Below, one piece after another: positions 1 through 64,000 of a stretch of 64,000 nucleotides of DNA (its first letter is position 1; each line of letters begins with the position of its first letter). Below the pieces are notes generated by a model, which was not told where the DNA came from, searched no databases, and worked only from the letters and a program-made list of their open reading frames with translations. Both the position numbers and the translations under genes were made by a program. Source of the stretch: Ruminococcus flavefaciens MA2007 (GTDB taxonomy: Bacteria; Bacillota; Clostridia; Oscillospirales; Ruminococcaceae); the NCBI RefSeq assembly GCF_000621845.1, contig NZ_JHXF01000009.1:124001-188000 (forward strand). The letters run 5' to 3'.

Positions 1-1168
1 TGGCGTCTCCTGCACATTCGCGGAGGAAGTCCATAGCCTCAGCCATTATCTGTCCGCGAGTCTTGTCACGCCGCGGTACTATGCAGGCGGCATATAGGAA
101 GTCAAGTTTCAACAGTTTATAGCCCCATTCCTTGACTATGGTCTCGATAGCGTATTTGATGTATTCCCGAACCTCGGGATTATAGATATCCAGCGCATAG
201 AAGCCGCTCCAGTTTGAGCCGCCTCTGACGTATTCCTGCTTGTCGTCAAGAAGCAGCCACTCCTTGTTATTGCGGAAAATATCTGAGCTTTCCTCACAGA
301 CAAAGGGAGCAAGCCATATTCCTGGGATAAGACCATCGGCACTTATATCGTCGGCAGTCTTTTTCATGCCCTCGGGGAATTTTTTATCATCAACGGACAG
401 CCAGTCTCCGACTGCGGTCTGCCAGCCGTCGTCTATCTGGAAAACGTCAGCCTTGCAGGTGAGAGCGTCCAGACCATTGAGGTCGTCAAGTATAGTTTTT
501 TCATTTATATCCTGATAGTGGTTATACCAGCTTGTATAGCCGAAGATAGGCTTTGCAGCCCTTGGCTTTACTCCGAGCTCTGAGAAATATCTGTCAAAGA
601 CCTCGGCTTCGCCGCCCTCGGTGATAAGGAGCTTTAACGCGCACCATTCGCCGTTTATTGTAACTCCCGAACAGTCCTTTTTCAGGGAGACAAGTCCCTT
701 GTCAACATGGGTGATGATCTGTGTGAAGCCTGTATTTTCGGCAAGAGAGCCGATAAAGATATAGTGTGTATCATTGCGGATATAGCCGTATGACCAGCCG
801 TGCATATCATCGCCGTAATCTGCAAAATTATAGTCGCCGTACTGTGAAAAGGCGTATTTTTCACGGATAGCGCAGGGAATATGTCCGATACCGCGCATTT
901 TTCCGTCAACAGGACGCTCCACTGAGTCTGTCCACGACTGATAGCCGTTTAGGAATATCTTATCATTGTCTCTGAAGTCGTATTCAAACTCCGCGCAAAG
1001 CTTCTGAATGGTTATTTCGTCGTTTGCTTTGAGCTTTACGGTGAAAACATCGCCGTCGGTATTTATCTCAAGCTTCATGCGCTCGTTGCACACAGAGCTG
1101 GACGTTATTGCCATAAAGTCGTTTTCGCCGTCATTATAAAGGAATTGCAGGGATTTGAATCTAAGCAT
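1..1168 (-). CDS. Alpha-galactosidase (GH36-like), 3' part outside window
   Basis: Hydrolyses terminal alpha-galactosides, probably raffinose-type oligosaccharides or galactomannan side chains, in the cytoplasm (no signal peptide is seen). The frame stays open from ATG 1168 to the window edge, so the C-terminus is missing. Visible motifs are NGYQSW near residue 78, FQIDDGW, and LLKLDFLY, where the Asp of the K-x-D pattern is the GH36 nucleophile. The start overlaps the end of the upstream symporter gene by 8 bases, and a GGAGG lies just before it, so the two genes are probably translationally coupled. This pairing with a GPH-type transporter supports uptake followed by intracellular hydrolysis. 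Family assignment is from motifs only; substrate is inferred. Confidence 0.85.
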   Translation of the reverse strand, partial: MLRFKSLQFLYNDGENDFMAITSSSVCNERMKLEINTDGDVFTVKLKANDEITIQKLCAEFEYDFRDNDKIFLNGYQSWTDSVERPVDGKMRGIGHIPCAIREKYAFSQYGDYNFADYGDDMHGWSYGYIRNDTHYIFIGSLAENTGFTQIITHVDKGLVSLKKDCSGVTINGEWCALKLLITEGGEAEVFDRYFSELGVKPRAAKPIFGYTSWYNHYQDINEKTILDDLNGLDALTCKADVFQIDDGWQTAVGDWLSVDDKKFPEGMKKTADDISADGLIPGIWLAPFVCEESSDIFRNNKEWLLLDDKQEYVRGGSNWSGFYALDIYNPEVREYIKYAIETIVKEWGYKLLKLDFLYAACIVPRRDKTRGQIMAEAMDFLRECAGDA

Positions 1169-2549
1169 TTTTCTGTCCTCCCTCGATACGGTCAATGACC
1201 TTCTTTTCGTTGTATTTGAGGAAAACTATTCCGCCAAGCAGGCAGAGACCTGCCGCTAACAGAGCTGTAAGACGGTATCCGAGACCGTAGCCTGACTCGC
1301 CCTTTTCAACATCGCCGCCGATAAGAGCGATACTTGTGAACATGAGCATAGCAAGGGACTGTCCCAGCTTGAATGCAAAGGTACGTGCAGCATAGAACAT
1401 ACCCTGTCTGCTCTCGCCTGTGTCGAGCTTGTCTGCTTCTGATATATCAGCAACTACAGCCTGTGGGAGTATGCCAAGTATCGCCATTGGCACAGCTGCA
1501 AGAACAGCTATGATAACTCCGTATGCAAACGGCGGTATAGCGAGTATACCAGCGGCTGCGGTAACGAGAAAGGCAAAGGAGAAGAACAGGAAAGCGAATG
1601 CTATGAGCTTCTTTTTGCCCAGCTTCTTTGAGAAGATGTTTACCAGCGGATAAAACGCCAGTGAAACAACTGTCATTATTGCAAACAGTGGGAATGTCAT
1701 GCCCGAATCAAGTCCAAGAAGAACTGTTATATAGAATGAAAGACCTGTCTGGAACAGTGTAAGACCTACCCAGTAGAGAATATCAGAGCATACGAATATG
1801 CGGAAGTCCTTGTTTTTAAAGGTGGCAAGAAGCGAGCTGAATGCCGAGCTTTTGCTGGGAGTAGTGTCTGCGTACTGGTTTTCGTCGATAAGGAATGCAG
1901 GGACCAGCATACAGATAACGGCTACAGCTGCAAGTATAGTTATAGTTATGCGGTAGCTGTTTGCGTAGCCCATGCTTTCGAGGAACATACCTGCGATATT
2001 CGGAACGAGGTATGCAACGGCAGTGCCGAAGAAATAAGTAACTGAGATAAATGTGGAAAGATTTATTCTTGCGTTTTGTGTGCTGCCCAGCTCAGGTATA
2101 AGAGCGTTATATGGCGTACAGTAGCAGGTCATGCAGAAGTAGAACATCATTGCAAATACAAAGAGAGTAGCAGCGTTTCCGAAGCTGCCTGCCTCAAAGG
2201 GCGATATGAACATGAGAACTGTTACGGCGCCAAAGGGGATAGCCGCAAAGCGCATAAAGGGGATACGTCTGCCCCATTTGTGCTTCAATGAATCGGATTT
2301 TCCGGCAACAAGGGGATCGGTCACAGCGTCAAAGATACGTCCGAAAGCTGTGATGATACCGATAGCGGTGAGACCTATGAAAGTGCCCTTGGGTATGAAC
2401 TGGAGCTGACCTTTTGCAAGCTCCTCCTGACTTGGCTGATAGAAGAATACGAGCCAGTTGGCGATTATTCCCGAAAGCAGCGACCAGCCAAGCTGACCTA
2501 TTGCAAATATCCATAATATCTTGTTTGTCGCAACTTTTCTGTTCTCCAT
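1161..2549 (-). CDS. MFS/GPH-family sugar:cation symporter
   Basis: Twelve-helix inner-membrane carrier of the glycoside-pentoside-hexuronide type (MelB-like). It probably imports the galactoside cleaved by the adjacent alpha-galactosidase. The N-terminal part shows ILWIFAIGQLGWS, then the family's loop motif near DAVTDPLVAGKSDS and WGRRIPFM (positive loop 2-3). ATG 2549 is preferred over GTG 2558 because an AAAGGAG lies 8 bases before the ATG and would overlap the GTG. The start is 5 bases after the stop of the TetR gene, and the end overlaps the start of the alpha-galactosidase gene. This is therefore the middle gene of a regulator-transporter-hydrolase operon. Transport role is well supported by family; substrate is inferred. 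Confidence 0.87.
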   Translation of the reverse strand: MENRKVATNKILWIFAIGQLGWSLLSGIIANWLVFFYQPSQEELAKGQLQFIPKGTFIGLTAIGIITAFGRIFDAVTDPLVAGKSDSLKHKWGRRIPFMRFAAIPFGAVTVLMFISPFEAGSFGNAATLFVFAMMFYFCMTCYCTPYNALIPELGSTQNARINLSTFISVTYFFGTAVAYLVPNIAGMFLESMGYANSYRITITILAAVAVICMLVPAFLIDENQYADTTPSKSSAFSSLLATFKNKDFRIFVCSDILYWVGLTLFQTGLSFYITVLLGLDSGMTFPLFAIMTVVSLAFYPLVNIFSKKLGKKKLIAFAFLFFSFAFLVTAAAGILAIPPFAYGVIIAVLAAVPMAILGILPQAVVADISEADKLDTGESRQGMFYAARTFAFKLGQSLAMLMFTSIALIGGDVEKGESGYGLGYRLTALLAAGLCLLGGIVFLKYNEKKVIDRIEGGQKNA

Positions 2550-2554
2550 AAGGT

Positions 2555-3202
2555 TCACTCCTTTCTAAGGAAGAAAACGGCTGTCTCAATGATAGTCCCG
2601 AGCTCGTCAACAGCGTGAGAGAAGTCATCACCCGGGAGAAGCTCTCCCTGAATGAGCTTCTTGCTGAGCTCCATAAGAGTGTGTGCGTAGGAAAGGTAGA
2701 ATAGGCGTATATTCGGTATCTCGCGGACCGTACCGTCATACAGTCCCGTAAGATAAGCGTTTTCAAAAACGGGGTAGAAGTTTATGATAGACTTCTCGTA
2801 GTTTTTCAGATCCTGCTTGGGAATATCTCCTGACATGAGCATGAGGTCGAACTCCGAGAGAAGTTTCATAAAACCCGGGTGTGCCTCGTAGAGAACTATG
2901 AACATTCTCATCAGGTCATTGACCTGCTTAATGCCTGACTGAGCAAGAAAGACATCGGATTCAAAGATACCGCTGAACATCTTGTTGAGCTCGTTCCACA
3001 TATAGGTCATGGCAGCGATAGTGATACCGTTTTTTGTGCCGAAATAGCGATAAAGAGTAGCTACGCCTACACCGCTTTCCTCAGCGATATCGGTCATCTT
3101 GACAGCTTCGATACCGTTTTTGAGAAAGAGCTGAGCGCTGACTTCTACAGCCTTGTCGAATCGTTGATTTTTCAAATTATCCTGCGAAAATGCGTTTTCC
3201 AC
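2555..3202 (-). CDS. TetR/AcrR-family transcriptional regulator
   Basis: DNA-binding repressor, 215 residues, the usual family length. The N-terminal helix-turn-helix (about residues 15-60) contains MTDIAEESGVGVATLYRYFG, a typical TetR recognition segment; the rest is a helical ligand-binding domain. The start is GTG 3202 with AGGAGG 8 bases upstream. The gene heads the operon with the symporter and alpha-galactosidase. A strong promoter precedes it, with a 19-base near-perfect palindrome directly downstream of the predicted transcription start, so negative autoregulation is likely. The inducer is unknown; a galactoside or a metabolite of the divergent gene's product is possible. Confidence 0.9.
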   Translation of the reverse strand: MENAFSQDNLKNQRFDKAVEVSAQLFLKNGIEAVKMTDIAEESGVGVATLYRYFGTKNGITIAAMTYMWNELNKMFSGIFESDVFLAQSGIKQVNDLMRMFIVLYEAHPGFMKLLSEFDLMLMSGDIPKQDLKNYEKSIINFYPVFENAYLTGLYDGTVREIPNIRLFYLSYAHTLMELSKKLIQGELLPGDDFSHAVDELGTIIETAVFFLRKE

Positions 3203-3240
3203 TTGACAAACCTCCTTTTTTGTGATAGACTATATATCAG

Positions 3241-3259
3241 ATGATAGACAGCCTATCAT
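3241..3259. promoter_or_regulatory. Palindromic operator, probable TetR binding site
   Basis: A 19-base inverted repeat with arms ATGATAGAC and GCCTATCAT around a central A; the arms differ at one pair. It lies at about +5 to +23 of the regulator's own promoter. A second, weaker copy (TGATAGAC/ATATATCA, 3223-3239) overlaps a possible plus-strand promoter (TTGACA 3203-3208, TAGACT 3226-3231) for the divergent gene at 3317. TetR proteins typically bind such sites; that this one does is inferred from position. Confidence 0.65.
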
Positions 3260-3269
3260 TGTTAAATTA

Positions 3270-3298
3270 ATTGTATCATATTTTACGCATTTTGTCAA
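3270..3298 (-). promoter_or_regulatory. Sigma-A promoter of the TetR operon
   Basis: Read on the minus strand: -35 TTGACA (3298-3293), a 17-base spacer, and -10 TACAAT (3275-3270). Transcription would start near 3263, immediately before the palindrome at 3241-3259. Confidence 0.8.
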
Positions 3299-3316
3299 GA
3301 CCTTGGAGGTATTTTT

Positions 3317-4771
3317 ATGGACAGATCAAAATTTATCTTTGGCAATGAAATATCCCGAAAAGCTTACAAAAAGGCAGTTAAGACAAAAGCAAAATTCATT
3401 GATAAATACGGCGACGATTCCGACGCTGTATATCACCTTGCCGAGGTTGAAGCTCCTGCTGTAGGAAAGCCGCTGGGCGTCCGCAAAATAGTCATCGGTA
3501 AGGAGAGCACCTGCAAATTTGACGACAAGAGCCTTGTTATAGGCAATATCCGTATGGGCTTCGGACACTACAGGATATCCATGGCTATAGCTTCAGCTGC
3601 TCATGCTATGGGCTATACGCCTTATTGGTTCGACCTGCACTCATTCAAGGAGGCGTCCTGCGGCAAGATAATCGCTCAGCAGAACGAGCTGTATTCCCTT
3701 GGTTCACGCCTGTCTCAGCGCTTTGCACTTTTCAATAAAATAGTTTGGGAGCCTCTCAACAGCGAGGGATTCCGCAAGCTGACCTATAACAGCTCCGACC
3801 AGAAAACAGCGGAGCTTATGACTGCTGTATTCAAAGAGCTCCCGAAGGATATCCCTTATGTGGCAACTCATGTATGGCCGTCACAGGCGGCAGTCCACGC
3901 AGGGCTCACCCATGTTGTAAACGCTATCCCCGATAACTGGCCCATGGGACTTCATCTTTCCGAGGGCGCTGTCCATGCGGTGCAGACTCCGTCGGCTTAC
4001 CTTGGCTACAGAGCTCTCCGCGGAATGGACAAGAAGCGTCAGCTAAAGCCTATGCCCAAGGACGCCATAGTTTACACAGGTCACTATATCGACCATGAGC
4101 TTGTAAGCAATATCGAGGCGGATTGCCAGAAGCGTATAGACAGAGTCAACAGCAAAAAGCCTGTCCGCTGGCTCATGTCCGTAGGCGGAGCAGGCGCACA
4201 GAAGGAGATATTCATTGCAGTTATCCGAAAGCTTCTTCCTGCTATAAAGGCGAGAAAAGCTGTGCTTTTCATAAATGTGGGCGACCATTCAAAGGTATGG
4301 CATGAGCTTGTTGCGGCAGTTCCGCAGATGAAGCCGTTTCTCCGTGAGCATTTCGACGATTTTGACGAGACCGCAAGCTTCTGTGAGGAAGCTTACAGCG
4401 GCGAGGTCAGCGGTATCCACGCTTTCTGTCATTCCGATATATTTGCCGCAGTTTACTCAACGAATCTGCTTATGAGGTGCAGCGACGTCCTCATCACAAA
4501 GCCAAGTGAGCTTGCGTTTTATCCCATACCCAAGCTTATGATAAAGCGTGTAGGCGGTCATGAGGCATGGGGAGCTATCCGCGCTGCCGAGATAGGCGAC
4601 GGTACATATGAGTGTTCAACGCCTGCGGAGACTGCTGCCATGATAGACATGATCCAGCATGGCAGGGACATCATCGAGAAGATGTGCGGATACATTCTCA
4701 CCGCCAAAAAAGCAGGAGTTTACAACGGAGCATACCGCGCCGTTGAGCTTGCTGTGGGCAAAAACAAATAA
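3317..4771 (+). CDS. GT-B-like glycosyltransferase family protein, function unknown
   Basis: 484 residues, no signal peptide or membrane helix, so probably cytoplasmic. The segment GNIRMGFGHYRISMA (about residues 75-90) resembles the glycine-rich donor-domain loop of MurG and diacylglycerol-glucosyltransferase-like GT-B enzymes, and the C-terminal half (SDVLITKPSELAFYPIPKL) resembles their nucleotide-sugar-binding region. The first 70 residues are a basic extension of unknown role. The RBS is GGAGG 7 bases before the ATG. It is divergent from the TetR gene and shares its regulatory region, so the same repressor may control it. A terminator follows directly. I do not recognise a named family; the glycosyltransferase call is a fold-level guess. 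Confidence 0.55.
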   Translation: MDRSKFIFGNEISRKAYKKAVKTKAKFIDKYGDDSDAVYHLAEVEAPAVGKPLGVRKIVIGKESTCKFDDKSLVIGNIRMGFGHYRISMAIASAAHAMGYTPYWFDLHSFKEASCGKIIAQQNELYSLGSRLSQRFALFNKIVWEPLNSEGFRKLTYNSSDQKTAELMTAVFKELPKDIPYVATHVWPSQAAVHAGLTHVVNAIPDNWPMGLHLSEGAVHAVQTPSAYLGYRALRGMDKKRQLKPMPKDAIVYTGHYIDHELVSNIEADCQKRIDRVNSKKPVRWLMSVGGAGAQKEIFIAVIRKLLPAIKARKAVLFINVGDHSKVWHELVAAVPQMKPFLREHFDDFDETASFCEEAYSGEVSGIHAFCHSDIFAAVYSTNLLMRCSDVLITKPSELAFYPIPKLMIKRVGGHEAWGAIRAAEIGDGTYECSTPAETAAMIDMIQHGRDIIEKMCGYILTAKKAGVYNGAYRAVELAVGKNK

Positions 4772-4777
4772 TGATCA

Positions 4778-4822
4778 GCCGTGTTTCCTGAGCTTTGCGC
4801 AGGGAACGCGGCTTTGCTTTTT
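4778..4822 (+). terminator. Rho-independent terminator
   Basis: Hairpin with 13-base arms (4778-4790 and 4800-4812, two G-U pairs) followed by a T-rich tract. It ends the GT-B-like gene. Confidence 0.8.
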
Positions 4823-4908
4823 GCACAAAAATATCAGATGAGTGATGTGTAAATCGCTGAAATTCACGTTCAATCTTTGAAATGTCCACCATATATGTAA
4901 ATAGTAGG

Positions 4909-4937
4909 TTGTCTTATCATATTAGTTGAAGTATAAT
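4909..4937 (+). promoter_or_regulatory. Sigma-A promoter of the GH11 esterase gene
   Basis: -35 TTGTCT at 4909-4914, a 17-base spacer, and -10 TATAAT at 4932-4937. It lies 40 bases before the ATG. Confidence 0.75.
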
Positions 4938-4977
4938 ATGATTGGAGAAATTTGCATTTTTTAAAGGAGTGATACTA

Positions 4978-7587
4978 ATGAAGCATTCAAAAATCTTCGG
5001 GAAAATGCTTTCTGCTGTTACAGCGTCTGCATTGCTGTTGGTAGGCAACACAGCTTTCCCCGAAATAGGCACAATGACCGCTAAGGCTGCCGATGCGCAG
5101 GACAGAGGCAACATAGGCGGCTACGACTACGAAATGTGGAATCAGAACGGTACAGGACAGGCGTCAATGAAACCAAGCGCAGGCTCCTTTACCTGTTCAT
5201 GGAGCAACATTGAGAACTTCCTCGCTCGTATGGGAAAGAACTACGACAGCAAGAAGCTCAATTACAAGGACATAGGCAATAATATCGTCCTTACCTATGA
5301 TGTTGAGTATTCACCGAGAGGAAATTCCTATATGTGCGTTTACGGCTGGACAAGAAAGCCTCTCATGGAGTATTATATCGTTGAGGGCTGGGGCAGCTGG
5401 AGACCTATCGCAGGTGACGCAGAGAGAAAAGGCACGGTAACTCTCGACGGAAATACCTATGACATTGCCAAGACAATGCGCTATAATCAGCCTTCGCTGG
5501 ACGGTACCCAGACATTCCCTCAGTACTGGAGCGTTCGTCAGACCAGCGGCTCAAGAGATAATGTTCAGAATAATATGAAGGGCACTATCCATGTAAGCAA
5601 GCATTTTGACGCATGGTCAAAGGCAGGACTTGATATGTCGGGCACTCTTTATGAAGTATCTCTCAATATCGAGGGCTACAGGTCCAACGGCTCAGCTAAC
5701 GTAAAGAGCGTAAGAGTTTACGAGAATTACGATGACGGCGGAGAGAATCCCAATCCCGGCACATCTGAGGAGCAGCCAAAGACAACTGTAGAGCCTGATG
5801 AGAATGGCTACTACTTCAACGATACCTTTGACAGCGGCGTTGGCGACTGGGCAGGCAGAGGCGCAGCCACAGTTGATACGACCACTTCTGAGAAGTTCGC
5901 AGGTACAGGCTCACTGAGCGTATCAGGCAGAACAGCTAACTGGAACGGCGCTGTAAAGGCTCTTGATACTTCAACATTCAAGCCAGGTGAGACCTACAGC
6001 TTTGCTGTAAACGCTATGTACAAGAGCGGCGGCTCTGAGGAGAAGTTCAAGCTTACTCTTCAGTACAATGACGGTACAGGCGCACAGTACAGCGAGGTAG
6101 CTTCTGCTTCTACAACAGCAGGCGACTGGGTACAGCTTGCAAATCCGAGCTATACTATCCCTGCTGGTGCAACAGACCTCCAGCTTTATGTTGAGACAGT
6201 TGATACCGATATAGATTTCTATATCGACGAGGCAATAGGCGCAAAGAGCGGCACAGAGATAAAGGGAGCAGACGGTCCGAAGGTAGTTATCCTCGGTGAT
6301 GCTAACTTCGACGGCGCTGTAAACTCATTCGACCTTGTAGCAGCAAGAAAGGCTATCCTTGCAGGAAATGCAAGCGGTTCAGACCTTAAAGCTGCCGATG
6401 TTGACCAGAACGGCAAGCTTGAAACAGCTGACCTTGTTCTTATCCAGTCCTTTGTTATCGGTAAGATAAGCGAATGGCCCGAGCCGCCAGAGCCCGAGAA
6501 GCCTGATTATGATACCTCCAAGTGGGATAACTACAAGGAGACAGCTTCTGCTCAGTATATCGACTTCTACAAGAGCTCGATAAAGCACATGGGCAACACA
6601 TACAGACTCACCCAGAAGCTGGCAGCAGCTGAAAACGGCGAGTCTCTTACAGTAGCTTACCTCGGCGGTTCAATTACCGAGGGCAAGAACTACACAACAC
6701 CATTTTCCAACTACCTCAGGACAACATTTGCAAAGGGCAGCTTCAAGGAGATAAACGCAGGTCTTTCGGGAACATCTTCCGTTGTAGGACTGGTCCGCAG
6801 CGAGAAGCAGATAGTCGAGCAGAAGCCCGATATCATCTTCCTTGAATTCTCCGTAAATGACCATGAGGATATCATGTACAAGAAGTGCTTTGAGAGCTGT
6901 ATCAAGAAGTTCCTTGATATGCCTAATGAGCCTGCTGTTGGTATCGTTATCACACGTTCAAAGGGCGGCTTCTCAAGTCAGGCACAGATGTATCCTATCG
7001 GCAAGAACTTCGATATCCCTGTAATCAGCATGGACGACGCACTTACAAAGGCGTTCAACAGCAAATTCCTCCAGGCAAGCGACTACTACACAGACGAGTA
7101 CCACCCACACCAGAAGGGCGGACAGCTTGTAGCAGATTGTATGGCATATTATGTTCGTCAGGCATTAAAGACTGAGAATCAGTCCGCAGGCTACACACAG
7201 CCTACAAAGTACGTTTACGGCGCAGAGTACGCTTCATGCGTAAATGTTGATCCGAAGACACTCACAAACTTCAATGCGGGTTCATGGAAGGCAGGAACAG
7301 GCTATAACTCACTGCCATACTCCTACACTCTTAATGGCGGAAGTCCTATGACATTCAAGACACAGGGTAAGGGCTTCATAGTTGTATTCAAGGCTAACAG
7401 CTCGGGTATGGGCAGCATCAATGTTACTGTAAACGGCAAGACTACAAAGATCAACGGCAACAAGCAGTACACATGGGGTGGTCCTGACGCAGAGCTTGGC
7501 TACTATCAGAATACTACGGGGGACCTTGATGTTTCAATCACAGGAAGCGGCAGCTTCACAATTTGGGGCATAGGTCTCATAAAGTAA
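4978..7587 (+). CDS. GH11 xylanase - CBM22 - dockerin - SGNH esterase, multidomain
   Basis: Secreted bifunctional xylan-degrading enzyme, 869 residues from ATG 4978 (AAAGGAG 8 bases upstream). A signal peptide covers about 1-38 (TAKAADA cleavage region). The GH11 endo-xylanase domain is about 43-249, with nucleophile Glu131 (MEYYIVE) and acid/base Glu232 (EGYRSNG). A CBM22-like module lies at about 275-421. A dockerin (about 440-496; GDANFDGAVNSFDL and VDQNGKLETADL calcium loops) sits internally. A GDSL/SGNH esterase follows from about 527, with Ser565 (GGSIT), NAGLSGT, FSVND, and Asp706-x-x-His709; acetylxylan esterase is likely. A C-terminal beta-rich region from about 740 is unassigned. 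The dockerin should attach the enzyme to a cellulosomal scaffoldin. Xylanase and esterase fusion fits removal of acetyl groups during xylan cleavage. Confidence 0.95.
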   Translation: MKHSKIFGKMLSAVTASALLLVGNTAFPEIGTMTAKAADAQDRGNIGGYDYEMWNQNGTGQASMKPSAGSFTCSWSNIENFLARMGKNYDSKKLNYKDIGNNIVLTYDVEYSPRGNSYMCVYGWTRKPLMEYYIVEGWGSWRPIAGDAERKGTVTLDGNTYDIAKTMRYNQPSLDGTQTFPQYWSVRQTSGSRDNVQNNMKGTIHVSKHFDAWSKAGLDMSGTLYEVSLNIEGYRSNGSANVKSVRVYENYDDGGENPNPGTSEEQPKTTVEPDENGYYFNDTFDSGVGDWAGRGAATVDTTTSEKFAGTGSLSVSGRTANWNGAVKALDTSTFKPGETYSFAVNAMYKSGGSEEKFKLTLQYNDGTGAQYSEVASASTTAGDWVQLANPSYTIPAGATDLQLYVETVDTDIDFYIDEAIGAKSGTEIKGADGPKVVILGDANFDGAVNSFDLVAARKAILAGNASGSDLKAADVDQNGKLETADLVLIQSFVIGKISEWPEPPEPEKPDYDTSKWDNYKETASAQYIDFYKSSIKHMGNTYRLTQKLAAAENGESLTVAYLGGSITEGKNYTTPFSNYLRTTFAKGSFKEINAGLSGTSSVVGLVRSEKQIVEQKPDIIFLEFSVNDHEDIMYKKCFESCIKKFLDMPNEPAVGIVITRSKGGFSSQAQMYPIGKNFDIPVISMDDALTKAFNSKFLQASDYYTDEYHPHQKGGQLVADCMAYYVRQALKTENQSAGYTQPTKYVYGAEYASCVNVDPKTLTNFNAGSWKAGTGYNSLPYSYTLNGGSPMTFKTQGKGFIVVFKANSSGMGSINVTVNGKTTKINGNKQYTWGGPDAELGYYQNTTGDLDVSITGSGSFTIWGIGLIK

Positions 7588-7600
7588 AATTCAACATTAA

Positions 7601-7630
7601 AAGCTCCGACCTTGTGTCGGAGCTTTTTTG
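7601..7630 (+). terminator. Rho-independent terminator
   Basis: Perfect 10-base arms AAGCTCCGAC (7601-7610) and GTCGGAGCTT (7616-7625) followed by a T run, 13 bases after the GH11 gene. Confidence 0.9.
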
Positions 7631-7716
7631 TGCCATAAGATACAATAAAGCACAAAAAACTATTGATTTTTGGGATAAAATAGTATAGAATAATAGTGAT
7701 TAGTTATTAGTGATCA

Positions 7717-7743
7717 GTAGGGGACGGCGTTCTCGACGTCCCG
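7717..7743. repeat. GC-rich palindromic intergenic repeat, copy 1
   Basis: A GTAGGGGACG...CGTCCC imperfect palindrome of 27 bases, the same unit as copies at 10997-11023 and 11059-11084 and a half copy at 49503-49516. It lies 16 bases before the next ATG, so it forms part of that gene's leader. Confidence 0.75.
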
Positions 7744-7759
7744 AAAAAAGGAGTAAAAA

Positions 7760-8077
7760 ATGGCATCATCAAAAGACTATCTTGAATACGTACTGGAACA
7801 GCTTTCAGAGCTTAACGACATAACATACCGTGCTATGATGGGGGAATACATCATCTACTATCAGGGCAGAGTCATCGGGGGGATCTACGATGACAGATTT
7901 CTTGTGAAGAACACAAAAACTGCAAGAGCGCTTATGCCTGATGTGTCCCTTGAGCTTCCCTATGAGGGCGCAAAGGAAATGCTTCTTGTGGAGAATATTG
8001 AGAACAAGGCTTTTCTTAAAGAATTATTTGAGTCAATGGTAAACGAACTGCCATTGCCTAAGAAAAAAAGTAAATAG
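7760..8077 (+). CDS. TfoX N-terminal domain protein
   Basis: 105-residue cytoplasmic protein that matches the TfoX_N fold across its length (YLEYVLEQLSELNDITYRAMMGEY, then GGIYDDRFLVKNT). Stand-alone TfoX_N proteins are common in Firmicutes and have no settled biochemical role. The family name comes from competence regulation in Haemophilus and should not be carried over. The C-terminus is lysine-rich (KKKSK). RBS AAAGGAG precedes the ATG. It is 14 bases upstream of the next gene and could be cotranscribed, though the functions seem unrelated. Confidence 0.8.
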   Translation: MASSKDYLEYVLEQLSELNDITYRAMMGEYIIYYQGRVIGGIYDDRFLVKNTKTARALMPDVSLELPYEGAKEMLLVENIENKAFLKELFESMVNELPLPKKKSK

Positions 8078-8091
8078 AGGAGGTTTAGGGA

Positions 8092-10983
8092 ATGAACAGA
8101 CTGAAAAGGCTGCTTGCTGCTGCAAGCGCCGCTGCGCTTGCATTTGCGGCTTGTCCTGTTCCTGCACAGGCGGCGGTAACGGCGGACTTTGCCGACGAAT
8201 ACGGCGAAGTCATCAGCGGAGCGGACTACACTATCATGGTTCGGCTTAGCGGCAAGTATGTAACAGCCGCAAATGACGGAAATGTCCACCAGTGGGAGAA
8301 GTTAGGCGACGATTCACAGGTCTGGCATATCGAGAGTGCAGGTAACGGGAAATGCTGCATACTTTCGGGCAAGGACAGAAAGCTTGCGCTGACCGTGGAA
8401 AACGGCGACTCCACCAACGGAAACAACATCTATCTTTCGGAGTACAAGGATACGGCGGCTCAGCATTTCATACTCCACCGCACTGACGACGCATATTATA
8501 TCACAGCGGAGTGCTCGGGCAACGCGGCACTGGACGTCTATGACATAAGCTATGAAAACGGCGCTAACATTGACCAGTGGGACTACTGGAAGGGTGAGGG
8601 ACAGAAGTTCTATATCCGTCCTGTTGGCGGCGATTTCAGGTTCATTCGCGGCGACCTTAACTTTGACGGAGCTGTGGACAGCTTTGACCGTATCATTATG
8701 CAGCGCGGACTTATCAGCAGCTTCGATGATACCATGTCTGCAATTGCGGATATGAACGGCGACGGAGCAGTGAATACTGCGGATTTAGTCATGCTTACAA
8801 GCTATATCCTCGGCAAGGGCGCCGATATACAGACCTACAGCACTATTTCCACCGAAAAGCCTGATGTGGCGTATCTCTTTGCATACTTCCTCGGCAATGC
8901 TCCCGAGCAGGAGCGCCTTTCCTATGCGGTCAGCACTGACGGCTACAACTTCAAGGCACTCAACGGCGGCGGAGCTGTATGGAAGTCCAGCGTAGGCACT
9001 GAATGTCTCCGCGATCCCTATATTTTCAAGGGCGAGGACGGCTTCTACTATATGCTTGCCACGGATATGAAGTCCTCACTTGGCTGGAACAGCAACCGTA
9101 ATCTTCTCAGTGCCAAGTCTACCGACCTTGTACACTGGTTCGACGAGACAAGCATTGAGATAGCCAACAAATATCCTCTCATGCAGGGAGCTGACCGTGC
9201 TTGGGCTCCGCAGGCTATATACGATCCTGAAAAGGAGTCCTACATGATATACTTTGCGGCGAGAGTTCCGGGACGCGATGACAGGACTATCATGTATTAC
9301 GCCTACAGCAAGGACATGAAGCGCCTCGATACTGAGCCTGCGCTCCTGTTTGCTCCTAAGAACGGCAACGACGCTATCGACTCCGATATAATTTATCAGA
9401 AGGGCAAGTACTATATGTACTACAAGAACGAGACAAACAAGCGTATTTATCTTGCCACAGCCGACCACGCAAGCGGTCCTTACAGCGAGATAAAGCAGGT
9501 CTCTGAGGGAGATATCGGCGTTGAGGGACCGAATATCTATAATCTTATCGGAACCGACAAGTGGCTGATGATGTCCGACGCATACGGCAACGGCTATTAT
9601 GTAATGCAGGAGACCACTGACCTTGAGAACTTCAAAACTGTCAGCCGAAACAGCTACAGCTTCAACTTTACGCCCCGTCACGGATATGTTATCCCTATAA
9701 ACGGTGACCAGTACAACGCGCTTATCAGCGCATATCCCTCGGCAGGGCTTACTCCCATAAACACGGGGATAAAGAATCCTACCGTAAATGTAAGGGCTGG
9801 CGAGCCGCTGAAAATGCCTGAGACTGTCACGGCAACTTATACAGGCGGCGGCAGGGGAGAGCTCAGCGTTGACTGGGACAGCTCTGCTGTCAGTAGTATC
9901 AACACTGAAAAGGCTGGGACTTATACCGTAAGCGGCACAGTAAAGTCAAGTGCGGAGCTATACGCCGATCCATTTATAAAAGAAAGAGCCGATCCCTATG
10001 TGGTGGACGGCGGCGACGGATATTTCTATTTTACGGCTTCTTATCCTGCTTACGGCAGCGTGGATAAGGGCTACGACCGCATAATCCTCCGCAGGAGCAA
10101 TACAGTGGGCGGACTTGCCGCCGCTGAGGAAAAGACCATTTGGAAAGCACACTCCAGCGGCATACTTGCCAAGCACATATGGGCTCCCGAAATGCACAAG
10201 ATAGGGAATTCGTGGTATATGTTCTTTGCGGCAGGCGCCAGCGGAGATATATGGGCGATACGTCCATACGTACTGAAATGTGATGGAGATCCTTACACGG
10301 GAAACTGGACGGAGTGCGGACAAATGCAGGCAAGCGCAGGGGACAGCGAATCCTTTGCGAACTTCTCCCTCGATATGACATATTTTGAAAACAACGGCAA
10401 ACACTACGTTATATGGGCAGAAATAAAGGGCGATTCTTCACTGTTTATGGCTGATATAAGTCCCGACGAGCCGTGGAAGCTCATATCCAAGCCCATACTC
10501 CTTACCAAGCCCGAGTACAAGTGGGAGCTTGTGAATAATCGTGTAAACGAGGGCGCGGCAGTTCTGAAAACGGATAAAAAAGTGTATGTATTCTTCTCGG
10601 CTTCGGGAACAGGCTCGGAGTATTGTGTAGGCAGGCTTGAAGCGGATATTGATTCAAATCTTATGGATACAAAGAGCTGGAAGAAGCTGACAGAGCCTGT
10701 GCTTTCAACAGCCGATGTCAAGGGCAAGTCAGGTCCTGGACATAACAGCTTTGTGACCGACGAAAAAGGAAATCTGCTTATAGTTTACCATGCGCGTCCC
10801 GACAGCCATGCTTCACAGGGCTGCGGAACATATAACAAGGATCCGCTGTATGATCCGTGCAGACATACCCGAATCAAGCGAGTTGTGTTTGACGGAAACG
10901 GCGATCCTGTGCTGAATCTCAGTGACGAAGCGGAGCTCTCTGCGGCAAATAAAAAAGTGACAGCAACAATTATAGTTGAATAA
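8092..10983 (+). CDS. CBM13 - dockerin - GH43 - Ig-like - GH43 arabinoxylan hydrolase
   Basis: Secreted cellulosomal enzyme, 963 residues, start ATG 8092 with GAGGAGG upstream. A signal peptide covers about 1-27. A ricin-type beta-trefoil (CBM13-like) is at about 28-178, with QxW-type repeats ending in GQKFYI. A dockerin is at about 185-245 (GDLNFDGAVDSFD and MNGDGAVNTADL). The first five-bladed GH43 domain is about 257-560, with candidate catalytic Asp308 (LRDPYIF), Asp432 (DSDII) and Glu478 (VEGPNIY). A bacterial Ig-like linker follows at about 563-622. The second GH43 domain is about 623-963, with Asp634 (RADPYV), Asp761 and Glu820 (NEGAAV). Both triads look complete. Arabinofuranosidase or xylosidase activity on arabinoxylan is expected; exact specificity cannot be read from sequence alone. 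Confidence 0.93.
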   Translation: MNRLKRLLAAASAAALAFAACPVPAQAAVTADFADEYGEVISGADYTIMVRLSGKYVTAANDGNVHQWEKLGDDSQVWHIESAGNGKCCILSGKDRKLALTVENGDSTNGNNIYLSEYKDTAAQHFILHRTDDAYYITAECSGNAALDVYDISYENGANIDQWDYWKGEGQKFYIRPVGGDFRFIRGDLNFDGAVDSFDRIIMQRGLISSFDDTMSAIADMNGDGAVNTADLVMLTSYILGKGADIQTYSTISTEKPDVAYLFAYFLGNAPEQERLSYAVSTDGYNFKALNGGGAVWKSSVGTECLRDPYIFKGEDGFYYMLATDMKSSLGWNSNRNLLSAKSTDLVHWFDETSIEIANKYPLMQGADRAWAPQAIYDPEKESYMIYFAARVPGRDDRTIMYYAYSKDMKRLDTEPALLFAPKNGNDAIDSDIIYQKGKYYMYYKNETNKRIYLATADHASGPYSEIKQVSEGDIGVEGPNIYNLIGTDKWLMMSDAYGNGYYVMQETTDLENFKTVSRNSYSFNFTPRHGYVIPINGDQYNALISAYPSAGLTPINTGIKNPTVNVRAGEPLKMPETVTATYTGGGRGELSVDWDSSAVSSINTEKAGTYTVSGTVKSSAELYADPFIKERADPYVVDGGDGYFYFTASYPAYGSVDKGYDRIILRRSNTVGGLAAAEEKTIWKAHSSGILAKHIWAPEMHKIGNSWYMFFAAGASGDIWAIRPYVLKCDGDPYTGNWTECGQMQASAGDSESFANFSLDMTYFENNGKHYVIWAEIKGDSSLFMADISPDEPWKLISKPILLTKPEYKWELVNNRVNEGAAVLKTDKKVYVFFSASGTGSEYCVGRLEADIDSNLMDTKSWKKLTEPVLSTADVKGKSGPGHNSFVTDEKGNLLIVYHARPDSHASQGCGTYNKDPLYDPCRHTRIKRVVFDGNGDPVLNLSDEAELSAANKKVTATIIVE

Positions 10984-10996
10984 TAAATTATTACTT

Positions 10997-11220
10997 GTAG
11001 GGGACGCCGCCTTCGGCGTCCCGATGTAGGGTCGGATATTATCCGCCCGTTGGAAAATGTAGGGGACGGCGTCTTCGACGTCCCATTTAGGGACGCCTTC
11101 ACTTGCAAGGCCCCCTAATCGGGTCCGTCCCCTCTGTCGCGTTGCGACATCTCCCCATTTTATGGGGAGTCACTCCGCCAAAGGAACACGGTCCCTTTGG
11201 AATCCCGTTCATGGGCTCGG
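10997..11220. repeat. Intergenic repeat cluster (palindromic units plus nested hairpins)
   Basis: This is the gap between the GH43 gene and the aminotransferase gene. It carries two copies of the GTAGGGGACG...CGTCCC palindrome (10997-11023 and 11059-11084) and a fragment at 11089. These are followed by short hairpins: GTCGCGTTGCGAC, CTCCCC-ATTTTAT-GGGGAG and CCAAAGG...CCTTTGG. No ORF is credible here. The architecture resembles REP/BIME-type or degraded MITE clusters of Clostridia. Confidence 0.65.
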
Positions 11221-11267
11221 CAAGTTATTGCGTTAAATTATGATTTATACTAAGCTTCAAATCAATG

Positions 11268-11302
11268 AAAAAGCCCTTTCGGTCAAACCGAAAGGGCGAT
11301 AT
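11268..11302. terminator. Bidirectional terminator after the aminotransferase gene
   Basis: Arms GCCCTTTCGG (11273-11282) and CCGAAAGGGC (11288-11297) with an A run on the left and a T run on the right. It can stop transcription from both sides. Confidence 0.85.
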
Positions 11303-11304
11303 TT

Positions 11305-12579
11305 TTATTCAGCCAAAAGCTTTTCAGCAGCTGCTATCTTTACGCAGATAACAAAGAGGTCCATTGCCTTGCTGAGGTCCTCTATCGGAGGATATGTAGG
11401 AGCAAGTCTGATGTTCTTGTCATCGGGATCAATGCCGTATGGGAATGTAGCGCCTGCGCCTGTAAGTGTTACGCCTGCTTCACTGCAAAGTGAAACTATT
11501 CTCTTTGCGCAGCCGTTAGGAGCGTTGAACGAGATGAAGTAACCGCCCTTTGGAGTTGTCCACTGACCGATACCGAGAGGAGCAAGCTCCTTTTCGAGCT
11601 TATCGCAAACGAGACTGAACTTTGGAGCGATAATGCTCATGTGCTTCTTCATGTGCTCCTGCATATTCTTGAATGTGCCGAAGAACTTAACATGACGGAG
11701 CTGATTCATCTTATCGTGGCTGATAATGCTTATGCCGAGATACTTCTTGAGCTCGTCGATATTTTCCTTGCTGCCGCCCATAACTGCAACGCCTGCGCCT
11801 GGGAAAGTAACCTTTGAAGTCGAGCCGAAAACGTAAACGATGTTCTCGTTGCCGACCTTCTTTGCTTCGTCAAGGATATTGAGGATATATTTAGGTGAGT
11901 CGGTGAGGTGATGAATGCAGTAAGCGTTATCCCAGAAAATACGGAAGTCCTTAGCAGCAGGCTTGAGAGCTGCGAAACGCTTTACAGTCTCGTCGCTGTA
12001 GCATATGCCGTCAGGGTTGGAGTACTGAGGAACGCACCAGATACCCTTGATAGTCTCGTCGTTCTTTACGAGCTCCTCTATCATGTCCATGTCAGGACCT
12101 GTAGGAGTCATAGGGATATTTATCATCTCAACGCCGAAGAACTGAGTTACCTTGAAGTGTCTGTCATAGCCGGGAACAGGACATAGGAACTTTACCTTGT
12201 CGTATTCCGACCATGGCTTGCTGCCGAGGATACCCTTGTTGAAAGCGCACTGAACAGCGAAGAACATAGCGTTGAGGCTTGAATTACCGAAGATGATGAT
12301 CTCGTCGGTGTTTACGCCGATCATTTCAGAAAAGAGTTTTTTTGCTTCTGGGATACCGTCAGGTACACCGTAATTGCGGACATCATTGCCGCATTCGCTC
12401 ATAAAGTTTCCGTCGTCGAAAGCCTTGAGCATATCAAGACTGAGGGCGAGCTGTTCGCTGCATGGATTGCCTCTTGACATATTGAGGCAGAGTCCCTGAC
12501 TCTTGAAGTCATTGTACAGCTTTTCGTTTTCGCTTTTGAACGAAGCAAGCTCTTCTTTTGTCATCTGGGATAAATTCAT
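11305..12579 (-). CDS. Aminotransferase, MocR/aspartate aminotransferase-like (PLP)
   Basis: PLP-dependent class I-fold transaminase of the Aminotran_MocR type, 424 residues from ATG 12579 (AAAGGTGAG upstream); the frame extends further upstream but without an RBS. Diagnostic segments are NMSRGNPC near the N-terminus, RNYGVPDG, the PLP-phosphate and pyridine-binding stretch QYSNPDGI, DNAYCIHHL, and STSKVTFPGAG carrying the Schiff-base lysine. No helix-turn-helix domain is attached, so it is an enzyme rather than a regulator. Family members transaminate aspartate or alanine; the substrate here is unknown. It stands alone between terminators. Confidence 0.88.
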   Translation of the reverse strand: MNLSQMTKEELASFKSENEKLYNDFKSQGLCLNMSRGNPCSEQLALSLDMLKAFDDGNFMSECGNDVRNYGVPDGIPEAKKLFSEMIGVNTDEIIIFGNSSLNAMFFAVQCAFNKGILGSKPWSEYDKVKFLCPVPGYDRHFKVTQFFGVEMINIPMTPTGPDMDMIEELVKNDETIKGIWCVPQYSNPDGICYSDETVKRFAALKPAAKDFRIFWDNAYCIHHLTDSPKYILNILDEAKKVGNENIVYVFGSTSKVTFPGAGVAVMGGSKENIDELKKYLGISIISHDKMNQLRHVKFFGTFKNMQEHMKKHMSIIAPKFSLVCDKLEKELAPLGIGQWTTPKGGYFISFNAPNGCAKRIVSLCSEAGVTLTGAGATFPYGIDPDDKNIRLAPTYPPIEDLSKAMDLFVICVKIAAAEKLLAE

Positions 12580-12821
12580 TATCGGGATCTCACCTTTCAA
12601 ATAATTAATAAGTGCAGTAATATGCACAAAATCTCCACATAACAGTATATCACAGCGACCGGACATTTGCAAGTGTCAATATAACAAATTATACTGAGAG
12701 ATAGCTTCTTTTTTTGGCAGTTTCGGCATTATTCGCCTATATATAGCGATATTCTCTTTTGGAATAGCAAATTGCACTAAAAGTCCAATGTTAATTTTAA
12801 ATGAAAATCAGGTGATAACTA

Positions 12822-12850
12822 TTGACTTTTATGGGCAGTTTATATATAAT
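12822..12850 (+). promoter_or_regulatory. Sigma-A promoter of the transglutaminase gene
   Basis: -35 TTGACT at 12822-12827, a 17-base spacer, and -10 TATAAT at 12845-12850, leaving a leader of about 50 bases. Confidence 0.8.
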
Positions 12851-12909
12851 ATAATTATACAGATAAACTAAGGGGATGGGCATTAATAGTTTCAATAGGA
12901 GGGTTCTGT

Positions 12910-14463
12910 ATGAAAAGATTAATCTCATCGACAATTTCATTATTGACATCATTAGCCTTGACCATGGGTGCAGGCACAGCAGGCGTGGTATGTGCAGTTG
13001 ATAATTCGGAAGATGTCTCAGGATTTGAAGTGACTTTAGGCGACGCTGACTTCGGTTCGCTGACGCTTCCTGCTTCTCCAAAGGCTGAGTCCAACTATAA
13101 AAGCGGCTCTTTTAACTACGGAGACCAGCTTGATGCCAACAATACGGCGGTCTACAATGAGTTTGTTAAGCTCACTGTTCCAGACCTCACACCTATCAAT
13201 GTCAAACTGCCCGAGACTGTGACTCTTAAAGTGTCTGCGCTGCCTAATTCAGCGCGTTTCACCGAAGAGGATCAGGAGAATTTCCAGCTGGCTGTATTCG
13301 GTGCCTGTAAGCCAGGTATCGACGCTGCGCTTTTTGACTGCCCCGAGATATACTGGATAGAGCCTTCGGGCATAAATATCGGTCTTGGCGAAGATACAGG
13401 CGTTACTTCAAGCTTCTGGACAGGCGGCTATACTCTGAAGATAAGGTCCCTTGAAATTACACCTGCCTATCTTGAAGGCTTCAGCTCACTTGAGGAGGCT
13501 AAGAGCTACGGCGCTCTCCTTGAAGAGGGACTGGACAAGGTATCAATTGAGGGCTCAAACAGATATGAGCAGCTCAAAAGCATACATGACTACATAGCTA
13601 AATTTACAAATTACGACCTTAAAGCAAGGTTCAGCAGCTCTGCTCTGGGCGCTGTTGTTGAACCCGGTGTTGTCTGTGAGGGCTATGCCGAGGCGTTCAA
13701 GCTCATGTGCGACAGACTGGATATCCCATGCGTATGCGTATTCGGAAACCTCATCGAGGAGGACAATACGGGACATATGTGGAATTACGTCAAAATGGAA
13801 GACGGCATATGGTACGCTATGGACGTAACATGGGACGATCTTGACGGCAAGTACGGCAGGGAAGTCAAGTATGATTATTTCCTGAGAGGTTCAAAGAGCT
13901 TCTCTGAGAAGCATACTCCCGAGTCTGACTATAAAATAACTCATTTTGAGTACCCCGAGCTTTCGGAAACAGATTATGTCCTGACTACAGGACCAAAGCA
14001 GACTACAACCACAACAACAACCACCACAACAACTACTACCACTACAACAAAGAAGCCGACTACAACAACTACTACCACCACTACGACTACTACAACCACA
14101 AAAAAGCCGACCACAACAACGACTACATCGACAACTACCACAACAAAGCCGACTACAACAACTACAACGACTACTACGACCGCTAAGACAACAACAACAA
14201 CAACCACAACGACTACAACGGCTAAGCCGACAACGACCACAACTACTACAACGACTACGACAACAACTGCGCCGCCAAAAACGCTTATAGGCGACCTTAA
14301 TCAGGACGGCGAGGTAAATGTTGCAGACCTTGTATATTGTCAGGGAACAGTTATCGGCAAGATAAAGCCTCAGCATTCCTGCGACGCTAACGGCGACGGC
14401 AATACAGATTCGTTCGATATCGTTTTCATGAGAAAACTGCTCATTGCAGGTAAAGTTAAATAA
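12910..14463 (+). CDS. Secreted transglutaminase-like protein with Thr-rich linker and C-terminal dockerin
   Basis: 517 residues. A signal peptide covers about 1-30. An N-terminal region of about 150 residues is unassigned. A transglutaminase/cysteine-protease core lies at about 190-345 with a complete triad: Cys256 (GVVCEGYA), His289 (NTGHMWNYV) and Asp305 (MDVTWDD). A linker of about 100 residues, almost all threonine with KPTT breaks, follows. A dockerin is at about 461-516 (GDLNQDGEVNVADL and DANGDGNTDSFD). It is predicted to be exported and attached to the cellulosome, where it is not a carbohydrate enzyme. The role could be proteolysis, crosslinking or peptide handling; bacterial proteins with this core are often peptidases. 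A strong promoter precedes it and a terminator follows. Confidence 0.9.
   Translation: MKRLISSTISLLTSLALTMGAGTAGVVCAVDNSEDVSGFEVTLGDADFGSLTLPASPKAESNYKSGSFNYGDQLDANNTAVYNEFVKLTVPDLTPINVKLPETVTLKVSALPNSARFTEEDQENFQLAVFGACKPGIDAALFDCPEIYWIEPSGINIGLGEDTGVTSSFWTGGYTLKIRSLEITPAYLEGFSSLEEAKSYGALLEEGLDKVSIEGSNRYEQLKSIHDYIAKFTNYDLKARFSSSALGAVVEPGVVCEGYAEAFKLMCDRLDIPCVCVFGNLIEEDNTGHMWNYVKMEDGIWYAMDVTWDDLDGKYGREVKYDYFLRGSKSFSEKHTPESDYKITHFEYPELSETDYVLTTGPKQTTTTTTTTTTTTTTTTKKPTTTTTTTTTTTTTTKKPTTTTTTSTTTTTKPTTTTTTTTTTAKTTTTTTTTTTTAKPTTTTTTTTTTTTTAPPKTLIGDLNQDGEVNVADLVYCQGTVIGKIKPQHSCDANGDGNTDSFDIVFMRKLLIAGKVK
13999..14274 (+). repeat. Threonine-codon repeat (linker)
   Basis: Low-complexity ACN-codon tract encoding the Thr-rich linker of the transglutaminase protein. 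Codon third positions vary, so it is a protein-level repeat and not a recent DNA slippage array. The opposite strand is open in several frames only because of this composition. Confidence 0.85.
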
Positions 14464-14497
14464 CGCGTTATATCATTCATTTTCTTACAGTTAAAAG

Positions 14498-14538
14498 GTG
14501 AAAAAGGCTCTCACATCGTCTATCAGAGCCTTTTTCAC
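14498..14538 (+). terminator. Rho-independent terminator
   Basis: Perfect 14-base arms (14498-14511 and 14525-14538), including a GGCTCT/AGAGCC core flanked by A and T runs, after the transglutaminase gene. Confidence 0.88.
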
Positions 14539-14586
14539 TGTGTACACCACCAGTAAAGGGCTTTACAGAAACGGAGAAAGGATATT

Positions 14587-15504
14587 ATGAAAAATGATTT
14601 CCAGAAACCAAAGGATAATCTGATGATACTGCGAGCCCTTGCGGCTTGGTGGGTACTGGGATTTTCCATTATCTTTTCAGCCACAACGGTCATAGACCTG
14701 CTTTCATCGGCATGGAAAGGTACTGGTATCGGCAGGGCGATGATGTTCCGTGCGGCTTTTTCGGCACTGTCCGCAGTTCCGATAACGTTTATAGTGTATT
14801 TCTTAGTGATACCGCGAGTTAATAAGCAGTTTCGGATATTCCGGAAAATAGTGTCAAGGATATCCGACGAGGGCTATTCCGACGCGGTTATAAAGGATAT
14901 GGAGGCTCAGCTCCAGTTCTGTATGACTATGCCTACAAGCTACGCTACATACAGGAATCAGTACGCAATGTTCCTCACCGAAGCTTATATGTCGCTCCAT
15001 GAGTATGAGCTTGCCGAGGAAAAGCTTGGCTGTGTGGACTATGAGTTCATGAAAAGCGAGCTCCGCGGCACAAATACCATATCATTACAGCGGAATATCC
15101 TGCTTATTCATGTGCTGAGAGTTCAGCTTGCCGCCGTAAGCGGCGATATAAAGCTGACTGAGGAGCGTGTAGCCAGCGGCGAAAAGGTATTCGCATTATA
15201 CCGTGATAAGAGCGAAATGATGAACTATCTTATAGATACGGCTTATTTCGAGTCCCTTTTAGTGCATGAGCAGTACGAAAACGCTGATAAGCTCCTTGAG
15301 AAATACAAGGACAACGAGGAACTGAGATTCGGATATCTGCTTGACAAGGGACGCTGTTATATGCGCATGGGCAGAACGGAGCAGGCTGAGAACTACTTCA
15401 ACGAAGCCTATTCCATGGCTACAAATGACTGGCGCAGGCGCACTATCGACCTTGAAAGAAACAACCCTATTTCTTCAAAAACAAGAAAAAGCACTCGCAG
15501 ATAA
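14587..15504 (+). CDS. Membrane protein with cytoplasmic TPR-like repeats, unknown function
   Basis: 305 residues. Two hydrophobic helices (about 15-37 and 55-77) are followed by a soluble domain with tetratricopeptide-like helical pairs (EYELAEEKL, YENADKLLEKY, GRTEQAENYFNEAY). No catalytic motif is seen; a scaffold or protein-interaction role is plausible. The start ATG has GGAGAAAGG upstream. The last codons (KTRKSTRR) lie inside the left arm of a hairpin shared with the convergent methyltransferase gene. No assignment beyond the fold can be made. Confidence 0.75.
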   Translation: MKNDFQKPKDNLMILRALAAWWVLGFSIIFSATTVIDLLSSAWKGTGIGRAMMFRAAFSALSAVPITFIVYFLVIPRVNKQFRIFRKIVSRISDEGYSDAVIKDMEAQLQFCMTMPTSYATYRNQYAMFLTEAYMSLHEYELAEEKLGCVDYEFMKSELRGTNTISLQRNILLIHVLRVQLAAVSGDIKLTEERVASGEKVFALYRDKSEMMNYLIDTAYFESLLVHEQYENADKLLEKYKDNEELRFGYLLDKGRCYMRMGRTEQAENYFNEAYSMATNDWRRRTIDLERNNPISSKTRKSTRR

Positions 15505-15537
15505 TGAGGTGATGCCTCATATCAGCGGGTGCTTTTT
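15486..15537. terminator. Bidirectional terminator overlapping both flanking coding ends
   Basis: Outer arms 15486-15498 and 15525-15537 (13 bases, one G-U pair) have A and T runs, with an inner ATGAGG/CCTCAT pair (15504-15509 and 15515-15520). The stop codon of the plus-strand gene (15502-15504) and that of the minus-strand gene (15517-15519) both sit inside the hairpin. Confidence 0.8.
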
Positions 15538-17583
15538 GAAATCACGGCTGGTCTCGAAGAAATCGTACTCAGCCTTGGATATTTCCACACATTCCGCCGC
15601 AAGCTCATCGACTTCGGCGGACTTTTTATATATTACGGGGAATTTTGCCACCTCTCCCGACTGAAAATTCAGAGTAGGGTTCAGCTGACCGAAGATATAG
15701 GCAAAAACCTTGGAATTGAGCAGTGCGCAGATGAAGTGCTTTTTGTCGTCAAGGTCAAATATACAGCAGCCGCCGTTATCGAAGATATAGCCCTTTCCGA
15801 ACTCGCGGATACTGAATTTTCCGCTGGTGAGGGTAGACCATGTAAGACCTGCCTTGGTGAAATAGCGGTAATTCGCTACAACAGCAGTGGGGATAGCTCT
15901 TATCTCTGCACCGTCGTCAAACCAGTCGATGACATAGTCGTTGAAGCCGTACCACTTCCGATAGCCGCCGCCCTTATTATAAGGAAACCAGCGCTTTTTC
16001 AGAGTTTCAGCCCTGTCGATAGAGTTGCTGTCAAGATTGAGCTTGTTTTTGTCCACCTCGAACCAAAGTCTCAGGAATCTGTCGTTATCAGAGGTGGAAT
16101 TGCCTTTTCGGGGAGCTGCGATACTTCCCAGAGGCGGATATTTCGTGAAAAGTCCGCGGACGCTGTCACTAAGCCAGTATGCCGCAGGAGCATTGGGCAG
16201 CTTGCAGAAATCCTCGGCGTCAGCCTTGAACACATAATTGCAGTCAGGAGAAGCTATAGCTTCAAGAAGCTTTTCACGCTGAACTTCAAGACCGCCGCGG
16301 AAGTCCGTAAGACGGAAGTAAACACCCTTGCACTCGGTTTTGCAGTTGCGCATTGTAAAGGCGCAGACAGGCACGGTAGCCTCCTCAAAGGCGGAATACT
16401 CGAACTGCACAAGACTTTCGAGAGTACGTTCGGTGAACATCATTCGGCGGAGCTTTTCGTAGCTCTGAATGAACAGCCAGACAAAGGGCGTAAGGAAGCC
16501 AAGATAGCCCACTGGCTTTGCAAGCTCGGTGCAGCGCTGTATAAAAGCGGAAAACAGGTCAGCACGGCTGTCGGGATAATTAGCCTTGATGAAGCAGAGA
16601 AGCTGAGAACTCATATTTCCGCAGCTTAGATATGGCGGATTCGTCACCACAGCGTCGTATTTGCGTGTTAGGAGCTCATAGACCTTTGCCGCTTTTGTGC
16701 CATGTGTTTGGGGCGGTATAGTCGGTCTGAGAAGACTGCCGAAGAGCTCCGAACCCTCAAACTGCTGCGAAAAATCGTCTGCGCCTGCTAAATCCTCGGT
16801 ATCCCAGAGATTCAGCTCAATATTACAGCTGAGTATCTCGGGAGCATAGTCCGCTGCTTTCATTATCAGCGCAAAATGGGACATTCTCCGCATATGGCTG
16901 TCGATATCCAGACCGAAGATATTCCGCGTAAGAGCGAGCTTTGCGGCTTCAAGGCGGTCATAGCCGCGGGAGATATACAGCTCCATGAACAGGTCGAGTG
17001 CAGCAGTGAGGATATTTCCGCTGCCCATGCATGGATCGAGAAAGGTTATATCCTCGGGAGCACAGGGGATAGCTTCGGTATCTCTGCGGATATGATAGGG
17101 AAGATTTGATGTATCAAATCCGCAGGCTGACGAAAAAGCCTGACCGAGAGTATTTTCCGTCATATAGCGTACGATCCAGTGGGGAGTGAATATCTGCGTA
17201 GCGGCTGAGATGTTCTCAGTGCCAACCTTGACATTGCGCTTCAAGCCGCTGAGTGCAGCCTCCTTTGCGTCGCTGTTGAAGTACTGATAGAGCCGTCCTA
17301 TGAGCTGAACGTTGCTTTTCCACGATTCATCGGGGATATCGCCAAGCATTTTGCATACCTTATCAGAAGCTGATATAACTGCGCTTTCAACGGTAAGCCT
17401 TGGGAACACTTCGGGGAAAGCGTCGCTGAGTTCCGTTTTATCTATTTGCAGTTTATTGGCGGCAATGTATCGCATGGCAGCTCCGCGGAAAAAGGCTTCA
17501 AATCGAAGCGCATCGGAATCAAGTGCGCTGCGGAACTCATTTTTTACGGCTTCGGTGATATTTTTCAGCGATGACCTTTTCAC
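15517..17583 (-). CDS. PglX-like / Eco57I-type adenine DNA methyltransferase
   Basis: 688-residue class I SAM-dependent N6-adenine methyltransferase. Motif I is DPCMGSGNILTAAL (about residues 185-200), and the catalytic NPPY motif is in VVTNPPYLS. The C-terminal target-recognition half shows RKGNSTSDNDRFLRLWFEV and KRWFPYNKGGGYRKW, typical of BREX PglX enzymes. BREX PglX proteins are usually about 1,200 residues, so this one is much shorter. No pglZ, brxC or other BREX gene, nuclease or specificity subunit is nearby. The start is GTG 17583 with AAGGGGGG upstream. It may be an orphan methylase or part of a minimal system. The C-terminal residues are encoded in the shared terminator. Confidence 0.8.
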   Translation of the reverse strand: MKRSSLKNITEAVKNEFRSALDSDALRFEAFFRGAAMRYIAANKLQIDKTELSDAFPEVFPRLTVESAVISASDKVCKMLGDIPDESWKSNVQLIGRLYQYFNSDAKEAALSGLKRNVKVGTENISAATQIFTPHWIVRYMTENTLGQAFSSACGFDTSNLPYHIRRDTEAIPCAPEDITFLDPCMGSGNILTAALDLFMELYISRGYDRLEAAKLALTRNIFGLDIDSHMRRMSHFALIMKAADYAPEILSCNIELNLWDTEDLAGADDFSQQFEGSELFGSLLRPTIPPQTHGTKAAKVYELLTRKYDAVVTNPPYLSCGNMSSQLLCFIKANYPDSRADLFSAFIQRCTELAKPVGYLGFLTPFVWLFIQSYEKLRRMMFTERTLESLVQFEYSAFEEATVPVCAFTMRNCKTECKGVYFRLTDFRGGLEVQREKLLEAIASPDCNYVFKADAEDFCKLPNAPAAYWLSDSVRGLFTKYPPLGSIAAPRKGNSTSDNDRFLRLWFEVDKNKLNLDSNSIDRAETLKKRWFPYNKGGGYRKWYGFNDYVIDWFDDGAEIRAIPTAVVANYRYFTKAGLTWSTLTSGKFSIREFGKGYIFDNGGCCIFDLDDKKHFICALLNSKVFAYIFGQLNPTLNFQSGEVAKFPVIYKKSAEVDELAAECVEISKAEYDFFETSRDFKKHPLI

Positions 17584-17705
17584 GGTATCCCCCCCTTAAA
17601 TCAAATAACATTATTATTATAACACACAGCGGCTTTTCTTTCAAGTGAAAAGGGAATATTGCCGATATAGTTCGTTTTGGGGACTATGTGATTTTTTGTA
17701 AACTA

Positions 17706-17734
17706 TTGACAATTTACTATGGGTGTGTTATAAT
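17706..17734 (+). promoter_or_regulatory. Consensus sigma-A promoter of the GGDEF/EAL gene
   Basis: -35 TTGACA at 17706-17711, a 17-base spacer, and -10 TATAAT at 17729-17734. Both hexamers match the consensus exactly. A leader of about 135 bases follows. Confidence 0.85.
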
Positions 17735-17877
17735 AATTTTGTGTTCAATAACTTCGGTTTAAATAAATTGCGTATAAGCGATATGTTTTTAGCTTATTAT
17801 CAGTTATTAATTCGATTATTTACATCGCAGCTTGGCGGTAATACTGTTTCTATTTTTTTACAACGGGGGGACTACAT

Positions 17878-19842
17878 ATGAAAAAGGTCTTGAAATGGTT
17901 GTCGGACGGTCTCGGTTTTGAGAAGCAAAGCAAATATGTAAACGAGTATTTCTTCAGAGCGAATATGCGTGCGAGCATTTATATGTCCGTTGTTGTAATA
18001 GTTCTTGAAATATGGATGATAATCCGTATGACCAATACCATATTTGAGAATAATCTTCAGAGTAATTTCAAGCATTATTTCGAGAAGTATTACATCAATT
18101 ATATAATTCTTCTGGTTTCGGGCGTACTTATGCTCCTGTTTTCACAGAGATATATCAGGGGAAAGACCAAGAATCACGCTCTCGGACAGTGCATAAAATG
18201 GGTATTTACCTTTATATGCATCTATTTCGGAGTAAAGATATCCATTAACGATTATGCAAAGGGAGAGCAGATACTTACTTTCCTTACTATGGAACTTTTC
18301 TCCATGTGTCTGCTTACATGGAAGCCTTTGGCGGCGTTCCTTATCTCAGGCGGCTCTTATCTTTATTTCTTCCTGCGCATAAATGATATGGTGGCAGTTA
18401 ATACGGGAGACCAGGGTACTACTATAGCAACGCAGATAAACTTTTTTACCATGTGGATATCTACTATGATGGTATGTGTTGCAAATTATAACAACACACG
18501 TTTGCAGGCTATCAAGGACGAGAATCTTGAGAAGATAAACGCTTATCTTTCAAAGATATCCGTAGAGGACGAGCTGACAGGCATTCACAACATGGTATAT
18601 TTCCGCTCAGAGGGCGAAAAGCTTCTGAATTATGTAACGACCGATAAGGAAAATATCCTTTTCCTGTTCTTTGATATCGAAAACTTTAAGTCCTACAACG
18701 AAAAGTACAGTTTTCAGGCAGGAAATGAGCTTCTTAAAAAGATAGCTCATATGATAGAAGATGAATTTGAAGGCTCGCTTGTTTCCCGCTTTTCCGATGA
18801 CCATTTCGTAGTTCTTACCAGTGTTGACGGAGCTCAGAATAAGATAGGACAGCTTTCAGGGGAGATAAAGAAGCTCCAGAAGGAAGTCCACCTTGAACTG
18901 AAATGCGGCGCTTATAAGCCTACAGACGATAAGTCTGACATAAGTCAGGCCTGCGACAGAGCTCGTTTTGCCTGCAACAGTATCAAGAAGCACTATGACC
19001 GCACTCTGCGTTTTTACGATAAGTCCCTTGAGGACAAATTCCAGCAGAAGCAGTACATCGTCAATAATATCGACACGGCTATTGAAAACGGCTGGATAAA
19101 GGTATTCTACCAGCCAGTTGTGGATACTTCTGACGGCTCTATCTGTGGTCTTGAAGCTCTCGCAAGGTGGCAGGATCCGAATTACGGACTTCTTCCTCCG
19201 GGCGCATTCATCGAGATACTTGAAGAATACCGCCAGATATACAAGCTTGACCTCTGCATGGTGGAATCGGTTTGCAGAGATTACCGCGAGTCTGTTGACA
19301 GCGGAAAAGCCTTCGTTCCTGTTTCGCTCAACTTCTCAAGACTTGATTTCGAGCTTTGCGACATCGTCGGAAATCTCTGCGAGATCGTCGAGAAGTACAA
19401 CGTTCCAAAGGAATTTATAGATGTGGAAGTTACCGAGAGCGCTCTTACCGATCAGCAGGATTTCCTGCCGAATGCAATAAAGAGCCTCAGGGAAATGGGC
19501 TACAAGGTTTGGCTGGACGACTTCGGAAGCGGCTATTCATCGCTGAATGTACTTAAAGATTACCATTTTGATGTTCTCAAGATAGATATGAAGTTCCTCA
19601 GAGGCTTTGACAGCAACGAAAAGACCAGACCTATCCTTGAAAATATCGTAGACCTGACCAAACAGCTCAGTATGGTATCGCTTACCGAGGGCGTTGAGAC
19701 TAAGGAGCAGTTCGATTTCCTTGCAAATATCGGCTGTAACCGCGCACAGGGCTACCTGTTCAGCAAGCCTCTGCCGCTTGAGGAGCTAAGACAGAAGATC
19801 GCCGCAGGCAAGCTTTCTATCTCAAAGCAATATGCAAAATAA
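17878..19842 (+). CDS. Membrane GGDEF-EAL protein, probable c-di-GMP phosphodiesterase
   Basis: 654 residues. The N-terminal third holds about six hydrophobic helices (about 35-205). A GGDEF-type domain follows at about 230-380. Its signature site reads SDDHF instead of GGDEF, so cyclase activity is probably lost, although FFDIENFKSYN is kept. The EAL domain (about 395-645) keeps EALARW, NFSRLDFE, DVEVTESAL, DDFGSGYSS, KIDM, EGVET and QGYLF, which are the metal and substrate residues of active phosphodiesterases. I therefore predict c-di-GMP hydrolysis, with the degenerate GGDEF domain possibly sensing GTP, under control of the membrane sensor region. The gene is monocistronic. Its target process (motility, adhesion, surface assembly) is unknown. 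Confidence 0.9.
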   Translation: MKKVLKWLSDGLGFEKQSKYVNEYFFRANMRASIYMSVVVIVLEIWMIIRMTNTIFENNLQSNFKHYFEKYYINYIILLVSGVLMLLFSQRYIRGKTKNHALGQCIKWVFTFICIYFGVKISINDYAKGEQILTFLTMELFSMCLLTWKPLAAFLISGGSYLYFFLRINDMVAVNTGDQGTTIATQINFFTMWISTMMVCVANYNNTRLQAIKDENLEKINAYLSKISVEDELTGIHNMVYFRSEGEKLLNYVTTDKENILFLFFDIENFKSYNEKYSFQAGNELLKKIAHMIEDEFEGSLVSRFSDDHFVVLTSVDGAQNKIGQLSGEIKKLQKEVHLELKCGAYKPTDDKSDISQACDRARFACNSIKKHYDRTLRFYDKSLEDKFQQKQYIVNNIDTAIENGWIKVFYQPVVDTSDGSICGLEALARWQDPNYGLLPPGAFIEILEEYRQIYKLDLCMVESVCRDYRESVDSGKAFVPVSLNFSRLDFELCDIVGNLCEIVEKYNVPKEFIDVEVTESALTDQQDFLPNAIKSLREMGYKVWLDDFGSGYSSLNVLKDYHFDVLKIDMKFLRGFDSNEKTRPILENIVDLTKQLSMVSLTEGVETKEQFDFLANIGCNRAQGYLFSKPLPLEELRQKIAAGKLSISKQYAK

Positions 19843-19899
19843 TATTACAGCGCTTTCGTTTAACAGTAATACTTATATAGAAATTTTATGTTTATTATT

Positions 19900-20100
19900 G
19901 AGAGAACCCCTTTTGAAAAAGGGGCTTCTCTCAAACTCTCTCCCTAAAACTTTCGTTTTGTTTTTTCACAGATAGGGCGCTCCTGCATTTTGCAGGGCTT
20001 TTTTATTATATAAAGCGCCCTATCTGCGAAAAAAACAGATAAAAGTCTTTGGAAAGGGGTATGGGGGAAACGCTTTCTTCAGAAAGGTTTACCCCATAAA
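19900..20100. repeat. Nested inverted repeats in a 529-base intergenic region
   Basis: Between the EAL gene and the GH5 gene there is no ORF. A first hairpin pairs GAGAGAACCCC with GGGGCTTCTCTC (19900-19932). A second pairs CAGATAGGGCGC (19969-19980) with GCGCCCTATCTG (20015-20026), enclosing a terminator hairpin. The tail, 20040-20100, is purine-rich. The layout suggests a dispersed repeat element inserted around a terminator. Confidence 0.55.
19982..20005 (+). terminator. Rho-independent terminator
   Basis: Arms CCTGCA and TGCAGG (19982-19996) followed by a T run, inside the larger inverted repeat downstream of the EAL gene. Confidence 0.7.
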
Positions 20101-20288
20101 TAGCCATATGCTCTATATTAGTGTTACGTTTATCGGGAGCGCTTTTTTATACAAATAGAATACGAATTTTTAACCTGCGGTGCATATTCTTCTACGTTGA
20201 TTTTTGCACTTTGAGTGCATAAAACGCCTTTGGAAATGCTGAAATAGTAATTTTGATACCGAAATTATTTAAAAATATCAAAATACTG

Positions 20289-20317
20289 TTGTCAAGCATG
20301 ACTTATTGTGCTATAAT
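20289..20317 (+). promoter_or_regulatory. Sigma-A promoter of the GH5 gene
   Basis: -35 TTGTCA at 20289-20294, a 17-base spacer, and -10 TATAAT at 20312-20317. Confidence 0.75.
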
Positions 20318-20371
20318 TGATACAGAATATAAAAGTTGTTCACGGGACATTAATATTTAGGAGGAATAATT

Positions 20372-21964
20372 ATGAAGAAACAGATCATCAGTACTGCTCT
20401 GGCACTTATGGTGCTCGGGGCGACAGTTCAGCCCTTTGGGCAGAGCGAGAAGAAAGCATTTGCCGCAGACAGCACTATGCGTGATATCTCGACTATGGAC
20501 CTTGTAAAGGAAATGGGTGTAGGTATCAATCTCGGCAACACTATGGAGGCTTGCGGCGACTGGATAGCCGAGGTCGACGCAGAGTGGGGCGACGGAGTTC
20601 TCACTGTTGAGGAGTACGAAACAGCATGGGGAAGCCCTGTTGTTACTCAGAAAATGATTCAGGGCATGGCTGACGAGGGCTTCGGCGTGGTACGTGTGCC
20701 TGTAGCGTGGTCAAACCTCATGGAGGACAACTACAAGATAAACAAGGACCTTGACGCTCGTGTTCATGAGATAGTTGACTGGGTTATCGACGCGGATATG
20801 TACTGCATCATCAATATCCACTGGGATAATGGCTGGGTAAACACATTCCCTGACAAAAAGGACGAGTGCATGAAGCGCTATCAGACAATGTGGGAGCAGA
20901 TATCCGACAGCTTCAAGGACTACGGCGACAAGCTGATGTTCGAGTCACAGAACGAGGAGCTGGGCTGGGAAAAGGTCTGGAACCCATGGGGCGGCACAGA
21001 GGGCAAGGCTGAGTCCTATGCTCTTGTAAATGAGATAAATCAGAAGTTCGTTGACGTTATCCGCAAGTCAGGCGGTAACAATCCGAAGCGTCATCTGCTG
21101 ATATCGGGATACAATACGGGATTTGACCGCACCTGCGATCCTCTCTTCAAAATGCCGAGCGATCCTGCAAACCGCATGGCAGTATCAGTTCACTACTATA
21201 CTCCCGCAGGCTTTGCTATCCTTGAGGATAAGGACGAAACATGGGCAAAGGCTCGCGCAACATGGGGTACAGACGAGGATTACAAGGAACTCAATGCGAA
21301 CATGGACATGATGAAAAATGGCTTTATTGACAAGGGCATACCCGTTATCGTAGGCGAGTACGGCTGTCCTACAAAGGGCAAGGAGCCTGATTCGGTATGA
21401 CTTTTCATCAGCTCTGTTTGTAAGGCAGCATATGAGCGCGGACTTTGTCCTGTGCTCTGGTCAACTCCAGGCGGACACTATAACCGCGAGACCTGCAAAA
21501 TGGAAGATCAGGAGCTGAGAAAGCTTCTCAATGAGATATCAGGCTTCAAGCCAAAGGCTCCTGCTGAGACAACAACTACAACCACTGCAACTACAACTAC
21601 TGCAACAACAACTACCACATCTTCCACAACTACAACAACTGTAACTACTACAGCCGAGACAACCACATCTACGACCTCTGTAACAACAACTGCCGAGCCT
21701 GTTACTTCTACAACAACTACAGCTCCAAAGGCTGGCAAAAAGGGCGACGCAAACTGCGACGGCAATGTTGATATGTCAGATGTTGTGCTGATAATGCAGT
21801 CGCTTGCAAATCCAAACAGATTCGGCGAGAGCGGCACAGACGAGCACCACATCACCCGTGAGGGAGCAGATAACGGTGACGTAGCAGGCGGCAATGACGG
21901 TCTCACTAGCGGCGACGCCCTTGAGATACAGCTTTTCCTTCTTGGTATCAAGTCCTCTCTTTAA
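20372..21964 (+). pseudogene. GH5 endoglucanase with C-terminal dockerin, interrupted by an in-frame TGA
   Basis: The reading frame runs 531 codons from ATG 20372 (AGGAGG upstream) to TAA 21964, broken only by TGA at 21398-21400. Before it lie a signal peptide (about 1-30) and most of a GH5 (subfamily 4-like) barrel with acid/base Glu195 (QNEE) and nucleophile Glu329 (VGEYGCP). After it the same frame continues the barrel (RGLCPVLWSTPGGHY), then a Thr-rich linker, then a dockerin (GDANCDGNVDMSDV, DGLTSGDALEIQ). The context GAT TCG GTA TGA CTT suggests an Arg CGA codon changed to TGA by one C-to-T event. Unless it is read through or is a sequencing error, the product lacks the last barrel strand and cannot join the cellulosome. 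The remainder shows no decay. Confidence 0.9.
21398..21400 (+). other. In-frame TGA codon inside the GH5 gene
   Basis: Codon 343 of the reconstructed frame. The following base is C, a context known to favour readthrough of UGA. The frame is unchanged on both sides, so this is a point substitution and not an indel. Confidence 0.9.
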
Positions 21965-21989
21965 AACCTAAAGACGTGTATATCCCGAA

Positions 21990-22020
21990 AAAAGCCCACA
22001 GCTTAATGCTGTGGGCTTTT
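21990..22020. terminator. Bidirectional terminator between GH5 and LCP genes
   Basis: Perfect 13-base arms AAAAGCCCACAGC (21990-22002) and GCTGTGGGCTTTT (22008-22020) with A and T runs, between convergent genes. Confidence 0.9.
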
Positions 22021-22024
22021 GCCT

Positions 22025-23461
22025 TTAATCTTTAGAAAAAACTTCCTTGTCGATGACTTCTCTGTTTGCGCCGAAGTCTACCTGTAAAACGTTTCCTACG
22101 TCTACATCTGCACCTGTGAAGGTTCCCTCGGCAGGTATCTGTATCTGCTTTGTCTTGTATTTAAGAGCAAACGGTGCTCTCAGAGAGAGGAGATATGCCT
22201 TTGGTGTGGACATATTTGTAGCAACATCGGGAATAACGTCCGAAGCAAGGTTCTTGAAGATAGAGGGCTTGAATGTCTTCATCTTAGCGATGATAAGTGA
22301 CATTACTCTGCGCTGGCGCTCTGTTCGCTCGAAGTCGCTGTTGCCTACCTTACGTATACGCGAGTAGGAGAGAGCCTGCTTGCCGTTGAGGTGGAGCTTT
22401 CCGCCGCCGCTGAGCAGGTCTGCGTCGGGAGGATCGCCCATGAGACCGTTTACCTCGGAGATGAGGATAACATTTATCTCCTGAGCTTCTGCGTCGCTTA
22501 CCTCGATATCTATGCCGCCGACTGAATCCACAACGGATACGAATGAAGCAAAATCGACGGAAACATAGTCGTCGATACGAACATCAAAATTGAGTTCGAG
22601 AGTGTCCATGAGCAGGTCAGCTCCGCCGAATGCGTAAGCCGCATTGAGCTTGTTCCAGCCGTTATTCGGTATCTCTACGTAGCAGTCACGCATGAATGAG
22701 GTCATGATTATCTCATTGGTCTTGCTGTTGAGAGAAACAAGTATCATTGAGTCGGAGCGTCCGACCTCGTCGGCTGTTCTGCCGTCAGTACCGATAACGA
22801 GTATGCTGCGGACATGACCTCTGCCGAGGCTGTCTGCGTAGTGGTTACGGCTGTCTGAGGGCTTATACTCCATTTTCTTTATGAGAGACACTGATGTGCA
22901 GGAGTAAAGTCCGAAAAGCAGAAGGAACAGTATAAGGACAGTTCTGAACAGTCTGCCGATTATCCTGCGGAGAAGCGACTTGTGGCGGCGTTTTTTCTTT
23001 CGCGGCTTTTCCTCGGGCTCGTACTGAGGTGCAGTAGGCTTTTTTCGCTTCTGCGGCGGTCTTGGCGGCGGAGGCGGTGCTGCTTGTGGAGCAGCAGGAG
23101 GCGGATAATATCCGCCGTCGCCGTAGCCGCTGTATTCCTGCGGTGACTGCTGATTATAATCGTAATACTGAGGTTCGCTGTAATTTGGCTGCGGTGGTGG
23201 AGCAGAGTGGGGAAACTGTGGCGGCTGCTCTGAATGTGGGAACTGCGGCGGCTGTCCTGACTGGGGAAAGCGGGGAGCCTGCTGCTGGGGAGCACTGCTA
23301 CCTGACTGCGATGCAGCTCTGCGATTTACTCTCCTTAGGGGCGGCAGCTCCTGTTTTGGCGGAGCGCTGTAGCCGCTTACTCCGTTGGGGAGCAGCATAG
23401 TATCCTGATTATCAGTGTTTGGAATGTTGTCCTCGTCTCTGCCATTATATCTGTTTGGCAT
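22025..23461 (-). CDS. LytR-CpsA-Psr (LCP) family cell-envelope ligase
   Basis: 478 residues. A cytoplasmic Pro/Gln-rich and then Lys/Arg-rich tail spans about 1-165, one membrane helix lies at about 170-190, and the extracellular LCP domain is about 215-470. Family motifs visible are ILVIGTDGR, RSDSMILVSLN, SFMRDCYVEIP, KLNAAYAFGG, VDSVGGIDIEV and the arginines of YSRIRKVGNSDFERTERQRRV. LCP enzymes transfer lipid-linked polymers such as teichoic acid or capsule to peptidoglycan. The long proline-rich cytoplasmic tail is unusual and might bind a partner. It lies 61 bases downstream of the P-type-ATPase-like gene on the same strand and could be cotranscribed with it. Confidence 0.92.
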   Translation of the reverse strand: MPNRYNGRDEDNIPNTDNQDTMLLPNGVSGYSAPPKQELPPLRRVNRRAASQSGSSAPQQQAPRFPQSGQPPQFPHSEQPPQFPHSAPPPQPNYSEPQYYDYNQQSPQEYSGYGDGGYYPPPAAPQAAPPPPPRPPQKRKKPTAPQYEPEEKPRKKKRRHKSLLRRIIGRLFRTVLILFLLLFGLYSCTSVSLIKKMEYKPSDSRNHYADSLGRGHVRSILVIGTDGRTADEVGRSDSMILVSLNSKTNEIIMTSFMRDCYVEIPNNGWNKLNAAYAFGGADLLMDTLELNFDVRIDDYVSVDFASFVSVVDSVGGIDIEVSDAEAQEINVILISEVNGLMGDPPDADLLSGGGKLHLNGKQALSYSRIRKVGNSDFERTERQRRVMSLIIAKMKTFKPSIFKNLASDVIPDVATNMSTPKAYLLSLRAPFALKYKTKQIQIPAEGTFTGADVDVGNVLQVDFGANREVIDKEVFSKD

Positions 23462-23522
23462 TGTGAAGCTCCTTTCAATGTTTGAAGAACCCGTATCATA
23501 GCTGACACAGGTTCTTGTTACG

Positions 23523-26048
23523 TCATGTTTTTTTGAGACTTACGGCTATATATGTAAGCACTGTCCATGCCACGTTATAAACGATAAGGGCTGTAGCTGA
23601 CATATATACGTAATTTGAGCGGAATGCTTTTGAAAGTATCAGCATCATACACAGCACAAAGCCGAGAAGTATTGAAGCTGTCTGTAAGATAAGTCCGATT
23701 ATAGCCGAGGAATGAACTACCTTTGTGCCGATGAGAAGCTCGGCAAGGGAAGAAAACTTACCCGTTGTAGCCATTGATGAGCTGAGACGGACTGCCTTTT
23801 TAGTCTCCTCGTAGAAGTCCTCGTGAAGCTTCTTAGGCAGTATCCTTATCATTTCCTCGGGGATACCAAAGAGCTTGTTTAGCTTTTTCAGTGTTATACA
23901 GGGATCAATGCTCTTGATGAACATACATATCTTGTTCTTGCAGAGCTTTTTCGCCCATTTCTTCACATATCTGTCTGCAACGATGTCAACAACGAACATT
24001 GCCGCAAGGTTTCCTGATATTGAAAGGTAAAGAGCGTCCTTGCCTTCCTCAACGAACTCAGCCTCCTGAGTTTTGGTGGGAACGCCCTCGATGTTATGGC
24101 TGGTCATGAGTTCGCGGTTGCCGAAGAGCACACGCTTGTTGTTTATCCAGCCGCACATTCCCATGCCCTCCTCGTAGGAGTAATTCTCAATAGGATAGAG
24201 CGCACCGTTTCTGCCTGCTATGACGTCAGTGAAGAGCTGTGACATGATACTTCCTGATGTAGCTGTAAGGCTTGCGGCTTCCAGGAAAGCCTCGTCCAGC
24301 TTTGTATTTGAGAATACCTTGATACCGTCCAGTCTGACAGTTCCCTCAGGGAAGAGAGTAGAAGCGTCAATGAGTATGGAGTTTGTATCGTAGAAGTCGT
24401 CAACGCTCTGATAGCCAAGCATTATGCCCTTGTTCTGGATAGCGCTCTTGGAAACGTTCTCAAGAGGGATATTTACTACAAAAGGCATTGCGATACAGGA
24501 AGTAGCGCATATCAGCATACTGAAAATGGAGAAGCCGAATGCCGCCGCGTCAAGGCTTGCGATAGTTCCCTTGCAGAATATGGTGAGGAACAGTGCAACA
24601 ACTATTGAGGCGAACAGGCACAGCGGCGAAGCCTTTCTGCAAAAATCGTCGGTCATATCCGACGAATAGGTATACCGCAGGAAATCCGTGAGGAAGTCCG
24701 TCTTGCGCATTGAAGCAAGGATAGGGAAGTCTCCGAGAGTTCCACGGGTTATACGTTCTGCTCTGTCCTCGTCCCTGACGTAGGTAACGCCGTGACGGTC
24801 AAAGTTTTTCGACACGAACTTGAAGTTTCTGGCGGCTCGCCTTATGATAAGGTGCTTGCCCAACGCATTTATGAGAAGTGCAAGTATGCCTACAGGCATA
24901 TAAATGTGTATATTCTCCGAGCTTACAAGGTCGGGACTTAGGAAAGCGGGGATAATAGCTATCAGGCAGGAAAGTGCGGTGATAGCCGTCATGGAGTCAC
25001 CGTCTGCCTTGAAGCTCAGAAGCTTTCGCAGTCCCTTTGTTATGACCGCAATGGACGAAATAATTGAAACAGTACCCAGTATAAGGTGGACAGTCAGATA
25101 TGACTTGATATTTGACATACTGAAAATATCCAGCGTGGGCACATCGAACTGATTAGCCAGCGTCATAAAAAGGCTGAGGAAAGCAGTCATCGCAAGTATC
25201 ACAACACGTACTGAGATAGTGCTTTTCAGCTCGTAGATATCTCGTCCGACGTCCTCGACATCGCCGTAGTAGTTGAAGTCAACGATACGCTTTGTACGCT
25301 TGTTCTTGGAGTGCACCGACATATATTCGTCAGCGCCCTGAGTGATATGTACGTCCAGCTGATTTGCGTCGATATCAGCCTTTTCGCTGAGATTTATGCT
25401 TGTGAGCTCAGCTCTCGGAGCAGGCTCAACAGGCTTTGCGGCTTCGACGGCGGCAGGCGAGGGGACGATGTCCGTTATCTGCTTTCTGCCCTCGGGGCTC
25501 TCAGCTTCGTTGATTATCTGAATGCGGCTTCGCTTTTTCTTCTTGAACTCAGGAGGAGTATACATATACTCTCCCTCGGGAGTTTCTCTTGCGTAGGTAT
25601 AATTATCCTTTTTGCCGCGGCGTGTTTTCTTGTTCTTTTTGTTCTCTATCTCCTTGGCGCGGGTGGACTCGCTCATACGCCTTATCTTAGGTGCTTCATC
25701 GGGATTCATCTGCACGGGAGTGATAGTGCCCGATGGTATGACCTTTCGCTGAGGATTGGTGCGTATCTCGCTCATGGCGTCGGAGCTTACCACAGCCACC
25801 TTATGTCTTGAAAGGTCGGCAGGTTTTACCTCGTCGGCAGGAGATTCATTTCGGTGTGCATTATCGAATAGAGCGGATTTTTCATGTGAGATAGGCGGTC
25901 TTGACTTAGGTCTTTCAACGAATTCAGGAGCGTCTACCGTAGAATTTATTATTTTCTGGGCGTCAACTCTGCCCACTTTATTAGGTTCAAGAGAGTCGGG
26001 AGAGTATTCGTCAAGAATAGCCTCCAGCGACGGTTTCTGTTCTGACAT
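23523..26048 (-). CDS. Degenerate P-type-ATPase-like membrane protein
   Basis: 841 residues from ATG 26048 (AAGGAG 6 bases upstream; the frame is open further up without an RBS). The first 270 residues are a charged, disordered cytoplasmic region. Several helices follow, then a segment resembling the P-type ATPase phosphorylation and nucleotide domains, then two C-terminal helices. The phosphorylation motif DKTGTLT aligns with DASTLFP (Asp561), keeping the Asp and the following EG spacing but losing Lys-Thr-Gly-Thr. The N-domain stretch RVLFGNRELM is kept. The GDGxNDxPAL hinge motif is absent, with GKFSSLAELLIG in its place. I infer a non-pumping relative, perhaps structural or regulatory. 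The neighbouring LCP gene hints at an envelope role. Confidence 0.65.
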   Translation of the reverse strand: MSEQKPSLEAILDEYSPDSLEPNKVGRVDAQKIINSTVDAPEFVERPKSRPPISHEKSALFDNAHRNESPADEVKPADLSRHKVAVVSSDAMSEIRTNPQRKVIPSGTITPVQMNPDEAPKIRRMSESTRAKEIENKKNKKTRRGKKDNYTYARETPEGEYMYTPPEFKKKKRSRIQIINEAESPEGRKQITDIVPSPAAVEAAKPVEPAPRAELTSINLSEKADIDANQLDVHITQGADEYMSVHSKNKRTKRIVDFNYYGDVEDVGRDIYELKSTISVRVVILAMTAFLSLFMTLANQFDVPTLDIFSMSNIKSYLTVHLILGTVSIISSIAVITKGLRKLLSFKADGDSMTAITALSCLIAIIPAFLSPDLVSSENIHIYMPVGILALLINALGKHLIIRRAARNFKFVSKNFDRHGVTYVRDEDRAERITRGTLGDFPILASMRKTDFLTDFLRYTYSSDMTDDFCRKASPLCLFASIVVALFLTIFCKGTIASLDAAAFGFSIFSMLICATSCIAMPFVVNIPLENVSKSAIQNKGIMLGYQSVDDFYDTNSILIDASTLFPEGTVRLDGIKVFSNTKLDEAFLEAASLTATSGSIMSQLFTDVIAGRNGALYPIENYSYEEGMGMCGWINNKRVLFGNRELMTSHNIEGVPTKTQEAEFVEEGKDALYLSISGNLAAMFVVDIVADRYVKKWAKKLCKNKICMFIKSIDPCITLKKLNKLFGIPEEMIRILPKKLHEDFYEETKKAVRLSSSMATTGKFSSLAELLIGTKVVHSSAIIGLILQTASILLGFVLCMMLILSKAFRSNYVYMSATALIVYNVAWTVLTYIAVSLKKT

Positions 26049-26058
26049 ATCTATCTCC

Positions 26059-26820
26059 TTATTCAGAGCCTCTGCGCTGGCGCAGTACCTCGTACATGAA
26101 GATACCTGCCGCCACGGAGGCATTGAGTGAATTTATCTTTCCAAGCATCGGGAGCTTTATCATGAAATCGCATTTTTTCTGTATCAGCTTGCTCATGCCG
26201 AAGCCCTCTGAGCCGATAACAAGGGCAACTCCCCCTGTGAAGTCGGTCTCGGAGTAGTCCGTGCCCGAAGCGTCGGTGCCGTATATCCACACGCCGTTGT
26301 CCTTGAGGGTGTCGATACAGGAGGCAAGATTTGAAACTCTTGCCACAGGCACATAGCTTGCCGCGCCTGCTGATGTCTTAAAGACAGTAGCGTTCAGCGA
26401 AGCGCTCCTGCGCTTTGGGATAATGACACCGTCAGCGCCCGATGTTTCGGCAGTACGTATGATAGCTCCCAAATTATGAGGATCCTCGATCTCATTGCAG
26501 ATGATGATGAAAGGCTTTGTGCCCTTTTTCTGCGAAACGGCAAGGATATCCTCTACCGTAACATATTCTCCGCAGGCGCCCTCGGCAACTACTCCCTGAT
26601 GAGAAGCGCCGCCTGACAGGCGTGAGAGCTTTTTATCGTCAGCGTCCTTGACTACGACGCCGTTTTCCTTTGCAAGACGGCGGATAACACTTAGACTGCC
26701 GCCGTTTCCGTCTATATAGACCGTATCGAGATTAGCTCCCGATTTCAGCGCTTCTATGACGGGATTACGTCCGCAGATCATATTCTGCGGCATTTCCTTG
26801 ATATTTTTCTCTTTTTCCAT
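26059..26820 (-). CDS. rlmB: TrmH/RlmB-family rRNA 2'-O-methyltransferase
   Basis: SpoU-type SAM-dependent methyltransferase, probably modifying guanosine 2251 of 23S rRNA. An RNA-binding N-terminal domain (GRNPVIEALKSG; HQGVVA) precedes the knotted catalytic domain with the three family motifs: NLGAIIRTAE, VIGSEGFGM and INSLNASVAAGI. The start is uncertain. ATG 26820 gives 253 residues, the family length, but the only good SD (AAAGGAG) is 28 bases upstream, separated by a GAGCG-TTTCG-CGCTC hairpin; ATGs at 26847 and 26934 are alternatives. It ends 10 bases before the P-type-ATPase-like gene. Confidence 0.88.
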   Translation of the reverse strand: MEKEKNIKEMPQNMICGRNPVIEALKSGANLDTVYIDGNGGSLSVIRRLAKENGVVVKDADDKKLSRLSGGASHQGVVAEGACGEYVTVEDILAVSQKKGTKPFIIICNEIEDPHNLGAIIRTAETSGADGVIIPKRRSASLNATVFKTSAGAASYVPVARVSNLASCIDTLKDNGVWIYGTDASGTDYSETDFTGGVALVIGSEGFGMSKLIQKKCDFMIKLPMLGKINSLNASVAAGIFMYEVLRQRRGSE

Positions 26821-26942
26821 ATTTGACAGCGAGCGCGAAACGCTCATGCTCCTTTTGTTCTGTTTTTGTTTCTGAAACCAATTAATGCCTGCGAAAATCC
26901 TGTTTTTTATAAAGAATTTGCGCTCTCTGAACATAGTTCAGG

Positions 26943-26970
26943 GCAATAACCGCCTGAGGGCTGTTATTGC
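26943..26970 (-). other. Inverted repeat in the rlmB leader
   Basis: Arms GCAATAAC (26943-26950) and GTTATTGC (26963-26970) with a GC-rich loop. There is no T run on the minus strand side, so it is not a clear terminator; it may be an RNA hairpin or protein site. Confidence 0.4.
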
Positions 26971-27046
26971 ATACAAATTTATTATATCATCAATGAATTG
27001 AAATTACAAGTACCTTTTCGCATAAAATTGCTATATATCAGCATTA

Positions 27047-27880
27047 TTAGTTGTTTATATCTATTATCGAGAGCTCGGGACGGTTGAAAATACGGGGTAT
27101 GAATATCATACGCATAGGTCTTGCCAGTCCGCGGCTGATTATGTGAGTTGTATCATCAATATGGTATATACCTGTGGTATACTTTGGGAATATACCCTGA
27201 TCTGGGGCGTAAAGTCCCTGTTCCAGTATTTTGGGCAGTCTCCACTGACCGCCGTGAGCGTGTCCCGAAAGGACAAGATCAAAGCCCTTGCCGTCACTGC
27301 CGAAACAGTCGTCTATCTGCTCGGGCTGATGAAGAAGCAGTATATTGTAATATTTATCGTCAAGCTCGTCAATGCATTCCTCAAGCTGAGTTTTTTTCTT
27401 TCCCCACTGGACAGAGTCCACAACACCGTAAAAGCGGATATCCTGACCGTTTATGCTGAATTCTTTCATATCGCCCATGAGTACGGGACAAATACTGCGT
27501 GCTTTTTCGTAGAATTCCTCGGTGTCGTCCCGCATACCCTCGTGATTTCCTGGAGTGTAAACACAGGGATATTCAGCGCTGAGAGCAGACATAAGGTTCA
27601 GGGCGTATTCTGTGCCGCCCCACATATCTATGACATCGCCGCCGAATACCACCATATCGGGCTCAGCCTTGCGAACCTCGTCTATGAGCTTTGAATTGTC
27701 GGTATTACCGTAAAAGCAGTTGTGCAGGTCGGAAATAAAGACTATTCTCATGCCCTTGTCAAGCTTTTTTGTGCTGACGCTGTAGTTTACGGGCTTCATA
27801 GCGAAGCCCCATGCGCTGAGAGCGCATAAAACCGCAAAGACAGCGGCAATTACAAGTCGTTTTTTCGCTTTTTTTGACAT
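27047..27880 (-). CDS. Membrane-anchored metallophosphoesterase (YkuE-like)
   Basis: 277 residues with an N-terminal signal anchor (about 8-28) and a calcineurin-like phosphoesterase domain. The metal ligands are visible in order: FISDLHN, GGDVID, PGNHEG, LLLHQPE and LSGHAHGGQ. Relatives such as B. subtilis YkuE are envelope-associated; the substrate is not known. It is the last gene of the acylation operon and its ATG shares one base with the stop of the acyl carrier protein gene (TAATG), so it is coupled to it. Its presence suggests hydrolysis of a phospho- or phosphopantetheine-type ester in that system, which is inference. Confidence 0.87.
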   Translation of the reverse strand: MSKKAKKRLVIAAVFAVLCALSAWGFAMKPVNYSVSTKKLDKGMRIVFISDLHNCFYGNTDNSKLIDEVRKAEPDMVVFGGDVIDMWGGTEYALNLMSALSAEYPCVYTPGNHEGMRDDTEEFYEKARSICPVLMGDMKEFSINGQDIRFYGVVDSVQWGKKKTQLEECIDELDDKYYNILLLHQPEQIDDCFGSDGKGFDLVLSGHAHGGQWRLPKILEQGLYAPDQGIFPKYTTGIYHIDDTTHIISRGLARPMRMIFIPRIFNRPELSIIDINN

Positions 27881-28122
27881 TATTTTCCTCTTTCAGCGAT
27901 AATTGCAAGCATTTCTCCCACATTCTTCATGCCCGATACCTCGCGCATCTTGAAGCGCAGACCGAATTCGTTTTCAACTGCGGCAATGAGATTGATGTGC
28001 TCAAGACTGTCCCAGTCCTCAATATCGGCAGATGTGGTATTCTCGTTCACCGAAAGTGACGAGTCGCCGAAAACATCTCTGAATACCTCATTCAGACGGG
28101 GGAGTATTTCATTATTATTCAT
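27880..28122 (-). CDS. Acyl carrier protein
   Basis: 80 residues, the normal length for a carrier protein. Motif DSLEHINL contains the serine that takes 4'-phosphopantetheine; the acidic helix II pattern follows. It is not in a fatty-acid operon. It lies between an FkbH-like gene (4-base ATGA overlap) and a metallophosphoesterase gene (1-base overlap), downstream of an MBOAT acyltransferase. This points to a dedicated carrier for an acyl or glyceryl group used in surface-polymer modification. It resembles D-alanyl carrier protein DltC in role and genomic logic, but there is no DltA here. Confidence 0.92.
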   Translation of the reverse strand: MNNNEILPRLNEVFRDVFGDSSLSVNENTTSADIEDWDSLEHINLIAAVENEFGLRFKMREVSGMKNVGEMLAIIAERGK

Positions 28123-29915
28123 TCAGGATTCTCCTTATCACGTATTTTTATTACCTTATTCTTGTTTTCATAGCCTTCTATGTCGAGATGCCACTCGGAA
28201 TCTCCGTTATCCAGCTTTTTATCAAGTGTGAAGCCGAACGAGCTGTAAAGCTCCGCTACCATGCTGTTCTTGTGCGTCTTGTAATAAAAGCCGTTTATAC
28301 GGGTTATGCCCTTGTCCTTTGCGCGGCGGACCAGCTCGTCCAGCATGGCGAGCTCCATGTCTCTTTTTAGTACACGGCAGCTCATGAGCCACAGCTCTAT
28401 ATCAAGCTCTTTGTCTCTGCACTTGCCTATAACTACGGAAACTATGCCGTTATCGCCGAATTTGTCCAGCAGTCTGCCGCAGATGCAAATATGGTCGGGA
28501 CTTGTGCTGACCTTCTGTATCTCGTCTTCGCTGTAGCGGCGAGTGGTGAGATTGAACTGGTTGCTCTTGTTGGTGAGCTGAGTTATACGCTGTATATAGA
28601 CAGGCTCAAAACCGCAGATGACAGCGTGCATATCGAGGCTGAGCAGATAGTCCTCATAGCTCTCGAAGCTTCTCAGCTGTGCCGCTCTCTGAGCGTTTGC
28701 GGCGTACATCTCCGAGCGGTGCATATCGTCGTCGGAAACGGCTGTCACCTCGAAGAAACCACTTCGCGTAAGCTTGTACATTGCTTCGTGAACGGTGCTG
28801 AGGTTTATGGTCTGAACCATGGGGAGCTGTCCTTCAATAATAGCGCATTCAGCAGGATTGTCGTCGATGAATACGAAGCTGTCCAGTCCCAGACTGAGGT
28901 CAGCGGCAGTTTCGGCGATATTTCTGTCCTTTGGCTCCCAGTTAGCCTTAATGGAGACAAAATCTGTGGATTTGAGGACTCCGCAGGGGTGATTCAGTCC
29001 GAGGAGTGCGTTTTCCTCGTCGTTTTTGGAGCAAACCGCTAAAAGCACGCCGTAGTCCTTGTAGCCCTTGATAAAGCTCTGGAACTCGCTGAAAGCCTGT
29101 CCCACGGCGGTTTCCTGACCTATCTCAATGCCCTCCTGACCGTCGTCGCCGATGACTCCGCCCCAGAGAGTGTTATCGAGGTCAAGGTCGATGACCTTGT
29201 GGTTCTTGCCGTAAATTGACTTGATTATGCAGGCAAGGCTGTAGGCAAAGTCTGGGATAACATTGGTGCTCATGGCATACTTGTAAAGATACCATGCTTC
29301 GGCGTCGTGCCAGTTAGCCAGTCCGCAGACTGCGGAGAGATAATTGATATCATGGATGTAGAGACCGCGTGTATTGCGTGCGTAGTCCAAAAGCATGACG
29401 TTCATGCGCTGAATGAACGCGGCATGACCTGCCGTGCTCCAGCCGTCGTAGCTGCCTGTGCGTCTGAACAGCGGCAGCTCGAAGTTGTTTTGTATGACAG
29501 GGCATGAGAAGTGCTGTTTAAGGCTGTCCCACACCTGCTTGAAGTATGCGAACTGGTCGTTGAGCTTATGCTCCACTGTCTCGGCAGTCTCGGCAGGGCT
29601 CTCGGGGAGCATAGTGAGATTGCGCGATGTAGTATGGATATAGATAACGTCGGGATCGAAGCTGTCAAGCTCGGGATTGCCGAAAACGGCGTCTTCATAG
29701 AACTTATTGTATTCTGACAGATAGAATTCGGGCTCTATGCCGAAATTCAGCAGAAAAAGCTCAAGTGCGGATACAATGTGATTGGTCGTTGAGCCCCCCA
29801 GCACAGCGATCCTCTTCTTTACGCGGACGCAGCCGTCCGCAAGCAGCTGCTTGCGAAGCGCAAGTCGTCTGCGGATTATATCCTTGCCGTCGAATGGAAA
29901 GTTGAGTTCTCTCAT
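28119..29915 (-). CDS. FkbH-like HAD-superfamily protein (SGNH-like, HAD-IIIC, GNAT-like)
   Basis: 598 residues from ATG 29915 (AGGTGAT upstream). The N-terminal half (about 35-230) has an SGNH-like GGSTTNHIV segment. The HAD-IIIC domain (about 240-390) has the FkbH signature DLDNTLWGG, then VCSKND and FIDDNPAE. The C-terminal part (about 440-580) resembles a GNAT fold. FkbH enzymes take 1,3-bisphosphoglycerate and load a glyceryl group on a carrier protein. A carrier protein is encoded directly downstream with an ATGA overlap, which fits that reaction exactly. The group may then pass to the MBOAT protein. Family is clear; the acyl group is inferred. Confidence 0.88.
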   Translation of the reverse strand: MRELNFPFDGKDIIRRRLALRKQLLADGCVRVKKRIAVLGGSTTNHIVSALELFLLNFGIEPEFYLSEYNKFYEDAVFGNPELDSFDPDVIYIHTTSRNLTMLPESPAETAETVEHKLNDQFAYFKQVWDSLKQHFSCPVIQNNFELPLFRRTGSYDGWSTAGHAAFIQRMNVMLLDYARNTRGLYIHDINYLSAVCGLANWHDAEAWYLYKYAMSTNVIPDFAYSLACIIKSIYGKNHKVIDLDLDNTLWGGVIGDDGQEGIEIGQETAVGQAFSEFQSFIKGYKDYGVLLAVCSKNDEENALLGLNHPCGVLKSTDFVSIKANWEPKDRNIAETAADLSLGLDSFVFIDDNPAECAIIEGQLPMVQTINLSTVHEAMYKLTRSGFFEVTAVSDDDMHRSEMYAANAQRAAQLRSFESYEDYLLSLDMHAVICGFEPVYIQRITQLTNKSNQFNLTTRRYSEDEIQKVSTSPDHICICGRLLDKFGDNGIVSVVIGKCRDKELDIELWLMSCRVLKRDMELAMLDELVRRAKDKGITRINGFYYKTHKNSMVAELYSSFGFTLDKKLDNGDSEWHLDIEGYENKNKVIKIRDKENPE

Positions 29916-29923
29916 AATATCAC

Positions 29924-31360
29924 CTATTTTGTCAGATTGTTGTATATACAGTTTCTGTTGCCGCCTACTGCGGAGAATGAACACATGGCAAAAAGGAGGT
30001 CCGTTGCGCCGACTCTGTTTATGAAATCGACGGCGTTAAGGTCGAAATAACGTATATCGCAGAGATATATGTTCTCAAAAGAGCCTGTCAGCATTGGCAG
30101 CAGGGCGTTTCCGTAGCTGTCCTTGAATATGACAAGAGTTCTTCCGTTTTTGCATTCTGTATTTACGTGAACTATCCTCTCGTCAGCTCCGAAAACCATA
30201 TAATAGCCTGAATTAGCCATATATGACGGATCGAGAAGAAGATTTGCGGCAACAGGATTTTCAAAGCGTGTGTTGTACTGTGTGACTGTTACGGGTGTTT
30301 TGGGCTTGTAATAAACGAAGTCCTCGGGATTATTCATGAGTGTTGCGCTCTGTGTGTACATATAAAGGGTGCCGACGTAGCCCGGCAGTGTGACTGTCTC
30401 GTATTCCGACAACTCGGGATAGGGGACGCCTGCCGTTAGAGCGAATTGCTGTGCGGCATAGTAAGCGCCCAGAGGCTGCCAGTGGTGGTCGGTACGGGAG
30501 TAAATAGCCTCGTCCTTGTGAGCGCCGAGTATGCTGTAGGCGTCGATAGGGATCACGTTATGGAGAGCCGCGTCAAGCCTGTCGAAGTCCTCTTTCTCGC
30601 TGTAGGCGAGGTTCTGGTATTTTTCGGGAAGATAGAATGAGCTGGACGTTGGCAGTACCATCGAGTAAACGTTTACATCGGGCAGCTTTTCCTTGTACAG
30701 ACTCACATATGAAGCGTACTCCTGTTCTGCGCCCCATGCGCCGCCGTAAAGAGTTACACCGCGCTTGTTGACGATGAGGATATTGTTTGTGAGCTCGCCG
30801 TCAGCAGGAGCTTCTTCCGCTGGAGCAGTTGTCGTCTCGGGTACGGCAGTTGTAACTGATGTAGATACTGAAGCAGCAGTAGTTACAGGAGCTGAAGTGG
30901 TTACGGCTGTTTTTTTCTCGAAGCCGCTGCCGAAAAGCTCGGCTTCTTCGCCGTCAGCGCCGTATTTTCTGCCTTTGAGCTGCATGATGTAGTCGGAGAT
31001 GAACTCCTTGATATGAGCTCTGTCGTGGACAGTATCGTCGAAGTAGTCAGCAACGCCCTCGGTAAATTTTCCGCTTGCATAGCTTTTTGCGGAAAACTTG
31101 GGGAACTTTGTGAGATAGCGGTTCTCGTCGTCGGCTTTTGTCTCGTGGGGCAGAAGCGTTACATAAACGAAGCCGCCTGCGAAGATCGCACTTATAGTTA
31201 TAACATTAGCCAGCGAAATGAAGTTAAGAGCCTTTTTTCGCTGCTGTTTTTTCAGTTTTTTTGCCTTAATTGGCACATCTATGGTGGTTTTAGCACGGTC
31301 CGATGCCTCTATTGAGATAGCAGGCAGGGAACGGCTGTTTTTGTTTTGGTTATCGGTCAT
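29924..31360 (-). CDS. DHHW-family (AlgX/AlgJ-like) extracellular protein
   Basis: 478 residues. A basic cytoplasmic tail (about 1-45) precedes a membrane helix (about 48-70). The extracellular part has a Thr/Ala/Pro-rich insertion (about 150-190) and a SGNH-like domain with the signature RTDHHWQPLGAYYAA, plus VIFKDSYGNALLPML towards the end, where the Ser of DSYGN would be the nucleophile. DHHW proteins work with MBOAT proteins in O-acylation of exported polysaccharides, taking the acyl group outside the membrane. It lies 12 bases after the MBOAT gene and ends 8 bases before the FkbH-like gene. Partner and fold are well supported; polymer is unknown. Confidence 0.88.
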   Translation of the reverse strand: MTDNQNKNSRSLPAISIEASDRAKTTIDVPIKAKKLKKQQRKKALNFISLANVITISAIFAGGFVYVTLLPHETKADDENRYLTKFPKFSAKSYASGKFTEGVADYFDDTVHDRAHIKEFISDYIMQLKGRKYGADGEEAELFGSGFEKKTAVTTSAPVTTAASVSTSVTTAVPETTTAPAEEAPADGELTNNILIVNKRGVTLYGGAWGAEQEYASYVSLYKEKLPDVNVYSMVLPTSSSFYLPEKYQNLAYSEKEDFDRLDAALHNVIPIDAYSILGAHKDEAIYSRTDHHWQPLGAYYAAQQFALTAGVPYPELSEYETVTLPGYVGTLYMYTQSATLMNNPEDFVYYKPKTPVTVTQYNTRFENPVAANLLLDPSYMANSGYYMVFGADERIVHVNTECKNGRTLVIFKDSYGNALLPMLTGSFENIYLCDIRYFDLNAVDFINRVGATDLLFAMCSFSAVGGNRNCIYNNLTK

Positions 31361-31372
31361 GGGTTTGCCTCG

Positions 31373-32773
31373 TCAGAATCTGAAATAAAGGAATGGATTT
31401 GCAGTAGAAGCTACCAGCATAATGCTTGTAACTATGAGAAGCAGAGCAGCTGCAACGGCAGCTGCTGAGGAAACTGCGGCTTTTGTGACAAAATGCTTGT
31501 CCGCTGTCTGCTTTACCCATTTGATGACAGGGAAGCAGCATATAACGGCTACAGTCAGCAGATACATATTGTTGATGACGGATATCTTGTCCTGAACTGC
31601 AAGGAATCCGTTTTCGCCGAAGCCGAATGCAGTTTTGAAGAATGTGCCGAGCTTGCCCAGCTTCTCAAAATAGAATATGCCGAAGCCGATGATTATAACA
31701 AGCTTGCTGTAGATATGGCGGATAACAACGGGTATCTTCTTCATGCGCTTCTTGCCGATGAGCATTTCGATGAATACGAAAATACCGTAGTAAAGTCCCC
31801 ATATGATGAAGTTCCAGCTTGCGCCGTGCCATATGCCTGTGCAGAGCCATACGAGGAAAAGTCCGCCGTACTTTCTGCGCTTGCCGAATATAGGGATATA
31901 GAGGACATAGTCGCGGAAGAATGTGCTGAGGGAGATGTGCCAGCGCTGCCAGAATTCGGTGATGTCCCTGCATATGAACGGGTGGTCGAAGTTCTCATCG
32001 AAATGGAATCCGAAGATACGTCCCAGACCTATTGCGATATCAGAATAGCCTGAGAAGTCAAAGTATATCTGCAAGCCGTAGGCTATAGCTCCGTACCATG
32101 CTCCGAACATGGTGGAGCTGCCGATATTGCCGAGAAAGCTGTCAGCGATTATGCTCAGCTGATTGGCAAGGAGCACCTTTTTGCCAAGACCGAGAGCCAC
32201 GCGGTTGAGTCCGTAGGAAATGTCGCTGAGCTCAATTTTACGGTCATTTATTTCTTTTTCGATAGTGCTGTAGCGGACTATAGGTCCAGCTACAAGCTGT
32301 GGGAACAGTGTCAGGAAAAGCAGATACTTTCCAAAGCTTTTTTGTGGCTTGACCTTTTCCCAGTGGCAGTCTATGATGTAAGAGATAGTCTGGAATGTGT
32401 AAAAGCTGATACCGATAGGAAGTCTTATATCGGGAATAGGTATTGAAGATGAAAAAAGGGCGTTGATGTTTTCAACAATGAAGCCGCTGTATTTGAATAC
32501 GCCAAGCATGAGCAGGTCATACGTCACCGCAATGACAGTTGCGGCAGTATCGCCCCTTTGTCCCTGATATTTTCCGATTACCAGACCAGCGCCGTAGTTC
32601 ACAGCGGCAGTTGTCAGCATAAGGAAAATATATACGGGTTCGCCCCAAGCGTAAAAAATAAGCGAGAAAACTATCAACACCAGATTTTTTGCTTTCGTCC
32701 CTCTTGCCAGTGCATAGCACAAAAGGCATACGGGGAGAAAGATGTATATAAAGAAAAGTCTCGAAAAAACCAT
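31373..32773 (-). CDS. MBOAT O-acyltransferase (AlgI/DltB-like)
   Basis: 466 residues with about ten membrane helices. Family signatures are FSGYSDIAIGLG, ITEFWQRWHISLSTFFRDY and the catalytic histidine in TGIWHGASWNF. MBOAT proteins move acyl groups from a cytoplasmic donor across the membrane to an exported polymer. It heads a five-gene operon with the DHHW protein, FkbH-like enzyme, acyl carrier protein and metallophosphoesterase. The carrier protein suggests a protein thioester donor as in DltB, in contrast to acetyl-CoA-using AlgI systems. A promoter with consensus -10 lies about 100 bases upstream. Confidence 0.93.
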   Translation of the reverse strand: MVFSRLFFIYIFLPVCLLCYALARGTKAKNLVLIVFSLIFYAWGEPVYIFLMLTTAAVNYGAGLVIGKYQGQRGDTAATVIAVTYDLLMLGVFKYSGFIVENINALFSSSIPIPDIRLPIGISFYTFQTISYIIDCHWEKVKPQKSFGKYLLFLTLFPQLVAGPIVRYSTIEKEINDRKIELSDISYGLNRVALGLGKKVLLANQLSIIADSFLGNIGSSTMFGAWYGAIAYGLQIYFDFSGYSDIAIGLGRIFGFHFDENFDHPFICRDITEFWQRWHISLSTFFRDYVLYIPIFGKRRKYGGLFLVWLCTGIWHGASWNFIIWGLYYGIFVFIEMLIGKKRMKKIPVVIRHIYSKLVIIIGFGIFYFEKLGKLGTFFKTAFGFGENGFLAVQDKISVINNMYLLTVAVICCFPVIKWVKQTADKHFVTKAAVSSAAAVAAALLLIVTSIMLVASTANPFLYFRF

Positions 32774-32880
32774 TGTTCTACCGCCTTGCTGGAATGAATT
32801 ATATATCTGTAGCTTTACCGCTTAAAGACTGACGGAGAAAATAAAATAAAAAAGCATTGTAATTGAAATCTTTATAGATT

Positions 32881-32909
32881 ATTATACAACAAAAAGCGCT
32901 TAATTGCAA
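32881..32909 (-). promoter_or_regulatory. Sigma-A promoter of the MBOAT operon
   Basis: On the minus strand: -35 TTGCAA (32909-32904), a 17-base spacer, and -10 TATAAT (32886-32881). It drives the five-gene acylation operon. The rest of the gap 32774-33010 is AT-rich and shows nothing else. Confidence 0.75.
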
Positions 32910-33010
32910 GCAAAAATACGGCTGTTTTTTATTTTTCGGGAGCTTTTTGCAAAAATCGTATCAAAACACAAAAAATCAGCATTGACTGCGCAGTTTTTTG
33001 ACACAAAAAA

Positions 33011-33036
33011 ATACTCCCCGAAAAATCGGGGAGTAT
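33011..33036 (-). terminator. Rho-independent terminator
   Basis: Perfect 11-base arms (33011-33021 and 33026-33036, loop AAAA) with a T run on the minus strand, after the SPFH gene. Confidence 0.88.
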
Positions 33037-33046
33037 CTGTGATATT

Positions 33047-34072
33047 TTAGTTTGCGTTATAGCCCTGATAGCCTGCGCTGCTGTTGTTAGCAGCAGGTGC
33101 AGCAGGAGCAGCATCCTTTTCAACGATAGCCTTTAGACCTGTTGCAAGACCTGCAAGTCCCTGTATCTCGCTTGGGATAATGATCTTTGTAGCCTTGCCG
33201 TCAGCAGCCTTAGCAAAGGACTCCAGCGACTTGAGCTGGATAACTCTCTCGTTCGGATTAGCGTTATTGAGCTTTACGATACTTTCAGCGAGGGCTTGCT
33301 GTACCATTTCGATAGCTTTTGCTTCACCTGTAGCCTCAAGTATCTTCTGCTCTCTTACAGCGTCAGCTCTGAGGACCATTGCCTGCTTCTGAGCCTCAGC
33401 TTCGAGGATCTGAGCTTCCTTCTTAGCCTGTGCGCGGAGTATCTGTGACTCCTTTTCACCTTCAGCAACGAGGATCTGAGACTTCTTGTCACCCTCTGCC
33501 TGAAGTATCTTCTCACGGCGTTCACGCTCGGCCTTCATCTGCTTCTCCATAGCGTCCTGGATCTCACGAGGAGGGAGGATGTTCTTGAGCTCAACGCGGT
33601 TTACCTTGATACCCCAGCGGTCAGTAGCCTGATCGAGGATAGAAGTGATCTTTGTATTGATAACATCTCTTGATGTGAGAGTAGCGTCCAGCTCCATCTC
33701 ACCGATGATGTTACGAAGTGTTGTAGCCGACAGATTTTCAATAGCTGCCAGAGGTCTTTCAACGCCGTAGATGTACTGCTTAGCGTCTGTTACCTGATAG
33801 AATACAACGGTATCTATCTGCATTGTAACGTTATCCTTTGTGATAACGGGCTGCGGCTTGAAGTCTACTACCTTTTCCTTGAGTGATACCTTGCCTGCGA
33901 TCCTGTCGATGAAAGGAACAAGGATATGAAGTCCTGTTTCCCACTGAGCGTGGAAAGAACCGAGACGCTCGATAACAAAAACGTGTGCCTGAGGAACTAT
34001 CCTGAAGCATCTGATGAAAAGGAAAAGAAGAATGATGATAACGATCAAAACAATGATTCCAAGTGTGTCCAT
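33047..34072 (-). CDS. qmcA: SPFH/band-7 membrane protease-regulator-like protein
   Basis: 341 residues: an N-terminal membrane helix (about 5-24), the SPFH domain (about 25-190, with VIERLGSF and the DV-N-KI segment), and a long charged coiled coil of Ala/Glu/Lys repeats (about 190-270: AEGEKESQILRAQAKKEAQ). A hydrophobic C-terminal stretch and an Ala-rich tail end the protein. These proteins form ring or cage assemblies on membrane microdomains and affect membrane proteolysis. It is 42 bases downstream of an NfeD gene, the classic partner of this family. The symbol follows the E. coli homologue and is a family-level label. Confidence 0.9.
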   Translation of the reverse strand: MDTLGIIVLIVIIILLFLFIRCFRIVPQAHVFVIERLGSFHAQWETGLHILVPFIDRIAGKVSLKEKVVDFKPQPVITKDNVTMQIDTVVFYQVTDAKQYIYGVERPLAAIENLSATTLRNIIGEMELDATLTSRDVINTKITSILDQATDRWGIKVNRVELKNILPPREIQDAMEKQMKAERERREKILQAEGDKKSQILVAEGEKESQILRAQAKKEAQILEAEAQKQAMVLRADAVREQKILEATGEAKAIEMVQQALAESIVKLNNANPNERVIQLKSLESFAKAADGKATKIIIPSEIQGLAGLATGLKAIVEKDAAPAAPAANNSSAGYQGYNAN

Positions 34073-34114
34073 AATGATTTACCTCCGATAATGTTGTGAA
34101 ATAATATTGCAGAT

Positions 34115-34549
34115 TCAGTTTTCAGGTGTCACCAAAAGCTTGGCGCCCATTACTTTTTTTACGATAACGACAGTACCCTCGGGTATTATTTCGTTCTCGT
34201 TTTCGGGAACGGCACTCCAGTTTACCCCGTTTAAAGTGACTCGCCCCGTACCCTTGTCTGCGTCGATGGCCTCGATGACAGTGGCGTGTTTGCCAACGTC
34301 AAGCTCGGCATTTGTTGCGACCTTTATCTGCTGTTTTCGCCGCTTGATGAACGGCAGGCTTACCAGCAGGAACAGCACTGACGAGACTATGAACAATCCC
34401 AGCTGCTCCATAGTAGACAGGTCATAGAAATAGCAGGCTATCATCGTTATAAAAGAGCCTGCCGCGAACCAGATAGACACCAGCTGCACGGTAACGACCT
34501 CGGCTATAACGAAAGCGATAACGGCTATTGCCCAGAACAGTACATTCAA
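34115..34549 (-). CDS. NfeD-family membrane protein
   Basis: 144 residues: two or three hydrophobic helices (about 3-70) and a C-terminal OB-fold domain (about 80-144; GKHATVIEAI, GRVTLNGVNWSAVP). NfeD proteins pair with SPFH proteins in microdomain assemblies, and one follows here. The start is TTG 34549 with GGGGGAG upstream; no in-frame ATG lies near. A strong promoter sits 50 bases upstream. This is the short, protease-free NfeD type. Confidence 0.9.
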   Translation of the reverse strand: MNVLFWAIAVIAFVIAEVVTVQLVSIWFAAGSFITMIACYFYDLSTMEQLGLFIVSSVLFLLVSLPFIKRRKQQIKVATNAELDVGKHATVIEAIDADKGTGRVTLNGVNWSAVPENENEIIPEGTVVIVKKVMGAKLLVTPEN

Positions 34550-34598
34550 AACGAGCTCCCCCTTTCACATAATATTTGTAGTAATCCCTACAGCAAAT

Positions 34599-34627
34599 AT
34601 TATAACATAAAAGTGTGAACTTTTCAA
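34599..34627 (-). promoter_or_regulatory. Sigma-A promoter of the NfeD-SPFH operon
   Basis: Minus strand: -35 TTGAAA (34627-34622), a 17-base spacer, and -10 TATAAT (34604-34599). Confidence 0.78.
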
Positions 34628-34674
34628 GTATAAACCGCAGTATTTCGACATATTTTTCTGTCCGCAGAGTATAA

Positions 34675-35796
34675 TCAGGACAGCTTTTTCATTTCTGTAT
34701 ATGCCATTATATAGGGAGCTATGCCCTTTGCATCGTTTTCTACTATTTTTTCACTGAGATAGTATTCCGCGGAGCCGTCACGGTCATTCTCGCCGCCAAG
34801 ACCGCCCACAAGGCAGATGTTTTTAAGCACGGGTACGTCACCGCTGTCGTCAATGTATTTCTCGGTGACGGTATCGAATGTGCACTGACCTGCCTTACGC
34901 ATATCGTCTCCGCATATGCCGAGACGGGCTGCTTTCAGAGCAGAGTAGGCAAAGAGCAGTGAGCCGCTGGTCTCGGGATAGTTGTTTTCCAGCTCGGAGC
35001 GTGTCGGCAGCTGTAAAAGCATACCGTCCTCCATGCAGTATTTTGCGAGAGCGGTAAGTATCTCTGACAGTTCTCTTTTGAGGAGCTCATTTTGGGGGAG
35101 CAGTTCACAGCTGTCGGCAAGAGCCGCGCACATCCAGCCGTTTGAGCGGAGCCAGAATTCCTGAGAAAGTCCCGTTATCCTGTCTGCCCAGCACATTGTG
35201 TTGGTGTCGTCGTAGCCGTGATGGAACAGTCCTGTATCAGGATCGCGGAGTATCCTTCGCATATCCCATAGCTGACGGATAGCGTCGTCGATTATACCCC
35301 GTGACTTATGGAGAATGCCGTATTCTATGAGAAACGGCAGAGCCATGTATGAGCCGTCCAGCCATATCTGGTCGGGGTAAATGCTCTTGTGCCAGAAGCT
35401 TCCGCAGTCAAGTCGTGGCTGACGCACGAGCTGTTCCGTCCAGAAGCGTTCAAAGCCAAGTCTGTAGCGTTCTTCGTCGGTTATGCGCCAGAGTTTGAAC
35501 AGATTTTTTGCGCCGTTTATATTGTCAAGGTTATAGTCGGCATAGTTAAGAGTGGGGATATTGCCGTCCTCGGCAACATAGGTATTTATGAACCTTATGG
35601 AATATTCCAGAAGATCCTCATCATTTGTAAGCTCATACATCATAAGGACGGCTGTTATCATGCAGTTGTCGATATAGTTCCATTTCGGAGCCTTGTCCAG
35701 AAGCTCGTTCTCCTTGTTCCATTTCGGAGAAAGAGGATCTGAGGGGATTATGAGATTATCGATATATTTTGAAACGATGCTTTCAGCTTTAGTCAT
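34675..35796 (-). CDS. GH105 unsaturated rhamnogalacturonyl hydrolase (YteR-like)
   Basis: 373 residues, no signal peptide, so cytoplasmic. It is an (alpha/alpha)6 barrel with the family segment QIWLDGSYMALPFL, whose Asp corresponds to the YteR catalytic Asp, and GWADRITGLSQEFWLRSNGW-like features (here CWADR, RSNGWM). It removes the unsaturated galacturonyl residue from rhamnogalacturonan lyase products by hydration. The start overlaps the stop of the upstream permease gene by 4 bases (ATGA). The operon with an ABC oligosaccharide importer matches the B. subtilis yteP-type pectin uptake logic. No GntR or AraC regulator is adjacent. Confidence 0.9.
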   Translation of the reverse strand: MTKAESIVSKYIDNLIIPSDPLSPKWNKENELLDKAPKWNYIDNCMITAVLMMYELTNDEDLLEYSIRFINTYVAEDGNIPTLNYADYNLDNINGAKNLFKLWRITDEERYRLGFERFWTEQLVRQPRLDCGSFWHKSIYPDQIWLDGSYMALPFLIEYGILHKSRGIIDDAIRQLWDMRRILRDPDTGLFHHGYDDTNTMCWADRITGLSQEFWLRSNGWMCAALADSCELLPQNELLKRELSEILTALAKYCMEDGMLLQLPTRSELENNYPETSGSLLFAYSALKAARLGICGDDMRKAGQCTFDTVTEKYIDDSGDVPVLKNICLVGGLGGENDRDGSAEYYLSEKIVENDAKGIAPYIMAYTEMKKLS

Positions 35797-36620
35797 CCTG
35801 TGAGACCTCCTGCGGTGATACCGCTGACAAATTTTTTCTGAGCAAGTGCGAACACTGCTATAGAGGGGATAAGACCAATGACAGACATTGCAATGACCTT
35901 GCGCTGCTCATAGCCCTGTCCCGTGCTGTCCACGGACAGTCTCAGAGCAAGAGACAGAGGATATTTTTCCACTGACTGTATCATTATCAGCGGTTCAAGG
36001 AAATCGTTCATGGTCCATAAAAATGTGAATACCGCTATGGATATGACGGCAGGTCTTATGCATGGCAGAAGCACAAAAAACAGCGTTTTAAGCGTTCCGC
36101 AGCCGTCTATCCTTGCCGCTTCGTCGAATTCACGGGGTACGCCTTTGAAAAACTGCACCAGTATGAATACGAACATTCCCTCCTCGGCAAACAGCGAGGG
36201 GAGCGTAAGCGGTATATATGTATCAAGAAGTCCAAGCTTGCTCCACATGAAATACCGCGGCATGACAGTCACGATAGAGGGCATAAGCATACCGCATATA
36301 AGCAGAGCGAAAAAGAACTTTTTAAACGGGAAATCAAATCTTGCAAAGCCGTATGCAACTGTCACCGAGGAAGCGACGGCGAAAACGGTCTTTGGGATTA
36401 TAATTGCAAAGGTATTGAGAAAATAGTGCCCCATGTTGTATGGAGTAACGGTCTCCCACGCATTTTTGTAGGAGTCCGTGCAGAAGCTTTTCGGCATGAA
36501 CCATATTGAGGAGAATATCTCTTCATTGGTCTTGAAAGAAGCTCCTACAAGCCAGAGCAGGGGATAGAGCATTACAGCTCCCACAGCTGTCAGAAGCAGA
36601 TAGAGAAACAGCTTTTTCAC
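35793..36620 (-). CDS. Carbohydrate ABC transporter permease (MalG-type)
   Basis: 275 residues, six membrane helices, with the inner-membrane EAA-type motif DEAARIDGCGTLKTLFFVLLP near residues 185-205, which docks to the ATPase. The N-terminal WFMPKSF segment after helix 1 is typical of the CUT1 second permease. It shares one base with the upstream permease gene and overlaps the GH105 gene. The ATPase is not in this operon, so a shared MsmK-like ATPase elsewhere is expected, as is usual in Firmicutes. Confidence 0.92.
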   Translation of the reverse strand: MKKLFLYLLLTAVGAVMLYPLLWLVGASFKTNEEIFSSIWFMPKSFCTDSYKNAWETVTPYNMGHYFLNTFAIIIPKTVFAVASSVTVAYGFARFDFPFKKFFFALLICGMLMPSIVTVMPRYFMWSKLGLLDTYIPLTLPSLFAEEGMFVFILVQFFKGVPREFDEAARIDGCGTLKTLFFVLLPCIRPAVISIAVFTFLWTMNDFLEPLIMIQSVEKYPLSLALRLSVDSTGQGYEQRKVIAMSVIGLIPSIAVFALAQKKFVSGITAGGLTG

Positions 36621-37495
36621 TATGCGTCCCTCCTTGCTTTGCCAGTAAGCTTATACATGAGAGCCACAACTGCGGCGATTATAACGAAAAGCACCCATGA
36701 TACCGCATTTGCCATACCCTCGCTGCCGAAGGTGAACATCTCCTCGTATATGAGCATACCGATAGTTCTGGTTTTTCCCATAGGACCGCCGCCTGTGAGC
36801 ATATACGGTGCGTTGAACTCCTGCATAGCCGCGATAGTCTGCAATATGAGGTTGACGAAAATTACATTCTTTATCTGTGGGAGAGTCACAGCGAAAAATG
36901 CTCTTACCCGTCCGCAGCCGTCAACTTTTGCAGCGTCATAGAACTCACGGGGAATATCGCGGAGAGCCGCAAGAAATATGACCATAGTCGAGCCGAATTC
37001 CCACAGCCTAAGCAGAACTATTATGAATATGGCTGCGTTTGGTTCTCCGTACCAGCTAACAGGGGAGAGCCCTACAGCTTCAAGAAGCTGATTTACAAGA
37101 CCGTCCGCGGTGAAGAGATACTGCCACATGATTATTACGGCAAGGTTTGCTCCCAATATAGACGGTATGTAAAATGCAGTGCGGAATATGCCTATGTGCT
37201 TCAGCTCTATATTGAGGAGCAAAGCGACCAATAGTGACACTATGAGCTTCAGTGGAACGAGTATCAGTGCGTATTTCAGAGTAACGCCTGCCGCCTGTCC
37301 GAAGTCCTTGCTGCTGAGCATTTCGCGGAAATTTTCAAAGCCAACGAAGCTGCCGCTGTCGGTAAGTCCGACAACAAATGAGCAAATAAAAGGATAGACT
37401 ATGAACAGCACAGCGCCGATAATAAACGGCGATATAAGCGCGAGACCTGTGTACTTGCTGACGCCCACGGGATTGCGGTATTTTCGGGTATTCAT
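36620..37495 (-). CDS. Carbohydrate ABC transporter permease (MalF/LplB-type)
   Basis: 291 residues, six membrane helices. The EAA motif reads FYDAAKVDGCGRVRAFFAVTLP. The N-terminus (KYTGLALISPFIIGAVLFIVYP) is typical of CUT1 first permeases. It overlaps the solute-binding protein gene by 4 bases and the next permease gene by 1 base, so all are translated together. With its partner it forms the channel for an oligosaccharide, probably unsaturated rhamnogalacturonan fragments as judged from the GH105 gene in the same operon. Confidence 0.92.
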   Translation of the reverse strand: MNTRKYRNPVGVSKYTGLALISPFIIGAVLFIVYPFICSFVVGLTDSGSFVGFENFREMLSSKDFGQAAGVTLKYALILVPLKLIVSLLVALLLNIELKHIGIFRTAFYIPSILGANLAVIIMWQYLFTADGLVNQLLEAVGLSPVSWYGEPNAAIFIIVLLRLWEFGSTMVIFLAALRDIPREFYDAAKVDGCGRVRAFFAVTLPQIKNVIFVNLILQTIAAMQEFNAPYMLTGGGPMGKTRTIGMLIYEEMFTFGSEGMANAVSWVLFVIIAAVVALMYKLTGKARRDA

Positions 37496-38799
37496 TTTCT
37501 TATCTTCTCCAGATAGTCGGTGATAGAGCCGTACATCTGACGGGCAGCAGTATCCGCGTCGGCAGTGCCGTAGGATACTGATTCAATGGCGGTATTGTAA
37601 AAATCCTTCATGCGCGGCAACTCCATATAGGGGCTTATGGTGACAGTATCGGCAGCCGCAAGGATATCACTGCATTCCTTTGCAAGTCCTGACAGCTTGC
37701 CGCTCTTTTCGAGAGCTGACGCTGCTTTTTTTGAAGCAGGAATGCCGCGTGTAGTGCCGAGAAGCTCAGCACATTCTTCATCGTTTACAAGAAAGTCGAT
37801 GAATGCTGCGGCTTCGTCGGGATATTTTGTATTGCCCGAAACAGCGTAAAGCAGGGTAGGCTTTATGAGCCAGCCCCCTGTATTGCCGCTTTCGTCGGCA
37901 AGAAGGGGACCTGCCTCCAGAACGCCCTCGGGGAGAACTGATTCGTATTTTCCAACTGCGCTGCCCCATTCGAGAACGCCTGCCACTCTGCCGTCAATGA
38001 ACTCGGAGGACTGATAAAGGGCGGCATTTCCGTCCTCATCGGTACGTGCTCGGACAGTTCTGATAACATGGCTGTCTTCAAGGCTTTTATAAAATTTGAG
38101 TGCGTCACTGATGTCATCGACGGTAAAGCCAAGCTTTCCGTCATGGGTTATGAACTCCTTGCCTGTTTTCTGCTGAACATACACTACCGCAAGATACCAC
38201 GCAGTTCCTCCTGACTGGATATCAAGGTCAAGAGGATAGAGACCTTCCACTCCGAAGCTCTTTCCAAGGGCTGTAAGCTCTGTCCACGTTTTAGGGTACT
38301 CAGCTCCCAGAGAGCCGAACACCTCGGAATTGTAGAACAGACTTCTTCCGCTTACTGATACGGTAAGGGCACTTAGTCTGCCGTCGATTCGTCCGAATGA
38401 CAGTATCTCATCATCATAGCCTGACAGGTCAAGAAAGCTGTCAAGACTGTCAAGGTCATAGAATCTGCTTCCGTTCTCGGACATGGAAATGAGCCAGTCG
38501 TAGTTTATCTGCATGATGTCGGGCTCTGTGCCGCTTCTCATCTGTGCGGAGACCTTTTCCGTCCACCCGTCCCAGCCGCCGTATTCGGGGGTTATGGTGA
38601 TATCGGGGTGCTTCTTGTTCCAGAGGCCGATAGCGTCCAGAGTTGCTTTGTGTCTGTCATCGCTGCCCCACCACGAAAAGCGCAGGCTGCACTTATCCAG
38701 CCTGCCGTCGGGAGGCGTAACAGAGTTGGTTTTTCTGCTTGAACAGGCGGAGAGCGTAACTGCGCAGCACAAGGCTGCGGCTTTGAAAAGTTTTTTCAT
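37492..38799 (-). CDS. Extracellular solute-binding lipoprotein (CUT1, family 1)
   Basis: 435 residues from ATG 38799. The lipoprotein signal peptide ends in the lipobox LSAC (about residues 16-19), so the mature protein is lipid-anchored outside the membrane. The body shows the periplasmic-binding-protein type 1 pattern (LRFSWWGSDDRHKATLDAI near the N-terminus, then EPDIMQINYDW). It captures an oligosaccharide and passes it to the two permeases downstream. First gene of the operon; a promoter lies about 70 bases upstream. A TTG at 38814 is an alternative start but has no better RBS. Confidence 0.92.
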   Translation of the reverse strand: MKKLFKAAALCCAVTLSACSSRKTNSVTPPDGRLDKCSLRFSWWGSDDRHKATLDAIGLWNKKHPDITITPEYGGWDGWTEKVSAQMRSGTEPDIMQINYDWLISMSENGSRFYDLDSLDSFLDLSGYDDEILSFGRIDGRLSALTVSVSGRSLFYNSEVFGSLGAEYPKTWTELTALGKSFGVEGLYPLDLDIQSGGTAWYLAVVYVQQKTGKEFITHDGKLGFTVDDISDALKFYKSLEDSHVIRTVRARTDEDGNAALYQSSEFIDGRVAGVLEWGSAVGKYESVLPEGVLEAGPLLADESGNTGGWLIKPTLLYAVSGNTKYPDEAAAFIDFLVNDEECAELLGTTRGIPASKKAASALEKSGKLSGLAKECSDILAAADTVTISPYMELPRMKDFYNTAIESVSYGTADADTAARQMYGSITDYLEKIRK

Positions 38800-38865
38800 A
38801 CTCTCAGACCTCAAACTCTAATATAATGACTTTTTGGATTCTTCTCTATAAAACTGATATATTTA

Positions 38866-38894
38866 ATTATACACTATAATCCTCTCGAAATCAA
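38866..38894 (-). promoter_or_regulatory. Sigma-A promoter of the rhamnogalacturonan importer operon
   Basis: Minus strand: -35 TTGATT (38894-38889), a 17-base spacer, and -10 TATAAT (38871-38866). Confidence 0.7.
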
Positions 38895-38914
38895 TAGAAA
38901 AATGTCAGAATATA

Positions 38915-38938
38915 ACAAAAAACTCTCCCGAAGGAGAG
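38915..38938 (-). terminator. Terminator after sigG
   Basis: Arms CTCTCC and GGAGAG (38923-38928 and 38933-38938, loop CGAA) with a T run on the minus strand. Confidence 0.7.
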
Positions 38939-38944
38939 CGGAGT

Positions 38945-39718
38945 TCATACGCTGTTTTTTATGCGTTCAATGGCGTTTTTTTCAAGGCGTGAGACCTGCG
39001 CCTGCGATATGCCTATCTCGCCAGCCACCTCAACCTGTGTTTTGCCGCGGAAGAAACGCAGATACAGGATATTGCGCTCCCGTTCACCGAGGTCATGGAT
39101 AGCGTCGCGGATAGTTAGCTCGTCCATGCGGCTCTCAACGTCGTTCATGTCGCTTATCTGATCCATGATGTAGAGATTGTCCTCTGAGTCGGAATAAACA
39201 GGCTCATATAGCGATACGGGATCACTTATGCTTTCCAGCGCTATTACCACATCTGAACGCTTTTCTCCTATCTCCTCGGCGATTTCCTCCATTTTGGGCT
39301 CGCGCTGGAGCTTTATGGTCAGCCGTTCCTTAGCCTGTATAGCCTTGTAGGCAAGGTCACGGAGGGAGCGGCTCACCTTAACGTGACTACTGTCGCGGAG
39401 ATAGCGGCGAAGCTCTCCGCTTATCATTGGTACGCAGTAAGTGGAGAAGCGGACTTCCTTTGAAAGGTCAAAGTTGTTGATAGCTTTTATAAGCCCGATA
39501 ACGCCAATCTGAAAAAGGTCGTCGATGTCCTCGCCCCGCCCTGTGAAGCGCTGTATCACGCTGAGTACAAGCCTGAGATTACCGTTTATGAGCTTGTCCC
39601 GTGCAGCCTTGCTGCCCGTAGCTCTTATTTCTTTAAGCAGGGCTATTTTTTCCTCTTCCTTGAGCACTGTCAGCTCCGAGGTGTTTATCCCTGCGATAAC
39701 GACTTTGTTGTATGCCAT
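38945..39718 (-). CDS. sigG: RNA polymerase sporulation sigma factor SigG
   Basis: 257 residues, the usual length. The N-terminal stretch NKVVIAGINTSELTVL matches the SigG-specific leader. Region 2 (NGNLRLVLSVIQRF, DLFQIGVIGLIKAI, VRFSTYCVPMI), region 3 and region 4 (LGERERNILYLRFFRGKTQVEVAGEIGISQAQVSRLE) follow. SigG directs late forespore gene expression in endospore formers. In Bacillus it sits next to sigE and spoIIGA; here it is alone. The GGAGG RBS is 9 bases upstream. With the spoIIE-like gene at 62972 this suggests that the lineage keeps sporulation genes. Confidence 0.9.
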   Translation of the reverse strand: MAYNKVVIAGINTSELTVLKEEEKIALLKEIRATGSKAARDKLINGNLRLVLSVIQRFTGRGEDIDDLFQIGVIGLIKAINNFDLSKEVRFSTYCVPMISGELRRYLRDSSHVKVSRSLRDLAYKAIQAKERLTIKLQREPKMEEIAEEIGEKRSDVVIALESISDPVSLYEPVYSDSEDNLYIMDQISDMNDVESRMDELTIRDAIHDLGERERNILYLRFFRGKTQVEVAGEIGISQAQVSRLEKNAIERIKNSV

Positions 39719-39794
39719 GAGCCATATCCTCCGTAAAAGATTACGAGGATATTATTGCCGTTTCTGTACAAGGTAATCACAGGGAATAACTGGA

Positions 39795-39822
39795 ATAAAA
39801 AGAAAAAGCAGCCGAAGCTGCT
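39795..39822 (-). terminator. Terminator after the pyridoxal kinase gene
   Basis: Arms AGCAGC and GCTGCT (39807-39812 and 39817-39822, loop CGAA) with a T-rich tract on the minus strand. Confidence 0.7.
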
Positions 39823-39831
39823 CTCATATAA

Positions 39832-40677
39832 TCATTTATTTACGTATTCTATCAGTTTTCCGAGACATAGCTCGAAGCAGCTTCCGTACCATGTTTCCTG
39901 CATATTGGGAACAGTAGCTTCAATGCAGTCAAGGGTGAATTTAACTGCGATATCGAGACATTGCTGTATATCCATGCCGAGAGCGCAGGCTCCCGAGAAA
40001 ACGCTGCTGAAAATGTCTCCCGTACCGTGAAAACGCATATTCACGTTCTTGTCAAAGGAGAAGTAATACTTATCGTTAGCCGAGTCATATGCGGCAGCGC
40101 CCTGCTGCTTGTCGTCAAAGTGAACTCCCGTAATAACAGGCACCTTGCAGCCGAGAGAAGCAAGTCTGCGGAGAACGTCCCTGACGTATGCTTCATCGTA
40201 GGTCTCGGTGTAGGGGATACCGAGGAGAAAAGCTACCTCGGTCATATTCGGCATAATGAAATCAGCCTTTGCGCAGAGCTTTTTCATCTCAGAAACGAAC
40301 TCCTGAGTAAAGCCTGCATAGAGCTTTCCTGCGTCACCGAGTACAGGATCGACGATTATATAGTTGTCCTTAGTGCTGAAATCGTCAAAGAAGTCCGAAA
40401 CTATCTGCACCTGCTCCATAGAGCCGAGATATCCTGTGTACAGCGCGTCGAACTTGAGGTCCATGCTCTTCCAGTGCCTTGCAATGGCAGGTATGTCGCT
40501 GGTAAGGTCACGGAATGTATAGTTCTTGAAGCCCTCTCCCGTGTGAGTAGACAGCACAGCCGTTGGTATTACCGCAGTTTCGATACCCATAGCTGAAATT
40601 ATAGGCAGAGCAACTGTAAGGGAGCATTTTCCGAAGCAGGAAATATCCTGTATAGAAACGATTTTTTTCATATTCAT
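39832..40677 (-). CDS. pdxY: Pyridoxal/pyridoxamine kinase
   Basis: About 281 residues, ribokinase-like fold. It phosphorylates vitamin B6 vitamers to PLP precursors. The N-terminus (VSIQDISCFGKCSLTVALPIISAMG) and the segments YTGYLGS, IIVDPVLGDAGK and PNMTEVAFLLGI are typical of this kinase group. The anion-hole and base motif reads FHGTGDIFSS, a close match to GTGDxF. Three close ATG codons (40680, 40677, 40671) make the exact start uncertain; GAAAG lies just upstream. The distinction between pdxK and pdxY is a family-level guess. It is monocistronic. Confidence 0.87.
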   Translation of the reverse strand: MNMKKIVSIQDISCFGKCSLTVALPIISAMGIETAVIPTAVLSTHTGEGFKNYTFRDLTSDIPAIARHWKSMDLKFDALYTGYLGSMEQVQIVSDFFDDFSTKDNYIIVDPVLGDAGKLYAGFTQEFVSEMKKLCAKADFIMPNMTEVAFLLGIPYTETYDEAYVRDVLRRLASLGCKVPVITGVHFDDKQQGAAAYDSANDKYYFSFDKNVNMRFHGTGDIFSSVFSGACALGMDIQQCLDIAVKFTLDCIEATVPNMQETWYGSCFELCLGKLIEYVNK

Positions 40678-40848
40678 CATTCTTTCGATATATATTATCA
40701 ATTCTTGATTATACCCCAAACAGGCGTTTTTGTCAATACGATAGAGAAAAAGCTGCTGCAAAAACAAATAAAAATCAGTAGGAGTTTGCAGATATGAGCA
40801 TATAGATAATACTTACATTGATCTATCCTTTTTGAAATATAGAGCTGT

Positions 40849-41535
40849 TTAAACTCCGTATTTGACCTTAATGCGTCGGAGCTTCTCGCCGAAAGGCGGC
40901 GCGAGCAGATACAGGAACAGCACGTTGGACACTGCATATGACACGGTGTAGGGGATTGCCGATACAAGAGCAGCGGCGTAGAGCTTTATGCTGAATTCTT
41001 CGTTGTACCATAGAACAGTCCAGATATCCATGAAAAATGAGTACCCGAGACCAGCAAGAGCTCCGTATAAAAGCAGCAGTATACGGCTTCCGAGAAGCTG
41101 CTTTGAGAGCATACATGCAAATAGACCGATAAGTCCCCATGCAAGCATCTGAAAAGCCGTCCACGGTCCCTGTCCGAAGTAAAAATTGGAGAGAACAGCC
41201 GACAGCGAGCCCACAAGAAAGCCTGCCTCGCCGCCGAGATACAGTCCAGTGATTATAGTCAGCGCTGCAACGGGCTTTAAAAAGGGGATAAAGCGTCCTG
41301 CAAAGCAGAGAGCCGTCATTACGGCAACAATTACCATGCGCCGAGTACCTGTGGACTTTTTCTCAAAGCCTGCCGCAAACAGCACCAGAGAAAGCACAGC
41401 AACTGCAAGAGCGATGAGTATGTGCCTTTTGCCGTCAAAAACCAGTGCTCCAAGTATAGATATCGTGGGTATTATAAAAAAGGGAACAGCTATTCTTACG
41501 GCATTTCTGAGCTTTTCGTTTCGTATCAGGAGCAT
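40849..41535 (-). CDS. ECF transporter S component (corrinoid candidate)
   Basis: 228 residues with about six membrane helices. The segment MTALCFAGRFIPFLKPVAALTIITGLYLGGEAGFL shows the AxxxA-like helix and the loop pattern of substrate-specific components. It overlaps the ATPase gene by 10 bases, with its RBS AAGGAG inside that gene. As the last gene of a cobalamin-riboswitch operon, a corrinoid or a precursor is the expected substrate, which is inference from regulation. A long first helix pair before the core S-fold makes it larger than many S components. Confidence 0.82.
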   Translation of the reverse strand: MLLIRNEKLRNAVRIAVPFFIIPTISILGALVFDGKRHILIALAVAVLSLVLFAAGFEKKSTGTRRMVIVAVMTALCFAGRFIPFLKPVAALTIITGLYLGGEAGFLVGSLSAVLSNFYFGQGPWTAFQMLAWGLIGLFACMLSKQLLGSRILLLLYGALAGLGYSFFMDIWTVLWYNEEFSIKLYAAALVSAIPYTVSYAVSNVLFLYLLAPPFGEKLRRIKVKYGV

Positions 41536-43166
41536 GGCTTCTCCTTTCTGCCGTTAAGTGAGCAGAGCTTTACTGCGTCGTCGATAGTAACGGCATTGTC
41601 GTAATAACCGCGCGTCATACGGCTGACGGCTGTTGTGTAGAAGCTGTTCCTGCTGAAAAACTCATTGGGCTCCCCTGTAGAGACTATCCTGCCGCCGAAA
41701 AACATAGCACATCTGTCTGCGCATACAGCGGCAAATTCCACATCGTGAGTAACAATTACTACGGTAACACCTTTTTCTTTCAGTTTGCGGAGAACACCGA
41801 TTATATTGAGCTTTGCTCCTGCGTCCAGACCTTTTGTCGGCTCATCAAGAAGAAGCAATTTCGGCTTTGAAGCCAGCACCTTTGCCAGTGCCGTGAGCTG
41901 CTGCTCGCCGCCTGAAAGGTCATAGGGGTGCTTATCCATAAGGTGACTGATATCGTAGGGAAGTTCGGTTATATCAGCGTGACATTCATCGAGCTCCTGA
42001 TGGACCGTGCTTTTTAGGAATACTGTCTGAACGTCCTGCGGCAGCATGGCAAGACACTCACGATAGAGTGAGCGGTTCTTGTAATCCTTGAGACGCTTGC
42101 CGAACACCTTTATCCTGCCGCTGTATGGTTTTAGAAGTCCTGCTGCTGCGGAGAGTGCCGTTGTCTTTCCCGAGCCGTTTCCGCCGAGGATACAGAATAT
42201 CTCCTTTTCGTATACAGTGAAGCTGAGCCCGTCAAGTATATCTTTTCCCTCCCGTGAATAGCGGAAGAAAACATCGCTGAACTCCATAGCCGCGGAGTCC
42301 GAATGTTCATACAATGCCTGCGGCAGTCCGCGAGTAGTATTATTGTAGCCTTTTTCTATGAAGTCACGCCCCTCGCGGACTGTAAGCGGGCTGCTTCCGC
42401 TGCCGCTGAGCTCGGCGTAAAGCCGAGCCGCCGCAGGCATACCGCAGAGGATATCAGGACGTTCTTTCAGTTCGGATATGACCTCTGAGGGCTTACTGTT
42501 TGCTATCAGCTGACCTTTATCCATAACGAGAAGTTTGTCGCAAAGCGGTACAACGTCCTCAAGGCGGTGTTCTGCCATAATTATTGTAATGGACAGGTCG
42601 CTGCAAAGCCGCCTGAGAGTTGAAATGAAGTCTGCTGCGGCTATCGGATCAAGCTGAGCAGTCGGCTCGTCGAGAATAAGAAGTTCAGGCTGCATAACGA
42701 GGATAGAAGCAAGATTCAGCAGCTGCTTTTGTCCGCCCGAAAGCTCCGCAACATCTCTGTCGTACCAGTCTCCGATACCGAAGTAGCTTGCCATTTCGGC
42801 TATTCTTCGGGATATCTCATCAGGCGAAGTCCCGAGGTTTTCCAGTCCGAAAGCCAGCTCATGCCAGACCTTGTCAGTGACGACCTGCTGTTCGGGCTTC
42901 TGCATAACAAATCCAATCGCAGAAGCAGATCTTCTGTCGGGAAGCTGTGACAGCTCCACACCGCCGAAGCTTACCGAGCCATTTTTCTCACCGAGAGGTG
43001 TGAGCTCACGTTTCAGCATACGCAGCAGAGTAGACTTGCCGCTGCCCGTAGCTCCGCACAGTACGGCGAACTCGCCCCGTTCAATAGAAAAGGATATATT
43101 GCTGACAGCAGGTTCTGCGCACTGCGGATATGTAAAGGTCAGACCGCTGACCGCAAGTATTTCCAT
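41526..43166 (-). CDS. ECF transporter ATPase, two fused ABC domains
   Basis: 546 residues with both ATP-binding domains in one chain. Domain 1 (about 1-235) has Walker A GATGSGKST, signature LSGGQKQLL and Walker B LLILDEPTAQLD. Domain 2 (about 275-515) has GGNGSGKTT, LSGGEQQLT and LLLLDEPTKGLD, then a THD switch histidine. All catalytic residues appear intact. This corresponds to EcfA and EcfA' fused. Its start overlaps the T-component gene by 28 bases and its end overlaps the S-component gene. It energises uptake with the neighbouring T and S proteins. Confidence 0.93.
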   Translation of the reverse strand: MEILAVSGLTFTYPQCAEPAVSNISFSIERGEFAVLCGATGSGKSTLLRMLKRELTPLGEKNGSVSFGGVELSQLPDRRSASAIGFVMQKPEQQVVTDKVWHELAFGLENLGTSPDEISRRIAEMASYFGIGDWYDRDVAELSGGQKQLLNLASILVMQPELLILDEPTAQLDPIAAADFISTLRRLCSDLSITIIMAEHRLEDVVPLCDKLLVMDKGQLIANSKPSEVISELKERPDILCGMPAAARLYAELSGSGSSPLTVREGRDFIEKGYNNTTRGLPQALYEHSDSAAMEFSDVFFRYSREGKDILDGLSFTVYEKEIFCILGGNGSGKTTALSAAAGLLKPYSGRIKVFGKRLKDYKNRSLYRECLAMLPQDVQTVFLKSTVHQELDECHADITELPYDISHLMDKHPYDLSGGEQQLTALAKVLASKPKLLLLDEPTKGLDAGAKLNIIGVLRKLKEKGVTVVIVTHDVEFAAVCADRCAMFFGGRIVSTGEPNEFFSRNSFYTTAVSRMTRGYYDNAVTIDDAVKLCSLNGRKEKPCS

Positions 43167-44017
43167 TTAAGGTTCACCACCAATTCAAGTATCATGGGCA
43201 TGAGTATCATCAGCCCGTATGAGATAAGTCCAAGAACTCCAAGCATATCGGGAGCTTTTGCTGTTATGGACGGATAGAACACAAAGCTGAGGGACTTTGT
43301 TCCTACAGCTGCACAGGTAATACCGAGAAGCCCGAGTTCTGTCAGCAAAAATGCGATATCAGCCGCCGCAAATCTGAATCTTCTCATCTGAGTTCGTCTG
43401 CCTGTGCCGAAGCCTCTCGCCTCCATACTGTCGGCGGTTATTATGCCGTTTTCCAGCGCCCATGTGACCATAACGGAGAAAACACGGGACTTTCCCTTGA
43501 TGTCGTCGATTATATTATCGTCCCTGTAAAGTCCCATTGCAGTCTGTGCGGCGTTTATTTTTGCAGACTGCCTGCCGAACAGCGGTACGAATCTAAGCGC
43601 CATTGAAAGCACCAGTGACAGCTTCGGAGAGAGAGCTCCCGTAATGTAAAGAAGCTTCTCGCTTGTCATTATCTGTGTAAATGAACGAAGCCAGTACAGC
43701 ACTCCGATTATCATAGCAGCTGAATTTAAGCCATACAGCGTGGCTTCAAGGGTTACAGGATTGTGGTTCATGACAAAGAGTACAGTTTTTCCGTTGTGTG
43801 ACACAAGAGGATTAGCCAGTGCCAGTATCAGAAACAGCACCCAGAAGAATATATGAGTTTTCCCGTGGGACAGACCGTTGCGCATGACAAAGAATGCAAC
43901 AGCTCCCACCAGAGATATGACCATAAGCAGGGGATAATTGCAGAACATAGCTATTCCCGTTACGCTTAGAAACCAGACGGCTATGACTATTGGATTGTAT
44001 TCGGAAAAGCTTCTCAT
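43139..44017 (-). CDS. ECF transporter T component (CbiQ/EcfT-like)
   Basis: 292 residues. Several membrane helices and the coupling motif region MALRFVPLFGRQSAKINAAQTAMG, with SMEARGFGTGRRTQ later, the Ala-Arg-Gly motif that couples to ATPases. The start ATG lies in an ATGA overlap with the upstream receptor gene, with GAGG 9 bases before it. It links the S component to the ATPase. As the T component lies in the same operon as its own ATPase and S protein, this is a dedicated (group I-like) ECF system. Confidence 0.9.
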   Translation of the reverse strand: MRSFSEYNPIVIAVWFLSVTGIAMFCNYPLLMVISLVGAVAFFVMRNGLSHGKTHIFFWVLFLILALANPLVSHNGKTVLFVMNHNPVTLEATLYGLNSAAMIIGVLYWLRSFTQIMTSEKLLYITGALSPKLSLVLSMALRFVPLFGRQSAKINAAQTAMGLYRDDNIIDDIKGKSRVFSVMVTWALENGIITADSMEARGFGTGRRTQMRRFRFAAADIAFLLTELGLLGITCAAVGTKSLSFVFYPSITAKAPDMLGVLGLISYGLMILMPMILELVVNLKWKYLRSAV

Positions 44018-45828
44018 TTTTCATATACCTCGTTAAGGTCGTGGCCTATCTCGCAGGTGTACAGCCACTCTATTTTATCGCCGTCGGAGAGCTCGTATTC
44101 GCCGCATCCTCTTGACGGAGTAATGCCGTTCACATGATACACCCAGCCTGACAGGTCTCCGAAATCATACTCGTAAATATAGTTTATGCCTGCTATGTAG
44201 ACCATACCGTGAGCATTGCCAGCGCTGCCCTTGTTTTCGACTTGAATACCGTAGGTCTGTGCAGCTTCTGTGAGAATATCGAAAACTGTCTCGCCGCTTT
44301 CAAAGTCAAAAGCCGTAGGCGGCAGTATAACGCCGTCCGCAGGGATATGCTCGGCCTTGCCTGCGATAGTGTCACAGCGTATCTCCATAGTTACAGTACC
44401 TGCGATGTTCTTTTTTACTTTTTTCTCGCCGCTGTAGTAGTCCTCGGCGGACTGTATATCCAGCAAAAGTACAACAGCTATAGCCGCACCTGCCACAAGA
44501 ACGATGAACAGATAGTTCTTCCAGCTTCGCTTTCCGAAAATGAAAATAACAAGCGAAATTACCCCTACTGCACCGATTATAATAATAATTATCATCGGCT
44601 TGTGGTTCTTACCCTTGGGAGCATTATTGCTCTGCGCATTCAAAGCTGTTGAAGTAACTTTTGCCCCCGAATTCAGTACAGTTCCTGAAACAGTAACAGT
44701 TTCAGCACCTGTTTCAGTAGTTTTAGCAAGAGTTGTGCCTGCTTTTGCTGTTGTTACAGTGCTTGTCTTTGAAGTCGTGGATTTAGCTTCTGCAGCAGCC
44801 GCAGTCTGAGTCGTACTATGCTCCTGCTTCTGATGTGCGCCCTCAGTGTTGCGCTGTGGAGCTTCGTGAACTCTGCGGTTATCCAGCACAAGCAGGGGAG
44901 ACTTTCCCTCGGTCATGCGCTGGAAAGCTATCAGCGAGTAAAAAGCCTGTACCGTAGCCGTAGGATTGCTGCCGCCTCCCTTAGTATGGCAGAAGCTGCC
45001 GTCGTCAAGGCGATATTCCGCAATGCCGTCGATAAGGTCGTGACCGTCCTTGATAAAGCGCTCGTCGTACCTGCAATCTATCCCCAGAGCCGACAATGCA
45101 ACAAGTACCTGAGATGTGCTCTCGGGATTTGGCGTGCCGAAGCTCTCATAGCCGCCGTTTGACTTCTGCTTTGCCGACAGGAAGTCCAGTGCCCTGTCCA
45201 CAGCCTCAGAGACATCGCTCCTGTCATTATAGGGAGCAAGAGCCTGAACAGTCATTGCTGTTACGTCGATATCGCCGAAGTCTCCGAAAAGAGCCCAGCC
45301 GCCATCGCCGTACTGCATGGAGAGTATACTATCCACAACCGAATCTGCTGTGAAACGGGAGCAGGTATAGCCGTTGTTGAGCACATGAAGTCCGTATATC
45401 CAGCTCATCATGCCCTGTTCGCCGATAGAGCTGTCCAGTATATCAGAGATATAGCTGTTATCGCTGCCTGCCGCCGCCAGTCCGAGAGCATATTTCTCTC
45501 TTGAAGTTGCCGAGGGTACATTATTGCTTGAAAGATAGTCCGTGAGGGAGCGCTCATAGGCAGAAAGGTCGGAATACCCGTACTGACTGAGGGCGAGAGC
45601 GTACCAGTCAGAGGTCTTGCCTGCACCCTCGGCTATCTCACTGCCGAGCCATTCTTCTACGCTGCCTGCGCCGCACTGACTTAGCTTATAATCAACGATA
45701 CCGCCGATAAGGTCGCTGACCTCCTCGGCGGTATGTTCGCTGCACTGAGCTCCCATAGGGACACAGCCCAGTGATAAAACCAATGTAAGTACAATGCACA
45801 GAAAGCCTGTGAGTACCTTAATCCTCAT
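44014..45828 (-). CDS. Membrane-anchored intrinsic-factor/transcobalamin-like protein (alpha/alpha repeats + DUF4430)
   Basis: 604 residues. A signal peptide covers about 1-29. Alpha/alpha repeats of the prenyltransferase/terpene-cyclase superfamily lie at about 60-320 (YGDGGWALFGDFGDIDVTAM, SNGGYESFG, DDGSFCHTKGG). A Thr/Ser/Ala-rich linker follows at about 330-400, then two membrane helices (about 415-435 and 440-460). A DUF4430 domain comes last (about 490-600; GETVFDILTEAAQTYGIQV, GWVYHVNGITPSRGCGEYELSDGDKIEWLY). Human intrinsic factor and transcobalamin combine the same two folds to bind cobalamin. The gene is in a cobalamin-riboswitch operon between a surface protein and an ECF importer, which makes an extracellular corrinoid-capturing receptor likely. 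The membrane hairpin between the two domains is unusual. Confidence 0.8.
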   Translation of the reverse strand: MRIKVLTGFLCIVLTLVLSLGCVPMGAQCSEHTAEEVSDLIGGIVDYKLSQCGAGSVEEWLGSEIAEGAGKTSDWYALALSQYGYSDLSAYERSLTDYLSSNNVPSATSREKYALGLAAAGSDNSYISDILDSSIGEQGMMSWIYGLHVLNNGYTCSRFTADSVVDSILSMQYGDGGWALFGDFGDIDVTAMTVQALAPYNDRSDVSEAVDRALDFLSAKQKSNGGYESFGTPNPESTSQVLVALSALGIDCRYDERFIKDGHDLIDGIAEYRLDDGSFCHTKGGGSNPTATVQAFYSLIAFQRMTEGKSPLLVLDNRRVHEAPQRNTEGAHQKQEHSTTQTAAAAEAKSTTSKTSTVTTAKAGTTLAKTTETGAETVTVSGTVLNSGAKVTSTALNAQSNNAPKGKNHKPMIIIIIIGAVGVISLVIFIFGKRSWKNYLFIVLVAGAAIAVVLLLDIQSAEDYYSGEKKVKKNIAGTVTMEIRCDTIAGKAEHIPADGVILPPTAFDFESGETVFDILTEAAQTYGIQVENKGSAGNAHGMVYIAGINYIYEYDFGDLSGWVYHVNGITPSRGCGEYELSDGDKIEWLYTCEIGHDLNEVYEK

Positions 45829-46735
45829 TCTTTCTTCTCAGAACAAAAGCAGTAGCAACAGCGCCTGCAAGACCGAATACAGCCAGTCCTGCACCCTTTA
45901 CGCCTGTCTTTGGAGAGTTGCCTGAAGCTTTAGTTGTTGCCTTTGTGGTAGTCTTTGTAGTTGTTGCAGTAGTAGTGGTCGTAGTAGAAGAGTTAGTAGT
46001 TGTTGTCAGGGGAGCTGTAGTTGTTGTAGTAGTCAGTGCAGGATCGACCTCGACCATATAAACAGGAGGAACGATATTTACACTGTCAGAAGCTGCGCTT
46101 ACGTAATTAGAGCCTGCTTCTGAGAATTTTACAGTAACCTTGCCGTCGTTATCGGTAACTAAGTCAGTTGCCTTGCCGTTTAAGGTTATCTTTGCGTTTG
46201 CAAGCTTGTTTTCAACAAGATCGCCGTTTGCACCGAATGTGTAATATGTTAGAGTCAGCGGAACTTCTGCGTCAACAGCAACAGGCTCGCCCTTTTTAGC
46301 GTTAAAGAAGCTGTAATAGTAGTTATAGTCCTTTGGATCGGGATAGATAAAAGCCTGTATCTGGTCGCCGTCCTTTATTTCGTCTGCAAGTCCCATGGAC
46401 ATCTTGTCATTTACGTAGTAGCCGTAGCTGCCGCCGTTTTCAACGCCCCAGAGCTTGTCAAGACCGAGTCCCCACTGTCCTACAGAGGACTTGTAGCCTG
46501 CTGCTGCGCCGCCCTCGAACTTATTCTCGTGAGCGATATAGAGAGCGTCGTTGATAGTGAGCTTGCCGTCGCTGTCGATATCGGTAACAGTGATAGGCTC
46601 CTGAATGAGAACAAGATCCTTTTTGTCGTTGGAAACAGTAACAAAGACCTTAGTCTCGTCAGCAGCGAATGAAGTCATACAGACAGCTGAACATGAGATA
46701 AGCAGAGCAGCTGCCATAGCGATAGTTTTTTTCAT
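45818..46735 (-). CDS. Sortase-type surface protein with DUF4430-like domain
   Basis: 305 residues. A signal peptide covers about 1-25. The first domain (about 28-135) resembles DUF4430 (LTINDALYIAHENKF, GGSYGYYVND and DEIKDGDQIQAFIYPD). A beta-sandwich-like segment (about 140-225) and a Thr-rich stalk (about 235-270) follow. The C-terminal signal is SPKTG, then a hydrophobic helix, then RRKNED. SPKTG is the type recognised by some clostridial sortases, so wall attachment is likely. It is the first gene after the cobalamin riboswitch and overlaps the next gene by 11 bases. I infer the outermost corrinoid-binding or corrinoid-handing protein. There is no sortase gene in the window. Confidence 0.78.
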   Translation of the reverse strand: MKKTIAMAAALLISCSAVCMTSFAADETKVFVTVSNDKKDLVLIQEPITVTDIDSDGKLTINDALYIAHENKFEGGAAAGYKSSVGQWGLGLDKLWGVENGGSYGYYVNDKMSMGLADEIKDGDQIQAFIYPDPKDYNYYYSFFNAKKGEPVAVDAEVPLTLTYYTFGANGDLVENKLANAKITLNGKATDLVTDNDGKVTVKFSEAGSNYVSAASDSVNIVPPVYMVEVDPALTTTTTTAPLTTTTNSSTTTTTTATTTKTTTKATTKASGNSPKTGVKGAGLAVFGLAGAVATAFVLRRKNED

Positions 46736-46765
46736 AAAAACCTACTCCTTAAAATAATGTCGGGG

Positions 46766-46958
46766 ACAATAAAAAAGCCTTTCCGCATTGCGAAAAAGCG
46801 CAGCAAACAGCTCCACAGCGATACTGAGGAGTTCTCTGGCAACGTTTTTCACTGTCCAAAAACGTGTAATTACCCATTGTCTGACGAGCGATCCGACTAT
46901 ACGGCAGTGACTGCTGCGACGGATTTGCACCGTACTTCCCTCAGTTTCAGACAAAAAT
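46766..46958 (-). promoter_or_regulatory. Cobalamin riboswitch with terminator
   Basis: On the minus strand the leader reads GGGAAGTACGGTGCAAATCC, matching the conserved core of the adenosylcobalamin-riboswitch family, followed by GCAGCAGTCACTGCCGTA, a B12-box-like segment with GTCACTG instead of the usual GCCACTG. An expression platform with the hairpin CTTTTTCGC-AAT-GCGGAAAGG and a T run ends at about 46771. High corrinoid should cause termination before the operon. It begins at the predicted transcription start. Confidence 0.88.
46776..46800 (-). terminator. Riboswitch-controlled terminator
   Basis: Stem CTTTTTCGC/GCGGAAAGG with G-U pairs, followed by TTTTTT on the minus strand, 40 bases before the first gene's ATG. 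Confidence 0.75.
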
Positions 46959-46987
46959 ATTATAGCATATAGTTTGCTGAAATGCAA
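46959..46987 (-). promoter_or_regulatory. Sigma-A promoter of the corrinoid-uptake operon
   Basis: Minus strand: -35 TTGCAT (46987-46982), a 17-base spacer, and -10 TATAAT (46964-46959). The start point near 46952 is directly at the riboswitch aptamer. Confidence 0.8.
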
Positions 46988-47066
46988 CATTCGGTAAGAA
47001 AAATTCACGTATTTTTAAATATTGAACCTTGATTGTTTGTAAAAATATAAAATTATATCATAAGAC

Positions 47067-47095
47067 TTGCAATGAGCAGTTAAATGTGGTAAAAT
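47067..47095 (+). promoter_or_regulatory. Sigma-A promoter of the tRNA-Arg gene
   Basis: -35 TTGCAA (47067-47072), a 17-base spacer, and -10 TAAAAT (47090-47095), 14 bases before the tRNA. Confidence 0.7.
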
Positions 47096-47109
47096 ATTAT
47101 ACGTGATGT

Positions 47110-47183
47110 GTCCCAATAGCTCAGTAGGATAGAGCGACTGCCTCCTAAGCAGTAGGCCGGAGGTTCGACTCCTCTTTGGGACG
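47110..47183 (+). tRNA. tRNA-Arg (anticodon CCU)
   Basis: A full cloverleaf can be folded. The acceptor stem is GTCCCAA/TTGGGAC and the D arm is GCTC...GAGC. The anticodon arm is ACTGC-CTCCTAA-GCAGT, with anticodon CCT reading AGG. The T arm is GGAGG-TTCGACT-CCTCT with one G-U pair. The discriminator is G and CCA is not encoded. A strong terminator follows. Confidence 0.95.
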
Positions 47184-47188
47184 CTGTA

Positions 47189-47221
47189 AGCTCCCCGATA
47201 TTTGTCGGGGAGCTGTTTTTT
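47189..47221 (+). terminator. Terminator of tRNA-Arg
   Basis: Arms AGCTCCCCGA (47189-47198) and TCGGGGAGCT (47205-47214) followed by a T run. Confidence 0.9.
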
Positions 47222-47326
47222 TACCCGAAATATTTAAATTTTTCAAAAGGTCTTGACTTTTTCCATTCTAAGGTATATAATGTATAGCGCTGAATAAAGG
47301 CGTTTTATGGGAGAAATATAGATAAA

Positions 47327-48130
47327 ATGGAGAAGATTATGGAAGATGTTGAAATTTTTCTGAGCAGACTTGCCCCTGAGAAAAAGCTCTATGAGGAAGC
47401 TGCAAAAAAGCTTGGCACGGCAGATATAACAGACAGATTCACACTTTCGGGAGCTATTGCCGAAAAGGGCGCTCCTGTGTCCTACAAGGTCTATATTTCT
47501 GACGAGGATATAGAAAACAGCACTATCGAAGAAATAAAGTCGGTATTTTCAGAGGCTGCCGAGGAAAATCCTGAGATCAGCGTTGAGTTTATTTCCGATG
47601 AGTTCCTCAACCTTATCGATGATAAGGCAAGGATAACTGCTGACAGCAAGCCGAGAAGCCTTGTCCACAGGGACGGCGATCTTCACCCGACAGTACATAT
47701 TTGGATGATAAAGCGCCGTGATATGGGAGTTTTCGTTCTTTTGCAGAAACGTGCTCATGAAAAGGATATCAATCCTGACTGTTACGATGTATCTGCGGCA
47801 GGACACGTATCTCAGGGCGACGAGTTCCGTTATACTGCACTGAAAGAGGTACATGAGGAACTGGGACTTGATATAGACAGGAGCAAGCTTGAATTTATCG
47901 GACTTAAAAAGGCTGAGTTCAACAAGGACGGCATACATGATAACGAGCTCGTGGCAGTTTACATCTGCCGTGAGAATATCAACATCGAAGACCTTGTGCT
48001 ACAGTCATCTGAGGTCTCTGAGGTATGCTGGGCTGAGATAGACGAGCTTCTCTCCATAATGAAATATGAGGATATCCCGAATTGTATCTCACTTGACGAG
48101 CTGGACATGATAAAAAAAGCAGTATTTTGA
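47327..48130 (+). CDS. Nudix hydrolase with N-terminal extension
   Basis: 267 residues. The C-terminal half is a Nudix domain with the box GHVSQGDEFRYTALKEVHEELGL; Lys replaces the usual Arg of REUXEE, while the metal-binding glutamates are kept. The N-terminal 100 residues are not recognised. Similar proteins belong to the isopentenyl-diphosphate isomerase-like Nudix group (HRDGDLHPTVHIWMI precedes the box), so hydrolysis of a nucleoside or isoprenoid diphosphate is possible. A second ATG at 47339 has a better-spaced GGAG and may be the true start. The gene is alone, with a terminator after it. Confidence 0.88.
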   Translation: MEKIMEDVEIFLSRLAPEKKLYEEAAKKLGTADITDRFTLSGAIAEKGAPVSYKVYISDEDIENSTIEEIKSVFSEAAEENPEISVEFISDEFLNLIDDKARITADSKPRSLVHRDGDLHPTVHIWMIKRRDMGVFVLLQKRAHEKDINPDCYDVSAAGHVSQGDEFRYTALKEVHEELGLDIDRSKLEFIGLKKAEFNKDGIHDNELVAVYICRENINIEDLVLQSSEVSEVCWAEIDELLSIMKYEDIPNCISLDELDMIKKAVF

Positions 48131-48156
48131 AAAAAGCAGGCAAAGCCTGCTTTTTT
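48130..48156 (+). terminator. Terminator of the Nudix gene
   Basis: Perfect arms AAAAAAGCAGGC and GCCTGCTTTTTT (48130-48141 and 48145-48156); the left arm starts at the last base of the gene's stop codon. Confidence 0.9.
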
Positions 48157-48173
48157 ATGTGTGATTCATCATT

Positions 48174-48202
48174 AAAAAAGGCGTGATATCATCACGCCTT
48201 TT
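48174..48202 (-). terminator. Terminator of the low-complexity membrane protein gene
   Basis: Arms GGCGTGAT (48180-48187) and ATCACGCC (48191-48198) with A and T runs on both sides. Confidence 0.8.
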
Positions 48203-48206
48203 GTGT

Positions 48207-48839
48207 TTATTCAGATGCAGCAGCTCCGCCGTCTGCCGGTGCGGGAGCCGCGGTCTCACCGCCTGTGCCTGCGCCGCCGTTATCAGGTGGAGTTACAGGA
48301 TTTTCAGTGCCTGTACCTGTGCCGCCCTCAGGAGGAGTTACGGGATTCTCGGTTCCTGTACCTGTACCGCCGTTCGGATCAAGTGTCGTACCTTCACCGT
48401 TAGGATATGTGGTGAGTTCACCTGTACCGCCTGCATAGCCGCTTACAACGGAAGTTGTAGTAGTGGGAGTATAGGTGTTGAGCTGTCCCGAGAAGTCGCC
48501 TGACGGGATCTTCTGTCCCTTGAAGAAGCCATTGCCCGAGGTAAAGCTTATGGTGTATTCTGACTTCTTTACCTTTGTGACTGTAGTTGTACGCTTTGTC
48601 TTGGATACAGTGCTTGTAGCTGTAGTGGTAACAGCTGTAGTAGGGCTTGTACTCTGTGGATCCTGCTTGTATATGCTCTCACGTCCGAAGCTGGATATCA
48701 TCTTCTCCGACGGAGTTATTGGAAAAATAACAAAAAAAGTAAGAATAACAGCTGTAAGTGCAATAAAACAGCCGCACGAAACGAGGGTTATCTTGGTGGA
48801 TTTTTTCAGATTGCTGAAAAAGCCGTTTCCTCTGCTCAT
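48207..48839 (-). CDS. Signal-anchored low-complexity surface protein, unknown function
   Basis: 210 residues. A short basic cytoplasmic tail and one helix (about 18-40) precede an extracellular part rich in Thr, Ser, Gly and Pro. A near-exact tandem repeat GGTGTGTENPVTPP occurs twice (about residues 160-190), and a Thr-rich stretch with KTKRTTTVTKVKK lies before it. No enzyme motif is seen. It could be a cell-surface stalk or wall-spanning protein. It is monocistronic with its own terminator. Confidence 0.7.
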   Translation of the reverse strand: MSRGNGFFSNLKKSTKITLVSCGCFIALTAVILTFFVIFPITPSEKMISSFGRESIYKQDPQSTSPTTAVTTTATSTVSKTKRTTTVTKVKKSEYTISFTSGNGFFKGQKIPSGDFSGQLNTYTPTTTTSVVSGYAGGTGELTTYPNGEGTTLDPNGGTGTGTENPVTPPEGGTGTGTENPVTPPDNGGAGTGGETAAPAPADGGAAASE

Positions 48840-49043
48840 GTAATAAACACTCTCCTGTACATAGTTATGTATTTATTATACTACTGATGTCGGAAAAAGT
48901 CAAGCTATAGTATGCCTGTTTGTGTGAAAGTATGATGAAAAGTGCCTGATCGTGAGCAGTTTTGGTCTTTTCGATTGACAATATGTCAGTGAAGTGCTAT
49001 AATAACAGAAATTGCAATAAAACTTCACACGAAAGGAACAATC

Positions 49044-49499
49044 ATGATAGTACAGATACACGATAAAAACGAGAAAAGAGCCATATCACGCAAAATACTT
49101 GAAGCTCTGACGGAATGGTTCGAGGTGGACGAGTCAAGAGAGCAGTATATCGCCGAAAGCGCTGACAGGATATTCTTTGCAGCCGAGGAAAAGGGAGAAT
49201 ATGTAGGTTTTCTGTGCCTTAAAGAAACGGGCAATGCTACGGTAGAGCTTGCGGTTATGGGCGTTCTGAAGCCCTATCACCGCGGAGGTATCGGCAGGGA
49301 ACTTGTTGAAAAAGCAAAAGAAGCCGCTAAATTCTTAGGATATTCATTTATGCAGGTAAAAACTGTAAAAATGGGAGTGTATGAAGATTATGACAGAACA
49401 AATATGTTCTATATAGGCTGCGGATTCAAGGAATTCGAGGTATTTCCCGATTTATGGGACGAAGCGAACCCATGTCAGATATATGTGATGGCACTGTAA
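49044..49499 (+). CDS. GNAT-family N-acetyltransferase
   Basis: 151 residues, single GNAT domain. The acetyl-CoA-binding loop is in VLKPYHRGGIGRELVEKAKEAAK (motif A pattern R/Q-x-x-G-x-G/A, here RGGIGR), followed by the C-terminal MFYIGCGFKEFEVF. It transfers an acetyl group to an amine of an unknown small molecule or protein. RBS GAAAGGA. The gene is alone, convergent with the GH9 gene. Confidence 0.9.
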   Translation: MIVQIHDKNEKRAISRKILEALTEWFEVDESREQYIAESADRIFFAAEEKGEYVGFLCLKETGNATVELAVMGVLKPYHRGGIGRELVEKAKEAAKFLGYSFMQVKTVKMGVYEDYDRTNMFYIGCGFKEFEVFPDLWDEANPCQIYVMAL

Positions 49500-49502
49500 A
49501 AT

Positions 49503-49656
49503 GTAGGGGACGCCGCTGTCTGCAAATAATAAAAAAGGACGCAAAGGGGAGCCCCCTTTGGCGGAATCGCAGGTTACCAAATATGAGCCGTTACTTTACG
49601 GCTCGGTAGCCCGCTTTTTCCGTTAAGGGGAGCAGCCTAATGCGTCCTTTTTTCAT
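49503..49656. repeat. Structured intergenic element between convergent genes
   Basis: A half copy of the GTAGGGGACG repeat (49503-49516) is followed by a 123-base element bounded by perfect 13-base inverted arms (49531-49543 and 49641-49653, the latter with a T run). It encloses two further hairpins: CAAAGGGG-AGC-CCCCTTTG (49542-49560) and GAGCCGT-TACTTT-ACGGCTC (49585-49604). It can serve as a bidirectional terminator for both flanking genes. Its size and nesting look like a small transposon-derived or RNA element. Confidence 0.7.
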
Positions 49657-52365
49657 TTATTTATCGTTTTTCTTGAGCTTAGCCATTTTATAGATGAAAA
49701 GCTCCAGCGAGATAAGCGCGATAACTGCCGCACCTGCTATAAGACCTACCTTGAGGAGTCCGCCGCTGTTCTTGTCGTCGTCCTTTTCATCGTCGGTCTT
49801 TTTCGCTTTTGTAGTCTTGGCAGTTGTTTTCTCGGTCTTGGTTTTCTTGGATTTTGTAGTTGTCGCTTCTTCCTTGTCGGACTTTTTGCCGTTTGTGTGT
49901 GGAGTAACGACGATTCCCTCGTCTGTAGCCTCCTGAGCTGTAAAGCCTGCCAGCCATGCAAGTGAAGCGTTCCAGTTGATAGTACATTCGTTTACAGACC
50001 ATGCCTCGATGTTGTCAAGATAGCATTTCTGAGGCGGTATCTTGCCCTTTTTCCAGCCTGAGCCCTGTACCCACGGATCCTGCATACCGGAGTTCGGACC
50101 GCCGCACATTACGCCGTTTGGCGCCTTGGGGAAAGTCTCGTCTATCTGTCTTGCCCAGTAGCGGTGGTGAGGATATTCAATAGCGTGAGTGCCGTAGCCT
50201 GTAACATAGGAGTAGTCCATAGCGTTTCTGCCGAGGATATAGTCCATACCGCCGATAGCTCCGTCAAGGTAGCTCTCGTCCTTTGTGAGCAGATAAGCGT
50301 AAGCTATAACGATAGCATTATCGGTCACGAATGAGTTAGAGCCCCAGATATAGCCCTCGTCGCTGTCGTTGTAGCTGAGCTTGCTCTGGCCGTAGGGGAC
50401 TCCGTAGCCCTGATTCTCTTCAAGTGAAATGAAGTTATCAGCTGCGGAAACGATAGCCTCCTGGATTATCTCAGCGTCGCCCTTGTCAAATTTATCGGTG
50501 TTGAGTGCCGCACTGAGAGTAGCAAGACCGCCTGTATTGCCCCAATCGAAGCTGCCGACAGTATCAACGCTTTCGCCGCCGCCTAAAGTCTGGGGGACAT
50601 CGAGGAAGAACTTGTTCTCTGTAGCCTCGTCGTAGTAGTCCTCGTCACCTGTGGTGATGAAAAGCTCCAGAGCAGCCCAGCAGAATTCGTCTTCAACGTC
50701 TGTGTCGCCGTATGCACCGCCGCCTATGGATTCATCAAGCGGAGCGTACATCTCGGGGTGCTTCTTTGCAGCCGCAAATGCATTTTTTGCAGCTGTGAGA
50801 CACTGCTCGGCGAAATCGCTGTCGTAGTCTTTCCACAGTCTTGCTGCCTGAGCTCCGCAGGCTGCCAGATTAAGAGTTGCTGCAGTCGTCGGAGGCTTGA
50901 CGATACGCTTCATATCGTCGTCGGCAGGCGCGATTCCGAGAGCAGTCCACTTCTCGTCGTGAGCCTTGTGGTAAGCCATGCCCTTGTATTCGCCGCTTTC
51001 GACTATCATTTTCAGCATCCATTCCATTTCCCAGCGGGCTTCGTCGAGAAGGTCGGGAGTGCCGTTTGTGTTTTCGGGAAGAAGCATTGTTCCGTCGCCG
51101 TAAGCGTCCTCAAAGCCGTATTTGAGAGCTGTTTCATATTGGTTCTGCATGAGCCAGAGGGAGAAGCCGCCGTTTACAACATACTTACCGTGGTCGCCTG
51201 CGTCATACCAGCCGCCTGTAACGTCTATAGAGCCGCTGCTGCCGCTGTAGCCCCATGTCTGCTCTATCTCAGCCATATCCTTGGGGTGACCTGCTGCACG
51301 GGCAAGCTCGGAAGCCTCGCCTGAGGAGATGAAATCGCTCTCTATTTCGATACCGCTTCTGTTCTGGTAGAAGTAGTTGAGGGAATCATAAAGCAGGCTG
51401 GAATAAGTCTCCGAGCCGCATATCTCGAAGTCGCGGCTTTCGGAGCCGTCCTCTGCTTCGATATGGTATGTACCTTCCTTGTCAAGGTCGGTGAAGTCGA
51501 TGATATGTACTTCGTCATCTGAGTCCTTGTCGTGACCAAAGGGAGTGCTCTTGCCTTCGTATACGGTCTTGCCTGACTCGTCAATTACCTCGAAGTCAAC
51601 AGGCTTTGAGGAGTCGCTTAGGAGAGTAGCTTTTTTGGCTCTTTTTGGGAAGTAGCAGACCTGGTTGGTGAGAATGCCTGCACGCTCCCAGACCTCAGCC
51701 GAAGGGTAGTCGTTCTCGTCGCCTGAGAGGTCGATGAGGGACATATTGTCGAATTTTATCTCTGTGCCGGCAGGGAAGCAGTCACCGTTGGTGTACTGAC
51801 CGTCGCCGCCGAGGTGGAACGCCCATTCCGCAACATCAAGGGACTTGTCTGCTGTAAATGTAAGGTCTACCTTTTTAGTCTCGTTTTTGCCTATCTGTAT
51901 GCAGTCCCATGTGCTGTTGAAGTCGGGGCCGCCGTCAGCCATCATATTGTGCCAGATCTCTACGTCGCCGTCTAAGTTGCCTATCTTGGTGTAGTACTTT
52001 CCGCTCTCCGAGGGGGTTATCTCATAGGATACCTTGTACTTGTGTCCCGAAACTATCTTCAGTCCTCTGTGTCTGAACTGACAGTCCCAGCGGTCCTCGC
52101 CGCCTCGCGAAGCTCCGCCCGGATTTACGATAGTCACGGTGTAAGCGCCCTTTTCGATCTTGAAGTCCATTTCACCGGGGGCGGACTCTACAATGTGCCA
52201 CGGGAGTCCTACTCCGTTTTCAAAGTCTGTCTGACCGAGCTGCTGACCTGCATTCGCATTGAGGGGAGCGAACTGCATTCCTGCGGGGCATACAGCGCCT
52301 GCCGCAACAACCACAGCAGCAAGAGCCGAAACAGCTCTGCAAGCAGTTATTTTTTTCTTTTTCAT
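49657..52365 (-). CDS. Membrane-anchored CBM4-Ig-GH9 cellulase
   Basis: 902 residues. A signal peptide covers about 1-38. A CBM4/9-like module is at about 40-215, an Ig-like CelD_N domain at about 225-315, and the GH9 catalytic barrel at about 320-820. Catalytic Asp388 and Asp391 lie in WYDAGDHG, and proton donor Glu793 is in VNECTINWN; the HHRYW histidine region is present. Instead of a dockerin the C-terminus has a Lys/Thr/Asp-rich linker (about 825-865), one membrane helix (about 870-890) and a basic end (KLKKNDK). It therefore acts as an endo- or processive glucanase held on the cell membrane. RBS CGGAGG; a likely promoter is TTTACA-17-TAAAGT near 52410-52440 on the minus strand. Confidence 0.93.
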   Translation of the reverse strand: MKKKKITACRAVSALAAVVVAAGAVCPAGMQFAPLNANAGQQLGQTDFENGVGLPWHIVESAPGEMDFKIEKGAYTVTIVNPGGASRGGEDRWDCQFRHRGLKIVSGHKYKVSYEITPSESGKYYTKIGNLDGDVEIWHNMMADGGPDFNSTWDCIQIGKNETKKVDLTFTADKSLDVAEWAFHLGGDGQYTNGDCFPAGTEIKFDNMSLIDLSGDENDYPSAEVWERAGILTNQVCYFPKRAKKATLLSDSSKPVDFEVIDESGKTVYEGKSTPFGHDKDSDDEVHIIDFTDLDKEGTYHIEAEDGSESRDFEICGSETYSSLLYDSLNYFYQNRSGIEIESDFISSGEASELARAAGHPKDMAEIEQTWGYSGSSGSIDVTGGWYDAGDHGKYVVNGGFSLWLMQNQYETALKYGFEDAYGDGTMLLPENTNGTPDLLDEARWEMEWMLKMIVESGEYKGMAYHKAHDEKWTALGIAPADDDMKRIVKPPTTAATLNLAACGAQAARLWKDYDSDFAEQCLTAAKNAFAAAKKHPEMYAPLDESIGGGAYGDTDVEDEFCWAALELFITTGDEDYYDEATENKFFLDVPQTLGGGESVDTVGSFDWGNTGGLATLSAALNTDKFDKGDAEIIQEAIVSAADNFISLEENQGYGVPYGQSKLSYNDSDEGYIWGSNSFVTDNAIVIAYAYLLTKDESYLDGAIGGMDYILGRNAMDYSYVTGYGTHAIEYPHHRYWARQIDETFPKAPNGVMCGGPNSGMQDPWVQGSGWKKGKIPPQKCYLDNIEAWSVNECTINWNASLAWLAGFTAQEATDEGIVVTPHTNGKKSDKEEATTTKSKKTKTEKTTAKTTKAKKTDDEKDDDKNSGGLLKVGLIAGAAVIALISLELFIYKMAKLKKNDK

Positions 52366-52651
52366 GCTTTAAACCTCCGTTTTCTGCAATTTTTCCACTA
52401 TATACTTTAATACTTTTTATATTAGTTGTAAAGCGCAGCAATAGAAAATTTACAATTTGTCCCTATAAAACGGCATTTTGCTCATATTCATAGTCTTTAC
52501 TTAAAATATTTCGGCTATTTAGACTATTTCCGCAAAATATGCACGAAATGTCATATTTCAGCAATTTGTGCACTTGATTTATTTGTTTCGTTGTGATATA
52601 ATTAAATTCGTATGGATTATCTGTGCTTACTTTATTAACAGGAGTTATGGT

Positions 52652-53236
52652 ATGAACCATATTTTTTATCTTATGGGCAAGAGTTCATCGGGAAAGGATA
52701 CCGTTTACAGCCGTATCCTCGAAGATTCAGAGCTTATCCCCATTGTTCTCTACACTACCCGTCCCATTCGTGCAGGCGAGCGCGAGGGCGTTGAGTATCA
52801 TTTCGTTGATGATGAGCGTTTCAATGCCATGAGGGACAGCGGCGAGGTAATAGAATGGCGTACATATGATACAAAATGCGGCAAATGGTCTTATTTTACC
52901 GCAAAGGACAGTATCAGCACCGACAGGGGGGACCGGATCGGTATCGGTACGCTGGAGTCTTATCTGAAAATAAAGGAATATCTCGGTGATGAGGTGCTTA
53001 TCCCTGTCTATATCGAAGTAGACGACGATATAAGATTCCTCAGGGCTGTGGAAAGAGAAAAAAGGCAGTCGGCTCCAAAATATGCGGAGCTGTGCAGGCG
53101 TTTCCTTGCTGACAATGAGGACTTTTCCGATGAAAAGCTCAGAGAGGCAGGAGTTACAAAACGTTTTTCAAACAACGGCAGTCTCGAAGAGTGTCTGTCT
53201 GCTGTAAAAAAATATATATGTGATTTTCAGGAATGA
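52652..53236 (+). CDS. Guanylate-kinase-like P-loop protein
   Basis: 194 residues. P-loop GKSSSGKDT at the N-terminus, then YTTRPIRAGEREGVEYHFVDDERF, which is the GMP-binding signature of guanylate kinase. The rest is less conserved (the lid and the FLRAVEREKRQ region). It may be a divergent guanylate kinase or a kinase for another nucleotide; the main housekeeping gmk may lie elsewhere. Start ATG 52652 has AGGAG 7 bases before it; the frame is open upstream without RBS. It overlaps no gene, but the next gene starts only 44 bases after it. Confidence 0.8.
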   Translation: MNHIFYLMGKSSSGKDTVYSRILEDSELIPIVLYTTRPIRAGEREGVEYHFVDDERFNAMRDSGEVIEWRTYDTKCGKWSYFTAKDSISTDRGDRIGIGTLESYLKIKEYLGDEVLIPVYIEVDDDIRFLRAVEREKRQSAPKYAELCRRFLADNEDFSDEKLREAGVTKRFSNNGSLEECLSAVKKYICDFQE

Positions 53237-53279
53237 TTTTTGTGGTATCCGTTGGAAAGCGGAATTAGGGAGGTTTATT

Positions 53280-54806
53280 GTGAGTTTGGAAAATTATTAC
53301 TGCGAGTGTGCAAAGAGAACTATGATAATAGGCGGCGGCGTAGCCTGTGAAATGCTTCTCAAGGAGATATTCAACGCTCAGAAGTCGCCTTACACTGACG
53401 ATAAATATTCTGCTCAGTTCAACCCTGTGTGCATTATCGACAACGATTGCCATAAGGTTGGTAAGGAGATAATGGGCGTCAAGGTCGTAGGCAGAGAAGA
53501 TGAGATAGTTAAGTACGCTAAGGAGTTTGAGATAGAGCAGCTCATTCTTGCTATACCGTCACTTACTTCGGACGAGCGCAAGGCTGTTATAGATATCTGT
53601 AACGAGACAAAGCTGCCCCTTAAAATTGTTCCGTTTATCGGTACTCTTATACTTGATGATTCGGCAACTCTGCTCGGTCAGGTACACGATATCAAGGTCG
53701 AGGAGCTCCTCGGACGCGATCCTATCAAGTTTGACAACAAGGACATAAGAAACTTCGTCAGCGGCAAAAGATGTATGGTAACAGGCGGCGGCGGAAGTAT
53801 CGGCTCGGAGCTTGTTCGCCAGATCTGCAAATATAACCCTAAGCAGGTAATAATCGTTGATATCTACGAGAATAACGCCTACGAGATACAGCAGGAGCTT
53901 GTAATGGAGTACGGCGAGAACCTCCACCTTGTAACCCTTATCGCTTCTGTTCGCGATTATTACCGCATGAACCAGATATTCGAGAAGTACAAGCCTGAGA
54001 TAGTATTCCATGCAGCTGCACACAAGCACGTGCCGCTTATGGAGGCTTCTCCTATGGAGGCTATCAAGAACAACGTTATTGGTACATTTAACGTTGCTTC
54101 ACTTGCACAGTTCCATGATGTAAAGAAGTTCGTTATGATTTCCACCGATAAAGCAGTAAACCCCACCAACGCAATGGGCGCTTCAAAGCGCTGCTGCGAG
54201 ATGATAGTTCAGTACCTTTCTCAGCAGCATGAAGGCAGAACCGAGTTCGTTACCACACGTTTCGGAAACGTACTCGGCTCAAACGGCTCTGTTATACCGC
54301 TCTTTAAGAAGCAGATAGAGCAGGGCAAGCCTGTAACTGTTACCCATGAGGATATTATCCGCTACTTTATGACTATCCCCGAGGCTGTAAGCCTTGTTAT
54401 GGAGGCAGCTGCCATTGCTCACGGCGGTGAGATATTCGTTCTTGATATGGGACAGCCTGTCAAGATAGTTACTCTTGCCGAGAACCTTATCAGAATGTAC
54501 GGCAAGGTGCCATATAAAGATGTACCTATCGTATTCACAGGACTTCGTCCGGGTGAGAAGATAAAGGAAGAGCTTCTTATGGACGAGGAGGGACTGCAAA
54601 AGACCTCAAACAAGCTCATTTTCATCGGCAAGCAGATAGATATAGATGAGGACCACTTCGCTTCGCGTCTTAAAAAGCTTCGTGACGCCGCACAGCTCAA
54701 TGATGAAGAGGTCGCTATATCAGCTCTCCATGAAATGGTACCTACATTCATAACTCCCGAGGAGTTCAACAGAATGCAGAGAGAAAAGAACGCTGTAACC
54801 GAATAA
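53280..54806 (+). CDS. CapD/FlaA1-type nucleotide-sugar dehydratase-epimerase without membrane helices
   Basis: 508 residues from GTG 53280 (AGGGAGG upstream). The N-terminal Rossmann-like domain (about 10-140: MIIGGGVACEMLL, PVCIIDND) resembles the CoA-binding-like module of this group. The catalytic short-chain-dehydrogenase domain (about 160-450) has TGGGGSIGSELVRQ for NAD(P), AAAHKHVPLME and STDKAVNPTNAMGASKR, where the SxxK-type residues replace the usual YxxxK. Close relatives are UDP-GlcNAc 4,6-dehydratases or 5-inverting epimerases for glycan synthesis. Most have four N-terminal helices; these are missing here. Confidence 0.88.
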   Translation: MSLENYYCECAKRTMIIGGGVACEMLLKEIFNAQKSPYTDDKYSAQFNPVCIIDNDCHKVGKEIMGVKVVGREDEIVKYAKEFEIEQLILAIPSLTSDERKAVIDICNETKLPLKIVPFIGTLILDDSATLLGQVHDIKVEELLGRDPIKFDNKDIRNFVSGKRCMVTGGGGSIGSELVRQICKYNPKQVIIVDIYENNAYEIQQELVMEYGENLHLVTLIASVRDYYRMNQIFEKYKPEIVFHAAAHKHVPLMEASPMEAIKNNVIGTFNVASLAQFHDVKKFVMISTDKAVNPTNAMGASKRCCEMIVQYLSQQHEGRTEFVTTRFGNVLGSNGSVIPLFKKQIEQGKPVTVTHEDIIRYFMTIPEAVSLVMEAAAIAHGGEIFVLDMGQPVKIVTLAENLIRMYGKVPYKDVPIVFTGLRPGEKIKEELLMDEEGLQKTSNKLIFIGKQIDIDEDHFASRLKKLRDAAQLNDEEVAISALHEMVPTFITPEEFNRMQREKNAVTE

Positions 54807-54815
54807 TTGATGATA

Positions 54816-54851
54816 ACTGCACTGAGATATCCTGTCTCAGTGCAGTTTTTG
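54816..54851 (+). terminator. Terminator of the CapD-like gene
   Basis: Perfect 12-base arms ACTGCACTGAGA (54816-54827) and TCTCAGTGCAGT (54835-54846) and a T run. Confidence 0.9.
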
Positions 54852-54891
54852 TTTTAAAGTAAAGATTTATTGTAAATTTTCTTTTCATTTC

Positions 54892-54920
54892 TTGCTATTT
54901 TTGATATCTTATGTTATAAT
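54892..54920 (+). promoter_or_regulatory. Promoter of the mscS operon
   Basis: -35 TTGCTA (54892-54897), a 17-base spacer, and -10 TATAAT (54915-54920), 40 bases before the TTG start. Confidence 0.68.
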
Positions 54921-54959
54921 TAATTATGATTAATCATTTTTTCTGGAGATGATGATATT

Positions 54960-55880
54960 TTGACATCTTTTTACAGCCTTACCGAAGAGGTTTCGGATAT
55001 AGTTACAGAGGAGGCTTCCGCCGATACCACAAATGAGGTCATGGGAAGCATACAGGAATCCGTGGAAAAGACCTCGGGCATTCTCAATGACGGACTTGGC
55101 TATATACAGAAAGCGCTCCCGACGGTGATAATTGCTCTTGTTATACTGATAGTTGGCATACTTATCTCAAAGCTCATTGCAAAGATAGTCGGCAAGGCGG
55201 TTTCAAAGTCCAATGTAAACGGTGCGGCTAAGAGCTTTCTTGTGTCGCTGATAAAGATAATTCTCTATATCGCAGTCATAATCATGGCACTTTCGGTGCT
55301 GAATGTGCCTATGTCGTCGATAATCACCATACTTGGTGCGGCAGGACTTGCTATCAGCTTGGCACTGCAAAGCTGTCTTTCCAACCTCAGCGGCGGATTT
55401 ATCATACTCTTCACTAAGCCATTTACTACGGGAGATATCATAGAGCTTGATGACTCTGTGGGAACAGTCCGTGATATCGGTATATTCTATACTAAGATAG
55501 TGACATTTGACAACAAGACAGTATTTATCCCAAACGGCAAGGTAACAGACGCTAAGATAGTCAATTACACAGAGACTCCCACAAGGCGTATCGACCTTAC
55601 TTTCGATATCAGCTACAGCACTGATTTCGGCAAAGCCCGTGATGTGATACTTGAAATAATCTCGAATGAGAAGCTTATACTAAAGACTCCCGAGCCGATA
55701 GTACGCATGAGCGCACATAATAGCAGTTCAATTTCCATTGATGTTCTTGTCTGGGTAAACAATGCTGATTACCTGACAGAGCGCTATAATATGACCGAGG
55801 CAGTAAAAGCTGCCTTTGATGAGAACGGTATCGTGATACCATTCCCACAGCTGGATATTCACGTAAAGGATAAGGTTTAA
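54960..55880 (+). CDS. mscS: Small-conductance mechanosensitive channel (MscS family)
   Basis: 306 residues. Three membrane helices (about 45-70, 85-110 and 115-140) are followed by the soluble vestibule domain. The pore helix is GAAGLAISLALQSCLSNLSGG, the Gly/Ala-packed TM3 of MscS, and then FTTGDIIELDDSVGTVRDIGIFYT and FIPNGKV, which are conserved in the beta domain. It opens under membrane tension to release solutes in osmotic downshock. The start is TTG 54960, with GGAG about 12 bases upstream. It shares one base with the next gene (TAATG), so it heads an operon. Confidence 0.93.
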   Translation: MTSFYSLTEEVSDIVTEEASADTTNEVMGSIQESVEKTSGILNDGLGYIQKALPTVIIALVILIVGILISKLIAKIVGKAVSKSNVNGAAKSFLVSLIKIILYIAVIIMALSVLNVPMSSIITILGAAGLAISLALQSCLSNLSGGFIILFTKPFTTGDIIELDDSVGTVRDIGIFYTKIVTFDNKTVFIPNGKVTDAKIVNYTETPTRRIDLTFDISYSTDFGKARDVILEIISNEKLILKTPEPIVRMSAHNSSSISIDVLVWVNNADYLTERYNMTEAVKAAFDENGIVIPFPQLDIHVKDKV

Positions 55881-56755
55881 TGGCTGAAAACAAGCAGAAA
55901 AAAGCTCCGACAAAAAAGACAGAAACTGACAAGCCGAAGAAAAAATCACATTTATGGCTGTGGATACTGATTTTCATAGTGTGGCTGTTTGGCAACTATA
56001 CGCTGAATACCAACAAGACTTCCATTACCTCGCCAAAGGTGAGCAGTAAGGTGCGTTTCGCCGTTATAAGCGACCAGCACGCTACGAAGCACGGTATAAA
56101 GAACAGCAAAATAGTTGAGAAAATAAAGGACGCTTCTCCTGATATCGTATTTATCCTCGGCGATATGTACACGCGAAAGAGCGACTGGGAGCTGATACAG
56201 AAGCCCATTGACCTTACCGCAGATTTAGTCTCCGCAGGCTATCCGGTTTACTGCGTAACAGGCGAGCATGACACCGATGAGCGTTATGTCGCGGAGCTGA
56301 AAAAGGTCGGAGCCCACGTTCTCAGCTATGATGAGGAGACTATTGACGTAAAGGGAAACAGAATCCATATAATGGGCATAGACAACGTATATTACAGTCC
56401 TACATTTGACCTGAATACAGCTTTTTCTCTTGATGACAGCTGTTATAATGTTCTCCTTGCGCATATCCCGAATTATGATAAGTTTGCGGATTTCGGCGCA
56501 GACCTTACCCTGTGCGGAGATACTCACGGAGAAATGGCACAGCTCCCGTTCGGAGCAGGCCCGCTGTACTGTTCGGAAAACAAAACATGGCTTCCCAAGC
56601 TTCTTCACAAGGAGCAGAAGATATATGACAAAGGATTCTTTGACTATGAGGGCGGAACGATGTTCATAACTTCGGGCATAGGAGTTTATCCTGCGCCTGT
56701 GCGTTTCAACAACCGTCCCGAGGTAGTCATTATGGATATCAGACCAAAGGGGTGA
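55880..56755 (+). CDS. Membrane-anchored metallophosphoesterase with GEHD motif
   Basis: 291 residues. A Lys-rich cytoplasmic tail and one helix (about 28-47) precede the phosphoesterase domain: VISDQHA, ILGDMY, TGEHD, LLAHIPN and CGDTHGE. The third motif is normally GNHD/E; the Asn that contacts metal and phosphate is Glu here, so the chemistry may differ or be reduced. It is coupled to mscS by a 1-base overlap and lies 4 bases before a flavoprotein gene. It is a relative of the protein at 27047-27880 but not a close duplicate. Confidence 0.85.
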   Translation: MAENKQKKAPTKKTETDKPKKKSHLWLWILIFIVWLFGNYTLNTNKTSITSPKVSSKVRFAVISDQHATKHGIKNSKIVEKIKDASPDIVFILGDMYTRKSDWELIQKPIDLTADLVSAGYPVYCVTGEHDTDERYVAELKKVGAHVLSYDEETIDVKGNRIHIMGIDNVYYSPTFDLNTAFSLDDSCYNVLLAHIPNYDKFADFGADLTLCGDTHGEMAQLPFGAGPLYCSENKTWLPKLLHKEQKIYDKGFFDYEGGTMFITSGIGVYPAPVRFNNRPEVVIMDIRPKG

Positions 56756-56759
56756 AAAT

Positions 56760-58001
56760 ATGAGTAAAATCACAGATATCGCCGTTATAGGGGGCGGCGC
56801 GTCGGGACTTGCAGCTGCTATCGAAGCAAAAAACGTCATGCCAAAGGCAAGGGTAGTCATTCTTGAAAAGCTTGACCGCGTAGGCAAGAAGCTTCTTGCT
56901 ACAGGCAACGGCAGATGCAATCTCAGCAACATGGATATGGGCTCACATCATTATCACGGCAGCGTGAAGAATGTGATGCGCATAATCAACGGTACTCCCA
57001 CAGCCAAGGAATTCTTCGGAAGTATCGGCGTTGTGTGCTCTGCTGATTCAAAGGGCAGGATATATCCGCGCAGCAACAGTGCGGCTACAGTGCTGAATGC
57101 TCTGCGTCTTCGTGCAAAGGAGCTCGGCATAATCGAGCGCTGCGGCTTTGAAGCCAACTTTATCGAGAGTACTCCCGACTGCTTCAGAATATCCTCGGAA
57201 AAGGGCGAGAAGTACCCCTGCAAGCGCGTTATCGTTGCAGCAGGCGGCTATGCAGCACCTCAGTTCGGAACTGACGGCAGCGTAATAAGACTTCTCCGCA
57301 GCAACGGCTGTCACACCACAAAGATATGCCCTGCTGTAGCGCCTTTGCGTGTACGTCCCGAGCTTCTCAAGGGACTAAAGGGAGTTCGTGCCAAGGGCAA
57401 AGTCACGGCTCTTTCCGCAGGCAGGATACTAAAAGAAGAAACAGGCGAGATACAGTTTACGGAGAGCTCTCTGTCGGGTATCTGTGTTTTCAATATGGCT
57501 CATCTTATATCACAGTACGACGGCAAACTGACGCTTCGTCTTGACCTTGCCTCGGATATGGATATGGAACAGCTTGTGGGCTATCTCCGTATCATACAGT
57601 ATCAGCGCAGCAGCTGTACCTTAGAGGAGCTTCTCACAGGACTTTTCGTCCGCAATCTTGCGTTTTATCTGACAAAACGCGCTCTTGGAAAGCCGCTTAC
57701 CGAGTCAATTTCAGCTTTAAAGGAAGCCGACCTGCGTACAATAGCACAGCTCATAAAGAATCTGGATTTTGAAGTTCTCGGCAGTGCACCGTGGAAAGAA
57801 GCACAGGTCACATCAGGCGGCATAAGCGGTGACTGCGTTGACGAGCAGCTCCAGCTGAGAGGAGCAAAGGGCATATTCCTCTGCGGCGAGATACTTGACG
57901 TTGACGGCGACTGCGGCGGATACAATCTCCAGTGGGCTTGGTCATCGGGTATCATGGCTGGCAGATGCTGTGCAAATTCTCTGAGAGGAGCGCTTTTATG
58001 A
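56760..58001 (+). CDS. FAD-dependent oxidoreductase, HI0933/BaiN family
   Basis: 413 residues. N-terminal dinucleotide-binding motif GGGASGLAAAIEAK, then the family signature KKLLATGNGRCNLSN, VVAAGGYAAPQFGTDGSV and the C-terminal GLY-like FAD segment (LCGEILDVDGDCGGYNLQWAWSSG). Members are cytoplasmic flavoproteins; BaiN is named for bile-acid hydrogenation in Clostridium, but that role should not be carried over. The end overlaps the next flavoprotein gene by 4 bases (ATGA), so the two are coupled. Confidence 0.9.
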   Translation: MSKITDIAVIGGGASGLAAAIEAKNVMPKARVVILEKLDRVGKKLLATGNGRCNLSNMDMGSHHYHGSVKNVMRIINGTPTAKEFFGSIGVVCSADSKGRIYPRSNSAATVLNALRLRAKELGIIERCGFEANFIESTPDCFRISSEKGEKYPCKRVIVAAGGYAAPQFGTDGSVIRLLRSNGCHTTKICPAVAPLRVRPELLKGLKGVRAKGKVTALSAGRILKEETGEIQFTESSLSGICVFNMAHLISQYDGKLTLRLDLASDMDMEQLVGYLRIIQYQRSSCTLEELLTGLFVRNLAFYLTKRALGKPLTESISALKEADLRTIAQLIKNLDFEVLGSAPWKEAQVTSGGISGDCVDEQLQLRGAKGIFLCGEILDVDGDCGGYNLQWAWSSGIMAGRCCANSLRGALL

Positions 58002-59584
58002 TAAGAGTCGGCGGTATCAGGGTATCCCTTGATACAGACTTTTCAAGGCTTGAAGATATATGCGCCAAGAAGCTTAGACTCGAACGAAGCAGGCTTATCA
58101 GCGTAAGCCTTGCAAAGAAGTCAGTGGACGCGAGAAAAAAGAGCGACGTTCACTTCCTTATATCTCTTGATATCGAGGCGAAAGGCGAGGAAAAGCTTCT
58201 TAAAACGCTGAAAAATGCGGTAAAATACAAAAAGCCCGAGTATAGTATCCCAACTGTGAAAAATGCGGCTTATCGTCCTGTTATCGTAGGCTTCGGACCT
58301 GCGGGAATGTTTGCGGCGCTTGTTCTTGCAATGGCAGGAGCAAAGCCCATAGTCCTTGAAAGAGGCTGCGATGTGGACTCCCGTGTAAAGGCAGTTGAGG
58401 AATTTCAGTCAGGCGGAAAGCTTGATACCGAGTGCAATGTGCAGTTCGGCGAGGGCGGAGCAGGTACATTTTCCGACGGCAAGCTTACAACAGGTATAAA
58501 GGACAAGCGCATAGGCTGGATACTGGAACGTCTGGTGGAGTTCGGAGCTCCCGATGAGATACTTTACCTTGCAAAGCCCCATATCGGCACGGACAAGCTT
58601 CGCGGAGCTGTCAAGGCGCTTCGTGAGAAAGTCATATCTTTTGGCGGAGAGGTAATATTCAATGCTAAATTCTGCGGCTTTGAAGCTGAAAACGGTTCGA
58701 TATCCGCAGCTAAATACAAAAAAGGCGGGGAAATCTGCACTATTGACACAAAAAGCGTCATACTTGCTACAGGACACAGTGCAAGGGACGTTTTCGAGCT
58801 TCTCTACAATGAGAAGATAGACCTGTCGCAGAAAAGCTTTTCTGTGGGAGTCCGTGCGGAACATCTGCGAACTGATATCGATAAAGCGATGTACGGCGCT
58901 TTTGCAGGTCATAAGGCGCTGAAAGCAGCTGATTACAAGCTGGCTGTACATCTTCCCAACGGGCGCACTCTCTACACATTCTGTATGTGCCCGGGGGGAT
59001 ATGTTGTGGCGGCTTCTTCCGAGGAGGGCAGGCTTGCTGTCAACGGCATGAGCTGTTTTGCCCGTGACGCGGAGAACTCCAACAGCGCTCTCCTTGTGAA
59101 TGTAGGTCCCGAGGACTATGGCAGCGACCACCCACTGGCTGGTATGTGGTTTCAGCGTGACCTTGAGGAAAAAGCGTTCAGAGCCGGCGGCAGCGATTAT
59201 CATGCACCTGCGGCAGTTCTTCGTGATTTCATGAAGGGACGTGTCAGTGAAAAGCTTGGCAGAGTCAAGCCATCATACCGTCCCGATGTGAAGTTCGCAG
59301 CTCCCGAGGAGTATCTTCCCGATTATGTCTGCGAATCCCTGAGAATGGGAATAACAGAAATGGGAAAGAAGATACAGGGGGTTGACGACGGCGACACGCT
59401 GCTGACAGGAATAGAGAGCAGGAGCAGCTCTCCTGTGCGCATAAACAGGGGAGAGGATATGCAGTCTCTCAGCCTGAAAGGGCTTTATCCCTGCGGCGAG
59501 GGTGCAGGCTATGCAGGCGGAATAGTTTCCGCGGCAGTTGACGGCATGAAATGCGCAGAAGCATTGCTGGAAGCAATAGTTTAG
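57998..59584 (+). CDS. FAD-dependent dehydrogenase (COG2509-like)
   Basis: 528 residues from ATG 57998 (GAGAGGAG upstream). A small N-terminal domain of about 85 residues precedes the FAD-binding motif VIVGFGPAGMFAALVLAMAG (about 90-110), then TECNVQFGEGGAGTFSDGKL, a hallmark of this family, and the C-terminal YPCGEGAGYAGGIVSAAVDG FAD-binding segment. The reaction is not established for the family. It is the last gene of the mscS operon; an inverted-repeat element starts directly at its stop codon. Confidence 0.88.
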   Translation: MIRVGGIRVSLDTDFSRLEDICAKKLRLERSRLISVSLAKKSVDARKKSDVHFLISLDIEAKGEEKLLKTLKNAVKYKKPEYSIPTVKNAAYRPVIVGFGPAGMFAALVLAMAGAKPIVLERGCDVDSRVKAVEEFQSGGKLDTECNVQFGEGGAGTFSDGKLTTGIKDKRIGWILERLVEFGAPDEILYLAKPHIGTDKLRGAVKALREKVISFGGEVIFNAKFCGFEAENGSISAAKYKKGGEICTIDTKSVILATGHSARDVFELLYNEKIDLSQKSFSVGVRAEHLRTDIDKAMYGAFAGHKALKAADYKLAVHLPNGRTLYTFCMCPGGYVVAASSEEGRLAVNGMSCFARDAENSNSALLVNVGPEDYGSDHPLAGMWFQRDLEEKAFRAGGSDYHAPAAVLRDFMKGRVSEKLGRVKPSYRPDVKFAAPEEYLPDYVCESLRMGITEMGKKIQGVDDGDTLLTGIESRSSSPVRINRGEDMQSLSLKGLYPCGEGAGYAGGIVSAAVDGMKCAEALLEAIV

Positions 59585-59585
59585 A

Positions 59586-59675
59586 GTTGAGAGTGAAGAG
59601 TTGAGAGCTAATGTGTTCGCTCATGTTATTTAAATAATATCGACGCAGGCGATACAATAACTCTAAACTCTCAAC
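59586..59675. repeat. Small inverted-repeat element (MITE-like)
   Basis: Arms of 17 bases (59586-59602 and 59659-59675) pair at 15 positions; the left arm contains two GTTGAGAG-type half repeats. The inner 56 bases hold an AT-rich palindrome. It fills the gap between two genes and begins 2 bases after a stop codon. It shows no coding potential. Confidence 0.65.
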
Positions 59676-59726
59676 TAAAAAATATTTTTGTTTGAAAAAT
59701 AATAATAACTGAAACGGAGGCTTAAT

Positions 59727-59990
59727 ATGAAGATCAATGTTATTGGCGGAGAAATGGACAGACGCGAGATCGACGAGTACATAAAGTACGCTTCTCAGAA
59801 GTACGTCGGACGTCAGATCGGTGAAATGGATATCATTATAGACGGCGAATTTGTAGATTTGCAGGTACACTTCAAGGATATGGATTTTCAGAGAGCCTAC
59901 CGCTCGGCTGATTACCTTGTGAACACTCTGGAAAAGCTCAACAACGCAAAGCAGAAGGAGTTTTCCGAAAAAGAACGTCACAAGGTCTAA
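59727..59990 (+). CDS. Small conserved-looking protein, unknown function
   Basis: 87 residues, charged, no signal peptide. It starts MKINVIGGEMDRREIDEYI and has a predicted alpha-beta pattern (MDIIIDGEFVDLQVHF). The RBS GGAGG is 9 bases before the ATG. It lies 10 bases upstream of the rRNA dimethyltransferase gene and is likely cotranscribed with it. I do not recognise the family. Confidence 0.7.
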   Translation: MKINVIGGEMDRREIDEYIKYASQKYVGRQIGEMDIIIDGEFVDLQVHFKDMDFQRAYRSADYLVNTLEKLNNAKQKEFSEKERHKV

Positions 59991-60000
59991 GGAGAAATAA

Positions 60001-60852
60001 ATGAATCTGACTAATATCGGCACAGTCAAGGATATACTTGGGCGTCACGGCTTCAGCTTCTCAAAGGGACTGGGACAGAACTTCATTATCAATCCCGATA
60101 TATGCCCTAAGATAGCTGAAAACGGCAACGCAAAGGAGGGCTTCGGCGTACTTGAAATTGGTACGGGTATCGGAGTCCTTACAGCTGAGCTTGCAAAGCG
60201 TGCGGACAAGGTAACGGCTGTGGAGATCGACTCGCGGCTTCTGCCCATACTGGCAGAGACGCTGGAGGAGTTCGACAACGTAAAGATAATTAATGAGGAC
60301 GTGATGAAGTGCGACCTCCATAAGCTCATAGCTGAGGAGTTCGGCGGACTTCGGGTGGCAGTATGTGCGAATCTGCCCTACTACATCACATCTCCCATTA
60401 TCATGATGTTATTGGAAAATAGACTGCCTATCGAGTCCATAACTGTCATGGTACAGAAAGAAGCCGCACAGCGCCTTTGCGCAAAGGTGGGCACACGCGA
60501 CTCTGGTGCTATAACTGTGGGAGTAAACTACTACGGCACGGTAAAGAAGCTTTTTGACGTATCACGTGGCAGCTTTATGCCTGCACCAAATGTTGATTCG
60601 GCTGTTATCAGGATAGACCTTAACACCGAGCACCGACTTGACGAGGAAAGCGAGCACTTCTTCTTCAAGGTCGTCAAGGCAGGCTTTTCGCAGCGCCGCA
60701 AGACTCTTGCCAATTCACTTTCCTCTGTTATGGGTATACCTAAAGAGAAAGCATATTCAGCTCTGAAAGGTCTCGGACTTCCCGAGGCAGCACGCATCGA
60801 GCAGCTTGACATGGAGCAGCTCATAGCTCTGTCGGCAGAGCTTCAAAAATAA
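60001..60852 (+). CDS. rsmA: 16S rRNA (adenine1518/1519-N6) dimethyltransferase
   Basis: 283 residues, also called KsgA, normal length. It dimethylates two adjacent adenosines in helix 45 of 16S rRNA during small-subunit assembly. Motifs: SKGLGQNFIINPDI at the N-terminus, SAM-binding VLEIGTGIGVLT, VEIDSRL, and the catalytic NLPYYITSPI. The C-terminal helical domain (RRKTLANSL) is intact. It lies 10 bases after the small unknown gene and 26 bases before cbiG. Confidence 0.96.
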   Translation: MNLTNIGTVKDILGRHGFSFSKGLGQNFIINPDICPKIAENGNAKEGFGVLEIGTGIGVLTAELAKRADKVTAVEIDSRLLPILAETLEEFDNVKIINEDVMKCDLHKLIAEEFGGLRVAVCANLPYYITSPIIMMLLENRLPIESITVMVQKEAAQRLCAKVGTRDSGAITVGVNYYGTVKKLFDVSRGSFMPAPNVDSAVIRIDLNTEHRLDEESEHFFFKVVKAGFSQRRKTLANSLSSVMGIPKEKAYSALKGLGLPEAARIEQLDMEQLIALSAELQK

Positions 60853-60878
60853 ACTGTAATCAGAAAGGCTGAAAGAAG

Positions 60879-61847
60879 ATGAATATAGCAGTTTTTTCTG
60901 TCACTGAAAACGGCAGGCAGCTTTCAGTGCGCATTGCCGAGGCTCTCGGTGCAGAGCACAGGGTAAGCCGTTATTGCTTCCACAAGCATACCGATGACAA
61001 TGCAGCTGTTTTCTGGAATATGGGCAGCATGGTTGGACGACTTTTCGAGCGCTCCGACGTATTTATCTTCGTGTGCGCCTGTGGGATAGCTGTCCGTGCG
61101 GCAGCTCCATACCTTGGCACAAAGCCCGATGATCCTGCAATAATAGTCATGGACGACGGCGGCAGATTCGTTATCCCTGTCCTTTCGGGACATATCGGCA
61201 GTGCAAATCATATTGCGGAGATACTTGCCGATTCACTCGGTTCCACTGCTGTTATAACTACGTCCGAGGACGAAGCAGGCGGCTTTTCACTGGAGAGTTT
61301 TGTGGCGGCAAACGACCTCATAATATGTGACGGCAAGGCAGCAAAGGAAATATCGTCAGCCGTACTGCACGATGAGAAAATAGGCTTTTTCAGCAATTAT
61401 AAGCACAGCGGACTGCCCGAGGAGCTCACGGAGTTCGGCGTTTGCAGAACAGGTATCTGCATTGACGCAAATACGGCTGTGAAGCCTTTTGATGTAACCG
61501 TGAATCTTGTGCCTAAGAACGTTGTTCTCGGTATGAGATGTAAAAGCGATACATCAGCCGAAGCTGTCGAAAGCGCAGTGACTTCCGCTCTTGACGGTAT
61601 CGGCATTAAACGTATAAGCTGTATTGCTGCTGTAGGCGAAGTTCCTGAGCTTTGCAGCTTCTGCGAAAAGCTTGGTGTATCGTTTAAGATATATGGATCT
61701 GCTGAGCTTGACGGCGGCGAAGCTGAATGTGAGCAAATTGCTCTGAAAAGCGGCGGAAAGCTTATCATAAAGGAAAAAGAATTTGACGGTATCAGTATTG
61801 CGGTTTCGGAGACTCCCGTATTTCTTGATTTTGAGAGGAAAAGCTGA
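60879..61847 (+). CDS. cbiG: Cobalt-precorrin-5A hydrolase
   Basis: 322 residues. The N-terminal domain (about 1-130: FIFVCACGIAVRAAAPYLG, IIVMDDGGRFVIPVLSGHIGSAN) and the C-terminal domain (about 205-315: LGMRCKSDTSAEAV, IAAVGEVPEL) match CbiG. It opens the ring lactone and releases acetaldehyde from cobalt-precorrin-5A in the anaerobic cobalamin pathway. No other ring-forming cbi gene is in the window, though two CobU-like genes follow. RBS AGAAAGG. The role is clear from family if the rest of the pathway exists elsewhere. Confidence 0.9.
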   Translation: MNIAVFSVTENGRQLSVRIAEALGAEHRVSRYCFHKHTDDNAAVFWNMGSMVGRLFERSDVFIFVCACGIAVRAAAPYLGTKPDDPAIIVMDDGGRFVIPVLSGHIGSANHIAEILADSLGSTAVITTSEDEAGGFSLESFVAANDLIICDGKAAKEISSAVLHDEKIGFFSNYKHSGLPEELTEFGVCRTGICIDANTAVKPFDVTVNLVPKNVVLGMRCKSDTSAEAVESAVTSALDGIGIKRISCIAAVGEVPELCSFCEKLGVSFKIYGSAELDGGEAECEQIALKSGGKLIIKEKEFDGISIAVSETPVFLDFERKS

Positions 61848-61866
61848 GGCTTTTGAAAGGTGTTGA

Positions 61867-62397
61867 GTGAGTATGATAACCCTTGTGACAGGCGGAACAA
61901 AGTGCGGAAAATCAGGCTATGCCGAGAAGCTGATAGACAGGCTCAGCTGTCCTAAATACTATATCGCCACGATAAATCCCGTAGGTGATTACGCACAGGA
62001 GGTCATCGCCAAGCGCATGAAAATGCATACTCAGAAGAAATACGTGACTATAGAATGCCCCCGCGATATCGCCTATGCTGATATCCCTATCGGCAGTGCT
62101 GTTATCGTTGAGGAGATAGGCAGGCTCTGCGCAAATGAAATGTTTGTTGACGGCAGGATACTCCGCACCGTTGATAAGATAGTTTCAGGTCTGGAGCTCA
62201 TAGGCGCAAAGGCTTCGGAGCTTGTCATCGTAGCTAATGACATAAGCAGAGACGGCATAAGCTACTCTCCCGAGCTTATGGAGTACATAAAGGAAATGGG
62301 TGAGATAAGCCGCAGGATAACTGCATTTGCAGATAATGTCATCGAGTGTGTTTACAGTGTTCCCGTAGCCTTGAAGGGCTCTGCACTGCTTGACTGA
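61867..62397 (+). CDS. cobU: CobU-like adenosylcobinamide kinase/guanylyltransferase
   Basis: 176 residues. P-loop GGTKCGKS at the N-terminus, then the segment KRMKMHTQKK, whose His is in the position of the guanylylated His of CobU, and the C-terminal SVPVALKG (AGLPxxxK pattern). CobU phosphorylates cobinamide and adds GMP in nucleotide-loop assembly. The GTG 61867 start has AAAGG 6 bases upstream; ATG 61873 is an alternative. It follows cbiG by 19 bases. The central sequence is divergent from textbook CobU, so specificity should be tested. Confidence 0.8.
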   Translation: MSMITLVTGGTKCGKSGYAEKLIDRLSCPKYYIATINPVGDYAQEVIAKRMKMHTQKKYVTIECPRDIAYADIPIGSAVIVEEIGRLCANEMFVDGRILRTVDKIVSGLELIGAKASELVIVANDISRDGISYSPELMEYIKEMGEISRRITAFADNVIECVYSVPVALKGSALLD

Positions 62398-62439
62398 TAA
62401 ACTGAAAAAACGAAACAATACATCGTGGAGGTATTTGAT

Positions 62440-62832
62440 ATGATAATGGTAACAGGCGGAGCATATCAGGGAAAGCTGGATTTTGTATGCAGACATTTTG
62501 GCCTTGAGAGCTCAGATATCGCAAACGGTTCTACCTGTGATTTTGAAGAAGCGTTCAGCGCTAAGTGCATAAAGAGCTATCACAGATTCATTGCAAGGCT
62601 TATTGCTCACGGCGTTGACTGTGTGCAGTTTACTGAGCGTCTGTGTGCTGAGAACAAGGACGCCATAATCATACTGGACGAGATAGGCTGCGGAATAATC
62701 CCTGTTGAAAAAGCGGAGAGGAAGCGCCGTGAGATAACAGGAAAATGCGGCTGTATCATAGCAAAGAACAGTGACGATGTAATAAGAGTCACCTGCGGTC
62801 TGCCTGTTTATATCAAGGGCGGTAACCAATAA
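62440..62832 (+). CDS. Shortened CobU-like paralogue
   Basis: 130 residues from ATG 62440 (GGAGG upstream). P-loop GGAYQGK and the C-terminal CobU pattern (LDEIGCGIIPVEKAERKRREITG and VTCGLPVYIKG) are present. The central region with the RxxxH guanylylation site is not seen, so it could be kinase-only, regulatory or a partner of the full-length CobU just upstream. In DEIGCGIIP the residues agree better with CobU than in the upstream gene, suggesting that the two may have divided the roles. A terminator follows. Confidence 0.72.
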   Translation: MIMVTGGAYQGKLDFVCRHFGLESSDIANGSTCDFEEAFSAKCIKSYHRFIARLIAHGVDCVQFTERLCAENKDAIIILDEIGCGIIPVEKAERKRREITGKCGCIIAKNSDDVIRVTCGLPVYIKGGNQ

Positions 62833-62843
62833 AATACGGTATT

Positions 62844-62874
62844 AAGCTGTGCAATGCACAGCTTTTTCTTTTTT
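62844..62874 (+). terminator. Terminator of the cobalamin gene cluster
   Basis: Perfect 9-base arms AAGCTGTGC (62844-62852) and GCACAGCTT (62856-62864), loop AAT, followed by a T-rich tract. Confidence 0.85.
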
Positions 62875-62971
62875 ACAGCAAATTATCCCCGAAACTGTGC
62901 TTTTTCGCGGCGAATAATGACAGATAATGCACCTTTCACATGGTATAGTATATTTTTGTGAGGTGACGTAA

Positions 62972-64000
62972 ATGATAAATTTAAAAAAGATAACATCGTG
63001 GAAATATTTAGAAACTGCGGCAGCTTTTTCTGTTTCATTTGTCGTGGGATTCTTCATGTCGGACGCCAAGATAGCTGGAATTGCGTCCTTTGCTGATATT
63101 TCGGCGGCAGGAGCTGTCGGACTTTCTCCATCAGCCGCAGTTTTTACGGGAAGTCTTGTCAGAAGTATACTAAGCGGTTCAGTCGGACATAATATTGTGA
63201 AGCTATCGGCTCTGGCGCTTATCGTGATGATAAAAATGTTCCTTGAGCCGAAAAACGATCCGAAGCTGTGCGGTATCAACACATTTGTAAGCGTTTTTGC
63301 TTCGGGAGCGGCAGTCTCGGCAGTTATAGGCGAGCTGCTTTACAAGCTGCCGTTTTATGCCTTTTACGGAGCAGTAGCAGGCTTTGCGGCATACTCGGCG
63401 GCACTTATGATAATGGGACTGAAACGCCGACGAGTCATCGACCTGTCTGGTATGGGAGGATTATCCTGTACCGTGGTGTATATAATCGTTGTTTCGGCAC
63501 TGTGCGCAGTCAAGCTGCCTGCACTGAATATCGGCGTAATTTTCGGGGCAGCTGTCACTCTCGGGGGAGCTTATTTCTATAAGCAGTCAGGCGGTGTTCT
63601 CTGCGGCACACTGACAGTCTGCGGAGCATTTCTTGCTTCAAGGACTGTGGGAATGGATATAGTTCTTCTGCCTGCCGCAGGATTGCTCACAGGCTTTCTA
63701 CGCAGGCAGAAGCCTCAGAACGCAGCATTGGGATTCACAGCAATAAGCTTTGTCCTGACAGCTCTGACGGGGCTTACAATGAGCAGCTTTGACAATATGC
63801 TGAATATTGTCTGCGGCGCGATTGCTTTTATTCCTCTGGCACAGCATTTTTCGGATAAATGGATAAGGACAGGCGTAGAAGAAACAGCACTTTCGGATAT
63901 TATCGGAACAAGAATGGACTTTCTTTCAAAGACAGTAAAGGAACTTCGCACCGAGTCCGAGCGTATCTCTAAAATGCTGTCTGTAGGCGGCGACAGAAAA
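62972..64000 (+). CDS. spoIIE: Probable stage II sporulation protein E, N-terminal membrane part (cut by window edge)
   Basis: The frame is open from ATG 62972 (GAGGTGA upstream) to the window edge: 343 residues and no stop. About ten hydrophobic helices run from residue 13 to about 300, then a charged helix (RTESERISKML). SpoIIE has a ten-helix membrane domain in front of a PP2C phosphatase that activates sigma-F; the visible part fits its N-terminal domain. The phosphatase lies beyond the edge, so the call rests on topology and weak similarity. sigG at 38945 gives independent support for sporulation genes. Confidence 0.65.
   Translation, partial: MINLKKITSWKYLETAAAFSVSFVVGFFMSDAKIAGIASFADISAAGAVGLSPSAAVFTGSLVRSILSGSVGHNIVKLSALALIVMIKMFLEPKNDPKLCGINTFVSVFASGAAVSAVIGELLYKLPFYAFYGAVAGFAAYSAALMIMGLKRRRVIDLSGMGGLSCTVVYIIVVSALCAVKLPALNIGVIFGAAVTLGGAYFYKQSGGVLCGTLTVCGAFLASRTVGMDIVLLPAAGLLTGFLRRQKPQNAALGFTAISFVLTALTGLTMSSFDNMLNIVCGAIAFIPLAQHFSDKWIRTGVEETALSDIIGTRMDFLSKTVKELRTESERISKMLSVGGDRK

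Follow-up and report, generated by a model that had tools for sequence, protein, structure and literature searches.

Gram-positive scavengers of vitamin B12 were predicted by Burroughs et al. (2007), whose passages on these systems describe transcobalamin-type domains and alpha/alpha toroids, accompanied by a second paralogue and by CbiO and CbiQ genes, and state that key B12 biosynthesis enzymes are usually missing from the hosts (PMC1796856). In the open-licence literature searched, no experimental study testing bacterial toroid/DUF4430 proteins was found. Transport of cobalamin and cobinamide has been demonstrated experimentally for CbrT of Lactobacillus delbrueckii by Santos et al. (2018), one of eight S components that are predicted, in that paper's account of the organism, to share one ECF module (PMC5997447). 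A further account of corrinoid uptake, in its passages on these bacteria, credits Gram-positives with BtuFCD homologues and the CbrT importer and names a surface capture protein, BtuG, for Bacteroidetes only (PMC6977713).

We analyzed a window of 64,000 nt from Ruminococcus flavefaciens MA2007 (GCF_000621845.1, NZ_JHXF01000009.1, positions 124,001-188,000); coordinates below are window positions. The minus strand carries five ORFs (46735-45818, 305 aa; 45828-44014, 604 aa; 44017-43139, 292 aa; 43166-41526, 546 aa; 41535-40849, 228 aa), and the end-to-end overlaps of 11, 4, 28 and 10 bases given in the initial annotation were recovered exactly from their coordinates. Corrinoid (cobalamin/cobinamide-type) uptake, with external capture by the exported proteins and import by an ECF transporter, is the reading that we favor, with a probability of roughly 0.82, because the exported proteins have predicted carrier-like folds, the S component belongs to the CbrT family, and a riboswitch lies upstream in 19/29 and 49/63 loci of two sets of relatives. 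The capture and import interpretation of the initial annotation is therefore supported, with ligand binding and a relay from wall to membrane as presumed steps.

The operon shares with the systems of Burroughs et al. a toroid fused to a transcobalamin-type beta-grasp, a signal peptide, a wall anchor, a second SLBB paralogue and CbiO/CbiQ-type genes, whereas its CbrT-type S component, its riboswitch and the membrane hairpin between the receptor halves are unmentioned in the passages on those systems (PMC1796856). In contrast to the generalization made there that biosynthesis enzymes are usually missing, the present host has many cobamide biosynthesis genes, though CbiL had no match above its cut-off. 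The kind of system was thus already predicted in 2007, and what is new is the anatomy: receptor halves flanking a membrane hairpin, split ORFs and propeller heads. In ECF-CbrT of L. delbrueckii, likewise an ECF importer, the S component belongs to one family with that of the operon; it is predicted to share its module, as in the account above (PMC5997447), whereas the operon supplies its S component with dedicated T and A-A' genes and also encodes two exported transcobalamin-like proteins. Human transcobalamin, haptocorrin and intrinsic factor have the domain order of the receptor, toroid then beta-grasp, and the models match; however, the human carriers are soluble with directly joined domains, whereas the receptor is membrane-anchored, has a linker and hairpin between its halves and lacks significant sequence similarity to them, and its corrinoid ligand is one that we infer. 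BtuG of gut Bacteroidetes is described as capturing corrinoid at the surface ahead of an importer (PMC6977713), and the operons of three relatives are headed by an exported beta-propeller in the place where the toroid would stand. However, the propeller of locus L058, the only one compared with the PDB, matched PQQ/BamB-type propellers.

Promoter, riboswitch and terminator

The cobalamin riboswitch reported ahead of the five genes was recovered as an AdoCbl-II aptamer (RF01689) at 46878-46953 on the minus strand, with a covariance score of 42.1 bits against a curated gathering threshold of 36.5 bits (E = 1.1e-6). The aptamer was also found (E = 8.2e-6) by R1, a riboswitch model built on 15 relatives' loci with the window excluded, and it is the sole RF01689 match in the whole 3.39 Mb assembly at E values up to 1. 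One extra R1 match in the window, at 33434-33334 on the minus strand (E = 0.41), was considered to be chance. Between the aptamer and the first start codon lies a terminator-like hairpin followed by T6 (46777-46799, minus strand; one found, against a mean of 0.3 in shuffled sequences), which suggests transcription attenuation as the probable mode of control. A possible promoter at 46959-46987 on the same strand, identified by eye, comprises TTGCAT, 17 bases and TATAAT, with TG ahead of the -10; it is absent from the list of a consensus promoter scan because of its weak -35.

Exported proteins with predicted transcobalamin-type folds

The first gene (45818-46735, minus strand, as are all features in this section) encodes a 305-aa wall-anchored surface protein with a hydrophobic N-terminus, a transcobalamin-type beta-grasp, an Ig-like domain, a Thr-rich linker and an NPXTG sortase anchor. 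The anchor, already proposed, was confirmed by a match to NF033846 (26.5 bits, cut-off 23.5). The claimed export of the first two products is probable, given N-terminal hydrophobic segments in both; signal peptides were read from the hydropathy of these segments rather than with a dedicated predictor. The initial annotation called the product a surface DUF4430 protein, and this stands only for the fold: a transcobalamin-type domain with an invariant DxDxD loop (D52, D54, D56) was predicted at residues 28-130 (46346-46654), but searches of Pfam, NCBIfam and PDB sequences gave no DUF4430 or transcobalamin match. With VIA-align, which resolves the Ig-type and transcobalamin-type domains separately, the top 13 rows for the model were beta domains of haptocorrin and transcobalamin together with 3u7z. 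With Foldseek, the first four matches were Ig-type chains (E up to 0.001), and a transcobalamin beta domain ranked 13th (E = 3.2e-3, TM to target 0.66). Judged by its predicted fold, the protein is probably the second paralogous SLBB-type protein beside the receptor.

The second gene (44014-45828) encodes the 604-aa receptor, in which an N-terminal hydrophobic segment is followed by an alpha/alpha toroid (residues 34-306, 44911-45729), a linker, a membrane hairpin and DUF4430. Pfam matches were obtained to SQHop_cyclase_C (PF13243, E = 1.6e-6) and to DUF4430 (PF14478, E = 9.4e-16), the transcobalamin-like C-terminal domain at residues 477-598 (44035-44400). The description as an intrinsic-factor-like receptor holds for the combination of toroid and DUF4430 and for the carrier-like fold, but the halves are not adjacent: between them lie a linker of 89 residues, rich in Ser/Thr/Ala, and two adjoining hydrophobic segments (residues 408-435 and 435-462, 44443-44607). 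From hydropathy and helices at 410-430 and 436-455, these segments form a hairpin, in agreement with the suggested membrane anchoring, and the DUF4430 domain would sit outside the cell, adjoining the membrane. From residues 437/442 to 597/598 the receptor is 40-41% identical to stand-alone, N-terminally anchored beta proteins of relatives' loci L046 and L043.

When the predicted folds were overlaid on the transcobalamin domains, matches were thus found for the surface protein by VIA-align and for the receptor by Foldseek, where transcobalamin, haptocorrin or intrinsic factor made up 13 of the 14 top matches with both domains aligned, at a whole-chain rmsd of 8.5-14 A to the animal carriers. 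For the receptor model, no transcobalamin chain was among the best 50 VIA-align rows, all of which fell on the toroid; according to VIA-align's own note, these missing rows carry no weight against the Foldseek match. At the sequence level, the DUF4430 profile matched transcobalamins insignificantly (transcobalamin-1, E = 0.58, the best; transcobalamin-2, E = 0.67), and for the single sequence no transcobalamin match was listed up to E = 1.

Riboswitch linkage and gene content in relatives

Two overlapping sets of relatives were compared. The family set consisted of 40 stretches fetched from a 119-genome family sample, with 29 DUF4430-bearing loci (28 relatives and the locus itself); the named set comprised 80 named loci retrieved by means of the S-component profile, 63 of them with complete operons. 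In the family set, a cobalamin riboswitch was found upstream of 19/29 loci, 16 above the Rfam gathering score and 3 more through R1, which were not among its sources; sub-threshold Rfam matches before L035 (RF01689, 27.3 bits) and L036 (RF01482, 24.9 bits) were counted via R1 and not via Rfam. In the named set, R1 matched upstream of 49/63 complete operons; the R1 matches obtained across 1.17 Mb, 51 at E up to 0.05, all sit upstream of operons of the same type. A cobalamin riboswitch thus precedes most, though not all, of the homologous operons compared. The riboswitch went undetected in 10/29 family loci, 4 of which end at a contig edge while L034, L037, L041, L045, L054 and L062 do not, and in 14/63 named operons, 9 with upstream DNA visible; among loci with visible upstream DNA, these amount to 6/25 (family) and 9/58 (named). 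The toroid alone proved misleading as search bait, as 11 of the 40 family stretches (L051, L060, L061, L064-L067 and L069-L072) have a toroid without a DUF4430, S or T match; used as controls, these 11 stretches gave no R1 match.

The relatives also bear on whether the exported proteins act in capture at all. The ECF transporter might import corrinoid while the exported proteins serve another purpose, for example binding to glycans of the wall or the host or to a carrier protein. Taken by itself, the toroid aligns best with enzymes, namely terpene cyclases, and since a beta-propeller replaces it in three relatives, it is not indispensable. Toroid/DUF4430 proteins were also found with no ECF genes in view at three loci: L055, which has a riboswitch, and L054 and L062, which lack T and A-A' genes and lie beside DnaJ-type genes (DnaJ and DUF5685 by Pfam at L054), so the link of these domains to B12 is not universal. 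Against this, the predicted folds of both exported proteins include a transcobalamin-type beta domain, and their genes open the overlapping series behind a shared cobalamin riboswitch; in addition, DUF4430 matches share a stretch with the S component in 65/80 named loci; the other 15, some of them incomplete, have no such match. We therefore consider a role other than capture to be unlikely.

ECF importer and its probable substrate

The last three genes, on the minus strand, encode the proposed ECF importer of T, fused A-A' and S, so the module is complete: a CbiQ-family T component (43139-44017; PF02361, E = 3.6e-8), a fused ATPase with two ABC_tran stretches (41526-43166; PF00005; TIGR04520 above cut-off) and an S component of an ECF S family (40849-41535). 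The closest solved relative of the latter is CbrT: phmmer matched chain 6fnp_A at E = 5.6e-9, and an S-component profile matched it at E = 1.2e-22, 18 orders of magnitude ahead of the next chain (1.5e-4).

Another vitamin or a tetrapyrrole as substrate, with the cobalamin riboswitch as an indirect link to B12, would fit the top Pfam family of the S gene, ECF-ribofla_trS, and the relatives in which no riboswitch was detected. It is very improbable given the margin by which CbrT leads and the recurrence of the riboswitch across relatives; riboflavin import, as the Pfam name would suggest, was rejected because the same profile matched the riboflavin uptake protein 3p5n at only E = 0.0093. Import of cobalt ion for corrin synthesis, which would suit the CbiQ/CbiO-type T and A genes, the cbi genes of the host and the riboswitch, as cobalt importers are likewise often under cobalamin riboswitches, is equally improbable and was set aside as the leading interpretation in view of the CbrT-like S component and the lack of any Pfam match to a CbiM/CbiN-type subunit among the five proteins; a transcobalamin-type receptor would also be pointless for the ion.

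The host genome contains many cobamide biosynthesis genes, including a cbi/cob cluster, although CbiL had no match over the cut-off in the 98% complete assembly. It also has a set of BtuFCD-like genes that lies behind another cobalamin riboswitch. With both at hand, the need for the ECF importer is not obvious.

Proposed mechanism

For corrinoid uptake by the operon, we propose the following course. At low intracellular adenosylcobalamin, transcription would continue beyond the terminator. Corrinoid would be caught in the wall zone by the wall-anchored beta-domain protein and by the toroid on its long flexible linker. By analogy with transcobalamin, the toroid may then fold onto the membrane-proximal DUF4430 domain with the corrinoid sandwiched between them, and the ligand would be handed to the CbrT-like S component, with the T/A-A' module powering release inside.

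More tentatively, the receptor could be a two-piece, membrane-tethered intrinsic factor serving an ECF transporter, whose halves close on corrinoid only beside the S component and then hand it over; we rate this somewhat below an even chance. Here the toroid and beta halves are anchored on opposite sides of the hairpin; in relatives, separate proteins carry them. To our knowledge, ECF importers are generally thought to work without an extracytoplasmic binding protein. If the two-piece reading is true, ECF importers can be served by an external receptor of their own, in which toroid and beta-propeller are interchangeable as the capture head, and the proposal that animal B12 carriers arose in bacteria gains a concrete ancestral context. 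If the corrinoid reading as a whole is true, Gram-positive rumen and gut bacteria catch corrinoids with the two folds used by animals and supply a dedicated importer, and surface capture joins the known means by which Firmicutes compete for cobamides. Two older questions would then become testable: B12 binding by the bacterial domains, as predicted in 2007, and descent of intrinsic factor and transcobalamin from such systems.

Fusion of the receptor halves

The toroid and DUF4430 halves, one gene here and neighboring genes in some genomes, are on separate ORFs in 12/29 family-set loci. In an S-component tree of 104 rows (midpoint root only), one clade of 73 (support 100/96) holds 57 of the 63 fused rows, 15 rows labeled 'none' and one labeled 'split'. 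The other 6 fused rows fall outside it and the fused label requires 19 changes, so a single origin of the fusion is unsupported by this tree. A fused S-DUF4430 ORF at L050 was set aside as proof of contact between S component and receptor; its S portion is without its last part, which may reflect a deletion or a faulty assembly. For genome G083, the stretch fetched was the toroid-only L051, and its DUF4430 place on another contig was left out of the counts; there, matches to the toroid and to RF00174 lie just upstream of the DUF4430 match.

An operon with a CbrT-like importer behind an AdoCbl-II riboswitch

The initial annotation described five overlapping minus-strand genes (overlaps of 11, 4, 28 and 10 bases) behind a cobalamin riboswitch, and these positions were reproduced; the complete ECF module that it proposed was confirmed as a T gene, a fused A-A′ gene and an S gene. 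The riboswitch was assigned to AdoCbl-II (RF01689), with 42.1 bits where the threshold is 36.5, and a terminator-like hairpin with six T (46799-46777, minus strand) between the riboswitch and the first start codon suggests transcription attenuation at the operon leader. A tRNA gene (47110-47183, plus strand) adjoins the riboswitch on its upstream side in divergent orientation. A profile built from 21 S components found CbrT (6fnp_A) at an E-value of 1.2e-22, with 4hzu (1.5e-4) and the riboflavin uptake protein 3p5n (0.0093) as the next two chains. Experimental transport of cobalamin and cobinamide by CbrT is described in PMC5997447. In the surface protein encoded by the first gene, residues 52-57 (46565-46582) form a DxDxDG loop of EF-hand/dockerin-like type, close to where the beta-grasp helix starts; its three aspartates, D52, D54 and D56, were invariant across 65 aligned sequences, and the loop is a possible calcium site.

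Conservation of the operon and its riboswitch

The receptor encoded by the second gene matched 41 of the 119 family-sample genomes, and the first set of relatives comprised 40 stretches fetched for selected matches in 39 of these (G078 and G088 were left out). A DUF4430 match was present in 29 stretches; T, A-A′ and S matches all lay beside it in 22 of these loci, some of them in three (L037, L043 and L059), and none was in view in four (L054, L055, L062 and the incomplete L039). A riboswitch above the Rfam gathering score was found in 16 of the 29, and R1, a model built from 15 other loci, added L035, L036 and L056; 10 loci had no riboswitch by Rfam or R1, among which L038, L039, L046 and L059 reach a contig end. 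The Rfam search covered L034-L069 and the window, and L070-L072 were covered by R1 alone. Elsewhere, RF00174 matches were few: at E up to 0.01 there were 137, spread over 81 of the 119 genomes.

The second set consisted of 80 named loci, the best 80 of at least 576 confirmed with the S profile, and is therefore biased to close relatives; its records include Ruminococcus flavefaciens and numerous isolates from rumen and gut, and it overlaps the first set, since L096 is, judged by length, apparently the contig of L036. The operon was complete (T, A-A′, S, DUF4430 and toroid) in 63 of these best 80 loci, with toroid and DUF4430 within one ORF in 54 of the 63. R1 matched upstream of 49 complete operons, at most about 600 bases from the first recognised gene in 48 and 1522 bases in L154. 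No R1 match was found for the other 14, five of which (L091, L094, L105, L137 and L153) start no more than 260 bases from the stretch end. Several of the remaining 17 loci are incomplete, L097, L099 and L100 have an S gene with neither T nor A-A′ in view, and R1 matched in two (L150 and L156). In 1.17 Mb, R1 gave 51 matches, every one of them upstream of an operon of the window's type.

Fused, split and propeller-headed forms

Of the 29 loci in the first set, 10 carried toroid and DUF4430 as a single ORF in the window's order and 12 as different ORFs; three showed other arrangements (L045, L056 and L062), and L059 is cut off. The stand-alone beta protein of L046 has 184 residues, and its residues 3-174 align to residues 437-598 of the window receptor, a stretch that includes the second hydrophobic segment (40% identity, E 7e-41). 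Residues 1-360 of the receptor match a toroid protein encoded separately in L043 (34%, E 1e-45). The membrane hairpin is thus such as would remain if a toroid protein anchored at its C terminus had been fused to a beta protein anchored at its N terminus. The S-component tree gave no decision on the number or direction of fusion events. In L050, a single ORF (3374-5254, plus strand) joins an S component that lacks its final part to a DUF4430 domain, which may be a natural fusion by deletion or an assembly fault.

In the other three first-set loci, each preceded by an RF00174 riboswitch, a PQQ/BamB-type beta-propeller protein stands at the operon head and a toroid match is absent (L047:4170-6809; L052:8855-11494, minus strand; L058:9411-11045, minus strand). 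These proteins are homologous to one another; their Pfam propeller match exceeds the cut-off in L052 and L058 but falls short of it in L047, and the propeller is a possible alternative capture head in the toroid's place.

Cobamide genes of the host

RF01689 and RF00174 each had one match in the host assembly (3.39 Mb, 98% complete), the former being the window riboswitch and the latter lying on contig 19. That contig encodes CbiD, CbiH, CbiE-CbiT, CbiA, CbiP, CbiB and CobT above NCBIfam cut-offs, a CbiG-like protein below them, and, by Pfam, CbiC, CbiJ, CobS, CobU and one more tetrapyrrole methylase; no CbiL exceeded its cut-off in the assembly. The genes 3′ of the RF00174 match encode a CbiK-type cobaltochelatase-like protein, whose start resembles that of a lipoprotein, and a BtuFCD-like Peripla_BP_2/FecCD/ABC set, so both detected cobalamin riboswitches lie before uptake-type genes. 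The genome also encodes a methionine synthase (named by inspection) that has a B12-binding domain, and imported corrinoids could plausibly be completed by CbiB, CobU, CobS and CobT. In L047, inspection indicated a CbiD-like gene and two Mg-chelatase-type ATPase-like genes downstream of the ECF genes (11764-15802, plus strand), apparently B12 synthesis and uptake in a single cluster.

Relation to earlier descriptions

Burroughs et al. (2007; PMC1796856) described this class, with a toroid, a transcobalamin-type SLBB domain, wall anchors, a second SLBB paralogue and CbiO/CbiQ genes, and predicted B12 scavenging for it; they also proposed that the animal carriers originated in Gram-positive bacteria, and noted an SLBB protein that carries a beta-propeller. 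A Lacticaseibacillus protein table (PMC9963975) contains the entry 'Additional lipoprotein component of putative cobalamin ECF transporter'. That paper also names a DUF4430 gene adjoining rtpR, whose product may or may not be this protein. To these descriptions we add an S component of CbrT type, counts of the riboswitch, a receptor with two anchors together with its split relatives, a propeller that heads the operon, and the occurrence of the operon alongside cobamide biosynthesis genes in one genome.

Neither ECF T/A-A′ genes nor a cobalamin riboswitch was found beside the toroid and DUF4430 proteins of L054 (11342-14932, minus strand) and L062 (2937-7048, plus strand), which perhaps bind another ligand. 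L054 has a DnaJ-domain protein, a DUF5685 protein and a small protein without family as neighbours, and on inspection L062 appears to have the same ones. By coordinates, another DUF4430/toroid pair lies in genome G083 (contig C1, 29512-31774, minus strand), with an RF00174 match just upstream.
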